Source of the DNA: Thereva unica
Lineage: Eukaryota; Arthropoda; Insecta; Diptera; Therevidae
Assembly (NCBI GenBank): GCA_949987705.1
Contig: CATLJY010000011.1
Coordinates: forward strand, 1-64,000
Direction of reading: 5' to 3'
Length of the DNA stretch: 64,000 nt
A program made the position numbers and the translations under genes. Within the stretch, counting starts at the first letter, position 1; the number at the start of each line of letters is the position of its first letter. A model generated the notes under the pieces. The model did no database searches. It was not told the DNA's origin and saw only the letters and a program-made list of their open reading frames with translations. Positions 1 to 64,000 of the stretch are shown here, piece by piece.

Positions 1-492
1 AAAGAACACCAACATTAGCGCGGAATTAAAAATAGAATACACTAGGTTAGCCTCTGAGTTTAATCTTAGGTCACGTGAGGCCTATACCACATACATTAAT
101 TCTGTTGGTGAGAGCATCGTAAAGACCCTAAAAAATTCTTCGATTTCGTTAATATAAAACGAAAGACCTCAGGCTACCCGACATCAATGACAAACGGTAG
201 TAAACACTACTCCTCAAGAAATTTCTAACAAGTTTGCTGATAGGTTCAGCGAAATTTTCTGCCCCAAATCCAGCACAGTGCACACTATCTCGACTGATAC
301 GCACACTGACGCTTCCTCTCTCATAAATAATATATCCCTGTCCCTGGCCTAAACAGTCTTGACGTTAAAAAAGGTCACGGTCCCGACAATCTTCCTCCCA
401 GTTTCTTGCAGCGGTGCTCACGTCATATTTTATTCCCTCTCCATATTATATTTAATAGATCATTATCGATTGGAAAGTTTCCCACAGAATGG
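1..492 (+). pseudogene. Outer LINE, segment 1: linker before reverse transcriptase
   Basis: This is a decayed piece of a non-LTR retrotransposon ORF2. Read across frames it gives peptides typical of the stretch between endonuclease and reverse transcriptase: EAYTTYINSVGESIVKTL near the start, then QEISNKFADRFSEIF, then GPDNLPPSFLQRCS, and NRSLSIGKFPTEW just before position 492. There are several stops and frameshifts. The coding sequence resumes after a 6.2-kb insertion at 6753 with KKSFLTPIYKACDK, exactly the block expected next. The endonuclease part would lie left of the window. It is a dead copy. Confidence 0.8.
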
Positions 493-651
493 CCAGCGTA
501 GGTGTGAGCGGTGCTTTCCGCACCACACCCGCCGCGGCATTGGAGGCGCTGTTAGGTCTGCTGCCGTTAGATCTCCAGGTGATGAAGACTGCGGCAGCCT
601 CAGCGATTCGGATGAGACGGGATGCCGCATGGCAGGCGTCAGGAACCTTAT
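493..651 (+). pseudogene. RNase H LINE ORF2, RT-RNase H linker fragment
   Basis: The frame starting near 489 reads SGAFRTTPAAALEALLGLLP followed by an alanine/arginine-rich helix and AWQASGT. The pattern GA.RTTP.AALE.LL..LPL is the conserved linker between reverse transcriptase and RNase H in I/R1/LOA-type LINEs. The frame breaks at 651 where the minus-strand LINE was inserted. The next expected block, LYGHMKIL, appears at 5657, directly after that insertion. Only this piece and the RNase H part survive; the RT domain is absent because of 5' truncation. Confidence 0.75.
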
Positions 652-670
652 TTGTTTTTTCAAGAGTTAA

Positions 671-797
671 CCCTTCTAGCACAGAAGGCGCACTTTTCAG
701 CTAAGCATGAAAATCTATATATACATACACACATACATATATAAATATATATATGTATATATATACATATATAGAGTTTCCCTTCTAACGCAGAAGG
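671..797 (-). repeat. Duplicated 3'-UTR stem-loop of CR1-like LINE copy A
   Basis: Two near-identical stem-loops occupy 671-688 and 780-797 (stem CCTTCT/AGAAGG with a five- or six-base loop). They flank a TA/CATA-rich microsatellite at 712-774. The same two hairpins and microsatellite occur in copy B at about 10438-10556. A terminal hairpin is often the template feature recognised by the LINE reverse transcriptase; that role is inferred here. Confidence 0.6.
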
Positions 798-908
798 CGC
801 ACTTCCCAGCAGGGCTGAGAAATATTTACCACTGCCGTGGCTCAGCTGAGACATGCAAACATAAAAGATTAAGTACCAGTAAAAATTGCATGCAAAACAC
901 ATAAACAG

Positions 909-3900
909 TCATGAGACAACAAATAGCCTCCTTTTAAGCAGGTCTTTGTTAGTGCTCACGCTAAAAACATTAATATTTTTATTTACATTAATGAACATGC
1001 GATTAACAGGCTCAAATCGGCCATAATTGGTGTTAGAGGAGTTGATGTGTAAGAGCGGTGGTCCTCTCAGATTGTATCGGCTCTCTCTAAACGACGCACG
1101 GCGCCTTAGAAAACCTGAGTCGACACGTCCATTAAGAAGCTGGTGGACGAAAACAACATCGGCCACCTCACGACGCTTGTGGAGAGTGTTTAAGTTGAGT
1201 AACTTAAGTCGGTATTCATATGGTGGAAGAATTAAAGGGTCTTCCCAAGGAAGGTGATTCAATGCGAATCGAACGAACTTACGTTGAACCGACTCAATTT
1301 TTCCAACATGCGAAGAATAGTAAGGAGACCAAACCTGGGACGCATATTCAAGTAAAGGTCTGACAAGGGAGATGTAGAGGTGTTTAGTGATCAGGTGCTA
1401 TTAAATTCTTTGGACCACCTTTTAATAAAACCCAAGACTAAGCTGCTCTTGGTAGAAATATAGTTGATATGAAAAGCAAAGTCCAGCTTGGTGTCAAATC
1501 TAATCCCGAGATCTTTGACAAAATTAACACGGGGGACACCCTCACTAGAAAATGAGTAGTTATAAATTATAGGATCACGTCGCCTACAAAAAGTCATGAC
1601 TTCGCATTTCCTAATATTAAGAACCAGGTTGTTGTTAGCGCACCAAGGGTAAAAGGTGTCGAGGTCGACTTGCAAAAGTTTGCAGTCCTCCCTACTCTTT
1701 ACGTGATGGTACAATTTGATGTCATCAGCATAAATCAGGATTCTGCAGTGTCTTAGCAAGGTAACAATATCATCAATAGAAAGAATAAAGAGGATAGGGC
1801 CAAGATGACTGCCTTGAGGGACACCGGATGACGCCTCAATGGTGGCGGATTTGGATCCACGGAAAAGGACTTGGTAGGTCCTGTCAGCTAAGTAGGACTG
1901 GAACCATAATAGAAGGGCTACAGGGAAACCTAACTTTTTTAGTTTGAAAAGTATAATGGAGTGGGAAAGCTTGTCAAATGCCTTACTGAAATCAGTGTAA
2001 ACACAATCAGTTTGGCAACCGGAAACGAGGCCTTCAACAGCATGGGAAGTGAATTCAAGGAGATTGGTGGTCGTGGAACGAGCTGGAAGGAAACCATGTT
2101 GGTTTGTAGAAATAAGTTTTTTGCAGATGGGCACGATTGCAGAATAAATGATTGACTCAAAAAGCTATGGTATGACAGATAGCTTGGCAATTGGTCTGTA
2201 GTTCGATATTTCGTTCTTGCTACCACTTTTGTGAATAGGAATTATGAACGAATTCTTCCAAAGAGTAGGGAAGTACCCTTTATGCAGGGACTTTTGAAAA
2301 AGAGTTTTCAGTGGAGACTGGAGAACCTCCACACAGGATTTAAGGACAGCAGGAGGGATACCGTCAGGGCCGGAAGTGAAATCGTATGGGAGTTCATCAA
2401 TATGTTTCATGATATCGTCAATGGAGATTGAGAGAGATAAACTAGTAGCCTCTCGGTGTAGAGTTATGTGACGAAAATTATTGTCATTAGGTTGAAAATT
2501 AGAAGGGGTGCAAGATTGATGAAAGAATGAAGCAAACATGTTGCAAATCGAGAAAGACTCACTACTTGACCAGTTAGTGTGCTGCATAGTTTTTGGGTAG
2601 TTATCAGCTTTTTTCTTGGAGTTGACAAATTTGAAGAAGTTTCTAGGATCAGTATAAACCTGGTCCCTCATGCTGCTGAGATATTCGCCATACAGAGCCG
2701 AAGAGAGTAAACGAAATCTGTTATAGCAATCAGTAAATGTAATAAGACTCGGAGAATCCTTTCTCTTTAAATAGGTCTTCCAGAGTCTATTTTTCTGATT
2801 CCTTAAATGCTTCAGCTCATTATTATACCAAGGTGGAGTAGAACTGCGCAACTTTTGGAGCTCAAATGGTACACATAAGCAATAGCTTCATATAGTACGG
2901 CATAAAACCGTGCCACATCGACATCCAACTCATTTGCGGAAAGAAAGCTGTTGAAATCAATCAAGGCAAGCTTAGATGAGAGTTCATTAAAGTTAGCCTT
3001 CTTTAAGTTGAAGGAATGGGTTACCGCTTCCGGACAAGGATTGTTCTTTGAGTTCAAGCAGTAATTGAGCGAGAGAGGAGGGTGGTAATTGTCAACGGAC
3101 GTCATGACTATTGGACTGGGTTCAACAATCATGTTTCCTGAGTCAGTAAAGAATACAAGATCCAACTGTCTCCCTAACATATTAGTCACACCACTCATTT
3201 GGTTAAGGCCAAGTGAGAATAAGGAATTGAGAAAACAGGATTCCTTAGAATCAAAATTGCCTTCGGGGAGGTAGTTATCGTCAGCTTCGTCAAATACCCA
3301 CTGAATATTGGGTAAATTGAAGTCGCCAAGAAGAAGTAATTCATCACCCGTGTTCATCATATTCAGGCAATAATCAACACAGGAGATGAGAATATCATAG
3401 AGGCTTTTACCTCCATCGTCAAGTGTGCTTATCATATCTGGTGGGATATAGCAGCACAACAGGAAGAGTTTTGATTTTGAATAAGAAATCGTGAGAGCGA
3501 CAAGCTCAATGTCCAAATGGTTAGAGAAACTAGGAAGCGAAATTGGGTTACAATTAAGGTGGCTGCGGCATGCAAGAAGTACGCCACCCCCGCGAGCTTC
3601 CGAGTCAGTGTGACGGTCCCTCCGAAAGACTTGGTAGGAGGAATCGAATAGTTCAGCATTAAGAATGCCTTCGTGAAGCCAGGTTTCCGTGAACGCTATG
3701 ACATCGAACCCGCTAGCCATCGATGCCTGAAGGATGTCGTTAGTTTTTGACCTTGTCCCCCTTACGTTTTGGTAGTAGAGGGAGTGGGTCTCAAGTTTTT
3801 TGACATCCCTAGTGTTCTCGGAATGGAAACGTTTGAGTGATGTGCTCGAGTACGGGTACGCGGAACAAAGAGCTTGGTAAGAGCACCAGCAGGCCAGAAA

Positions 3901-3990
3901 CCAGGATCTAAAAGAGTCTCGGCAATAACGGGCGGTGCAGACAAAACGAAAGAAGCAACAGGCTTGGAAGCCTTGTTGACTTTTCTGCAT
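909..3990 (-). pseudogene. CR1-like LINE copy A ORF2 (endonuclease-reverse transcriptase)
   Basis: ORF2 encodes an APE-type endonuclease followed by RT, used for target-primed reverse transcription. Endonuclease signatures are LYYQNVRG, FTETWLHEG, LLLGDFNLPNIQW and DNYHPPL. After a frameshift near 2840 come GPDGIPPAVLKSC, an in-frame stop near 2162 (expected IPKLFES), then FSKAFDKLSH, SGVPQGSHLGP and the catalytic IYADDIKLY box at about 1725. A second frameshift near 1395 leads to the C-terminus ending at 909. With two frameshifts and one nonsense codon it cannot be active, though most domains are readable. The ORF2 start is not defined; it overlaps the end of ORF1. There is no RNase H. Confidence 0.85.
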
Positions 3991-5077
3991 GAAACAGTTT
4001 CAGGGTCTATAGATTTTTTCCTTAAATATTCACAGACAGACTCCGTCGAAGTTTCAGGAGAGAATCGTGATATAAAGATATCTAAAGGTCTCGGTATCGT
4101 AATCAGAGGGGTGCACGGTTCTAGGGGAACTGTAGATTCAGTGACCGGGGGGTTGGCCACTATTAAGGTCGAAGAGGTTGATACCGGGACCGGCCTAGAG
4201 ATCGATTCTATCCCTGGAACGCGGGGCAAGGAACTCGGGGTGACACTGTCACCAATGATGGCTTGGCGATTTCGATTTTTCCTGCGACTTTTACGACGCA
4301 TCTTAATAATAGGTGCAATTGAATTGACGGCCTCCTATGGCAAGAAGACGTTCTCCGAACGAGAAGAAGGCGCGGGACAGAGTGCAGACAGAGGCTGGTC
4401 CTCAACCTGCAGAGCGTCATCAGATGCTGCCGTCGCTGGGGAGGTCTTATTTGTTACAACGACGCTCTCCAATTTTAAGGACAGGGAGCTCAGGGCATTG
4501 TGATTTTGAATCACTGCTAATGACAGCGATTCAATATCAACCCTGACACGCTTGGTATTCCTTTTTATGTCGTCCAGTATAGGACGGACGGAAGCCGAGG
4601 AGCTAAAAGTGCAGGAGGAAGAAGTGGCGACCGGATTAAGTATCGCCGAGTGTATGTCGTCTAACGATTCTAGTGCTGTTACAACTCGGGTAGAAATTTT
4701 CTCAGATTTCTCAATCAAGGAACCCGTATTGGTCACAACAGAGTTCAGGGTGTCAGACAACGTGTCAAGCCGGGCATTAATGGACTGGACGTCATCGGCT
4801 AGCATTTGAAAATGCAAGATGTTGCTGGAGAAGGAGTTAAGACGATCCATGACTTTTTCGTGATCAACGAGAAAAGCGTCAGAGATGTCTTTCATCATTC
4901 TCAGCACATGACAGGGTTTGATGTCAGAGCAATCGCCACAAGTGGGCCCTCTAGGGGCCGAAGATTTGCTACTGACCTTGAGGCAAGAAGGATGGAAAAC
5001 GCCTCCACAAACCCCATCACAGGAAATCCCGTCACGGCGATTTCCGAAGAACACCTCTTGCATAGTTGATCCGCCAT
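3762..5077 (-). pseudogene. CR1-like LINE copy A ORF1 (PHD-like zinc finger protein)
   Basis: The likely start is ATG at 5077-5075, giving MADQLCKRCSS. A frameshift by about 5020 moves into the frame with ISCDGVCGGVFHPSCLKV and CGDCSD, together a PHD-like Cys/His cluster. A helical middle section follows (LNSFSSNILHFQMLADDVQS), then a lone in-frame TAG at about 4335. Beyond it the same frame continues through a basic patch (RRKSRRKNRNRQ) to DIFISRFSPETSTESV, a segment typical of ORF1 of CR1/Jockey-group LINEs. ORF1 proteins bind element RNA. It is about 434 codons long and disrupted at two points. Confidence 0.75.
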
Positions 5078-5654
5078 GACGAAAACAATGATATTTATTG
5101 ATATATTGATATAAAGAGATAAATAAATAAATAAATAAAAATGAAAAGGAGACAGCCGAGAAACAAAATTAAAAAATTAAAAGAAAAAAAAAAGATCTCA
5201 ACAGAAGTCAGAAATTTTGCAGTTTGAGAAGCGCATTAAAAATGGGTAAGTGAAACAGTTGCATACATTTAGGTGCCAAAAACCTAGAAGTTATACAAAG
5301 CAGTTTTAAAATATAATAAAATAATATTATTAAAATAAATAAAATAAATAATAATAAAAATTGCACCCCAAGCCAAACATAAAAAGGGTTTCCTACCTCA
5401 TTTCTAATGCATACAAGAAACCAAATTTGACATGAAGCACCGCAATACAAAAAAAAAACAAATAACAATGAAACGTTATTGAAATTAATTAAACAGCACT
5501 ACAAATAATTGAAAATAATTTCAATATTAAATGATTAGTATTATTAAAAAAGAAAAAAATAAACAATTAAAAATAAGAATTAAAACACAACACAAAATGA
5601 CACTGGTGCTACACGGAGACGATGCACATCACAGAACAGCTTCTTGAATGATGC
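5078..5654 (-). other. Presumed 5' UTR of CR1-like LINE copy A
   Basis: This AT-rich stretch lies between the ORF1 ATG and the insertion boundary at 5654/5655. It contains an AAATA microsatellite near 5125-5145 and no convincing ORF. I assign it to the LINE because the target duplication ccttat lies at its right edge. Confidence 0.5.
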
Positions 5655-6661
5655 CCTTATATGGGCACATGAAGATTCTGGATCGCATTAAAGGGATTAG
5701 GGAGCTCATGATGCCCATGGAAGGGATCACAAAAATGAGGGTGACCGAAAGGTATCATAAAACCCTCATAGGGAACGGAACGCTCCCGGAAGGGAGGCCG
5801 GAAGACATATATATCTTCACGGACGGATCCATGATTGACGGCAGAGCAGGTGCGGGAGTCTTCTCAGAGTACTTAAATCTAACCTGCTCTCTGGCTTTGG
5901 GGAATTACACCTCAGTCTACCAGGCGGAAATGCTTGCACTGCTGCACGCGCTGGATCACATAAATGAGGGTCAGGTGCAGGGAAGAAGTATCCTTATAGC
6001 ACTGGACAATCAGGCTGTGATTAAGTGCATGAATCAGACAGAAATTAATGCGTCTCTGGCGCTGGAATGTGTCCAAAAACTAAACAGGTGTGCGAAACAA
6101 AACAACGTGACGCTAGCTTGGGTTAGAGTACATACAGGCATCGATGGGAACGAAATGGCTGACAACCTGGCAAAACAGGGGTCAACCTCGGAATTCTGGG
6201 GACCGGAGCCATACTCTGCCATTGGCAGAGGGTTGGTAAGGAACTGCATCGAGAAATGGGTCGCTGAGGAACACCGGAGACGGTGGGACGCTATGACCAC
6301 GTGTAGGCAGGCTAAGACGGTGCTTACGCTGCCGATTACCGCAGCCAGAAGAAGGATCCTGCATATGCAAAGGGGAACCCTCAGATGGTTGGTGGCACTG
6401 ATTACAGGACACGGATGTTTCAGGTATCACCTAAAAAGAATGGGAATTCTGGAGGATGACACCTGTCGGATGTGCCTGGAGGAACCTGAGACGGCCACAC
6501 ACATAGTGTGTCACTGTCCGGCGGTGGCGAGAAAAAGGGCTGCCATAACTGGACTCCATTGGATGGAGGACATGAGGCAGACACCCTTCAATCAGCTGCT
6601 TGCGATAACTAGGGGAGTTGAAGCAAGGGAGCAATGGGACAACCCACTGCAACCCCAATAA
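5655..6661 (+). pseudogene. RNase H domain and C-terminus of I/LOA-like LINE ORF2
   Basis: The open frame of about 337 codons encodes a ribonuclease H domain that would degrade the RNA strand of RNA-DNA hybrids during retrotransposition. All four acidic residues are visible: IFTDGSM (about residue 59), YQAEMLALLHAL, IALDNQAV and NEMADNLAKQG; the conserved histidine occurs in WVRVHTGIDGNE. A C-terminal CRMCLEEPETATHIVCHC forms the usual CCHC-type motif near the end of such proteins. The first residues (LYGHMKIL) continue directly from AWQASGT at 651. The frame itself is intact, so the copy looks recent, but the ORF lacks RT. Confidence 0.85.
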
Positions 6662-6752
6662 GATGACTCTAGGCAGAGGGACGAAAAGGGACCCGCAAAT
6701 AGTGGTCTGATTCGATATCCCTCGAAAATCTATATATATTCCCACACAATGG

Positions 6753-7513
6753 AAGAAATCCTTCCTCACACCGATCTATAAAGCATGTGATAAGAAATCA
6801 GTTGACAATTACAGGGGCATTGCCATACTATCAACAATACCCAAACTATTCGAAAAACTTGTCTACGACAAGATTGCCCCTGTAATCGACCCACACCTTA
6901 ACGAGCAATAACATGGGTTCAGAAAAGGGCGTTCGACCACCTCAAATCTTATGGTTCTTATCTCCGAACTACTTTGTGCTATGGAGAGTGGCCATCAAAT
7001 TGATGCTGTCTACACGGACTTCAGCATGGCATTTGATCGAGTAGACCATCATATTCTAATAGCAAAACTATTAAAATTTGGAATCTCCGGTCCTTCCCTG
7101 GAATGGATAAAATCGTATCTTCGTGGCAGAACACAAGCTGTGCGATTTCAAGGATTTCTGTCCAACGAAATTGAAGCAACTTCCGGTGTTCCTCAGGGTA
7201 GTCACCTGGGTCCTCTTCTTTTTAATATCTTCATCTCCGATTTGTTTGATAAATTAGTCAACATTCCTCATCTTTTCTACGCTGATGACCTCAAAATGTA
7301 TAGCACAATCAAGTCCCAAACTGATGTATCCTTTTTCCAATCAAAGCTTAATGCATTACAAGACTGGTGCACCACCAACAAATTACATCTTAACATCAGC
7401 AAATGCCATGCAATAACCGTCTCCCCCAGAAAAAACACACAACTGCACTATTATTATCTAAACGACAAGATATTGAATCATGTCGACCATATTGTGGATC
7501 TAGGGGTTGTCCT
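6753..7513 (+). pseudogene. Outer LINE, segment 2: reverse transcriptase
   Basis: The frame continues from the break at 492: KKSFLTPIYKACDK, NYRGIAILSTIPKLFEKL, an in-frame TAA near 6908 before HGFRKGRSTTSNL, then YTDFSMAFDRVDHHIL, SGVPQGSHLGPLLF and the catalytic FYADDLKMYS at about 7278, and DHIVDLGVV at the right end. Apart from the single nonsense codon the RT core is open. The sequence differs clearly from the CR1-like copies A and B, so it is a separate family of the same broad APE-type group. It is interrupted at 7513 by a SINE-like element and then by LINE copy B. Confidence 0.85.
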
Positions 7514-7714
7514 TCTTCTTCTTCTTCTTTGATCCGTTAGCTGGCGGTCCGAGCGGGACGTCCCCGCAACGGATACGCTGCTGTCGGTGCCGCATTGAAA
7601 AATGCGGTTTCTTGCCTAGTTTCTTCGGTTTCCCGATTCTGGTCAATTCGGTAGATCGACCACCCTCCTCCTTTCACACCCTGGGCTTGGGACCAGGCGA
7701 CGGCGGAGTTTAAG
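7514..7714 (-). mobile_element. SINE-like retroposon, 201 bp, with (GAA)n tail
   Basis: A 201-bp insert is flanked by a perfect 12-bp direct repeat, aggggttgtcct, at 7502-7513 and 7715-7726. On the minus strand it ends in about five GAA repeats, the usual form of a simple-repeat retroposon tail. The body is GC-rich and has no ORF. I do not see a clear A-box/B-box pair, so it may be a non-tRNA SINE or the 3' end of a LINE rather than a tRNA-derived SINE. It was inserted into the outer LINE next to the site later taken by LINE copy B. Confidence 0.75.
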
Positions 7715-7735
7715 AGGGGTTGTCCTAGACCAGAT

Positions 7736-10249
7736 ATGATAAGCACTCTTGACGATAGAGGTAAAAATCTCTATGATATTCTCATCTCTGGTGTTGATCA
7801 TATCTCGAGTATGATGGACACTGGTGATGAATTACTTCTCCTTGGGGACTTTAATTTACCCAATATTCAGTGGGTATCGGATGTAGATGACGATAACTAC
7901 CTTCCTGAAGGCAACCTGAATTCTAAGGAATCCTGTTTTCTTAATTCCTTATTCTCACTTGGCTTGAATCAAATGAGCGGTGTATCTAACGTTTTGGGGA
8001 GGCAGTTAGATCTGGTATTCTTTACTGACGAAGTCAATATGACTGTCGAACTCAGTCCAACAGTCATGACGTCTGTTGACAGTTACCATCCTCCGCTTCT
8101 GCTTAATTATTGCTTCAATTCAGAGAATACGCCTTGTTCGGAGGAGGTAACCCATTCCTTTAACTTTAGAAAGGCTAACTTTGGGGAGCTGTCATCTAAG
8201 CTTGCCTCGATCGATTTTAACAGTTTGCTTACCGCAAATGAGTTGGATGACGATGTGGCACTGTTTTATAACGTACTATACGAGGCCCTCGTTTCTTGCG
8301 TACCTTATGAGCCCCAAAAACTGCCCAGTTCTTCTCCACCTTGGTTTAATAATGAATTCAGGCATTTAAAAAATCAGAAGAATAGACTTTGGAAAACCTA
8401 TTTAAAGAGAAAAGACTCTCCTAGTCGCAATTCATTTATCAATTGCTATAACAGGTTTCGTTCACTCTCTTTTACTCTGTATCGTGAACACCTTAGCAGC
8501 ATGAGTGATAAAGTGTTTACTGATCCTAGGAACTTCTTTAAATTTGTCAACTCTAAGAAAAAAGTTGATAACTACCCTAATACTATGCAGCACACGAACT
8601 GGTCTAGTTCTGAGTCACTTGCGATTTGCAACATGTTTGCATCATTCTTTCATCAATCTTTTTCACCTTCTGACTTTCAGCCTAATGACAATAATTTTCG
8701 TCACATTACCCCTAACCGAGAGCCTCATTTTTTACCTCTCTCAATTACCATTGCTGATATCGTGAAACATATTGATGAACTCCCTTTCGACTACACTTCG
8801 GGCCCTGACGGTATTCCACCTGCTGTCCTGAAGTCCTGTGTGGAGGTTCTCCAGTCTCCACTGAAAATCCTGTTTCAGAAGTCCCTGGATAAAGGGTGCT
8901 TCCCTACGCTTTGGAAGAATTCGTTCATAATTCCTAAAACGAAATATCGAATTATAGACCAATTGCGAAGTTGTCTGTTATACCGAAGCTTTTCGAATCA
9001 ATTATCTATTCTGCGATCGCTCCGATCTGCAAGAGGCTGGTCTCAACGAATCAACATGGTTTTCTTGCAGGTCGTTCCACTACCACCAATCTTCTTGAGT
9101 TCACTTCTCATGCTGTCGAGGGCTTCGTTTCTGGTTGTCAAACTGATTGCGTTTACACTGATTTTAGCAAGGCATTTGACAAGCTCTCCCATTCTATTAT
9201 AATTCTCAAATTAAGAAGGCTTGGCTTTCCGCAAGCACTTCTGGTGTGGTTCCAGTCTTACTTAGCTGACCGGACGGACCTACCAAGTTCTTTTTCGAGG
9301 ATCCAAATCAGTACCCATTGAAGCATCATCCGTTGTTCCTCAAGGAAGTCATCTTGGCCCTCTTCTCTTCATTTTATCAATTGATGACATTGTTTCCTTG
9401 TTAAGACACTGTAGAATATTGATTTACGCTGATGACATCAAGTTATACCGTCACATTAAGAGTATTGAGGATTGCAAACTTTTGCAAGCTGATCTTGACA
9501 CCTTTTACTCTTGGTGTACATATAACAACCTGGTTCTTAATATTAGTAAATGTGAAGTCATGACTTTTAGTAGGAGACGTGATCCTATAATTTTTAACTA
9601 CACCTTTGTTAATGAAGGTGTCCCTCGTGTAAATTTTGTTAAAGATCTCGGGATTAGATTTGATAGTAAGCTGGATTTTTCCACTCACATCAACTATATC
9701 TCTTCTAGAGGTAGTTTAGTCCTGGGTTTTATAAAAAGGTGGTCCAAAGAATTTAACAACCCCTTGATTACTAAACACCTTTATATTTCTCTTGTCAGAC
9801 CATTACTCGAATATGCGTCCCAGGTTTGGTCTCCTCACTACTCTGTGCATGTTAGAACTATTGAATCGGTCCAACGAAGGTTCGTTCGATTCGCACTGAA
9901 TCATCTTCCTTGGGAAAACCCATTAGTTCTTCCATCTTATGAATCTCGGCTTAAGTTACTTAACTTAAGCTCTCTTCACAAGCGCCGTGAGGTGGCCGAT
10001 GTTGTTTTTGTTCATCAGCTCCTTAATGGAAAGGTTGACTCAGGTTTTCTAGGTCGCCGTGCATCGTTTAGAGTGAGTCGTTACAATCTAAGAGGACCAC
10101 CTCTCTTACAAATCAACTCTTCTAATACGAATTACGGCAGATTCGAACCTGTCAATCGCATGTTCATTAACGTGAACAACAATATTAATGTGTTTAACGT
10201 GAGTATTGGTAAAGATGTCCTTAAAAGGAGTCTTTTTAATCTCACGTGA
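7736..10249 (+). pseudogene. CR1-like LINE copy B ORF2 (partial endonuclease, RT)
   Basis: The frame from 7736 reads the second half of the APE endonuclease (LLLGDFNLPNIQW, DSYHPPLLL), the linker, and GPDGIPPAVLKSC. A small deletion near 8940 removes part of the IHKSGS block and shifts frame into SVIPKLFESIIYSAIAPICK and TDFSKAFDKLSH. A 4-bp duplication near 9275 shifts frame again; the last frame (9398-10249) holds IYADDIKLYRH, the thumb region and the C-terminus. The C-terminal 283 codons match copy A closely. Lacking ORF1, the front of the endonuclease and a continuous frame, it is inactive. Confidence 0.85.
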
Positions 10250-10567
10250 TTGCTTACATTTTATGTTGTTTGGTGGGTTACATGTTGGATGCCCTTACTT
10301 TTTATTTTAATTTATGTTCAATCTCTTTTAGAGATAGGATTTGTGTTCTATTTACATGTTACTAATATTTTATGTTTGCATGTCTCAGCTGAGCCACGGC
10401 AGTGGTAAATATTTCTCAGCCCTGCTGGGAAGTGTGCCTTCTGTGTTAGAAGGGAAACTCTATATATGTATATATATGTGTATATATGTATGTATGTGTA
10501 TGCATATATAGATTTTCATGCTTAGCTGAAAAGTGCGCCTTCTGTGCTAGAAGGGTTAACTCTTGCT
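10250..10567 (+). repeat. 3' UTR of CR1-like LINE copy B with two hairpins
   Basis: The 3' UTR contains the same paired stem-loops as copy A, near 10438-10455 and 10538-10556 (CCTTCT/AGAAGG stems), separated by a tatatgta-type microsatellite at about 10462-10511. Conservation between the two copies on opposite strands supports the hairpins as part of the family's 3' end. Confidence 0.6.
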
Positions 10568-11130
10568 GATAAAACAAATTGAACTTCAATTTACACTATG
10601 ATAATATTATCGCCAGAGCCAACAAGTTACTTGGCTTTATAAAGAGTAGGGCTAAGGAATTCGACGATGTAAGAGTCACAAAGACACTCTTCTGCTCACT
10701 AGTTCGTCCAATCCTGGAATACGCATGCCCGATCTGGGATCCTATATTCCAAGTAAGCAGCAGCAGGATTGAATCTATTCAGAAGAGATTTCTTCTCTTT
10801 GCCCTGAGAAATCAGTACGACTCCCAAGATTATCTCAGTCTACACAGAGAGACTCAAGGTGCCCCTGTCCTGTTGGCGTAAATTGCTTATATCGTGCTTT
10901 ACCTTGGATGTCCTGAACGGAAACCTCAATGGAGAATTTCTTTCTAATAGGATCAAATTTAAAATTCCAAATTCGACATACCAGGCATACCGAACTACTT
11001 ATGGAATACAGACATCGTACCGACTATGCAAGGAATGAACTCGTCAACAGATGCTGTCGGGTCTTTAATAGTTATGGATCTTGCTATTACCCCTGCCATA
11101 AATAAATTATTCTACAAAAAAAGACTCAAA
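10568..11130 (+). pseudogene. Outer LINE, segment 3: RT thumb and 3' end
   Basis: The outer LINE resumes with FNLHYDNIIARANKLLGFIK, then LFCSLVRPILEYACPIWDP and SSRIESIQKRFLLFALR. Past a stop at 10881 the expected C-terminal block is still legible in another frame (LDVLNGNLNGEFLSNRIKF, near 10900-10970). The 3' UTR is short and A-rich. The element's right boundary, near 11100-11150, merges with the end of the errantivirus-like element and could not be fixed. Confidence 0.75.
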
Positions 11131-11188
11131 TCCATACTAACAACGTAAACTTAATAACTAGTGCGTATAATATACGTCAAAATGTTCC

Positions 11189-11721
11189 TTATGTTTTAAT
11201 TTGTAATTTTAGACTAAGTGTGCCTTGCTTGGCGAAATAAATAAATAATAACATATTTTCTTTGTATTGATAAGCTTTTCCTTTTATTTCTACTATTAAT
11301 TCATCCTGTTCTTTAATCTCAAGCATTTCAGAATTTGGTACTGCTTTTATTATTTGTAATTTTGTAACAATATAATTTTTTGGAATTTTTATTGCGAAAA
11401 TTAGTATTTCATTTTTATATTTAGTAACTCCTGCTTTTAGAAGTCGTAATTTATGGAAATCTATACTATAGGTGTCTAGTTCTTGTAATGTAAGCATACT
11501 TGGATGAATGATATTATTTTTTGCGGCCATAATATTATCGAGAATTTGATTTATTTTGTTTTCGATATATCTTAATTTAGTTTCCTGATCTAGGAATTAA
11601 ATTTTATAATGTAATTCTATTACGTTTTGATTAGTAGTATTAATTGACTCTAAAATTTTTGTTCGGTCATTTTCTATTAATGTTTTTAGGTCCAGTAACG
11701 TTTTATTAAAATGATTTTTAA
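11189..11721 (-). pseudogene. Errantivirus-like env, C-terminal part
   Basis: The frame beginning upstream of 11530 on the minus strand reads RYIENKINQILDNIMAAKNN, IIHPSMLTLQELDTYSIDFH and FAIKIPKNYIVTKLQIIKAV, a pattern of the F-like envelope proteins of errantiviruses, downstream of the heptad-repeat region. The frame closes at 11189 without an obvious membrane anchor, so the C-terminus is shortened or shifted. One stop occurs near 11600. Envelope proteins of this type mediate membrane fusion; this copy is broken by the BEL insertion and cannot be functional. Confidence 0.7.
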
Positions 11722-12957
11722 TGTCTAAGACTCTTTTGCCTTAAAGTTTCGATTATAATTTGCTTAGGGTTCTTGTACCCGTAAGCGTATGACGTTATGT
11801 GTAAAACAGTGCTTGATACTGCTTCTAAGTAGGCTCTTTTGGTAATATGCGAAATAAAAGCCTTTGTTTCAGGTGAATAGATAATCTCTGAATGCCTTCA
11901 TTTATTTTCCAACTTTTCTTAAATACTAATTTTTATCACACAAACTAACAAAAAGAACAACATAATCGACATATTTCTTTTCTCACAAGAAAATTCAAGT
12001 TGAAAAACAAAAGCATTAAATTTCGTCTGGCGACGAATTTTACCTTTTAATAATTAGTTTACGGTGCATTTTCTTGAGGAGATAAAAAGCTTTTTGGTGC
12101 AAGTGCAGGAAATGGTATTGAATTACGGTGTGAAGGAATTTACTTTTGTGCTTATTCTATTATCGCGTATTTTCCTTTAATATCGTGGATCTAACGTTTA
12201 TTACTTTTTCCCGGGCGGGAACCCTTCGTAGGCCATGGAAGGCGACGAAATTTGTATACGTAGTTCCCTGTCATAATATTTCTTTTCTTTTGGAAATAAA
12301 TTGGTTTGCGGAGAATGAAATAAAAACATATCCTTTTTCTCAAATGCCTTACACATAACGCTTAGTAATTTATTATAATATTCAAAACTTCTTAAAGGTA
12401 TAAGCATCCTTATGCTACTTACTCGCTTACCTACTTAATCCGGGCCCATCTAACTAATATTGTATTTCCTAGGCATGCAATTTAAATAAATAATAAATTA
12501 AGGGGAATAATTTACAGACTATGTAAGCATGAATTTGACCAATATAGATAATAAGTTAAATAAATATGTAATATAATAAATATAATAGAATAAATATAAG
12601 TTATAATAAGGTTTTTTTTCTGTTTTTTTTTATTTTATTTTATATATATATGAATTATTATGTTTTTTTCTTATCTGGAAGTCCCACGTTGGTTAAGTTG
12701 TGCAGTGTCTGCATGTGGCGTTGATATATTTGTCTCCTCCAACAGGTTATGCTTTTATTATATGCCATATATTTCCTTTTCCCTGGTGGTTGGTAGGTAG
12801 TGTTAATTATTTCCTTTGTTGCATATTCCCTTTCTTTTTATTTTATGTGTTCTGGCTACCTGGAGCACTATTTAATTAGGTACATTTTTTTTTATTATGA
12901 GTGTACTACTCATAATTTTTTAAACTTTGATACATTTATTTAGAGTAATTATATATA

Positions 12958-14326
12958 CTAGTTGGGATGCCCGTTACCGAAATTCGGTCACAAAAGCAAT
13001 AAATATATAAAATTCACGATTTGTTCGATTTTAAATTCAATTTAAATATTTTTATTTAAAAAAAATTATTCGCAACATTTCCATTGTCGCTCCAGAGCAT
13101 CTAAAATTTCCCAGGATTTTTTTAATCGCATCCATGACGTCTTGCTTGGCTATTTGGTAAAATGATAAATGACATTTACAGTGTCATTTGACAAATTACA
13201 CTCAGAGCTAATCATTGCAAAGGCAGCATTATACGAACGAATATTTGCAAAAAAAAATTTAGAACGATTTTTAATACCACTTTCATTCGAAGTTAATCCT
13301 TCAAAAAAATTATTGAAAAAGTAATTTTGAGAAAGTGGAGGTAGATTAACTTTGCCTTTATGACAACACAAAGAAAATGCCTCAGTATTACGTAAAACTA
13401 CTTCAGTCAGAAAATGTTGGGCACGACAAAAATGACAACTCATAATAAAAGAACCACACGAAAACGAATCAAAATTAACCGGAATAACATTCAAAGCACA
13501 TTTAAAATAATCAGTCAAAATTTCTAAAGGTGCAACACCATCAACAAACATTTCATTATGAAATGCATCAACATTCATTTCATTCACACCACTATTCAAT
13601 TCATTATTTGCAACATTCATTTCATTAACACTACGTAAATTTCTAACGCGACTTCTAGTATTTTCGCGAAGCGATCTAAAATCGACATTCGAGTGTCCCC
13701 GTCGTTGTCTTGGCATTTTGAAAAGAAAACGCGGAAAAAACGTAAGTACTCACCGATAAATTGCACTCAAAATTCGCAGTTAACTGTTTGGAATGACAAA
13801 AATACAACTCAGATTCCGAGAACCATACGAAAACGAATAAAAATTACGCAGAATAACATTCAAAACACACTTAAATGAATTAATTAAAATTTCTAAAGGA
13901 ATTCGCCAAAAAACGAACGGCCGCCCCTACACCATACAACTCAAATACTATAAGCAAAAGAGTATAAAAAAATGCACGCACAAAGTGACCGAGTTTTGTT
14001 ATGTCAGTTATGCCGCCAAAAATCCACACAAACGCTTGTTTTTCTCTGTTTCTCATTCGCTTCACTGAAACGGCATTTGTGTCAATCGTAGGCTACTCAG
14101 CTCTACGTTGATGCTCACAAAAAATTCAAATTTTCCAACGGCTTTTTAAAATCCGAAAAATTAAAATCGCTATAACTTTTTTATTCGTGAATCGATTTCG
14201 TTGAAATTCCTTATTACAAAACTATGCCATAAAAAGAACATTTTCTGAAAATTTAAACGAAATCGGTCCACGAACAAAAAAGCCTTAGCGTGTACAAACT
14301 TTTTGTTTGCCTATTAATATATAAGA
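12958..14326 (-). mobile_element. Non-autonomous Helitron H1
   Basis: In element sense it starts TCTTATATATTAATAGGC at 14326 and ends with a hairpin (accgaatttcggt) followed by catcccaactag at 12958, with A before TC and T after CTAG, the hallmark A|T Helitron insertion. It shares both ends with H2 and H3. Inside is a fragment of a Rep-helicase gene. Length is 1369 bp. Confidence 0.85.
13150..13716 (-). pseudogene. Helitron Rep-like fragment (H1)
   Basis: The 188-codon frame begins MPRQRRGHSNVDF and holds CHFCRAQHFLTE, CCHKGKVNLPPL and FFANIRSYNAAFAMISSECN. These are characteristic of the N-terminal Helitron-like domain upstream of the rolling-circle Rep nuclease. The two-histidine Rep motif, catalytic tyrosines and helicase are all absent, so the product could not mobilise the element. 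It is a deletion derivative of an autonomous parent. The same domain, with different truncation, occurs in H2 and H3. Confidence 0.75.
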
Positions 14327-14776
14327 TATTAAATGTTTTAAACGTTACTGAATTCCACTTTTCTAAATTTTACTTTTCTGTTCACTCTAGGTCTATACTC
14401 TTTGCATGCTGGCACGAGAAGAAGGATCGGTTCTCTATTTTCTCGCCACGCGGCCGTTTTCGAAGACTCGGGAGTTTCGAATTTCCGCTCTGTTTGGATC
14501 TTACAGGTTTTTAATTGATTAGGTATTTTAATTGTTAGGTCTAATTAAAATAAATTTTTTTTGTAATATCTATGTTTGATTTGTCATTGTTAAATTTTTG
14601 TAATATTTATATTATGTTTATTTTGAAATAGTTTTGTGCTTTACTAAGATTTCATTTAGGACTTAGGACTTTTTTTAATATTTTGGATTCGTAGCAATTT
14701 TGATATGCTACACTATGTCTATGCTAATTTTTTCTATTTTCTATTTTTTTTATGTTTTTATGTAGGAGGTTCAACA

Positions 14777-14788
14777 TTCTCCCCCGCG
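14777..14788 (-). promoter_or_regulatory. BEL polypurine tract
   Basis: In element sense cgcgggggagaa directly precedes the 3' LTR start TGTTGAACC. Position and purine content fit the plus-strand primer site. Confidence 0.7.
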
Positions 14789-14956
14789 TTAAATGCTATT
14801 TAACAACTAATTATTCATTAAAATTAATTCGGAATTCCGATTCTTCAGCTTCTCTTCTGGCCAGACTGACTCGGGATTGCGGTATTGGAGTCTTCCTGTT
14901 TTCTCTGTTGGGGGCTGTCCGACTGCGAAAGTATCGAAAGGCAATGCCGACCATTA
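14789..14956 (-). pseudogene. BEL env, membrane end and cytoplasmic tail
   Basis: The frame reads MVGIAFRYFRSRTAPNREN followed by a charged tail ending in a stop before the polypurine tract. It continues the hydrophobic GYISIGLIII segment found at about 17974-18010 on the far side of the two Helitrons. Removal of the Helitron pair restores a single hydrophobic membrane helix followed by this basic tail, so the pair is inserted in the membrane anchor of the envelope protein. Confidence 0.7.
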
Positions 14957-16572
14957 TCTTATATATTAATAGGTAAACAAAAAGTTTGTACACGCTAAGG
15001 CTTTTTTGTTCGTGGACCGATTTCGTTTAAATTTTCAGAAAATGTTCTTTTTATGGCATAGTTTTGTAATAAGGAATTTTAACGAAATCGATTCACGAAT
15101 AAAAAAGTTATAGCGATTTTAATTTTTCGATTTTTAAAAAGCCGTTGGAGAATTTGAATTTTGTGTGAGCATCAAAGTAGAGCTGAGTAGCCTACGATTG
15201 ACACAAATGCCGTTTCAGTGAAGCGAATGAGAAACAGAGAAAAACAAGCGTTTGTGTGGATTTTTGGCGGCATAACTGACATAAAAAAACTCGGTCACTT
15301 TGTGCGTGCATTTTTTTATACTCTTTTGTGTATAGTATTATTGAGTTGTATTGTGTAAGGGGCTGCCGTTTGTTTTTTGGCGAATGCCTTTAGAAATTTT
15401 AATTGATTCATTGCACCTTTAGAAATTTTGACTGATTCTTTTAAATGTGCTTTGAATATTATTCCGGTTAATTTTGATTCGTTTTCGTGTGGTTCTTTTA
15501 ATATGAGTTGTCATTTTTGTCGTGCCAAACATTTACTGACTTTCTGACATAACTTTACGTAATACTGAGGCATTTTCTTTGTGTTGTCATAAAGGCAAAG
15601 TTAATCTACCTCCACTTTCTCAAAATTACTTTTTCAATAATTTTTTTGAAGGAATAACTTCGAATGAAAGTGGTATTAAAAATCGTTCTAAAATTATTTT
15701 TGGCAAATATTCGTTCGTATAATGCTGCCTTTGCAATGACTAGCTCTGAGTGTAATTTGTCAAATGACACTGCAAATGGCATTTACCATTTTAAAATCCA
15801 TAACATTTTCTATCACCGAACTGGTGCCTTAATTCCTGGCTATGGCCGACCTCCATGTTATGCACAGCTGTATTTCTATGATGTAGATACTGCTGCTAAT
15901 CATAGAATGAATAGAAATGCGAATATTGAATGTAATATTGATATTACGCGTGAAATAGGTTTGGAGTTAGATCGGATTAATACTCATTCAGGTCCATGCA
16001 TGAATATTGTCAAAGACCTGAGAATATTGCAGCTGAAGTTTCTATGATCATAAAAGTTAATAACCAAGTTGATATTCGTCGTTTCAATGATACTGTACAA
16101 ACTGATGTTGCTGCTATTTTCAAAAACGATGATGGTGAGCCTCCTTTCGAACGAAATATGATTGTTTTTTCAAAAACAACAAATGAAATTCGTTCTTTTT
16201 CTATTCTTGATCCTTCTTTGGAGCCTTTGGCTTATCCATTATTATTTCCACATGGTGATAGGGGTTGGCATGTCAATATAGCACACAGTTTACATTCTAC
16301 TTCACGTGCTAACTTACCACGTACAAAAGTGACAATGTTACAATATGCTTCTTATAGTCTTGCTATACGTGATGAGACGTCATGGATGCGATTAAAAAAA
16401 TGCTGGGAAATTTTAGATGCTCTGGAGCGACAATGGAAATGTTTCATAGTAATTAAAAATTCGCCATTGCGAATAATTTTTTTTTGAAATAAAAATATTT
16501 AAATCGAATCGTGAATTTTATATGTATTTATTGTTTTTGTGACCGAATTTCGGTAACGGGCATCCCAACTAG
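14957..16572 (+). mobile_element. Non-autonomous Helitron H2 (first of a tandem pair)
   Basis: It starts TCTTATATATTAATAGG at 14957 after an A, and ends with the hairpin accgaatttcggt and catcccaactag at 16572. The next base begins Helitron H3 with no host base between. It carries a longer stretch of the Rep N-terminal region than H1 or H3. Length is 1616 bp. Confidence 0.85.
15490..16487 (+). pseudogene. Helitron Rep-like fragment (H2)
   Basis: The Helitron-like N domain is readable in pieces: CCHKGKVNLPPLSQNYFF near 15590, frameshifts near 15540 and 15700, NIRSYNAAFAMTSSECNLSN, then YHRTGALIPGYGRPPCYAQL. After another frameshift near 16030 comes ERNMIVFSKTTNEIRSFSIL and EPLAYPLLFPHGDRGWH, a block that typically sits just upstream of the Rep nuclease. 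The reading then jumps to the 3' end. The nuclease and helicase are missing. It retains a segment absent from H3, so the two copies come from different deletion derivatives. Confidence 0.75.
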
Positions 16573-17973
16573 TCTTATATATTAATAGGCAAACAAAAAG
16601 TTTGTACACGCTAAGGCTTTTTTGTTCGTGGACCGATTTCGTTTAAATTTTCAGAAAATGTTCTTTTAATGGCATAGTTTTGTAATAAGGAATTTCAACG
16701 AAATCGATTCACGAATAAAAAAGTTATAGCGATTTTAATTTTTCGGATTTTAAAAAGCCGTTGGAAAATTTGAATTTTTTGTGAGCATCAACGTAGAGCT
16801 GAGTAGCCTACGATTGACACAAATGCCGTTTCAGTGAAGCGAATGAGAAACAGAGAAAAACAAGCGTTTGTGTGGATTTTTGGCGGCATAACTGACATAA
16901 AAAAACTCGGCCACTTTGTGCGTGCATTTTTTTATACTCTTTTGTGTATAGTATTATTGAGTTGTATTGTGTAAGGGGCTGCCGTTCGTTTTTTGGCGAA
17001 TGCCTTTAGAAATTTTAATTGATTCATTGCACCTTTAGAAATTTTGACTGATTCTTTTAAATGTGCTTTGAATGTTATTCCGGTTAATTTTGATTCGTTT
17101 TCGTGTGGTTCTTTTAATATGAGTTGTCATTTTTGTCGTGCCACACATTTTCTGACTGAAGTAACTTTACGTGATACTCAGGCATTTTCTTTGTGTTGTC
17201 ATAAAGGCAAAGTTAATCTACCTCCACTTTCTCAAAATTACTTTTTCAATAATTTTTTTGAAGGATTAACTTCGAATGAAAGTGGTATTAAAAATCGTTC
17301 TAAAATTTTTTTTGCAAATATTCGTTCGTATAATGCTGCCTTTGCAATGATTAGCTGTGAGTGTAATTTGTCAAATGACACTGCAAATGGCATATATCAT
17401 TTTAAAATCCATAACATTTTTTATCACCGAACTGGTGCCTTAATTCTTGGCTATGGCCGACCTCCATGTTATGCACAATTGTATTTCTATGATGTAGATA
17501 CTGCTGCTAATCATAGAATAAATAGAAATGCGAATATTGAATGTAATATTAATATTATGCGTGAAATAGGTTTGGAGTTAGATCGGATTAATCCTTTTGT
17601 TCACTCATTCAGGTCCATGTATGAATATTGTCAAAGACCTGAGAATATTGCAGCTGAAATTTCTATGATCATAAAAGTTAATAACCAAGCTGATATTCGT
17701 CGTTTCAATGATGCTGTAGTAACTGATGTTGCTGCTATTTTCCACTACATAGCCAAGCAAGACGTCATGGATGCGATTAAAAAAATCCTGGGAAATTTTA
17801 GATGCTCTGGAGCGACAATGGAAATGTTTCATAGTAATTAAAAATTCGCCATTGCGTATAATTTTTTTTCTTGAAATAAACATATTTAAATTGAATTTAA
17901 ATTCGAACAAATCGTGAATTTTATATATTTATTGTTTTTGTGACCGAATTTCGGTAACGGGGATCCCAACTAG
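16573..17973 (+). mobile_element. Non-autonomous Helitron H3 (second of a tandem pair)
   Basis: It starts TCTTATATATTAATAGGC at 16573 immediately after the CTAG end of H2 and ends with the hairpin accgaatttcggt and gatcccaactag at 17973, followed by T. The pair H2-H3 occupies one A|T target in the BEL env. Length is 1401 bp. Confidence 0.85.
17044..17841 (+). pseudogene. Helitron Rep-like fragment (H3)
   Basis: A clean 265-codon frame covers the Helitron-like N domain: FKCALNVIPVNFDSFSCGSF, CHFCRATHFLTEVTLRD, FFANIRSYNAAFAMISCECN, YHRTGALILGYGRPPCYAQL and DTAANHRINRNANIEC. It stops soon after DVMDAIKKILG, where sequence from the far 3' end of the parent has been joined by deletion. It lacks the Rep nuclease motifs and helicase. 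This frame is open, unlike that of H2, which suggests relative youth rather than function. Confidence 0.75.
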
Positions 17974-18649
17974 TAATTATAATTAACCCTATGGAGATGT
18001 ATCCTAGGGCGAATTGATGCACTTCTCGTGGTTTAATATTCATCAATTCGTCGTTTTTTAGTTGATTTAATTGTTCCTTTAGTGAGTCTAGTTCCAGCAG
18101 TTGGGGATGGTAGCTGTAGTTTTTCTTCTCGATGAGCTGTGGTTCCTTCCAGTTTGTTGCATTCGTTAGATTGCTAAACGGTAGGTATGCTAATGATGTT
18201 GTTGAAGGTACTCTGTTATGACCTTGGATGCTAAGGAGAGGCTGCTTGATCATACAATTCTCCAGTAGACTCAATATCCAGGATCCTTGTAAATGAAGGT
18301 GTTGAGCCTTGCCTTTACACACCATGTTCACCTTGGTTTTTTCTTTCATGACATATATCCAACGATTCGGGTCATGTAGTGGTATCCAGTAAGAGTTTTG
18401 ATTTGTCGTTGCTATCTTGCAAGTAGGTGGGTGCGGCATATTATTTAATAATTGTATCTCGCACGCACTGATATTGGAGTTTTGTCTGAACAGTGGTTGC
18501 GCTTGTTTGCAAAGATATCGATGATTGATTTTTAGTGCACATAGTGACAAGTCCTTCAATGGGCGATATTCATCCCGATGGAGGTTTGCAATTAAAAACT
18601 GCGATGACGGTTGAATCATAATGAAAGTGTTGTTGCCTGGTACTGATAC
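17974..18649 (-). pseudogene. BEL env, C-terminal ectodomain
   Basis: Reading left from 18649 on the minus strand, the frame enters at VPGNNTFIMIQPSSQFLIAN and continues through cysteine-bearing segments (LCALKINHRYLCKQ, NNMPHPPTCKIATTNQNSYW, KVNMVCKGKAQHLHLQGSW) to a helix LKEQLNQLKNDELMN and the start of the membrane span GYISIGLIII. This is the region before the membrane anchor of a baculovirus F-like fusion protein. It was separated from the N-terminal half (23494-24588) by the hAT insertion and from its tail by Helitrons H2 and H3. Confidence 0.75.
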
Positions 18650-19587
18650 CAGTGGCGGATTTGCAGTCCTAGCCGCTCTAGGTCCCAGGCCATGTGCCGC
18701 CCCTTTTTCAGCACCCATCATATAGACTAGATACATAATTAATGAATTTACTTTATTCCCACTTTTAATTGATTCAGAAAATTGGTTAACTAAAAGCTGC
18801 TAGTTTATAATATTTTCCGAGGTTTCAGGGATGATTGGACATTAAATAAAACATTTAAAACGGTTTTAAATTTTGTTTATTAATAAATGTGTTATAAAAC
18901 TCGTCTGCACTTAAGCGCAGCAAAATCATTAATTAAATCTTCACAATCCAATTTGCTTAAAAAATCAGCTTCTATGTTAAGCAAAGCTAGATCGTTTAAC
19001 CTCTGCTCCGTCATTGTTGTGCGTAAATAGTTTTTAACTCTGCGCAAACAAGAAAACGATCTTTCTCCTGTACAGTTTCTGACGGGTGTACACCCACATA
19101 TACGAAGAGCAATATCCACGTTTGCAGTGGCGGATTTGCAGTCCTAGCCGCTCTAGGTCCCAGGCCATGTGCCGCCCCTTTTTCAGCACCCATCATATAG
19201 ACTAGATACATAATTAATGAATTTACTTTATTCCCACTTTTAATTGATTCAGAAAATTGGTTAACTATAATATTTTCCGAGGTTTCAGGGATGATTGGAC
19301 ATTAAATAAAACATTTAAAACGGTTTTAAATTTTGTTTATTAATAAATGTGTTATAAAACTCGTCTGCACTTAAGCGCAGCAAAATCATTAATTAAATCT
19401 TCACAATCCAATTTGCTTAAAAAATCAGCTTCTATGTTAAGCAAAGCTAGATCGTTTAACCTCTGCTCCGTCATTGTTGTGCGTAAATAGTTTTTAACTC
19501 TGCGCAAACAAGAAAACGATCTTTCTCCTGTACAGTTACTGACGGGTGTACACCCACATATACGAAGAGCAATATCCACGTTTGGGT
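18650..19587. repeat. Tandem duplication of the hAT terminal 0.47 kb
   Basis: The segment 18650-19125, starting with the hAT terminal repeat and covering the end of the transposase gene, is repeated at 19126-about 19587. The copies differ by a 15-base stretch (near 18793, only in the first copy) and scattered substitutions. The join is exactly at the terminal CAGTGG, so the element has one extra internal terminus. Confidence 0.85.
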
Positions 19588-20069
19588 AAATGGTTTGAAG
19601 ATCTTCGGTTCGTAACCATTTCAACAAACTGACTGCATTCTTTCGCTCCTCATTTTTTATGCCGCAGTGAGAACGAAAATGAAGACATTCTTCTGTAAAA
19701 TTGTATTCTAAGTCAGTAGAATAAATCATTTGCAATGCCTTGGCCTTATCTTCAACTTCTGAGATGCTTAAATTCGTCAGGTTAGTAATAAAATAAAATT
19801 TATTGTAGAGTAGTTTATAATCATCCCGGCGTCTTTTCAGTTCTTCTGACAATGTATCAATTACTACCAAAAAAGTATTTATTCTAAAATTTTCACGACC
19901 ATTCTTTTGTTGCATCTCTTCATCTTCACCTGTATTTGTCTCGCCAGGAAGCTGCTTGCGCTTTCGATTGCGTCGAAAATCTTTTTCATATTCCTGTACG
20001 AAGGACAGTTTTTTGGCTTTTTTTCGAAATCATCAAAATTCTCTCTTATTTCGCCAACAAAATGTATTA

Positions 20070-20771
20070 GAGCCCCCGCACACTACAGACTTTCCATCGG
20101 CCGATAGTTTAGTCGGGCTCTTAATCAGTATTAACATGTATGCAAGTGCGCATATTACAACGATTCAGAATCGCCCGATAAATAAGTTTGATGGGCTACC
20201 CGATTGCCTTCAAACTATAATGTCGGCAAACTATCGGCCAACTCCTTAATCAGTATGGAGCTCTTCCACGCGCGCACATTAGGCAATTGCTTAGTCGGCT
20301 AATTCGGCCGATAGTTTAGTTAGCTTCATATTTTTGCGTCGGATGGTTGTGGTTATTTTCATGATGGCAAGTTCATTGAAGCTGGTTATACTCATTCGAT
20401 AAAAGACGAAAATTTTTTCGGGGTAATCTAGCAATTTGGAATGCATCGTAGAAAATTTTCCATACAATAATCTATCACTGTAGATAGGATGCACCCAATA
20501 CTCTCGGTTTCTCTTCCAGGTCCTTCTCCTCCGTTGTATGAAAGCAATAATAACTTTTCTGGACAATATTGCATTAACTCTCATTTTGCGACCGCTCTAT
20601 TTAAAAGCCTTTTACCAACTAGCAAATCATTCGAGAACAGTCGGCCGACCAGTCGGTCTAGTCTGCGCACTCACCACCAACCCGACGGTTTAGTTGGTCC
20701 AGTGTGCGCGCTTACAAGTCCAACCCGACCAAACTATCGGTCGATGGAAAGTCTGTAGTGTGCGGGGGCTC
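20070..20771 (-). mobile_element. Non-autonomous PIF/Harbinger element in hAT transposase
   Basis: The ends gagcccccgcacactacag (20070) and its inverse (20771) form inverted repeats of about 45 bp, flanked by TTA at 20067-20069 and 20772-20774. A 3-bp TTA/TAA target duplication is diagnostic for PIF/Harbinger. The 702-bp element contains part of a Harbinger nuclease gene, so it is an internal-deletion derivative. Confidence 0.85.
20291..20584 (-). pseudogene. Harbinger nuclease N-terminal fragment
   Basis: The 97-codon frame contains RNREYWVHPIYSDRLLYGKF, then LDYPEKIFVFYRMSITSFNE. The pattern R.YWVHPI..DR...G.F followed by P.KF..FYRMS..SF.EL is the N-terminal signature of Harbinger DDE nucleases, upstream of the catalytic core. 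The DDE core and the partner Myb-like gene are absent. This confirms the family assignment made from the TTA duplication and inverted repeats. Confidence 0.8.
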
Positions 20772-22578
20772 TTAAAGCCTCGTACAGTTCTATGACAATG
20801 GTAATGTCAATTTCCACACTCTAAAGTTTTTTACTTGCGGCGCTAATGCGATCTAGTAAACATCCCCAAAAAACAGCCATGAGGGCCGTTTCAAAACGTT
20901 CTAGTTTCAAACGAATACCTCTTGCTTCGCATACAACGGTTCTCTTCTGTTGTGTGTCATTTTCGATGGTGACTAGCGCTTTATGGATTTCATTCCAAGA
21001 TTCGCGTAAACTTTTGCATGCGTCTGCACGAGCTGACCAACGAGTCGTTGATAGACTTTTGACGGTGAAATGGGTTTGAAGGAGTTCCCAACGCTGAGTT
21101 GACGCTGCAAAGAAATTGTATAACTCTTGGAGTAGAGAAAAGAACGAACAAGCCTCTTGGCTGCTTTCAGCTGCACATTCACCTACTAAATTAAGCGAGT
21201 GTGCTGAACAGGGAACATAGTCGGCAAGGGGTGAAATTTCCTTTATTTTAGCTTGCAGGCCGTTGTATATGCCTGACATGTTAGTTGCGTTGTCATATGA
21301 TTGCCCGCGGCAGTTTGAAATGTCAATTCCCAATTCAGTTAAAGTCGAGGTAACAACATCTGTCATTTGTTGCGATTTGTGGCCTGTGTTTGGAATAAAC
21401 TTGAGGAACCGTTCTACAGGTGATCCATTAGGCAGGACATATCTGATTACATAAGTGAGCTGGTCTACGTGAGATATATCCGGTGTCGAGTCAATGATGA
21501 GAGAAAAATATTTTGCTGTTAATATTTCCATTACAATTGTCTCCAAAACTTTGTTTCCCATAAACCGAATGAATTCTTCGCATGTTGTTGAAGAAAGATA
21601 ACTCGTAAATCCTGAGCCTGGATTTCCATAACGTGTAATGTGTTTGGCTAAGAACGGATCGAACTCAGCGATAAGCTCTAAGGACATCAAATAATTTCCA
21701 TTGTGGATTGAACCAAATTTTTCGTCGTGTCCTCTGAAAGACAAACCACGTGATGCAAGCGCTTTTACACACGCAACTACTCTTTTCAGTATGTTTTTCC
21801 AATAATTTACTTCATCATCTAATTACATTATTAATGCGCGGTCAATGCGACCTAACACGTTGCTTCGTTCTTTCATATGCAGAACAGATAATTTGTGAGT
21901 AGGCGAATTCTCATGAGTTGATACTCGACAATATGAATTTTTCCAGTCATTGAAACCTTCCTTTTTATCGAACTGACTCTCCCCGCCATTAAAAAGCAGA
22001 CAAGGACCACAAAAAACACATCCAGTACTTTTAGAATAAATTAGCCACTTTCGCGGAACTTTTTCACTATTTAGAAGCTGACGTTCGAATAAATGTTTCG
22101 ACAACTGTCGCGCTTTGTCTTTGTAAATGTGCTCACTCTTAGGAAAATCATTTTGGATGTTTTGATTGGCTCCGTTCTTACAAATGTAATCACGCGTGAA
22201 CTCGTCGATTGTCCATTTAGCTGGATCGTCGCTGATTTCGTAGAGCTCCTGGTCCGGCGGATTGGGCTGCACTTCCACCTCTGCCACTCCTGGTACTAGT
22301 GGGACATCTTCGGCTTGTTCTTTTGATATACTTGCCACATCGATCAAAGTATTTTCACTTGAAGACACTGCAGAATCATCAGTTGACGGAGCGCCACTAC
22401 TACTTGGAACGTCGAGTGTTGGATCAATGATAGGATCTTTAATATCTGTGGACGGTTTTCCAAAGAAATCGTCTAATTTTCGCGTTTTTTTAATCGCATC
22501 CTTTTGTTTATCATCTTTTTCTTTAGCTCGCTTGCGATACTCTGCCCCACTTAACCTTACCCTTTTCTTTCCGTCCAT

Positions 22579-23485
22579 ATTTAACTATGCAACACAAAGT
22601 TTTTACGTCTGCGTGAGATACCTAATTACAAATATTTTAAATGTTAATATAGCAAGCAGTACGTACACGTCGCGTCGCCAATCTCGTTACCAAATTAGTC
22701 CGCTCACTACAATTGCTATATGCACACTGTTGACATAACTCGCAAATCGCAGTCGTGAGGGCATGGGTGGAAGGGCAGCGGCGGAGCGCTCTACATTTAT
22801 TTAAATATCTTTCTACGAAATTTTTTCAAAGCACTTTTTTGCACAATCTATCTATAACAGTATCGAACTCTATTTTCATAATTCTATCGAATCACTGTAA
22901 AACTTTTCAATCACCATTAACAATCGCAAGCAGCGTCGTCGGGTCTAGCTTCTGGGAATATCGCATTGCCAGTGGGCCGAACCCCAGTGACTTGCCTGTG
23001 ACGCAAAAAATTAAAAAAAAAATTTCTGTTCCCTTAATTTTTTGGAGCAGTGTACTATTTGTTCAGGTAGTTTTTAGTCAATTATCCTTTTTGTTACTGA
23101 CGTCTGTTTTATGATTCTTACAACTTCAAAATTGCTTTTTAACTATAGATAGTAACGACTTTGTTAAAGCTTTCTCTTTGAGAGTTCCGTGTACCGAAAA
23201 TGAAATCATCAAATTGAAACTACAATACTTTATCTTGTTTTAAATACATACTCGTAAGTGATTGTGATTCTAGGGTGGGCCAAAAGGATTTGTTGGTGGG
23301 CCGGGCCCACCTGCCTCCCCTTGATACGTCCTTGACGCGAGCCTTTAAAATATTAAGATACTTTGCATTTGAGATATTTTTGTTAATCTTGTTATCATTA
23401 GTGACTTTTTGGCAGGATTTGCCGCCCTTAACATCTGGCCGCCCTAGGCCCGGGCCTACTGGGCCTTAGGGCAAATCCGCCACTG
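22579..23485. other. hAT 5' region, no gene seen
   Basis: About 900 bases between the transposase ATG and the hAT right terminus. AT-rich with no convincing ORF; subterminal sequence near 23285-23470 is GC-rich and contains repeated gggcc motifs close to the terminal inverted repeat. It presumably holds the transposase promoter. Confidence 0.4.
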
Positions 23486-23493
23486 ACTGGTAC

Positions 23494-24588
23494 TGGAATC
23501 ATGTTGAAAAGTTCAAAATCTTCTGTTGAGATTAATGGTAGGCTGAGTTTGAAAATGATGTGTCCCAGAGTCGGTCGCCCCTGGATGACTATAAGATTGT
23601 AATACTGCAGTATGTCATCTTGGATCGCTGGTAATCTGAGCGATGGTGGTAGGTTATTTCTGATTTGTTTAAGCTGCCTCGATAATTGATTAGGAGTGAC
23701 CAGAAGTGAGTTTAGCTTTCCGTGGTGTGTGTCTGTCAGTACATTCAAGATTGATGTCTGGGTTTGCTGAAAGCTTGCGCTAATGATGTACATTTGCATG
23801 GCCATCGAAGTGAAGGTGTTAGATAGTTGCTCTTGAAAGAGTCCTTGCTTCATTTCGTTGATTTCTGCCGTTAATTTGTCGACATGTGCCGTCCATTCTT
23901 TAAGCTGAATGTTGATCGCCTCTTGATCACGTCGCATTATATTGATGGTCGCATCCAGAATCGATGTTTGGTTTGTTATGAGCTGATGTAAATGTTTCTC
24001 ATTCTGACTTATTGCGTCTATTGTTTCTGACATATTTTCGGCATACTCCGCATCCAGGACTCCAAATAGCGCGTTTGCAATGCTTCCTACAATATTTAGC
24101 GCCCCTCTTTTGGATCTGGTGGTGATGTGTGCTGGTAGTAATAGCTTGTTGTTTTCTTCTATTTGTTGTGTTATGTGCTGGAGATTAAATATGGTCTGCC
24201 TACATGATGTTTGTTGCACGATTTGCTGGCAAATAGATTCTAGCAAGTTGTTATACGTCATCAGAGCGTCGAACTCATTCCAAAAGGGTGTCATGTTGTA
24301 GTAAGAAATAAGTTGCCATTCACTGGTGACGATATTCGCCAGACCCAGGTTTTCGAAATAAATGCCTGGTTGGGACTGAAACGTTCTTATATTTACTGGT
24401 GAAGCAGTAGATTGACCAAATATCATGCAAGCTGAAAGCACCGTTACCATTACTTCGCCCATTGATCGTTTTTGCTTCTTCCTCGGTCTTCGTTTGGTTG
24501 CTGTCTTCATTTCTTCCCGTCTTTCCTGTCGATGGCCCAGCTTCGATGGCGGCTTGTGGGATGTGCATGTTTGAAGTTGTGGCTGCAT
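23494..24588 (-). pseudogene. BEL env, N-terminal part (F-like fusion protein)
   Basis: The frame shows a basic N-terminus, a hydrophobic signal-like stretch (VMVTVLSACMIFGQSTA) and an ectodomain. A furin-type site followed by a hydrophobic peptide (TRSKRGALNIVGSIANALFG) and a long heptad-rich helix come next. This matches the baculovirus F-like class of fusion proteins known from errantiviruses and some BEL elements. The gene overlaps the end of pol by about 270 bases in another frame. The hAT insertion cuts it after IPVP at 23494; the remainder lies at 17974-18649 and 14789-14956. The N-terminal part has no stop, so disruption is by insertion rather than by decay. Confidence 0.75.
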
Positions 24589-27500
24589 CCTTGTTTGTAC
24601 CGCTTGATCCCTTGTTGTCTTCTTCTATTGGTAGCGGAGCGAGTTTGTGTATGGGCCGACGTATTACTCCCTTGCTAGTGCGCACGTCTGCAACCCTTAC
24701 CAAACCGTCCTTTCCCTTGATGACTTCTACTATGCGTCCTAATGACCATTTCAATGGTGGAAGATGATCGTCTTTTACAATAACCATGGCTCCTTCTTGG
24801 GCATTTTGGCATTTTTGTTTCCATTTGTATCTGCTTTGAAGTTGGTTGAGATATTCCATCGACCATCTCCTCCAAAATTCGCATTTGATATGCATTACAA
24901 GCAGCTTCCAACGTGTAAGAAGGTTGTGATTTTGTGGTGTGGAATGTGGATCAATAGGGTTAATTAGTGGCTCTCCAATCAGGAAATGACCTGGTGTTAA
25001 CGCCGTCAAGTCATTTGGATTAGCTGACATAGGTGTTATTGGTCGTGAGTGGAGTATCGCCTCGACTTCAAGCACTACTGTCTCTAACTCTTCGTACGTT
25101 AGATTAGTCGAAGATAATGCGTGCTGTAGAAGATGCTTTGCCGATTTAACTGCAGCCTCCCATAACCCTCCGAAATGAGGAGCTCGGGGCGGTATGAACT
25201 TGAAATCGATGCCGATCTTAGAGCCTTCAGATGTTATTTTTGACTGATCATTTTCGATCATCAGGCGTAATTCCTCCAACTGTCCCTTGGCGCCCACAAA
25301 ATTGGTTGCATTATCGCAGAATATTGTTTTACAAAGTCCGCGTCGTCCTATAAACCTTCTGAGCGCCCCTATGAAGCCTTGCGTGGTTAAATCTGTTACT
25401 ACTTCGAGATGCACTGCTTTGGTTGCGAAGCAGCAGAACACCGCGATGTAACTTTTTTGAGGTCTCTTCCCTCTGATTTTGAAATGTGTCCATATAGGGC
25501 CACAAAAATCTACCCCTGAATTTATGAATTTATGGTTGCACGCGTTGAGATGGCAGGTTTCCCATCAATTGCGTGTAAAGCTTGGGTTTTGCTCGGGTGC
25601 ATTGTATACAATGATCGACCACGGAACGTGCGAGTGTTTTGCCCTTAATGGGCCAATACTGCTGTCTTGCTAACGCTAAGAGGGTTTGCGGTCCGATGTG
25701 ATGGTTTCGAGTATGGATGTCATTGATTACGAGCTTCGTTACGGTCGTACGGCAACAATAGCTGATGTTTTGCTTCGTAGTCTAGGTTTGACGCTTGGAG
25801 CCTCCCTCCAACTCTGAGTAGTCCTTCTTCATCTATCCAGGGGGTTAACACACTCAGGGAGCTATTTTTGGCGACCTCTCCATACCTATTTATATGGCGA
25901 ATGTCTTCTCCGAATTTTTCTCTTTGCATCTGGCCGATGATCACCTTCCCCGCTTCAGCTAGTTCCTGTGTGTTGCAATGGTAAGAGTCGATTTCAGCTG
26001 GACATTTATTGCATCTTTTTGTGAACCGTATTATATATGCCATGATCCTCTGCAATCGTTGGAACGAGTTGTGATGGTCTATCTGATTGATAATAGACTC
26101 AAAGGTAGTAAGACTGGCAACGGTTTTCTTTCGGTTTTCTGCTGAGTATGAGGTGTCACTATTAAGATGTGGAGCTGGCCATTGCGATTCCTCTCCATGC
26201 AAGAAGATTGGGCCATAGAACCATAAGGCCGAGGTCACTAATTTTGTAGGTGATACGCCGCGAGACAGGAGATTCGCTGGATTGTGTAGTGAGCTGACAT
26301 GTCTCCACTGAGATGGTATGGTTAGCTCTTGAACACGGGCTACCCTGTTCGCCACGAACGTATGAAATGTTGATGTTGACGAGTTAATCCATGCGAGCAC
26401 GATAGTTGAATCACCCAAGAGATGAATTTTCTCTTCTTGAAGTTGAAGATCTTGCTTGATGCGATGAGCTAACTCCGCCGCTACCTTTGCGGCGCATAAT
26501 TCTAGTCGCGGAAGTGTTTGTTTTCTAGGTGCGACTTTCGACTTTGCGCAGAGTAAATGAGCAGTGTTGACGCAATTTCTATCAATTGCACTAACATATG
26601 CTGCGGCACCATATGCCTTTTCTGAGGCGTCGGAGAAGATGTGATATTGAACACTTTTTGCTGCTTTATGTGCTAAAACATGGCGAGGGAATTTTATCTC
26701 GTTTAACGTGGTCAATTGGTTTCTATAGGTTTCCCAAAATGTGTGCATCTCTTAGGGCAGGGCTGCGTCCCAATCTAGCTTCTGTGTCCATAGTGTTTGC
26801 AAAAATATCTTCGCCGTGACGATGACTGGCGTGATGATTCCCAAAGGGTCAAACAGATGGGCTATGTCTGATAGAATCATTCGCTTGGTGATCCGTCTGC
26901 TGTCGTGCATCGAAGTTCTGATGTGGAATTGATCTGAAGTAGGATTCCAAGATAGTCCTATTGCTTTGATGTGGCCTGCCTCGTCATCTCCAAATCTGAT
27001 TTCAACTTCTCTGTCATCGCTAGCTATTCCTTCCAACAAACTGGGATGGTTTGCACACCATTTCCTAAGATGAAATCCTGCAGAGTTCAATAGTGCATTC
27101 AGCGAGAGTATTGGCACCAGTGAGTACGTCGTCCACGTAGAAATCTTAACTTAGTACCTTTGATCCGAGTGGATATTTCTCCTTGTGTTCTTGCGCCAGT
27201 TTTTTCAAGCATCGTATCGCTAGATACGGTGCCGATGATGTACCATAAGTTATTGTGCATAGCTGGTAACATCGTACCTTGTTCTCCGGTTTTTCTCTCC
27301 ACCATATCAGTTGATATTTTCTGTCTGCTTTATCTACCCAGATTTGCCTATACATTTTCTCTATGTCGGCAGTATAGACGTACCTAGGCATTCTGGATCG
27401 TAACAATGTCGAAAAAACCTCTTCTTGTATTGTTGGTCCCTTCGATAGCACATCATTCAGGGATTTGTTTGTTGACGTCTGGGCCGACGCGTCAAACACC

Positions 27501-28076
27501 ACTCTCAACTTAGTGGTGCTGCTTTCTGGTTTAATCACGCAGTGGTGTGGGAGAAAGCAATGAGGTCCCTGGATTTTGTTGTAATCCACTTCCTCCATAT
27601 GACCCAACTCTAAATATTCATTCATGAATTGTCTGTATCGTTCGCAAAGCTCTGCGTCCTTTGCGAGCCTTCTTTCAAATGCAGTCAATCTCTGGAATGC
27701 TATTCCACTCGATTCTCCTAGTTCTATGGGACTGGTCTTGAATGGAAGGTTGACGATGAATCGTCCATCAGTATGTCGTTTCGTTGTTTGGATGAAATGG
27801 GTCTCACATCTTTGTTCTTCTGCTGTAAGGTTACTAGTTTGTTCCTCCTTTTCCTCTAGGTGCCAAAAAGGTTCCAATTGTGCGTTGAGGGCTTCATCAT
27901 CGCTGCATACAGCGCACACTGCTGACTCCTGATGTGTTTGATTGATTGGACCTGCAACGATCCAGCCAAACTCAGTGTTCTGCAATATTGGTAAGCCTTA
28001 TCCTAATTCTATTTGTCCTACTGAGAGTAGTGAAAAGAAGATCCCTGCTCCAATGAGTAAATCGATGCTTCCGGGC
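24320..28076 (-). pseudogene. BEL/Pao pol (RT, RNase H, integrase)
   Basis: It begins in the tail of the aspartic-protease region (IDLLIGAGIFFSLLSVGQIEL, LPILQNTEFGWIVAG, 28070-27970). RT follows: TTKLRVVFDASAQTS, YVYTADIEKMYRQI, and the catalytic FYVDDVLTGAN near 27115, just after a nonsense codon. Next come LFDPLGIITPVIVTAKIFLQ, RNase H (YHIFSDASEKAYGAAAYV, HLLGDSTIVLAWI), and an integrase with TFRGRSLY, AVHLEVVTDLTTQGF, FCDNATNFVGA and PPRAPHFGGLWEAAVKSAKH. The C-terminus WSLGRIVEVIKGKDGLVRV and IRRPIHKLAPLP is typical of Pao-type pol. At least three stops or frameshifts, and the protease catalytic part is deleted. Confidence 0.9.
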
Positions 28077-28511
28077 TTATTGAAGTACATCTTTTACTGT
28101 TGTTTCCTTGCTGCCATTGGGGCGTTGCTCAAGAACTGATGTCGTTCTATTAGCGAATGTAGCTGGCTCCTCTGCTAAGTCGGATGTTGATGGGCTTCTG
28201 CTTGCCGGTAGCGTCTTGCTGCTGGTCAATCGGTTTGTTATGTCTTCTAGGGCATGCTCATGCCCCTCTCGAACTTGTTCATAATATTGTTTGGTGAAGT
28301 ACTGGTGGTCCACCTGGTCTCCAAATTGTACTCGAATCGTGTTGTCGTTTTCCTCAAAACGTTGCCATTGGGCTTCTAATTCCGCTCTCTTCCTTCGAAG
28401 ATAGTCCGGAGTTTTTCGCGATGCTCCATCCTTCTTGTAGTTGCTGATAAGCTGTTTTAAATCTGCAGCCAGGTTCCGCTGCTCCTCGGTCAGATCCTCC
28501 ATGGTAGCCAT
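28077..28511 (-). pseudogene. BEL gag N-terminal remnant
   Basis: A real ATG at 28511 opens a 144-codon frame rich in charged helices (LTEEQRNLAADLKQLISNYK, LRRKRAELEAQWQRFEE, QYYEQVREGHEHALEDITN), as in the N-terminus of BEL/Pao Gag. It stops at 28077, and the next bases already encode the end of protease. The major capsid region, zinc knuckles and protease active site are missing, so a deletion of well over 1 kb joins gag to pol here. The start lies about 65 bases from the LTR, just after the primer-binding site. Confidence 0.75.
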
Positions 28512-28555
28512 CTTAATGTTAGTTGCTTCTGTTCTTGCGTGTGATCTTTCTTCCG

Positions 28556-28573
28556 ATCACGTCGGGGTCACCA
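28556..28573 (-). promoter_or_regulatory. BEL primer-binding site
   Basis: In element sense tggtgaccccgacgtgat starts five bases after the 5' LTR end. Position and the initial TGG (pairing with tRNA CCA) fit a minus-strand primer site. I did not identify the tRNA with certainty. Confidence 0.65.
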
Positions 28574-28578
28574 TAAAA

Positions 28579-29077
28579 TGTCTAAGACTCTTTTGCCTTA
28601 AAGTTTCGATTATAATTTGCTTAGGGTTCTTGTACCCGTAAGCGTATGACGTTATGTGTAAAACAGTGCTTGATACTGCTTCTAAGTAGGCTCTTTTGGT
28701 AATATGCGAAATAAAAGCCTTTGTTTCAGGTGAATAGATAATCTCTGAATGCCTTCATTTATTTTCCAACTTTTCTTAAATACTAATTTTTATCACACAA
28801 ACTAACAAAAAGAACAACATAATCGACATATTTCTTTTCTCACAAGAAAATTCAAGTTGAAAAACAAAAGCATTAAATTTCGTCTGGCGACGAATTTTAC
28901 CTTTTAATAATTAGTTTACGGTGCATTTTATTGAGGAGATAAAAAGCTTTTTGGTGCAAGTGCAGGAAATGGTATTGAATTACGGTGTGAAGGAATTTAC
29001 TTTTGTGCTTATTCTATGTCTATGCTAATTTTTTCTATTTTCTATTTTTTTTATGTTTTTATGTAGGAGATTCAACA
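28579..29077 (-). repeat. BEL 5' LTR (499 bp)
   Basis: TG...CA-ended repeat almost identical to 11722-12160 plus 14713-14776. In element sense it begins TGTTGAATCTCC at 29077 and ends at 28579. Confidence 0.85.
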
Positions 29078-29563
29078 GTTAATTTTTATTTGTTGGCTTA
29101 ATGTCGGTATTGTGTTGTGATTATTTTCGTCCAGAATTCGTAAATGTTCTAATATGTCCCGTCGGTCTGTATCGTCCATAGTACCGAATAATCATTTGTT
29201 AGCTGAGCCCATAATATTGATTAATCCTCTTTTTTGCCTGTTTGGGTTTTGTATTGCCCGTAATTTAGTTCTAACTAATTTAATTTCTGTTATGAGGGAC
29301 TGTCTATCTTCTACTCTTAATTGTTTTGTGTTAAGCTCTAACTGATTTATGATTTGTGTTAGTTCGTTTAGATCAATCATATGTACAATTATATCTGTAT
29401 CGTTACCTATTTCTACCTGATTAAGATCTATCCTTACGAACCCATTATCCTCTTGTATTGGATGAACCTGCAATACACCTTGTTCTGTTTTGATCACCAT
29501 CAATAATATTATTAGTGTTACCTGAAGAGTTATATGGTCTTTTAATATTTGTAGTATGTACAT
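29078..29563 (-). pseudogene. Errantivirus-like env, N-terminal part
   Basis: The frame has a hydrophobic leader (LQVTLIILLMVIKTEQG), an ectodomain, a furin-type cleavage site and hydrophobic stretch (NRQKRGLINIMGSANK), and then a TGA codon at about 29190 where a tryptophan codon is expected. Past it the frame continues to the BEL insertion at 29077. This is the F-like envelope of errantiviruses. It is inactive because of the nonsense codon and the BEL insertion. Confidence 0.75.
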
Positions 29564-32500
29564 TTTGTAATAAGTATTTCCTAAAGTAGGGTTGATCTTT
29601 ATGTCTTAATCTTCTGTAGTTTTTTATAAAGCCCTCTTTCCTTTTTTCCTGATAGTTTTCTCTATGTTTATTTAAATTTTTTATATATTTCATTTTCTTA
29701 CTTTTAATTTTTTGCACTAAACTAGCTAAATCTGTTAGTCTATTTGCCTCCCTTGGGGTCATTTCGATTGTCGTATGATGTCTATCGTTATAGTTCCCTA
29801 CCGCTTTTTGCATTTTCTGTTCTAAAGATATATCGTCTTCGATAGCCTGAACTTTCTCTATTAATGTTGAATGTAGTCTTTCTATATCCGCATTACCGGT
29901 ATGATTGTTAGGTTTTGTCCCATGGACTTCTATCCCTTTTTCTTGTAAATACTGCTTTAGTTGCTCAGACTTAAACTCATTATCCATTATAAGTTTTTTT
30001 TGGTTTATCAAATGTTGCTAAGTAAGCTTCTATTATTGCAATCTTTTTCATCCAATTTCTGTCGTTTATTAAGTATACCACAGCGAATTTTGTTAATTTG
30101 TCGATAATTGTTACAAATGTTTGTTTTTTGTAATGAAAAACATCTAAATGAATAATCTCACTCTTATTACTGGGTGTTTCTGTTATATTAAATTTTGGTC
30201 TAATAGGCTTTCTGTCATATTTTATCTCTTGGCACTTGTCGCAGTTGTTAATAATTAACTGGATATGTTGTTGTAATTTAGGATAGTAAATTTTATATTT
30301 CAAAATTTTATACGTTTCTTTAATGCCGCTATGTAACGATTCCTTTGTATGATACAAGGCTATCTGTTTATGGCATTCTTCTTCGTGTTCTAGTTCCTTT
30401 GCTCTAAATGTGGACCTTATAAATTTTATTCGTTTATCATGAGCAAACAGTTCAATAATACATTGTTGTACTTTATTATAGTCCCGATCCTCTACTTCTA
30501 CATTGTTGTATTTTATTATAGTCCCGATCCTCTACACCTACATTTATATATTTTTTCAATATCATTTTAATTGTTTCTTCCTCATTTTGCGGATTTAACT
30601 CTATAATTCGTCTAGCATGCAATATATTTAATTCTTTACTTGGGTTGTAGGTTAATATTAATTGAGTTTTGTATTTGTTTACTATCTCTTCTCGAATACT
30701 TATATGATCTAGTAACTGTTCTTCTACTGAATGCATTGTACTAGGCAGGTCCATATTGGATTCACTGCTGTTACATTCATTGATCTGTGGACTGTTTTCT
30801 ATTCTACTTAGAAAATCAGCTCCTTTGCAATTTAAAGATCCATCGTTGGTTCCTTTGCGAAAATTCTTTTCCTTTGAATTTTGAGTTTAAATATTTTATA
30901 GGAGCATGATCAGAAACTATTTTAAACTTTCGACCATATAAATAAGGTCTGAAATAGTTCACGGAATAAACTATGGCCAGAAATTCTTTGTCGGTTACAC
31001 TATAATTCTTTTCGTGATTATTCAAAGTTCTTGAGACGTAGCAAATTGGGTGACTATCTTGAGACAAGACGGCTCCAATTGGGTAATCACTGGCATCCGT
31101 TGTAACGACAAATTGTTTTTCATAATTAGGGAATTTTAATATTGGATGAGATACTAGAAGCAACTTCAATTGTTCGAATGCTTCCACATATCGAGGATCT
31201 TTAGTGTTAATAGTCGCATCTTTTTTCAAATATTTTATTAAAGGATATGCTACCTTTGAATAATCTTTTACAAATTTACGGTAGAATCCCGTCATTCCCA
31301 GAAACCTTTTCAATTGCTTCTCTGTCTTGGGTAATTTAACATTAACTATATCGTTTATTTTGGACGGATTGGGTCTTATCCCCTCACTTGTCAAAATATG
31401 ACCTAAAAATTCCGTTTCCTTATTCATGAAGCTGCATTTATCAGCTTGAATCTTCAGATTATGCTCAGTTAATCTTTTGAATATTTTTTCTAGCGAATTC
31501 AAATGTTCTTTTAGAGTTGTCGAAAAAATTAAAATGTCGCCTAAATAGACAACACAAATTTTATTAATATGGTCTCTAAGTATTTCATTTATTAAACTTT
31601 GGAAAGTGGCGGGGGCATTTTTCAGCCCAAACGGCATTCTCACAAATTCATAAAGGCCAGATGGCGATAAAAAGGCTGTTTTTTCTATATCCTTTTCTGC
31701 CACCAGAATTTGGTGATACCCTTTCGCAAGATCAAGAGAGCTAAAATATATTTGTCGTCAATTGTGATCTGATTTAGCTTTCTGTAATCTACCACTAACC
31801 TATATTTTTGTAAGCCCGAATTATCTCTTTTCTTGGGAATTACAAATGCTCTGGAACTATATCGACTGTGACTTTTTCTTATTATACCCTGTTTCTCTAA
31901 TTCATCAATTTGTCTTCTCAATTCTATTTCCTGTTGTAGAGGATAACGAAACATTTTCGAATTTATTTGTTCGTCGGTTGTAGTCTTTATTTCATGTACT
32001 ATGCTCTTAGTGTTCGTTAGCCTATCACCCTCTTTGAATATTATTTTTTTATATCTTTCTAATAATTTTGAAATCTCAAATTTTTCTTCTTGGTTTAAGT
32101 GGTCTAACTTCTTCTAGTATATTAATTTCTTCTTGAATAGTTTTACTGAGATATGCTATTTTTACCCCATTCCTTAAAATGACTTGGCTATTTTCTATAT
32201 CTATAAGTTTTACGTTTTTCTCTGCCCAATCCATTCCCAATAAAAAGTCATAATTTTTATCCATATTTATTTTTACCCATCTCATTCTTGCATTCTGTGG
32301 TTGTTTAAATTCCTCAGGGATTTAGTTTTCACCCATTCAGTTTCCTTTTTTACTACTCCATCAATTGTGTTAATTTGTATTTCATCCCCAATAATTTGTT
32401 CGTATATTTGATTTTCTACTCTATTTGAATTTAATAAACTCACTGTTGATCCTGTGTCTAACCTTGCACTATACTTCCTATTTTCTAATGTTATCACGAT

Positions 32501-32610
32501 ACATAAATATTTTTTTTTCTCCAAGGCTAATTCATAAAAATTTTCCCCTAATTGGTTTACTTCTTCTCTACTATTAAGCTCATCCACTTCCATTGGTTCC
32601 ACCAGAGATA
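29445..32610 (-). pseudogene. Errantivirus-like pol
   Basis: Protease: YSARLDTGSTVSLLN near 32460, preceded by EPMEVDELNSREEVNQLGEN. RT pieces: RAFVIPKKRD, YRLVVDYRKLNQITIDDKY, FVRMPFGLKNAPATFQSLIN, then VVYLGDILIFS at about 31545, where the second catalytic aspartate pair position reads GD. RNase H: VVTTDASDYPIGAVLSQ. Integrase: SLHSGIKETYKILKYK, CDKCQEIKYDRK, IIHLDVFHYKKQ, MDNEFKSEQLKQYLQ and GNADIERLHSTLIEKVQ. There are six or more frameshifts, and gag is missing. The domain order and sequence style fit the gypsy/17.6 group. The pol end overlaps the env start near 29560. Confidence 0.85.
30460..30540. repeat. Short tandem duplication in errantivirus-like pol
   Basis: A segment of about 37 bases beginning acattgttgta and ending cgatcctctac occurs twice in a row (near 30462-30500 and 30501-30538). 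It is a local duplication that contributes to the broken reading frame between RNase H and integrase. Confidence 0.75.
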
Positions 32611-32664
32611 ACATAATACACCGTATAAAGATGCGACAGCTAGAACAAAAAACCCGAACGCTTT

Positions 32665-32880
32665 TTGCCTCGGCAGACCTCTGAGATTGCCTCCCCCTTA
32701 GCAACATGCAACATATTCGAGTTTCTAGCTACACAAGGAGGCGAACGTGGTCACGGTCCGCAGCACAAGACATGCGATGAGTTTTTGGATAAGGAAGCTA
32801 GAATTTTAGAGGGGCAAGGAAAGGAACTGACAACAGAATGTTTCTCGCAGCATTGTCATCTTTCAAACATTTACGTCTAG
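32665..32880 (+). other. Unrecognised open frame of 71 codons
   Basis: The plus-strand frame reads CNIFEFLATQGGERGHGPQH, then KTCDEFLDKEARILEG and CFSQHCHLSNIY. It is cysteine- and histidine-bearing and less AT-rich than its surroundings. It lies just past the broken 5' end of the errantivirus-like element. I do not recognise the family and the start codon is not established; it may be a transposon fragment or chance. Confidence 0.25.
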
Positions 32881-34430
32881 CGCTACATTGAAGGATTTTC
32901 CGGATGCTTATTTCTTAGAATATTCAGTGTATTTTTTTATGACTGAGATCCACTATCAATTTAACTTGATTTCAAATTCTTGGTGAGAAGGTTTGCGATA
33001 TTTTTAAAATAGGTGATTAGTTGAGGTTTTGGTTACTTTTTTTATTGTCTGGTATTTCGGTATTGGCTAACTCGAATGATTTTAGAAACGAATTTAGGTA
33101 ATTATTCTTTGTTTTATTTTATCCAAAATCTGGGACAAGTGCTTTTTATAAATGCTTGTAAAGTTAACTCCACGCCCACAATAAAAAAGCGTACGTCTGC
33201 TCAAAACAATTCGATCGTAATTATTTTGGTATTAAAAATAGGTTCAATACCTTGCTTGTTATTTGTAAACTCTTCAATTAATGAAGATGAGGAAAGGCTT
33301 CATGTCAAGTCAATTTTCAGGGAAAATGTATGACAGAAGAAATTCATTCTCGGACTTGCAATTACTGGATTTATCCATTTTAGAGTCCCCTTATCAACAA
33401 TTAAATATTGAGCTCGTAAATATATACTGCAAACAATGGAAGATGAAAAAAAATTATTTCTTTATATTTGTTCTTCTGGTGAAAACTAAAAAAAAACAAG
33501 TTTTCATTTTTGGACTTCCATTTTTTTAGTTATAAATTTTCAAAAATTCGAAAATCTAATTTTGAAATCTTTAAATAGATCTAGTTCAAAAACTATTTGA
33601 CATAGAAAGCTGAAAGTAGCACCAATTTCTTCTGCTTCAATAAGGCTTTAATACGTGATATACAATATAGTATTATTAGTAAGAATAAAACTATAGTATT
33701 ATTAGTAAGAACGAAACTTTTGTTTTTGGAATATCTCAAAATAATATTTTTTCAAATTTATGAAAAAATTATATTTTGTAAATACAATCTTAACGTACAT
33801 ATAATGCCAAAATTTAGGATGGGACGACATTGGGATCATATAGAAATAAATGTTTTTAGGTACTCAATGAACGCAATACAAAAAAACATTTGAGCTGATA
33901 CCAACCGCTAATAATGTCGCCATTTACTAATTTGGGTATGGCGAATTAAATAGAAATAAAGTCAACCCTCTAACTTGATCGAAAACTACCCCCAGGACAA
34001 CCCTTATTACTAAATTTTAGGGTTTCACACTTGCTTATGAAAACACTCCAAAAAAATTTTGTTTATGGGCTATTTATAAGTATTTCTTGAGACCAAAATC
34101 AACCCGGTGTTGGGTGAAGCGGAAACCACCCCCACAGCAACCCCTAACCTTAAATTATTTTCTTTACGCCCAAAATGAAGGTTCACCACGCCAGTTTTTA
34201 AAGTACATACACTACGGCTTATACAAAAACCGACTTACATATATAGGTACATACATATACAACTTTATCCATTATTATAGTCTCCCTCAAGAGTGGTACA
34301 TTCATTCCAACGCTATAGAACGATTTGATCAACCTCCTCATTGGAGCCATATTTCTTGCCGGCGACCATCTTTCTTTTTTAATTTCAGAACAGATAATAG
34401 TCGCTTTAGGCTTAAATCTGAAAATTTCAT
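32881..34430. other. AT-rich intergenic region
   Basis: No gene seen. Two related motifs, aaaactacccccaggacaac (near 33980) and gaaaccacccccacagcaac (near 34120), recur about 150 bases apart and suggest the body of the Helitron-like element that ends at 35215. The rest is AT-rich. Confidence 0.4.
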
Positions 34431-35215
34431 AAAATTCGGTTCAGCCGTTTTTTTGTTTGAGCGACGTAAGTGATTTTTGTACCTGCACGATATCGCCCGA
34501 ACCACGAAAGATATTGACTTACTTGAGGTGCCGTTCGAAGCGTATTAGCGACAATATTATCTGAAAAGATTTTTATAATATTCGGTCCAGCGGTTTTTTG
34601 GTTTAAATGACTTAAGTGATTCTTGTACCTGCACGATATCGCGCGAACTATAAAAGATATCGACTTAGTTGACGTGCCGTTCGAAGAGTATTAACCAAAA
34701 TATGATCTGAAAAGATTTTCATAAAATTCGGTCGAGCCGTTTTTTGTTTAAGCGGCGTAAGTGATTTTTGTACCTGCACGATATAGCCCGAACCACAAAA
34801 GATATTGACTTACTTAAGGTGCCGTTCGAAGCGTATTAGCGACAATATAATCTGAAAATATTTTTATAATATTCGATCCAGCGGGTTTTTGGTTTACATG
34901 ACTTAAGTGATTTTTGTACCTGCACGATACCGCGCGAACTAAAAACTATATCGACTTCATTGAGGTGCCGAAAAACATTAATACATCAATTTTATATACA
35001 TTTTCGTCATCCTAATCTTGTAAGTGCGCACATTTAGTTTGACATTTTAGCGAAAATATTGATAAACAATTGTGAAAAATTCTCGGTATTATGCATATAT
35101 TCTATATTGCCTATTGTTCATTTATTATTAAAATATCCAATCATAATATTCAACATCCATCATACTGGGAAGTTGATCGTGTGGACCGAAAGGGTCGAAC
35201 CCACATCCCAACTAG
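34431..35215 (+). mobile_element. Helitron-like element X1 (3' part) with 146-bp tandem repeats
   Basis: Four tandem units of about 146 bp, marked by tacctgcacgata at 34480, 34625, 34771 and 34917, are followed by a 3' end with a small hairpin (gaccgaaagggtc) and catcccaactag at 35215, then T. The last 11 bases are the same as the 3' ends of Helitrons H1-H3, and the CTAG|T end fits a Helitron. The 5' end was not located and may lie further left. No transposase is present. Confidence 0.65.
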
Positions 35216-36446
35216 TTCATACATATGTACATCAGTGGCGGTTCGTAAGGTTCAGGATAAGGGAAGCAATGCCCAAAGCGAACGATAAAAGTAAAAGTAT
35301 CGAAGAAGGCTTTATTAACTAAAAAACTTAAAAATAACATAGTGAAGTCGGATAAACAAACATATGGAATTGTTTCCAATCTAAAAAAAATGTTTGGAAC
35401 GTGTTAGTTACATCGAATACTATATGAAATGGACATTTTTTACCTCTAGCAACCGCCGCTATGTAAGTTATCAGCCATTTTGTGAAAACTTCATTATTTT
35501 GATCGATCTTTCTAAATATATGTAGATGCCTATATCTGGGAATGTGTAGGTCCGCAAAATGCAAAAAATAGAGGCTGTTCGTTATGATTTTGGCTATCAG
35601 CGGTTACAATATTAAATTTTTATCCTAACGTCAAAAAAAATTAAAAAAACTGCTAAATTTTAACTTCTTCGGATAATTTCAGTCAACGTATACAATAACT
35701 GGTTACAATTTCAGGTCAAAATATCTTATTCAAGTCCCAAAAATTGACTTCAAATTTGAAAATTAATTGCCCATTAATTTTTGTGCATCGCATGAGGTTT
35801 TTCCTTTTTTTAATATGCAGTTTCTTTTATGATGGTGGACAAGAAAATTTTTTTAACTTAAAAAAAGTGAAAAAATCGAATTCAAAGTCGTGAATTTTTG
35901 CATTTTGTCGAAATAGTTTCACTGCTAGCGGGCGTTTTGCGCCTTTTTTCAATTTCTGTTGAAAATTAAAGCGTCCAAAGAAAAGCTGTTAAACTATAAT
36001 AAGCCAAAATCTAAAAAAGATAGTAAAAATAAAACCCTATTGTAACCTTCGCCTACTATCATTACATTCTTCTTGCAAAAAAAACACTGCAACCCGTACT
36101 GAAAAATGCATTTCACAAAAATATTCTCTACCCTTTAAATCATCATTAAAGAGAATCATAAAAATATAATGGAAGCTACAAAGTTATCAGCTTATATTCA
36201 ATAAACACCGCCTGCCACCCCACTAGAATAAATAATAGATAAAGAGAAACTTCACCGATCCTTGATCTCTTTTTTCTTGACTCAATCTACAAACGAAAAC
36301 TCAAATTTTTAGAAGAATCAAAAACAAAAATACGAAGCAAAAAGAAAATTTAATATTGCTCGAAGCCAGAACAGATTACCAGAAAAAGTTACCCAGAAAA
36401 CAACGAGAATATGGTGGATACAGAAAATTTCTCTATCTTCGACTTC
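35216..36446. other. AT-rich region with a lone hAT-like terminus
   Basis: No gene seen. At 35233 the sequence cagtggcggttcgtaagg resembles a hAT terminal repeat, but no inverted partner occurs in the window. The remainder is AT-rich with short A and T runs. Confidence 0.4.
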
Positions 36447-36794
36447 TCAATTCTCGTTGTTCGGTTTCGAAGAAGCTGCGTTTAGCTCAGCTTCTGAGGT
36501 TACTGTATTAACGCAAATCTTTGCGTGAGTGTAGGTCCAATTAGATTGAATGTTTGGAGTTTTCACGTTGATTTTCTGTGGCAAAGAAGCTGGTGATATT
36601 ACAGCTTGTAACTGTCGGGATAGGGGGTGCCATAGCACGAAGTAAAAGAAACTAATCAAAAGATTTAGAAGAACGACTATCGTCACAAAAAAAGGGAACT
36701 CAGAAAAGGGGGTTGACAAGGAGGTGGCCGGGAAGGCTTGACCGCCGAAAAGTATTGCCGAAACATGTGCATCCGCTGCACCGATCGTTGGCAC
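36447..36794 (-). CDS. Hypothetical 115-residue frame with a membrane segment
   Basis: The frame contains a strong hydrophobic segment (FFVTIVVLLNLLISFFYFVL, residues about 34-53) followed by LWHPLSRQ and a polar tail ending in a stop. It has no ATG at its left limit (the frame opens at GTG), so the start is unknown and the N-terminus may lie further upstream. A membrane span followed by a polar tail would suit the C-terminus of an envelope-like gene of a lost retroelement, but no neighbouring pol or LTR supports this. It may be chance. Confidence 0.25.
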   Translation of the reverse strand: MPTIGAADAHVSAILFGGQAFPATSLSTPFSEFPFFVTIVVLLNLLISFFYFVLWHPLSRQLQAVISPASLPQKINVKTPNIQSNWTYTHAKICVNTVTSEAELNAASSKPNNEN

Positions 36795-37570
36795 GACATG
36801 CGATGCGCTAACTAGCTCGCCGGGTGGGGAGGGGTTCGCGGTACAGGGATGCAGAAAAGTGACAGGTTATAACCATAAAACTCGTGCCTGATAACGATTT
36901 ATAGAAAAGCGGCGGTGGCGGAGAGATACAAGCCTATCGGGGCCAACAAGAGGGGGCTATTACGTAGGGGAGTGAGGTGGTCACTGATCATCCTGCCATA
37001 ATCAAGGGAGGTCCCAAAATAACTACGTTTTTACAAAGAAGAAGCGCTTACCGTAAGTGGGGGAACATGGTGGTTCCTGGGGGCTTCACCTCCCATTTAA
37101 CGAACCTCTAGCCGCTCATTTTCTCCGCGTTTCCGCTTTATTCATTTATTATTAAAATTTTTAAAAGTAAAAAAAAATGGTTATTTACTTTTAGATATGT
37201 ATTCCCCTTGTATCTGTTAGTTATGACTTTCGCGGTATGCAATTCTACGTTAGCCTCGAGCTATAGACATTTAATCTTATTAATTTCTATTCTTTGTGAC
37301 CACCCAACACATATAAAGCCAATCAATCTTATTACTTTTATATTTTGGATTACTTGTATTCATTTACTTCTTTTTCCTCTTTTAAATTAATTGATCATTA
37401 ATTAATAATAGTATAAAATGTTTAGTTACTTTTAAGTTACTACTAGATTATTCATATTCATTTAGTTTTTCTATCATTTAAATTCATAGATTATTGCTTA
37501 ATGATAATTAGAAGTGTTTAAATACTTTTAGGTATATGTATTAATTATATGTTGATTATTCTTATTTATT
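36795..37570. other. Mixed intergenic region without genes
   Basis: A locally GC-rich patch (about 36800-37130) is followed by AT-rich sequence. The stretch 37440-37570 is repeated at 38640-38735 continuing at 52039-52060. No ORF, RNA gene or terminal repeat was recognised. Confidence 0.4.
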
Positions 37571-38611
37571 TAACTTCCCAGTATAGGAAGTTATTGTAAT
37601 CGGTCCGAAAATCGAAAATTTCAACGTATTTTCATCTTTCAGGGTCCCAGGAGCATTTTAAGCAAAAAATTGGGAGGAAGTATGTGTGTGTGTGTGTGTG
37701 TGTATGTGCGTACGGATGTGGTCATTTTTTCCTGCACGATATCGCGCGAACTAAAACTGATATCGACTTCGTTGAGGTGTTGTTCGAAGCGTATTAATCG
37801 AAATATGATCTGAAAAGAATTTCATGAAATTCGGTCCAGCCGTTTTTTTGTTTGAGCGAAGTAAGTGATTTTTGTACCTGCACGATATCGCCCGAACCAC
37901 GAAAGATATTGACTTACTTGAGGTGCCGTTCGAAGCGTATTAGAGACAATATTATCTGAAAAGATTTTTATAATATTCGGTCCAGCGGTTTTTTGGTTTA
38001 AATGACTTAAGTGATTCTGGTACCTGCACGATATCGCGCGAACTATAAAAGATATCGACTTAGTTGACGTGCCGTTCGAAGAGTATTAACCAAAATATGA
38101 TCTGAAAAGATTTTCATAAAATTCGGTCGAGCCGTTTTTTTATTTAAGCGGCGTAAGTGATTTTTGTACATGCACGATATGGCCCGAACCACAAAAGATA
38201 TTGACTTACTTAAGGTGCCGTTCGAAGCGTATTAGCGACAATATAATTTGAAAATATTTTTATAATATTCGGTCCAGCGGGTTTTTGGTTTACATGACTT
38301 AAGTGATTTTTGTACCTGCACGATACCGCGCGAACTAAAAACTATATCGACTTCATTGAGGTGCCGAATAACATTAATACATCAATTTTATATACATTTT
38401 CGTCATCCTAATCTTGTAAGTGCGCACATTTAGTTTGACATTTTAGCGAAAATATTGATAAACAATTGTGACAAATTCTCGGTATTATGCATATATTCTA
38501 TATTGCCTATTGTTCATTTATTATTAAAATATCCATTCATAATATTCAACATCCATCTTACTGGGAAGTTGATCGTGTGGACCGAAAGGGTCGAACCCAC
38601 ATCCCAACTAG
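37571..38611 (+). mobile_element. Helitron-like element X2 with 146-bp tandem repeats
   Basis: It begins near ttcccagtataggaagttat at 37575 and runs through a (TG)n tract at about 37683-37702. Five units of about 146 bp follow (tacctgcacgata-type motif at about 37729, 37875, 38021, 38167 and 38312). The 3' end has hairpin gaccgaaagggtc and catcccaactag at 38611, followed by T. From the second repeat unit on it is nearly identical to X1. The exact 5' boundary is unsettled. Confidence 0.65.
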
Positions 38612-38735
38612 TTTAGTTTTTCTATCATTTAAATTCATAAATTATTTATTTAGTTTTTCTACCATTTAAAATTTATAGATTATTGCTTAATGATAATTAG
38701 AAGTGTTTAAATACTTTTAGGTATATGTATTCATT

Positions 38736-40768
38736 TGTTACATAAAAAAGACACAACAAAAAAACAAGTACCGAACGAAAACCCAATACCTTATCAGCAG
38801 AGGTATCGGGTTACGTTGGGAGAAACTTCTTAATGTTCAAAGACATTTAACGACATTTTAATGTTCAAAGAGATTTCCAAGAATTATGAGAAATGCAAGC
38901 AAGCGAAAATCCTCAACTTGGGAATTACTTCATAATATCCTTTGGGGGCTAATTTAAAAACGAAACTTGACCCACCCGATCTAGCGCAACTTGCAATACG
39001 CTGCGTGAGAAACGCGCGGTAAGCAAGTTGGGCAGGTGGGAAAAAGTTCAAGGGCGCGTTTTTCCCAGCCGGTGGACAATTTTCGATACCACCACCGGCG
39101 GGTGAAAAGTTGAGTGAGTTGAGTGTTGTTTTAGCTACGATCGCCGGCGGGTGGTTTTTTTTCCCCAACTTTCGCGGCGGCGCGTTATTTTCAAAAAGGA
39201 AAAGGGCAACAGAAATAAGTAATTAAAGATTTCACGTCTTAAATAGTTTTTCACCACGAGGTTGCTTAATTTTTTAAAAGTAAATTCTAAACAAATACTA
39301 ATTATAATTACTGTGTTAAGAGGAAAGAAATTGAAGTGTTGAAGTTTGTTGCACTAAACTAGTTAATTCAAGTTAAGATTATACGAAATAATCCTCAAGT
39401 TCTTAGTGCTTAATTTGATAAAAGTAAATTCTAAACAAATACAAACTACTGTGTTAAGAGGAAAGAAATTGAAGTGTTGAAGTTTATTGCACTAAACTAG
39501 TTAATTTAAGCTAATTAAAAGTAAATTCTAAACAAATACTAATTACTGTGTTAAGAGGAAAGAAATTGAAGTGTTGAAGTTTGTTGCACTAAACTAGTTA
39601 ATTCAAGTTAAGATTATACGAAATAATCCTCAAGTTCTTAGTGCTTAATTTGATAAAAGTAAATTCTAAACAAATACAAACTACTGTGTTAAGAGGAAAG
39701 AAATTGAAGTGTTGAAGTTTATTGCACTAAACTAGTTAATTTAAGCTAATTAAAAGTAAATTCTAAACAAATACAAATTACTGTGTTAAGAGGAAAGAAA
39801 TTGAAGTGTTGAAGTTTATTGCACTAAACTAGTTAATTCAAGTTAAGATTATACGAAATAATCCTCAAGTTCTTAGTGCTTAATTTGATAAAAGTAAATT
39901 CTAAACAAATACTAATTACTGTGTTAAGAGGAAAGAAATTGAAGTGTTGAAGTTTATTGCACTAAACTAGTTAATTTAAGCTAAGTTATACGAGATAATC
40001 CTCGTTTTTAGTGCTTAATTTGATAAAAGTAAATTCTAAACAAATACTAATTACTGTGTTAAGAGGAAAGAAATTGAATTGTTGAAGTTTGTTGCACTAA
40101 ACTAGTTAATTCAAGTTAAGATTATACGAAATAATCCTCAAGTTCTTAGTGCTTAATTTGATAAAAGTAAATTCTAAACAAATACAAACTACTGTGTTAA
40201 GAGGAAAGAAATTGAAGTGTTGAAGTTTATTGCACTAAACTAGTTAATTTAAGCTAAGTTATACGAGATAATCCTCGTTTGTAGTGCTTAATTTTTTAAA
40301 AGTAAATTCCAAACAAATACAAATTACTGTGTTAAGAGGAAAGAAGTTGAAGTGTTGAGTTTTAGGGCACTAAACTAGTTAATTCAAGTTAAGATTATAC
40401 GAAATAATCCTCAAGTTTTTGGTGCTTAGTTACCTAAATGTAAATCCTAAACAAATAAATAAAAATTACTGTGTTCACAGGAAGGAAATTTAAACGTTGA
40501 TTTTTAGTGCACTAACCTAGTTAGTGATAAATATATACATATCCATTGTACATTGCTTCTTGCGACTGTGGATTTAAGCCAAGATTATACGAAATAATCT
40601 TCAAGTTACTAGTGCTAAATGAGCTGATGGAAAACTGTAAGTAAATAGAATCCAGTAAGTTAGGATTAAATTATAGACATTCCAATAAAGATTACTTGAG
40701 GAACAAAAAGAAAAGAAGGCTTGAAGAGAAACTATTTTTATTTAAAACAAAAAAAAAATAATATAACA
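38736..40768 (+). repeat. Gypsy copy 1 5' LTR (2033 bp)
   Basis: It starts TGTTACATAAAAAAG and ends ATAATATAACA. The first 0.5 kb is identical or nearly so to the 3' LTR. The centre (about 39290-40470) is a tandem array with units marked by ctgtgttaagaggaaag at 39311, 39449, 39546, 39684, 39781, 39919, 40054, 40192 and 40326, spaced 138 or 97 bp, then 134-138 bp. The array has two more units than the 3' LTR. Confidence 0.9.
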
Positions 40769-40769
40769 T

Positions 40770-40786
40770 TGGCGCAGCCGGTAGGA
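40770..40786 (+). promoter_or_regulatory. Gypsy copy 1 primer-binding site
   Basis: tggcgcagccggtagga begins two bases after the 5' LTR end. TGG at its start fits pairing with tRNA CCA; similar sites are known from Ty3/Gypsy elements of insects. The tRNA was not assigned. Confidence 0.75.
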
Positions 40787-41041
40787 TCTGGGTGCGCAAA
40801 TAGTAAAAACGTTAATACTGCTGGTCTAGGCTCCTTGACCTCCAACCCAAGGCTGAGCCTGACTTGGGGGCAGTGTTAGCGTCTGCCACTGCAGCGCATA
40901 AAATATCCCAGATCCTCCACGAATCCTCGCTCGGGGGTGTACAACCACGGTGCCTCTGCTCCAGGCGAGCACGCGCTCACCCCCCATTGTATAGCATCGC
41001 GGGACTTTTAGTGGGCTTCATCCCTGCCCAGGAGACGCCCT

Positions 41042-43205
41042 ATGTCCGAGGGCCAACAAGGGGACAACAACAAACACGAGACTCCCCCACCGAGGGACCA
41101 CCAAACACCAGCCAGGGACTTAACCACACCAGGCCCCTCTACTTCATCAGAAGCCAACGACACCCCATCGTCCTGCCAGGGGACCCAACGAGGGATCACC
41201 TCGACACCAATATCAACACAGCAATCAACAACCACCCCATCAGAAACACCCCAAACATCCCCCAGACGTCTCCGAAGTGGAACCATCTTAGGAGAAGGAG
41301 AGAAACAAGTAGGTTTAACATCAAGATTAGAATACATACTTAAGCGGGCGCAGGAGACAGGAAAATTTAATATAGTACATTTTGAGGCCGTGGATAAACA
41401 AATCCAAAGGGCCAGCCTAGAAAGAAAGGCTAAAGTCGAAGCATTCAAGGAGGAGGCCCTAAAATTTAAACAGGACCTCCTCAATTTCAAAAATAGTCTC
41501 CCACGCCCCCTTGAGGTAGTAGATAAGGTTAGCATAGAGGATAGGGACCATTGTGAAAGTAAAGATAACACAGAACCGCCTGAGCCCGATTACGCGCCCA
41601 TAGATCTACTCGCGGATTGGGTCGATCTCTCAACCCGATCCTTGTCCCTCCTAGAGGAAGAGGAGGCGACCTTTCAAGACAGTCGTCTTGTCAAATCTTT
41701 ACTACAAAAAGAATTTCCTACAGCCATGGCCGACGAATATATTAAAGTCGCCAAATTAACTAGTCCCTTTATTCTCTGGCGGCCAAAACCCGACGATGGC
41801 TACGGAACTACAAATGTTCCTAGGCTGTTGCCGTCGGGTACTACAGTGCCTGACAGAACAAGAAAAGGCCGCCTTCATTCAAATTTATCCAACTAGGCTT
41901 CGGGGAGAGGCCTATCAATTAATTGCCTCCTCCCAACCTGCCACTTTTGAGGAGGCAGAAAACCTCCTAAACAGGACTTATCTTCCCAGGGAAACATATC
42001 AAGAACTGGTTAATAAATTAATTCAATTACGCCAGTTCCCCTTAGAGCCGCTCACGGCCTATACCACTAGGATCAAACAGCAGTTGTCACTATGCGAAGA
42101 GGCGGCCACCACTAAATATGGTGCGATGGCAGCACCGGCCGTAAAGGCCCAACTGCAAGATTTCGCAAAAAATGCCCTGCGGAGTGGGGTTACCAACCCC
42201 CACCTCTGCCAGTACCTACTAACTCTGGGAGAGGATACACTTGACAGCCTAACCCAAAAGGCACTAGATATGGAGAAGCTGCAACAAAATTCTATGTATG
42301 CCTCCTATCAAATGACAGTGCCTCAACCGGCATATAACCCTTATGGACAACCAGTCCCTACCTATATGCCGGAAAATATCTATCAAACAGCCCCAACACA
42401 TACGCCCAGTACAAACACTCAGTATACCGCCCCGCCAACACCAACAACGCCGCAAACAACACTCCAAAGCCCGATAAGCCCACAGGTAATGTACACAACA
42501 TACGCCCCACCCACAAACCCAGCAAACACAATACAAACAATACCGCCGGCGCCACTACAAAGCGCCAACCAAGTAACAACTATAAGCCCCGTTCCAAATA
42601 ATGAAAATAAACCCTTAAACATCACCTGTAGCTACTGCAGAAACAGAGGGCATACTTATGCAGACTGTTTAAAACGTAAAAACACGCCCTTCTGCATAAT
42701 CTGCCGGTCCAACTCGCACGACGCGAGGGACTGCCCCCGACCAATAGAACCCACAAGGTCCTCATATAATAACAATCGTTACCAGAACCAGGGGCCGTCG
42801 TTTAATAATAATAATAATAATCGCTACCAAAACCAGGGGCCTTCATATAATAATAATAATAATAATCGCTACTCCAACCAACGGTCTCAGTTCCAAGGTA
42901 ACAATCGTTACCCAGACCCGCGGTCACAGCAAACGGGTAATTACCGCTACCCCGACCAACAACCCTCCAACCAGGGTGCTAACCGACAACCAACCAACCG
43001 ACCCATGAATAATGGATCCAACCAACCTAATGGCCGTCAACAAACAACCAATAACACAAGGTCGGTGTTCAATATTAGATGTAGATGTGATTTCTGCCAC
43101 AGACGTGGCCACACGGTGGATGACTGTCACCAAAGACAGCGCTGGGAATCACAACAAGCGGGAAACTCCCCGCAGTCGGACCAAGAAACCCCGGACCGAC
43201 AATAA
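41042..43205 (+). pseudogene. Gypsy copy 1 gag (three zinc knuckles)
   Basis: The ATG at 41042 (MSEGQQGDNN) opens a frame with a Pro/Thr-rich N-terminus and a charged helix (LERKAKVEAFKEEALKFKQD). A 1-nt frameshift near 41790 moves into the capsid part (EKAAFIQIYPTRLRGEAYQL, TYLPRETYQELVNKLIQLRQ, TKYGAMAAPAVKAQLQDFAK). A Pro/Thr/Gln-rich linker follows, then knuckles CSYCRNRGHTYADC and CIICRSNSHDARDC, a polar Asn-rich run encoded by AAT repeats, and a third knuckle CDFCHRRGHTVDDC. It ends at TAA 43203-43205. Gag forms the virus-like particle and binds genomic RNA. Pol follows in the -1 frame. Confidence 0.85.
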
Positions 43206-46200
43206 ACCCTCAAAATAGTACTAAAGGGGGGCCTCATGCGCCCGAACCAAGTGTTCCACTCGTCACTCTTCCTCTAGACATAAGCCTTAACGGCAAAGCC
43301 GACCTAGCAGTGGACACCGGCGCTGAGGTCAGTATATTAAAACATAAAAAACTAAAGGATCCTAACTTACCAGATCCCACTAAAAAATGCACATTACAAA
43401 CGCCATACGGCCAAGGACAAACATTAGGGAGCTGTCAGGGGAACATCATTCTAAACACCCCCCTCCCATGCACCTTCCAAATTGTGAAAAATACACAAGA
43501 AATCCCTAACGATGGTCTGTTAGGAAACGACTTTCTTTCCAAAAACTGTAACGTCGAAGGCCCAAACCAAACACTGCGATTTCCTCGCACGGAAATCAAC
43601 CCAGTAGAAATTGCAATTCCATTACGCAATGGATCCGCCAAGTCAAACACTAGAGAGCAGCAGCAGCAAACCCAAACTAGGAAATCTCAACTCGTAGTAG
43701 CCGAGATAAACCCCGGTGGTGTCTCCCAGGTAGCCTCAGAGAGGAATACCAGCTGCCTATCTCTAGATGGTTCAAGGTTGGAAAACAACTCCAACGACTA
43801 TGAGACCAATTCAGGCAAATATAACGTGGCATTGGAGAAATCCATTCGCCTACCAAGCCGGTCTCAAATGGTGGTCCCCATTCCCCTAAGGTTAGAGGAG
43901 GAAATGCTCTGTGAATCTTACGAGCCGAGCGAAGGAGTATTCCTCGCCAATTCCCTCTTGCCAACTGGAACAAAAACAGTGTATGTTGGTCTCATCAACG
44001 TTAACACCCAACCAGTAGTCCTGACGAGCCTATCCCTTACGCTCGCCCCAATCAAAGACTACACGACTATTCACCTAGCCTCTAACAACAACCCTAAGTC
44101 TCCAACGAATGCTAATGACGTATGTGAGTATCTTACAGGCTCTGAACCAGACGGTCTCAGGAACGCCAGTACCCCATCGTCATCTAACGCAAGGCTCCAA
44201 AGTATACCCAATAATGGTGCAATCCCGCAAGGTATACACCAGGGAAAAAGGACAAAAGTGAAGTTGGGAAAGAATGAAAAGGAAATCGATTCCATCCGTC
44301 ATCTACGATACATATTCCCGGACCAAGAGGATCCGGACCTTGAGCGTGAAGCGCGCTTCAAACAGCTAGACGAGGAACTCAGCCTCGACCACCCTCTAAC
44401 GGCCGACGAGAAGCGGTCCATACGGGATCTTTGTTACGAATATGCCGACATATTCCATTTAAAAGGGGACAAGCTAACCTACACGGAAGCTCTACGACAT
44501 GAGATCCCCATGGTCTACGACCAATTTATTAACCAAAAAATGTATAGATTGCCCGAAACGCAAAGGCAAGTCATAAATGACCAATTGAAAGAGATGTTGG
44601 ACAACGATATTGTTCAACCCAGCAAAAGTCCTTGGAACTCACCCCTCCTAGTGGTACCGAAAAAACCGGGCCCCGACGGTGAGAAAAAATGGCGCGTAGT
44701 AGTGGATTTCCGCAAAATTAATGAAAAGACTATAGGCGATGCGTATCCCTTACCAAGGATCGAGGACATCCTGGACCAGCTCGGTCACTCGAGATATTTC
44801 TCTACCCTCGACTTGGCCAGTGGTTACCACCAAGTACTAGTGGAACCACAGGATCGCCCCAAGACGGCCTTTAGCACGAACTATGGCCATTATGAGTTCA
44901 AACGTATGCCGTTCGGGTTAAAAGGTGCCCCGGCTACGTTTCAGCGACTAATGAATTATGTCCTTACTGGTCTACAAGGCCTCGAATGCTTCGTCTACCT
45001 AGATGACATAGTCATCTATGGTAAGAACCTTGAGGATCATAATTCCAAGCTACGACGCATATTCGACCGGTTGAGGGAAAACAACCTCAAATTGCAACCG
45101 GAGAAATGCCAATTTTTGAAAAAGGAAGTAGTCTACCTGGGTCATGTATGCTCTGAAAAGGGAGCCCTACCAGACCCCAGAAAAACGGAGTGTGTCCAAA
45201 ACTTCCCGGCGCCACGAACCGTCAGGCAAGTCCAGTCCTTCCTGGGCCTTGCCAACTACTATAGAAAATTCATCCCAGAATTTTCTAAGATCGTACGCCC
45301 CCTAACAAATTTGCTAAGAAAGGGCGTGAAATTTTCATGGACGCCAAAATGCGAGGAAGCATTTCAAACGGTGAAGCGTTCTTTAGTCTCCCCACCACTA
45401 CTGATATACCCTGATTTCGAAAAACCGTTCAATCTAACAACGGACGCCAGCAGTGAGGCACTCGGAGCAGTCCTCTCTCAAGGAATCGTAGGCCAAGACC
45501 AGCCCATAGCTTATGCAAGTCGCACTCTAAACAAGACGGAGCGCAATGCTCCACCGTCGAAAAGGAGCTGCTAGCCATAGTATGGGCTGTTAAAAACTTC
45601 AGGTGTTATTTGATGGGTCGAAAGTTTACGGTCTATACAGATCATAAACCTCTCAAGGGAGTCTTCAACGTCAAGGACCCCACAACTCGACTCGTTAGGT
45701 TTCACCATAAACTGTCCGAATACGATTACCAAATTGAGTATAAACCGGGTAAATACAATACGAATGCTGATGCTCTCAGCCGGATTCCCCAAAGAGCAGA
45801 AGAGCCCAATACCTTCACGGTGGAAGCCCTAATTCACCAACCCGGTGAACCCCTAACTATATCACCCGAAAGAAACGGGAATACATTGCCTCCTAGTGAA
45901 CGACCGAAACAATGCAACGCGGTCACTAGGGCTCAGGCACAAATAATGCAGGATGAGGAAAAAGACGAACTCGTTCCAACTGCAGAAGCCCCCAATATCG
46001 ACGAAGGGCCTAAAGAAATAGACTTGGGAACGGAAATTCCCCAACCCGTCGAAGCCTCCAAGGATAGCTCCAGCGAGCTACGAAGGAAAGTTGAAGTGAT
46101 TACAAGTCCCGAAGAAATCACTACAATACTGAAAGACTACCACGACTCCCCTTTCGGCGGACACCAGGGAGTCGTTAAGACATATAATCGCATACGTCGT

Positions 46201-47154
46201 AAATATTGGTGGAGACACATGTTCCGCGATATCACTCGCTACATAAGAAGGTGCAAGAAATGTCAAACCATGAAGGCCTCTAGACATTTCCGAATGCCCA
46301 TGGTTATTACAGACATAGCAGAAAAGCCCTTCGAAAAAGTCTATTTAGACATAGTAGGTCCCCTGGAAGAAACACATTCCGGAAATAAATACATCCTTAC
46401 CTTCCAGGATAACCTGACAAAATTCGTCGATTGGTATGCCATTCCCAATGGGGAAGCCCAAACGGTAGCACAAATTTTCTTCGACGAAATCGTCACGCGC
46501 TATCGCATACCCAAACAAATAGTCACCGACCAGGGAGCAAATTTCCTGAGTGACCTCTTCATGGGCGTGTGTAGGCTCTTAAAAGTTAAAAAACTTCAGA
46601 CCTCAGCCTACCACCCACAATCCAATGGCGCGCTAGAACGAGCTCATAGACCTCTGATCGAGTACCTACGTACCATAGTAGATGAGAGCCCAAACAATTG
46701 GGACCAGTTTCTGCGCACGGCAGCGTTCGTGTACAATAATAGCGTACACGAGGGGACCAAACTTACCCCCATGGACTGCCTATATGGTTTCATTGCCGAC
46801 GTCCCGTCCAACCTTAAACGCAACCCGGAGCCACTTTACAACCACGAGAGTTATTACCATCAACTCCGATATAAGTTGCAAAAGTCCTACGCCCTAGCCC
46901 GCAAGAACCTACTTGCCAGCAAGAACCGCTCCAAGGCATATTATGATGGGAACGTACGCCCACTCACACTCCACGTAGGGGACAAAGTCCTCCTACGTAA
47001 CGAAGCTCGGAAGCATAAATTATCCCAAATCTGGGTCGGGCCCTATACTGTAGTTTCAGTCCCAAGCGCTGTAAACACTACCATCAAAATAAATAGGAGA
47101 TTAGTCACCGTTCATAATAACCGCTTGAAACCGTTTTATGAAAATAAAACGTAA
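43124..47154 (+). pseudogene. Gypsy copy 1 pol
   Basis: The pol frame is entered by -1 frameshift. Protease: LAVDTGAEVSILK near 43305. RT: NSPLLVVPKKPG, WRVVVDFRKINEKTIGDAYP, FKRMPFGLKGAPATFQRLMN and the catalytic FVYLDDIVIYG at about 44990. RNase H: NLTTDASSEALGAVLSQ. A small deletion near 45548 breaks the frame (ERN then APPSKRSC and stop); the other frame carries on with LLAIVWAVKNF and TVYTDHKPLKGVF. Integrase: GGHQGVVKTYNRI, CKKCQTMKAS, VYLDIVGPL, IVTDQGANF, YHPQSNGALERAH, giving an H2C2 and DD35E set, and a C-terminal VGDKVLLRNEARKHKLSQIW. Apart from that deletion it is intact. It ends at 47154, 200 bases before env. Confidence 0.9.
43160..43166 (+). promoter_or_regulatory. -1 ribosomal frameshift heptamer GGGAAAC (gag-pol)
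   Basis: In the gag frame the codons are G|GGA|AAC, a canonical X-XXY-YYZ slippery heptamer. It lies inside the gag-pol overlap: the pol frame is open from 43124 and gag stops at 43205. A -1 slip here gives GGG AAA CTC and continues straight to the protease. The same heptamer in the same frame register occurs in copy 2 (about 62773-62779). I did not model a downstream pseudoknot. Confidence 0.8.
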
Positions 47155-47334
47155 CTCTAAGCCACCAAGCAAGTCCTGCCTACGTACGCCTAATGGTGTT
47201 TTACGGAGTAAAACACTCAATTTAGACGGATGGCAAACGGACAATGCACATACAATAATAAATTAGTTCAAGCCGGAATTACCGGCTACAGATAAATTCA
47301 AACAAAACGGTCGACCAAAACTAATCTCCTATTT

Positions 47335-47349
47335 ATAATTTCATTTCAG
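47335..47349 (+). promoter_or_regulatory. Predicted splice acceptor for env mRNA
   Basis: A pyrimidine-rich tract ending ataatttcatttcag (AG at 47348-47349) lies six bases before the env ATG at 47356. Gypsy-type env genes are expressed from a spliced mRNA, so this placement is as expected. A matching donor in the leader was not firmly identified; GTAAGT at 40637 in the LTR is one candidate. Confidence 0.6.
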
Positions 47350-47355
47350 CGCACC

Positions 47356-49208
47356 ATGCGGACGCTAATTGTATTACTACTCATACAAATGGTTACGAGC
47401 GAGCCCGGACCAATGCCGTACACCTTCACCCCGATCAAAGCTACGGGAGCCCTTATCGAATACGTAGGAGAAGTCTGGTTATATCACCAGACATGGAATG
47501 TAATAACCGAACTCGACTTACACGAATTGGAGGTGCACACTGAATTAACGGAACAGGCCGAGAAGCTGGTCCACCAATTATGTTCCAACGACTCCAGCGT
47601 ACTCTGCGCGGCCCAACAGAAACATATTCACTCTATTATCACCCATATTAAGGACCGTACCAAAACGATACGGGAATTGGTACCCAGAAGCCGACCTAAA
47701 AGGTCACTATTCGACGGCATTGGACATGCACTGCATTACCTGTTCGGGACCATGGACGCGAACGACGACCGGGAGATTTATAGTAGGCTAAGTGAGTTAG
47801 AGGGTAACGAGAAAGCGTTAGCAGAACTCGAAAAACGACAGATCACCGTGGTAAATAATACCCTGCGGGATATTCAAAAACCATTAGTCGCGCTTGTGGA
47901 CCGGCAAAATCAAATAACTCAGCAAATGGGAAAACTACAGAACGTAACCGAGGGCCTATATAATACCCTACCAAGGCAAGGGATAGTTACGGACCTACTA
48001 ATGCAGGTGTCCGAAATAGAAACCAGACAGCAAGCGCTCCTGGACATAATCCTCGCAACCGCAGACAACAGAATTCACCCCCTTTTAATCTCGCCCGGTA
48101 CACTGTCCAAAATTTATTCCAAAACGAACCCGGAATGCGGAGACTGCACCTACTGCTACGAGCACTCCTCATTCAGGACAAACTGGTAATAAAAATAATC
48201 CTACCAATTTTAAACTTACCCAAAATGCAATTCCACAAAATTACCGTTTTTCCAATAAATACTGCGACAGGACACTCGTTGATCCCTGAAATCCCATACT
48301 CACATGTAGCTTCCGAATTCAAGGCCCAACGGTTCGTACTATTTCACCCGAAAGAGGCCAAAGCCCTACAAAGGGTCACCGGGGACCTAAGGACCGATAC
48401 CTTCATAGGGCCTTTAACGGTGCCTATAGTCCTCTCCGCCAACACTAAGGAATGTACCCTTAGACTCCTCTATAACCCCCTAGGAGACAAAGTGGAGTGC
48501 CCAATAAGAATCAGGGACCACCCACAAAATATAATAACTAGCCTAGCCCAAACAAACACATGGTTGTATTCATTGAGTAAACCCAAGATGTTCCACATCT
48601 CGTGCGACCAAATAAATCATACAATAAAAGTTTCCAAGCACGGAATACTCAGGGTCAACCGACCGTGCCAAATACAGGTGGAGGACAAAATCCTAGTCTA
48701 CAATGGGCGCTCAACGCGAACCACGCAAATAATACAGCCACAATACTTCCCTGCAGCCGAACCTATAAATATACCGGTATCGGCTAAAGGACCATTAACA
48801 ACGAACCTACCTGCTGATGAAGGGATAAAATTATTAACAGGAGATGAAACTAACAAGATCATCCAGGAAGGCACAAAGCCCCTGCAGGAGATCTACGCCA
48901 AACTGAACCACCTAACCTGGGAACGTGTCCACACGCATTCAACAGTCGCCATCTCATTCAGTGGCATGTTAGTACTGGCCGCCATAGGGTACATTTTCTA
49001 CAAATGCACGCCAGGTTTAGTGGGCATAACCCGCTCTGCATGTGCCAGAAGGTCCGGAAATGTAAGTCCTCCGGATGAGACAACCACCTCCGAGGACCAA
49101 ATGGCTCCAGTAGGGGTCCCAATGCAACCGGAACCAACACACAACGCAGCCACGGCAGAAACCTCAGAACACAGGCCGCTCAGCGGCGGTACCACAATAC
49201 CTACCTAA
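47356..49208 (+). pseudogene. Gypsy copy 1 env (F-like fusion protein)
   Basis: The ATG gives a short hydrophobic signal peptide (MRTLIVLLLIQMVTS). The ectodomain has a cysteine pair (HQLCSNDSSVLCA) and a furin-type site followed by a hydrophobic fusion-peptide-like stretch (SRPKRSLFDGIGHALHYLFG). A long heptad-rich helix follows (about residues 135-235). A frameshift lies near 48120-48180; the other frame continues with the distal ectodomain (ECTLRLLYNPLGDKVECPIR), a membrane span (TVAISFSGMLVLAAIGYIFY) and a polar tail ending at 49208. Such proteins mediate membrane fusion in errantiviruses. This copy is interrupted by that single frameshift. Confidence 0.8.
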
Positions 49209-49360
49209 ACAAAAACCTTCCCCAAGCATTGCGAAGCCCTGGAAACAAAAGACCTGAAAGCAAAAACGAGAAGAGAGAACAACCCTAAATCAAAAGAAAA
49301 ACACAAAAAAAAACCCAAACACAAAAAAAAGGAGAGAGTTTTCAAAAAAGAAAAGGGCAC

Positions 49361-49366
49361 TTTATT
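49361..49366 (-). promoter_or_regulatory. AATAAA signal of the antisense gene
   Basis: On the minus strand AATAAA occurs 42 bases after the antisense stop codon (49409) and is followed by a T-rich stretch. It lies beyond the env stop at 49208, so the antisense transcript would end without entering env coding sequence. Confidence 0.65.
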
Positions 49367-49408
49367 ACAAGTTTATACAAATAGTTGTAATATGCCATAC
49401 CCCCGGAG

Positions 49409-50035
49409 TCAATCCAAGTCGAGATTGTCCGGGGTGGAGGAATTACCAGATTCCTCGGTCCGAGGAGTGTTCACTTCGGACTCCCCCGTCCGGGGAGTGG
49501 GCACATCTTCAGTCTCACCCGACTCAGATTCCTCGGTCCGAGGAGTGTTCACTTCGGACTCCCCCGTCCGGGGAGTGGGCACATCTTCAGTCTCATCCGA
49601 CTCAGATTCCTCGGTCCGAGGAGTGTTTACTTCGGTCCCCCCAGTCCGGGGAGGATGCTCCTCCTCAAGTCGCGCCCTGGCCATAGCATCAGCGATTGGG
49701 TTCCAAGGTCCAGTGGCCCTGGAGACCCGGGGTCCATCGCCGCCAAAAATATGGGGCCTGGACCCACGGGACCTGATCCGATCCTGCCGAGCAATCTCAG
49801 CCAGGGTCCTCTGAGCCCGGGCCAGCTCGGCAAGACAAAACTCTTCTTGCTGGGCCAGTCCGGCCATCCTCCTCCTAACTCGCGCCAACTCTCTTTGGAA
49901 GTGCGCCTCATCATGTAAAGCCTTAGTTTTACGGTAACTGCAAAAAGAAAAAAAAAGGGAGGGGGGAAGTGAAAAAAGAAAAATATATGAATATATAAAA
50001 ATATATAAAAATATTAACCCAACCACTTACCTCAT
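49409..50035 (-). CDS. Spliced antisense accessory gene of Gypsy copy 1
   Basis: The gene is convergent with env, between env and the 3' LTR. Exon 1 ends ATGAG (50035-50031); exon 2 runs 49937-49409. Joined they give 177 codons, and the ATG is the first in frame after an upstream stop. The N-terminus (MS|YRKTKALHDEAHF) leads into a strongly helical, Arg/Leu/Gln-rich segment (LARVRRRMAGLAQQEEF, LAELARAQRTLAEIARQDR, about residues 17-55) that looks like a coiled coil. A Gly/Arg/Pro linker follows, then acidic tandem repeats of 26 residues (TGESEVNTPRTEESESGETE). No signal or membrane segment remains after splicing; the hydrophobic stretch in the unspliced frame is intron. I recognise no family. 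In layout it recalls the spliced antisense gene HBZ of HTLV-1, but I claim no homology. Confidence 0.75.
49451..49650 (-). repeat. 78-bp tandem repeat coding acidic 26-residue units
   Basis: The motif ttcctcggtccgagg (plus strand) recurs at 49451, 49529 and 49607, spaced 78 bp, keeping the antisense frame open. Each unit encodes two TPRT-containing half-repeats joined by Glu/Ser/Asp-rich stretches. Confidence 0.85.
49938..50030 (-). other. 93-nt intron of the antisense gene
   Basis: On the minus strand the donor is GATGAG|GTAAGTGG (GT at 50030-50029). The acceptor has a pyrimidine tract and tttttctttttgcag (AG at 49939-49938) before TTACCG. Both match consensus well. The reverse orientation has no comparable sites. 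Confidence 0.8.
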
Positions 50036-50185
50036 CTCGTCAATCCTAGAACTCAACTTAAACTAAACGTCCACACGAACGGGACAAATCTCGAGCCCCT
50101 TATCACACCAGAAAATGCAACGTAAACTAAACCAAGGAATTTCAAACGAACAAGACGCCTTTGTTTCACGACGACGCCTTGTTCT

Positions 50186-50204
50186 TTTCGGTACCCCCAA
50201 GGAG
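50186..50204 (+). promoter_or_regulatory. Polypurine-tract region of Gypsy copy 1
   Basis: cggtacccccaaggag precedes the 3' LTR start TGTTACAT at 50205. Only the last bases (aaggag) are purine-rich, so the tract is weak. Confidence 0.4.
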
Positions 50205-52034
50205 TGTTACATAAAAAAGACACAACAAAAAAACAAGTACCGAACGAAAACCCAATACCTTATCAGCAGAGGTATCGGGTTACGTTGGGAGAAACTTCTT
50301 AATGTTCAAAGACATTTAACGACATTTTAATGTTCAAAGAGATTTCCAAGAATTATGAGAAATGCAAGCAAGCGAAAATCCTCAACTTGGGAATTACTTC
50401 ATAATATCCTTTGGGGGCTAATTTAAAAACGAAACTTGACCCACCCGATCTAGCGCAACTTGCAATACGCTGCGTGAGAAACGCGCGGTAAGCAAGTTGG
50501 GCAGGTGGGAAAAAGTTCAAGGGCGCGTTTTTCCCAGCCGGTGGACAATTTTCGATACCACCACCGGCGGGTGAAAAGTTGAGTGAGTTGAGTGTTGTTT
50601 TAGCTACGATCGCCGGCGGGTGGTTTTTTTTCCCCAACTTTCGCGGCGGCGCGTTATTTTCAAAAAGGAAAAGGGCAACAGAAATAAGTAATTAAAGATT
50701 TCACGTCTTAAATAGTTTTTCACCACGAGGTTGCTTAATTTTTTAAAAGTAAATTCTAAACAAATACAAATTACTGTGTTAAGAGGAAAGAAATTGAATT
50801 GTTGAAGTTTGTTGCACTAAACTAGTTAATTCAAGTTAAGATTATACGAAATAATCCTCAAGTTCTTAGTGCTTAATTTGATAAAAGTAAATTCTAAACA
50901 AATACAAACTACTGTGTTAAGAGGAAAGAAATTGAAGTGTTGAAGTTTATTGCACTAAACTAGTTAATTCAAGTTAAGATTATACGAAATAATCCTCAAG
51001 TTCTTAGTGCTTAATTTGATAAAAGTAAATTCTAAACAAATACTAATTACTGTGTTAAGAGGAAAGAAATTGAAGTGTTGAAGTTTATTGCACTAAACTA
51101 GTTAATTTAAGCTAAGTTATACGAGATAATCCTCGTTTTTAGTGCTTAATTTGATAAAAGTAAATTCTAAACAAATACTAATTACTGTGTTAAGAGGAAA
51201 GAAATTGAATTGTTGAAGTTTGTTGCACTAAACTAGTTAATTTAAGCTAAGTTATACGAGATAATCCTCGTTTTTAGTGCTTAATTTGATAAAAGTAAAT
51301 TCTAAACAAATACTAATTACTGTGTTAAGAGGAAAGAAATTGAATTGTTGAAGTTTGTTGCACTAAACTAGTTAATTCAAGTTAAGATTATACGAAATAA
51401 TCCTCAAGTTCTTAGTGCTTAATTTGATAAAAGTAAATTCTAAACAAATACAAACTACTGTGTTAAGAGGAAAGAAATTGAAGTGTTGAAGTTTATTGCA
51501 CTAAACTAGTTAATTTAAGCTAAGTTATACGAGATAATCCTCGTTTGTAGTGCTTAATTTTTTTAAAGTAAATTCCAAACAAATACAAATTACTGTGTTA
51601 AGAGGAAAGAAGTTGAAGTGTTGAGTTTTAGGGCACTAAACTAGTTAATTCAAGTTAAGATTATACGAAATAATCCTCAAGTTTTTGGTGCTTAGTTACC
51701 TAAATGTAAATCCTAAACAAATAAATAAAAATTACTGTGTTCACAGGAAGGAAATTTAAACGTTGATTTTTAGTGCACTAACCTAGTTAGTGATAAATAT
51801 ATACATATCCATTGTACATTGCTTCTTGCGACTGTGGATTTAAGCCAAGATTATACGAAATAATCTTCAAGTTACTAGTGCTAAATGAGCTGATGGAAAA
51901 CTGTAAGTAAATAGAATCCAGTAAGTTAGGATTAAATTATAGACATTCCAATAAAGATTACTTGAGGAACAAAAAGAAAAGAAGGCTTGAAGAGAAACTA
52001 TTTTTATTTAAAACAAAAAAAAAATAATATAACA
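50205..52034 (+). repeat. Gypsy copy 1 3' LTR (1830 bp)
   Basis: Same ends and unique parts as the 5' LTR. The central array has units at 50773, 50912, 51050, 51185, 51320, 51458 and 51592, spaced 134-139 bp; the 97-bp short units of the 5' LTR are missing. The two LTRs therefore differ by about 200 bp. Confidence 0.9.
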
Positions 52035-52038
52035 CATT

Positions 52039-52726
52039 ATATGTTGATTATTCTTATTTATTAATTTCCCAGTATAGGAAGTTATTGTAATCGGTCCGAA
52101 AATCGAAATCGAAAATTTCAACGTATTTTCATCTTTCAAGGTCCCAGGAGCATTTTAAGCAAAAAATTTGGAGGAAGTATGTGTGTGTGTGTATGTGCGT
52201 ACGGATGTGGTCATTTTTTCCTGCACGATATCGCACGAACCAAAACTGATATCGACTTCGTTGGGGTGTCGTTCGAAGCGTATTAACCGAAATATGATCT
52301 GAAAAGATTTTCATGAAATTCGGTCCAGCCGTTTTTTTGTTTAAGCGGCGTAAGTGATTTTTGTACCTGCACGATATCGCCCGAACCACGAAGGATATTG
52401 ACTTACTTAAGGTGCCGTTCGAAGCGTATTAGCGACAATATAATCTCAAAAGATTTTTATAATATTCGGTCGAGCGGTTTTTTCGTTTGAATGACATAAG
52501 TGATTTTTGTACCTTCACGATATCGTGCGAACTATAAAAGATATCGACTTAGTTGACGTGCCGTTCGAAAAGTATTAACCAAAATATGATCTGAAAAGAT
52601 TTTCATAAAATTACCTGCACGATACCGCGCGAACTAAAAACTATATTGACGTCATTGAGGTTCCGAAAAAAAAATATTAACGAAGAAATGATCTGAAAAA
52701 AATTTCATAATATTCGGTCGGCCAAT
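52039..52726 (+). mobile_element. Helitron-like element X3 (truncated)
   Basis: After the Gypsy target site the sequence resumes with atatgttgattattc and tttcccagtataggaagtta, as in X2. Units of about 146 bp occur with motif positions 52219, 52364, 52510 and a shortened one at 52614. Similarity stops near 52726 without a CTAG end, so it is 3'-truncated. Its left context was separated by the Gypsy insertion. Confidence 0.65.
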
Positions 52727-53104
52727 TGTCAGAAAGACCTTAAATTGACAAGTTTTGCTAATATCTAATAAACTCGATGCAATGAGACCCGTTCTTAACG
52801 AAGTGATCTTTTTTGGATTCTACACAGCGATAGCCTTCGAAAAAAACATCACTTATCAAAATCCGACAACCTTTCAAAATTTCGTTACTCCTTACAAACA
52901 GTGCGAATTTTTCAAACCTTGGATTAGCACTTTTTGACAGGCACTGTTTTCTATTCGTGATACAGTTTCAGGAAATTGCGGTTTATCCCGGGATTTCCAA
53001 TAGTTACCACAACATTTGTTCTTTTTGGTGAAGTCTGACAAGTGCTTTACAGTTACAGTTTTGCCAATATCTCCGGAAAGCTTTGGAATTTCCAAATGAA
53101 GTCA
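52727..53104. other. Unassigned sequence
   Basis: No gene or repeat recognised between the truncated X3 and the presumed LTR end of Gypsy copy 2. Confidence 0.4.
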
Positions 53105-54329
53105 TGTTATGTAACGTAATTCGTATATAATTGTATATAACTCACATTTTATTATATAACTTACTCTTTTTTTTTTTATTCAGACAAAGGATGGAAACGT
53201 CTCCAAATTTAATTTATAAAAGAAATGATTGTTTGTTTTTGCATGTAAATAACTCACCGTCTTTTGTATGTCAAGCAGATTTTCAAAGGATAACTTGCTT
53301 CGCTGTTTTGTTTATACAAAAAAACACCTTTATATATTTTGTTTTTGGGCAATAGTTTATTTTTTACACGAAATACTTAGGGCACTAGATAGACACTTTT
53401 CCTTTAAGTCTAACTGAATGGAAATAATTTTCTCTCTAAATTTATGAAATCCTTTTATACAATACTATATTAATTAGTTACTATGAACCTTCGATTTGCT
53501 TCGATTTGTAAACGCTTATTTACAAAAACACATTTTTGCTTTAAACTTTCAAACGTATTGTTCCTTACACAAAGTACTTAGGACACTAGATTGTTTGTTC
53601 ACACATAAAACTCGTTGTCATGTAACTATATAAACACTATTCCTTTAAAACTAACCGAATGTAAATAACTTACTCTCTAAATTTACGAAGTATTTTTATA
53701 CAGTGCCACATTAATTAGTAATAGTCCGGGAGGCAGCGTTGCATTTTGGCGGCTCATTTCTTCCCACTTGATTTTTTTGCAATAGATAGTTTAGATAAGA
53801 CTAATAACAGAAACAACCGTCAGACGCCAGTATCGTGGTGGGGGTGGTCGTGGGAAAATGTGAAAGTGGTAAAAAAAAAATTCGTCGGCTTATTTCTTAC
53901 CACTTGAGCATTTGCACAGTTATTGTTTAAGTGATAATAAAAATTATAAAAAAAGTCAGCTGCGTACCTAGTGGGGGATTATACGTCAGTCGCTTGTATA
54001 AACCTGTCAAAAAAACACATTTTATAAAATCATTTCAAATTCAATGAAACTTATACATAAAATTTCTTTTATAATTAGAAGAATAAAAAGCACAATCACC
54101 TGTATGCACAATGGGGGTAACACCGTCAGCTGTCAGATAATAAGTGCTGATTGGGTTTTTAACGTTAGCATTTTATAATGTATTCAAAAAAGAAACTGAC
54201 TATCTTCACAACGTTATGCCAGCAGCTATCGACAATTTTTTGTGAATATAATCTGTAAACACATTATTTCAAAATATTTCTTGCGGCTGGAAAACAGCTT
54301 GGCTAAGATATGATGCATTAAATCCATTT

Positions 54330-57010
54330 TTTTGTATTGTGAGCATGGTTTTACTAAAAAAATGACCTAGCTGACTATCTTTCCCCCGTTATGTTGACAG
54401 CTGACGGCCAGTTTTTGTTAATATAATCTGTAGACTCATTATTGCAAAAGGTTTCATTCGTCTAGAAAACAGCTTGGCTAAGATATGATGGATTAAATCC
54501 ATTTTTTTTGTATTGTGAGCATGGTTTTACTAAAAATGACCTAGCTGACTATCTTTCCCCCGTTATGTTGACAGCTGACGGCCAGTTTTTGTTAATATAA
54601 TCTGTAGACTCATTATTGCAAAAGGTTTCATTCGTCTAGAAAACAGCTTGGCTAAGATATGATGGATTAAATCCATTTTTTTGTATTGTGAGCATGGTTT
54701 TACTAAAAATGACCTAGCTGACTATCTTTCCCCCGTTATGTTGACAGCTGACGGCCAGTTTTTGTTAATATAATCTGTAGACTCATTATTGCAAAAGTTT
54801 TCATGCGTCTAGAAAACAGCTTGGCTAAGATATGATGCATTAAATCCATTTTTTTGTATTGTGAGCATGGTTTTACTAAAAAAATGACCTAGCTGACTAT
54901 CTTTCCCCCGTTATGTTGACAGCTGACGGCCAGTTTTTGTTAATATAATCTGCAGACTCATTATTGCAAAAGGTTTCATTCGTCTAGAAAACAGCTTGGC
55001 TAAGATATGATGGATTAAATCCATTTTTTTGTATTGTGAGCATGGTTTTACTAAAAATGACCTAGCTGACTATCTTTCCCCCGTTATGTTGACAGCTGAC
55101 GGCCAGTTTTTGTTAATATAATCTGTAGACTCATTATTGCAAAAGGTTTCATTCGTCTAGAAAACAGCTTGGCTAAGATATGATGGATTAAATCCATTTT
55201 TTTGTATTGTGAGCATGGTTTTACTAAAAATGACCTAGCTGACTATCTTTCCCCCGTTATGTTGACAGCTGAGGGTCAGTGTTTGTTAATATAATCTGTA
55301 GACTCATTATTGCAAAAGTTTTCATGCGTCTAGAAAACAGCTTGGCTAAGATATGATGCATTAAATCCATTTTTTTGTATTGTGAGCATGGTTTTACTAA
55401 AAATGACCTAGCTGACTATCTTTCCCCCGTTATGTTGACAGCTGACGGCCAGTTTTTGTTAATATAATCTGTAGACTCATTATCGCAAAAGGTTTCATTC
55501 GTCTAGAAAACAGCTTGGCTAAGATATGATGGATTAAATCCATTTTTTTGTATTGTGAGCCTGGTTTTACTAAAAATGACCTAGCTGACTATCTTTCCCC
55601 CGTTATGTTGACAGCTGACGGCCAGTTTTTGTTAATATAATCTGTAGACTCATTATTGCAAAAGTTTTCATGCGTCTAGAAAACAGCTTGGCTAAGATAT
55701 GATGCATTAAATCCATTTTTTTGTATTGTGAGCATGGTTTTACTAAAAATGACCTAGCTGACTATCTTTCCCCCGTTATGTTGACAGCTGACGGCCAGTG
55801 TTTGTTAATATAATCTGTAGACTCATTATTGCAAAAGTTTTCATGCGTCTAGAAAACAGCTTGGCTAAGATATGATGCATTAAATCCATTTTTTTGTATT
55901 GTGAGCATGGTTTTACTAAAAATGACCTAGCTGACTATCTTTCCCCCGTTATGTTGACAGCTGACGGCCAGTGTTTGTTAATATAATCTGTAGACTCATT
56001 ATTGCAAAAGTTTTCATGCGTCTAGAAAACAGCTTGGCTAAGATATGATGCATTAAATCCATTTTTTGTATTGTGAGCATGGTTTTACTAAAATGACCTA
56101 GCTGACTATCTTTCCCCCGTTATGTTGACAGCTGACGGCCAGTGTTTGTTAATATAATCTGTAGACTCATTATTGCAAAAGTTTTCATGCGTCTAGAAAA
56201 CAGCTTGGCTAAGATATGATGCATTAAATCCATTTTTTTGTATTGTGAGCATGGTTTTACTAAAAATGACCTAGCTGACTATCTTTCCCCCGTTATGTTG
56301 ACAGCTGATTGCCAGTTTTTGTTAATATAATCTGTAGACTCATTATTGCAAAAGTTTTCATGCGTCTAGAAAACAGCTTGGCTAAGATATGATGCATTAA
56401 ATCCATTTTTTTGTATTGTGAGCATGGTTTTACTAAAAATGACCTAGCTGACTATCTTTCCCCCGTTATGTTGACAGCTGACGGCCAGTGTTTGTTAATA
56501 TAATCTGTAGACTCATTATTGCAAAAGTTTTCATGCGTCTAGAAAACAGCTTGGCTAAGATATGATGCATTAAATCCATTTTTTTGTATTGTGAGCATGG
56601 TTTTACTAAAAATGACCTAGCTGACTATCTTTCCCCCGTTATGTTGACAGCTGACGGCCAGTGTTTGTTAATATAATCTGTAGACTCATTATTGCAAAAG
56701 TTTTCATGCGTCTAGAAAACAGCTTGGCTAAGATATGATGCATTAAATCCATTTTTTTGTATTGTGAGCATGGTTTTACTAAAAATGACCTAGCTGACTA
56801 TCTTTCCCCCGTTATGTTGACAGCTGACGGCCAGTTTTTGTTAATATAATCTGTAGACTCATTATTGCAAAAGGTTTCATGCGTCTAGAAAACAGCTTGG
56901 CTAAGATAGGATGGATTAAATCCATTTTTTTGTATTGTGAGCATGGTTTTACTAAAAAAATGACCTAGCTGACTATCTTTCCCCCGTTATGTTCACAGCT
57001 GCGGCCAGTT
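54330..57010. repeat. 173-bp satellite array, 16 monomers
   Basis: The marker atgttgacagctga occurs at 54391, 54565, 54738, 54913, 55086, 55259, 55432, 55605, 55778, 55951, 56122, 56295, 56468, 56641 and 56814, and as atgttcacagct at 56989. Spacing is 171-175 bp, mostly exactly 173. Two monomer types alternate irregularly (ggtttcattcg with gatggatt, or gttttcatgcg with gatgcatt). Each monomer ends with a block (aacagcttggctaagatatg) also found at the inner end of both TIR arms. Confidence 0.9.
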
Positions 57011-57215
57011 TTTGTTAATATTATCTGAAAACTTATTATTGCGAGTTTCAAGCGACTGGAATACAATTGGGCTATAATTAAATTGATTTAATTCATTTTT
57101 TCTTGGTTTTTCTTATTTATTTCTGTACATCTAATTTTAATTTAATACAAAGCTATTTGGAAGCTAATAACCCATGGTTTCAAAGAAAAATAAATTTTAC
57201 ATTTTTCTACGTTAC

Positions 57216-57325
57216 TTATAAATAAGGTTCATCCTCAGTGGAATCTATTGAAGTGTCAAATTCATGATCACTTTCCTCAAAGCTGTCATCACAAGATGGA
57301 TTTAATCCATCATATCTTAGCCAAG
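57216..57325 (-). pseudogene. Possible acidic C-terminal coding remnant
   Basis: On the minus strand an open frame runs GLNPSCDDSFEESDHEFDTS then IDSTEDEPYL and a stop. The composition is strongly acidic and unlike the AT-rich background. It lies in the only unique internal segment of the TIR element, so it may be a remnant of the parent transposase gene. It is too short to assign to a family. Confidence 0.3.
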
Positions 57326-58511
57326 CTGTTTTTTAGACGCAAGAAATATTTTGAAATAATGTGTTTACAGATTATATTCACAAAAAATTGTCGATAGCTG
57401 CTGGCATAACGTTGTGAAGATAGTCAGTTTCTTTTTTGAATACATTATAAAATGCTAACGTTAAAAACCCAATCAGCACTTATTATCTGACAGCTGACGG
57501 TGTTACCCCCATTGTGCATACAGGTGATTGTGCTTTTTATTCTTCTAATTATAAAAGAAATTTTATGTATAAGTTTCATTGAATTTGAAATGATTTTATA
57601 AAATGTGTTTTTTGACAGGTTTATACAAGCGACTGACGTATAATCCCCCACTAGGTACGCAGCTGACTTTTTTTATAATTTTTATTATCACTTAAACAAT
57701 AACTGTGCAAATGCTCAAGTGGTAAGAAATAAGCCGACGAATTTTTTTTTTTACCACTTTCACATTTTCCCACGACCACCACCACCACGATACTGGCGTC
57801 TGACGGTTGTTTCTGTTATTAGTCTTATCTAAACTATCTATTGCAAAAAAAATCAAGTGGGAAGAAATGAGCCGCCAAAATGCAACGCTGCCTCCCGGAC
57901 TATAATTAGGAATCTTCGATTCGTTTCGCCACCGTCAAACCGTTTTTACAACACTACCTTTTAAATACAACCAAATCAACCTGATTTTTTTAAAACCGCG
58001 CACCGCCGCCGGTGAAGAACAAAACTAGACTCCATTTATTTTTGGGACGCGCCCGCCGCGGTCAAGGGTTTAGACAACACTTAACGATCGATCACTCGAT
58101 CGATCCTCAGTTTTTCGAAACTTTATTTTTAAAAGTCCTTCGATTGCATTTTTCCTCCGGGCCTTCAACCTAGGTGCAAAAGTCACCTGCTGGTGCTTGA
58201 CCCAAGGCTGAGGTCGCCGGCCGGAAAAACGCACCCGTCGGCTTTTCTTCAAGTGGCCTGAAACTGGCGCAATTTGCTTACGAGCTTTTTTCTTTCGTTT
58301 ATTAATTTCGCAAGGCAAATTGCGCTAAATATTCTTGCCAATTTCCTTTGGCGTTTCAGGTTACACTTGGATTTTGTGCACGGGTCATTTACCGACCCGT
58401 GCATTTTTTATGTCAACAAAATTCCGGGTTCAAGGAATTTTGGATTTGGAAATTTAGAAATTATTAGAAATTTTCTTAATTTTGAGGGTTGCTCAAAATT
58501 TCTACATAACA

Positions 58512-58524
58512 TTCCTTCCCCCCT
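58512..58524 (-). promoter_or_regulatory. Gypsy copy 2 polypurine tract
   Basis: In element sense aggggggaaggaa directly precedes the LTR start TGTTATGTAG. It is a better purine tract than that of copy 1. Confidence 0.75.
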
Positions 58525-58856
58525 GAAGCAAGAGAATCGCTACGGAGTAGAGCGATTCTCGTAGTTGAGATTATAAGGGAGAGGAGGGTGAATGCAAAAT
58601 CAAAAAAAAAAGTAAGATTATATGTAAATGGAGTTTTTATTAGGGGATGAAGTGGTTTGATAGTCACGAGAAATAATAGTAAATATATCGGTGGGAGGTG
58701 TAAACCAGAGGCTAGCTCTAGTTTGCCTGTGTGTGGGATATGGAGACATGAGTTGAGGTCTGCTAATTCAAGACCCGTCTAATTTTTCGTTTCATTGGAT
58801 AAAAGGTAGTATTGGTGGCTATTGTGTGTAGGGCCCGTTTGGGTCGTATACATTTT
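58525..58856. other. Gypsy copy 2 region between pol and 3' LTR
   Basis: About 330 bases separate the pol stop from the polypurine tract. No env, no antisense gene and no other ORF are present. Copy 1 has about 3 kb here. Confidence 0.7.
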
Positions 58857-61800
58857 TTAATTTTCATCATAAAAGGGTTTTAGTCGGTTGTTGTGAACTG
58901 TTACTAGCTTCTTATTTATTTTAATTGTTGAGTTTACTGGGCTGGGGACTGCGACCACTGTATAGGGTCCGATCCATATTTGGGATAATTTGTTCTTGCG
59001 CGCTTCGTTGTGTAGTAGAACCTTGTCTCCTACGTGTAGTGTTTGAGGTCGTGCCTTCCCATCATAATATCTTTTGGAGCGGTTTTTACTAGCGAGTAGA
59101 TTCTTACGTGCCAGTGCGTATGATTTTTGCAATTTATACCGAAGTTGATGATAATAACTTTCGTGATTGTATATAGGTTCTGGCTCTCGTTTTAAATTGG
59201 ATGGGACGTCGGCTGTAAAGCCGTAGAGGCAATCCATGGGGGTTAGTTTTGTCCCCTCGTGTACACTGTTGTTGTACACGAATGCTGCTGTCCGAAGAAA
59301 ATTGTCCCAGCTTTGGGGGCTCTCGTCTACGAGGGTGCGCAAGTATTCTATTAAAGGTCTGTGAGCGCGTTCTAGGGCTCCATTGGACTGAGGGTGGTAT
59401 GCTGAGGTTTGGAGTTTCTTAACCTTTAAGAGCCTACACACGCTTTTGAAAAGGTCACTCAGGAAGTTTGATCCCTGGTCGGTGACTATTTGTTTTGGTA
59501 TGCGATAGCGCGTGACGATTTCGTCGAAGAAAATTTGTGCTACCGTGTGAGCTTCCCCATTGGGAATGGCATACCAATCGATGAATTTTGTTAGGTTATC
59601 CTGGAAGGTTAGGATGTACTTGTTTCCCGAATGTGTTTCTTCCAGGGGGCCTACTATGTCTAAATAGACTTTATCGAAGGGTTTTTCAGCAATGTCCGTG
59701 ATAACCATGGGCATTCGGAATTGTCTAGAGGCCTTCATGGTTTGACATTTCTTGCACCTTCTTATATAGCGAGAGATATCGCGGAACATACGCCTCCACC
59801 AATATTTTTGGCGAATACGGTTATAGGTCTTCACGACTCCCTGGTGTCCACCGAAGGGGGAATCGTGATAATCTTTTAGGATTGTATTTATCTCCTCCTG
59901 ACTGGTAATGACCTCAACTTTCTTCTTCCCTTTGAGGTTGTTGTCTTTGGGAGGGTCTTCTGGGGTTTCATCTTCGATCTCAGGCGGTTTGGGCCCTTCC
60001 TCTGAGTGGGGGGCTTCTAGAGACGTAGTTCTTTTGTCCTTTTCGTCGTCTTTCTGCTTTTGCGCCTGTGCCCTTGTGATGATGTTGCATTGCTTGGGCG
60101 TCTCTTCTTGTTTTGTTTGGAGGTGTTTTCCGGGTTGGTGAACTTGAGCTTCTACCGTGAAGGTTTTTGGCTCCTCTACGTAGTGCGGTATACGGCTGAG
60201 TGCATCAGCATTTGTATTATATTTTCCCGGTTTGTACTCGATAGTGTAGTCGTATTCCGACAGCTTGTGGTGGAATCTCACTAGTCGAGTAGTTGGGTCT
60301 TTGACGTTGAATACGCCTTTGAGGGGTTTATGGTCCGTGTAGACCGTAAACTTCCGACCCATTGGATAACACCTGAAGTTTTTCACAGCCCAGACTATTG
60401 CCAGCAACTCTTTCTCAATGGTGGAGTAGTTGCGTTCTGCCTTGTTTAGGGTGCGGCTTGCGTAGGCAATAGGCTGGTCTTTTCCTACTTCTCCCTGAGA
60501 GAGCACTGCTCCGAGTGCCTCACTGCTCGCATCCGTTGTCAAGTTAAACGGCTTGTCGAAATCTAGATAGATTAGCAGTGGGGGGGATACTAAATTATTT
60601 TTTATTTGTTGGAATGCGTCTTCACACTTTGGTGTCCAAGAAAACTTTACGCCTTTGCGTAGAAGGTTCGTTAAGGGACGGACTGTTTTTGAAAAATCTG
60701 GGACGAATTTTCGGTAGTAATTGGCAAGGCCTAAGAACGATTGCACTTGCCTGATAGTCCGTGGGGCAGGGAACTTCTGGACGCATTCCGTTTTTCGTGG
60801 GTCTGGCAGAGCTCCTTTCTCTGAGCAAACGTGACCCAAATAAACAACTTCTTTTCGGAGGAATTGGCACTTCTCTGGTTGTAATTTGAGGTTATTTTCC
60901 CTCAACCGGTCGAAGACTCTCCGAAGTTTAGTATTATGGTCCTCAAGGTTTTTACCGTAGATGACGATATCATCCAGGTAGACAAAACATTCGAGGCCTT
61001 GCAGGCCTGTGAGGACATAGTTCATGAGCCGTTGGAACGTAGCCGGGGCTCCTTTTAGCCCGAACGGCATACGTTTGAACTCGTAGTGGCCGTAGTTTGT
61101 GCTGAAGGCTGTTTTAGCGCGATCTTGTGGTTCCACGAGTACTTGGTGGTAACCACTGGCCAAGTCGAGGGTAATGAAATATCTTGAGTGACCGAGTTGG
61201 TCTAGAATATCCTCGATTCGTGGCAGGGGAAATGCGTCGCCTATGGTTTTTTCGTTGACTTTTCGAAAGTCAACAACTACTCTCCACTTCTTCTCTCCAT
61301 TAGGGCCCGCCTTTTTGGGGACCACTAATAAGGGTGAGTTCCATGGGCTCTTACTGGGTTGGACTATGTCGTTGTCCAACATTTCTTCTAGTTGTTCGTT
61401 AATAACCTGCCTTTGTGTCTCGCGCAGCCTGTACATTTTTTGGTTAATGATTTGGTCGTAGATCATTGGAATTTCGTGGGAGATAGCGTCTGTGTAGGTG
61501 AGCTTATCTCCTTTTAAGTGGAATATGTCTGCGTATTCGTGACATAGGTAGTTCCTTTATGGACCTCTTCTCTTCGGTCGTTAGTGGATGATCAAGGTTG
61601 AGCTCCTCGTCCACTTTTTGAATGCGCTGTGCACGCTCTTGGTCGTCCGGGTCTTCATAGTCCGGGAATATGTGTCTAATGTGTAATAGGTTGGCGGCTT
61701 CCTGGTCACTGCTCTTGTGACCCCGTGTTGATTTGACCCCTAGTTTTTTCTGCCATTTGCGGCTTGTTTTGAGCGGTGGGGTGCCGGTATTGGTAACCGG

Positions 61801-62862
61801 TCTTCCGCACTCGCCGTTGTCTTTTTTGACAAAGAGCCTTGGGCTAGAACTTGCAGGGTTGGAATTGAGTGGTATTGTAGAGTAGCCATTTGTGGGGACG
61901 AGCGTTAGAGTTAGGCTCGTTAGGGCTACTGGATAGTTGTTAGCATTGAGGAGGCCAACAAATACTCTTTGGTTTCCAGAAGGTAAGAGGGCATTCGCGA
62001 GGAATACTCCCTCGGAGGGCTCTTGAGCTTTACAGAGCATTTCTTCCTCTAAACTTAATGGTATTGGTACCACCATCTGAGACCGGCCTGGGATACAAAT
62101 AGATTCCGTTAGGATTACCTTTTGTCTTAGGTCTTCATTGGTCTCGAAACCGTTTAGGTTGTTATCTAACTTTGATCCATCTTGAGATTGGCAGCTTGTA
62201 CTCCCTTCGGAGGGTACTTGGGAGACACCACCGGGGGTCGTCTCGGCTTCTACGAGCTGAGACTCCCTGGTTTGGGTTTGCTCCTGCTGCTCTCTAGGAT
62301 TCGGTTTGGTAGTTTTGGTTTGTAAAGGAAAGGTCATTTCTTCCGGATTAATTTCCGTGCAAGGAAATCGTAATGTTTTGTTGGGACCCTCAACGTTGCA
62401 GTGCTGGGAGAGGAAGTCGTTTCCTAGAAGGCCATCTTTGGGAATCTCTGGCATGTTCTGCACTATTTGGAAAGTGCAAGGAATTGGGGTTTTCAATTTG
62501 AAGTTTCCTTGGCAGCTTCCGAGAGTCTTCCCTTTACCGTATGGCGTTTCTAGCGTGCACTTTTGAGAAGGGTTTATGGTGACATTTTGTCGAAGCTTAT
62601 TCTTTTTTAGTATTGTAACCTCAGAGCCTGTATCCACCACTAGTTGTGTTTTGCCGTTGAGGCTTATGTCGAGCGGGAGAGTTACTAGTGGGTTTGTACC
62701 AGTTGAGGCCTGAGGTCCCCCATTTGGTTTATAGTTAGTGTTTACTGTCGGGCCGGGGGTATTTGGTCCGACTCTGAGAAGTTTCCCGATTGTGAGTTCT
62801 CCCATCGCTGTCTTTGTCGACAGTCTTCTGCCTGGTGGCCCCGTCTTCCGCAGAAATCGCAT
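58857..62862 (-). pseudogene. Gypsy copy 2 pol
   Basis: Protease: LVVDTGSEVTILKKNKL near 62630. The frame continues to about 61550, where a 4-bp insertion (actac/ctat context) shifts it within the block before RT (expected EYADIFHLKGDK). From there 869 codons are open: NSPLLVVPKKAG, WRVVVDFRKVNEKTIGDAFP, FVYLDDIVIYG, LTTDASSEALGAVLSQ, NYSTIEKELLAIVWAVKNF, then integrase GGHQGVVKTYNRI, CKKCQTMKAS, VYLDIVGPL, IVTDQGSNF, HPQSNGALERAH, and a C-terminus with VGDKVLLHNEARKNKLSQIW. RT, RNase H and integrase are thus intact; one frameshift separates them from protease. Confidence 0.9.
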
Positions 62863-64000
62863 GTGTGGCGTATGTTGAATACTCGCGATTGTTATTGCTT
62901 ACCTGGTTTTGATTATGTGGCGGTTGTGAACGGGGCAGTGATTGTTGTTGATTATTTTGCTGATAAGTATTATTATATTGTGATGGTCTACCGCCATTAT
63001 TGTTATTAGGGCGCTGTTCAGGGAAACGACCGTTATTAGGGAAGTTCGGTCGTGAGCGCTCTGGTGGGCGGCGACAATCCCGTGCATCGTGATTTGTCGT
63101 TCTACAAATAGTGCAATAGGGAGTATTTTTTCTTTTAATGCAATCGGTGTATGTGTGGCCCCTGTTTCGACAATAGCTACAGGTGACATTTGCCAACGGA
63201 TTGCCTTGAGATTTTTGAGGCGTTGGCGTTAATTGCGCCACCTGAGGTACTGTGGTAGTTGTGGTAGGGACTGGTATATTTGGTACACTCGGTTGTTGCG
63301 TATTGGGCAGGGGGAGATTGTAGTTCGTTAGTGTTGCTTGGGGTGGAATGTTATGTTCTGGTGATATGATACTGAGCGGAGTGATGGCGGCGGGCGCGTT
63401 ATGTTGAGCGGAGTAGAGCGAATGTGTCGTTTGTAGAGGAGTGGGGCCGTTTAGGCCTGACTGTGATGGATATGTATAAGGACCATTATTGTAAGCCAGC
63501 GTATATGGATTGTTGTACAGGTTGGGGGTTGATATATTTGGCCCACCTTGACTGTACATTGGCAGGGTTGATGGACTTTGGTACTGGGCATGGATGTTCA
63601 GTGTTGTTTGCTGAAGTCTCTCCATGTCCAGGGCCTTTTGGATTAAATTATCCAGGCCGTCATCGCCTGCTGCCAGCAAGTACTGGCATAAGTGTTGGTT
63701 GTTAATCCCTCCTTTTAATGCGCTTTTCGCAAAATCTTCTAACTGTACTTTGACTTGGGATGCTGCTTCGCCATATTTAGTTGTGGCGGCTTCTATGCAT
63801 AAAGACAGTTGTTGTTTTATGCGCGTGGTATACGCTGTGAGGGGTTCCATAGGGGACTGTCGGAGTGTTATTAGTTTATTAACTAACTCCTGATAAGTTT
63901 CCCTAGTCAAATAAGTGCGGTTGAGGAGCTTTTCAGCTTCCTCGAAGTTGGCTGGCTGACTTGAGGCTATTAGTTGGTATGCGTCGCCTCGAAGTCTGGT
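62735..64000 (-). pseudogene. Gypsy copy 2 gag (partial)
   Basis: The frame enters from the right edge and reads TRETYQELVNKLITLRQSPM, TKYGEAASQVKVQLEDFAKS and HLCQYLLAAGDDGLDNLIQK, then a long Pro/Thr/Asn-rich linker and two knuckles (CSYCRNRGHTYTDC, CTICRTTNHDARDC). A 1-nt frameshift near 62890 puts the third knuckle (CDFCGRRGHQAEDC) in the neighbouring frame, just before the frameshift heptamer. The annotated frame instead runs on to a stop at 62735. The capsid and first knuckles are intact. The N-terminus lies outside the window. Confidence 0.8.
62773..62779 (-). promoter_or_regulatory. -1 frameshift heptamer GGGAAAC in Gypsy copy 2
   Basis: In element sense tcgGGAAACttctcagag contains the same heptamer as copy 1, in the register G|GGA|AAC relative to the third-knuckle frame. 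The -1 product continues GKLLRVGP, collinear with GKLPAVGP of copy 1. Confidence 0.75.

Follow-up and report, generated by a model that had tools for sequence, protein, structure and literature searches.

The locus lies within a Gypsy element on the plus strand of the window, by which we mean the whole 64-kb stretch of DNA that was analysed. The element is bounded by a 5' LTR of 2033 nt (38736..40768) and a 3' LTR of 1830 nt (50205..52034), both of which start with TGTTAC and end with ATAACA, and the CATT found immediately outside them on either side of the element is its target-site duplication. Between the LTRs and on the same strand are gag (41042..43205), made up of two overlapping frames (41042-41896 and 41796-43205), the second of which contains the Pfam domain Retrotrans_gag; pol (43310..47154), made up of the frames 43310-45574 and 45610-47154, in which Pfam identified RT, RNase H and integrase; and env of the baculovirus-F type (47356..49208), made up of two overlapping frames (47356-48189 and 48135-49208) that both contain Pfam Baculo_F. 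With two LTRs, a target-site duplication, gag, pol and env all found, the element is assigned to the env-bearing Gypsy elements.

Alignment of the two LTRs gave 1820 equal columns out of 1830, with 10 mismatches and 203 gap columns. The mismatches are confined to columns 569-1562, which correspond to a region of 138-nt tandem repeats, and the 203 gap columns, like the difference in LTR length, result from a differing number of these repeats. From the near identity of the LTRs we infer that the insertion is young. Despite this near identity, gag, pol and env are each broken into two frames in this copy, while both parts of gag are found within a single 620-aa frame in a homologue (P0002); the split genes may reflect a damaged copy or insertion and deletion errors in the assembly.

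Layout of the putative antisense gene

The minus strand between the end of env (49208) and the start of the 3' LTR (50205) carries what appears to be a complete two-exon gene that converges with env. A preliminary description of this DNA had reported at this place, and in this orientation to env, an ATG, a donor, a 93-nt intron, an acceptor, a 177-codon frame, a stop and an AATAAA signal 42 nt further on, and all of its coordinates were verified. The coding part of exon 1 (50031..50035, minus strand) consists of the ATG (50035-50033) and two additional bases; the ATG has a G at position -3 and is located 169 nt outside the 3' LTR, and the next ATG upstream, within 50036-50400, is that at 50212. 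The putative donor follows position 50031 and opens the 93-nt intron (49938..50030, minus strand), which begins with GTAAGT and ends with TTTTTGCAG. The coding part of exon 2, including the stop at 49411-49409, extends over 49409..49937 on the minus strand, and the joined exons would encode 177 aa. If the intron is retained, the frame closes after two codons at a TAA within the donor. The GC content of the intron is 26% and that of exon 2 is 57%. Exon 2 includes a tandem repeat of 78 nt in 2.7 copies (49447..49653, minus strand) that encodes 26-residue acidic repeats. The AATAAA (49361..49366, minus strand) is followed by a tract rich in T and GT, of the sort expected at a cleavage site; T and G make up 80% of the 50 nt behind the signal.

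Upstream of the antisense ATG, a search of 665 nt on the minus strand (50036-50700) found no TATA or Inr consensus, a point against the gene. Many insect promoters have neither, and the kinds of elements present suggest an insect host. The antisense promoter is presumed to be seated in or near the 3' LTR.

Splice signals and chance

The layout could be the work of coincidence. A GC-rich stretch with a repeat of 78 nt, which is a multiple of three, would be open in several frames; a purine tract of the sense strand, perhaps serving as an extra primer for plus-strand DNA, would mimic an acceptor; and the donor and the AATAAA would have been met with accidentally. Open length by itself is indeed weak evidence for an antisense gene, because 50 of 2000 local shuffles (2.5%) contained 176 or more consecutive open codons on the minus strand, and the stretch 49525-49937 was wholly open in 33 of 2000. 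Further open frames are also present on both strands.

The splice signals are stronger evidence. Among the 3292 YAG sites of the window, the antisense acceptor is the only one preceded by a tract of 15 pyrimidines in 15 positions, which bears out the strong pyrimidine tract of the preliminary description, and the antisense donor is one of 26 sites, among 6963 GT sites in the window, that score at least 8/9. By these counts, any one acceptor would have on average approximately 0.03 such donors at a distance of 55-200 nt before it. We also scanned the window for the complete layout, defined as a donor of at least 7/9, an intron shorter than 200 nt, at least 150 codons, an AATAAA within 120 nt and a frame that is closed when unspliced. 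The scan returned a single instance, the antisense gene at 49361-50035, and the corresponding frequencies in shuffled controls were one per 60 windows (150-nt blocks) and 0 of 2000 local shuffles; these criteria were chosen with the finding already in hand, so the figures are somewhat flattering. Coincidence would also have to account for a donor, an acceptor, a phase and an AATAAA that all agree with one and the same frame, and we consider it rather unlikely.

A further point for the chance explanation is that the pyrimidine tract of the intron reads on the sense strand as a pure purine run of 28 nt (49942..49969, plus strand), located 235 nt upstream of the 3' LTR. No other run in the window made up of purines only, or of pyrimidines only, is as long. 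The edge of the 3' LTR itself has a poor polypurine tract, with CCCCCAAGGAG before TGTTAC, and the run at 49942-49969 is a possible candidate for a second polypurine primer. The two uses are compatible, and the same tract could provide the pyrimidines of the acceptor on one strand and a purine primer on the other.

Coding strand

The preliminary description had further held that the antisense gene overlaps no other ORF, and that its openness is consequently not a by-product of sense coding. Both statements are too strong. Two plus-strand ORFs, one of 140 aa (49392-49814) and one of 87 aa (49655-49918), are present in the region together with a second minus-strand ORF of 95 aa, and two plus-strand frames are open for 201 and 175 codons. 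The longer is the env frame, which stays open past the env stop from 49209 to 49811, with an ATG at 49392 and a stop at 49812-49814, and the 140-aa ORF is this env frame itself. The other is open over 49391-49915 and contains no ATG, GTG or TTG before 49655.

These frames raise the prospect that the sense strand is the one that codes, with env extended at its C-terminus by read-through or splicing and the openness of the minus strand as a by-product. The 201 open codons in the env frame agree with such an extension, but their composition does not: GC is highest at codon position 2 (0.64 vs 0.34-0.43), unlike env, and the first part of the extension is A-rich, so few stops are expected there from composition. 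Moreover, the mean pLDDT of the 140-aa product is 48.6, and no sense-strand donor of at least 8/9 is present in 49201-50205. An env extension is therefore very improbable.

Of the six frames, two combine a maximum of purines at codon position 1 with a minimum of GC at position 2, a pattern also found in pol and env of the element. These are the antisense frame and the 175-codon plus frame, in which the pattern is weaker. The purine fractions at positions 1, 2 and 3 are 0.63, 0.52 and 0.49 in the antisense frame and 0.51, 0.48 and 0.37 in the plus frame; position-1 values in the pol and env pieces of the element range from 0.58 to 0.61, and gag lacks the purine pattern (0.52, 0.54, 0.50). The codon-position composition of the antisense frame is uneven with P 3e-7, or P 0.007 when 49603-49937 is taken alone. 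The units of the 78-nt repeat differ too little from one another to reveal selection on either strand. A codon-usage log-odds comparison, in which the antisense frame ranked first of six, was discarded on account of an env training piece that was out of frame. Taken together, the splice sites, the codon composition and the predicted helix described below favour the minus strand as the coding one.

Predicted product and search for relatives

The 177-aa antisense product would be basic at one end and acidic at the other, with a pI of 11.1 for residues 1-60 and of 4.05 for residues 96-177. Residues 2-58 are predicted to form one long basic helix (pLDDT 79-97 in blocks of ten), a flexible linker is predicted between this helix and the acidic tail, and the acidic half consists of 26-residue repeats with PRT motifs. 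Single-sequence structure models favour helix formers, so the helix prediction is to be taken as support rather than proof. A coiled-coil (heptad) signal over the helix appears weak: permutation gave P 0.007-0.011, or 0.02-0.05 if alanine is counted as hydrophobic, another minus frame gave P 0.012, and a value of P 0.001 was obtained on sub-ranges chosen post hoc.

Searches of Pfam and NCBIfam with the antisense product returned no family above the cut-off, and neither bZIP nor TRP28 was among the results. The only Pfam match at E up to 1, to YscX (E 0.0057, below the cut-off), was read as a reflection of helix composition, the one PDB match (E 0.25) was taken as chance, and the best match of a BFVD fold search (E 3.4) was not counted. 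Compared with 5.8 billion proteins, the product had no matches at E <=0.001, and residues 1-95 had none in a protein search even at E <=10; the viral contigs and genome contigs collections likewise gave no matches. This absence of relatives says little, because the collections barely contain anything like the element itself. As control queries in the searched collections, the element's own gag found 2 proteins among 1776 candidates, and its pol and env found no locus.

The GC content of 60%, compared with 47-48% for the element, would be consistent with a fragment of a host gene that was captured backwards with its intron included and is carried as a passenger without function for the element; an intron in antisense orientation could be expected to outlast the RNA stage. 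Against this, protein searches found no host relative, in collections hardly able to show one. We regard host capture as exceedingly unlikely.

A sister Gypsy element is present in the window on the minus strand (58511-64000) and is 79% identical over the main pol match of 2.8 kb. Its pol stop is 345 nt before the putative LTR start, and env is missing there. This interval contains no antisense open run longer than 45 codons, with the LTR start placed from a weak match (best E 0.007) and the other LTR of the sister lying outside the 64-kb window. As the sister lacks both env and the antisense frame, either one of the two elements acquired them or the other has since shed them. Adjoining the sister element, at 54237-57042, is a tandem array of approximately 16 copies of a 173-nt unit with 97% matches.

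Comparison with known antisense genes

Antisense genes in retroelements have been described in several systems. In plant Gypsy elements the aORF-3R frames (gene23 of Grande, RIRE2 and Retand) are established antisense ORFs between pol and the 3' LTR; in the portions available of the sources, gene23 of Grande is described as driven by its own upstream promoter, and tandem repeats are reported in the aORF-3R region of about half of Retand elements (PMC7264820, PMC11963269). The present locus shares with them a Gypsy element, an antisense frame between pol/env and the 3' LTR, and tandem repeats at that place. It differs in that the plant elements have plant hosts and no animal-type env, and the word 'intron' occurs nowhere in PMC7264820 or PMC11963269; in addition, the antisense proteins of Retand carry TRP28, for which Pfam gave no match in the present product.

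The HBZ gene of HTLV-1, the classic case among deltaretroviral antisense genes, is spliced, is read from the 3' side and has its ATG in exon 1 and a typical donor and acceptor. This exon 1 is part of the 3' LTR; intron lengths of 1400 or 1540 nt are given for HBZ, and its poly(A) site is 1450 nt past the stop, as far as the consulted part of the source goes (PMC1459196). The likeness is one of sequence layout, that of a spliced antisense gene with its start codon in exon 1. The differences are an ATG outside the LTR, an intron of 93 nt and an AATAAA that follows the stop closely, as given above, together with the missing bZIP domain. The preliminary description had compared the locus with HBZ, and a spliced antisense gene indeed remains the best reading of the sequence, with an HBZ-like place, strand, small ATG exon and convergence with env; the comparison does not extend to an ATG exon within the LTR or to a Pfam bZIP match. 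In summary of these two comparisons, the locus is probably a real antisense accessory gene that resembles HBZ and the plant aORF-3R in its position and arrangement and is linked to neither of them by sequence.

HIV-1 ASP is another protein frame that a retroelement carries in antisense (PMC8622228), and the consulted text describes it as hydrophobic with a predicted membrane and envelope association, in contrast to the basic helix and acidic tail predicted here. In the MDG1 group, sORF1 and sORF2 are likewise small accessory genes carried by Gypsy-type elements of insects, but are sited upstream of gag according to the part of the source seen (PMC11952523), unlike an antisense gene beside the 3' LTR.

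For micropia of Drosophila hydei, an insect element of the Gypsy group, the parts of the sources consulted report antisense transcripts without coding capacity (PMC7264820, PMC6797199), and a reference title describes the antisense RNA as complementary to reverse transcriptase (PMC6797199). The present locus would have antisense transcription in common with micropia and would differ by its protein frame. Micropia provides a precedent for the explanation that an antisense transcript of the present locus exerts its effect as RNA, or supplies the piRNA or siRNA pathway of silencing, and that the protein frame is incidental. A noncoding RNA would have no need of a joined frame or of a codon-position pattern, and we judge this explanation distinctly improbable for the present locus.

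We found no spliced antisense gene of an animal Gypsy element in the literature searched, outside which most subscription journals lie, and two reviews of antisense retroviral genes nowhere mention Gypsy or Ty3.

Proposed function

We are inclined, with limited confidence, to read the locus as a genuine accessory gene with two exons, carried in antisense by an env-bearing Gypsy element. In the mechanism that we propose, RNA polymerase II would start within the 3' LTR or close to it and transcribe leftwards, the 93-nt intron would be spliced out, and a short message would end before env. The antisense protein would then pair through its helix, and its acidic tail would act on LTR transcription or on the chromatin of the element; this last step, taken alone, is a tentative suggestion. 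Retrotransposition would leave the intron in place, since in the sense genomic RNA it runs backwards and is not spliced out, and for the same reason the protein could be made only from integrated or nuclear DNA.

A broader proposal, possible though doubtful in our estimation, is that a spliced antisense regulator, with a dimerising basic helix and an acidic tail, arose in an env-bearing Gypsy element of an animal without any connection to those of deltaretroviruses or plant elements and controls the element's own LTR or host silencing, and that this protein, being tied to integrated or nuclear DNA, marks the provirus stage. If the antisense gene is real, genes of this sort beside the 3' LTR arose in deltaretroviruses, in plant Gypsy elements and in env-bearing Gypsy elements of animals, which would suggest a general advantage. 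It would also mean that the annotation of elements for gag, pol and env in the sense direction only can miss genes.

Other features of the window

Scans of the window with Rfam and for tRNA genes gave no matches. A BEL/Pao element (Peptidase_A17) lies within 17921-28000 on the minus strand and has an env of the baculovirus-F type (23428-24588). A hAT-like transposase (DUF4371, Dimer_Tnp_hAT) is located at 19352-21744, between the BEL/Pao element and the frame 17921-18736, which looks like the remainder of the BEL/Pao env.
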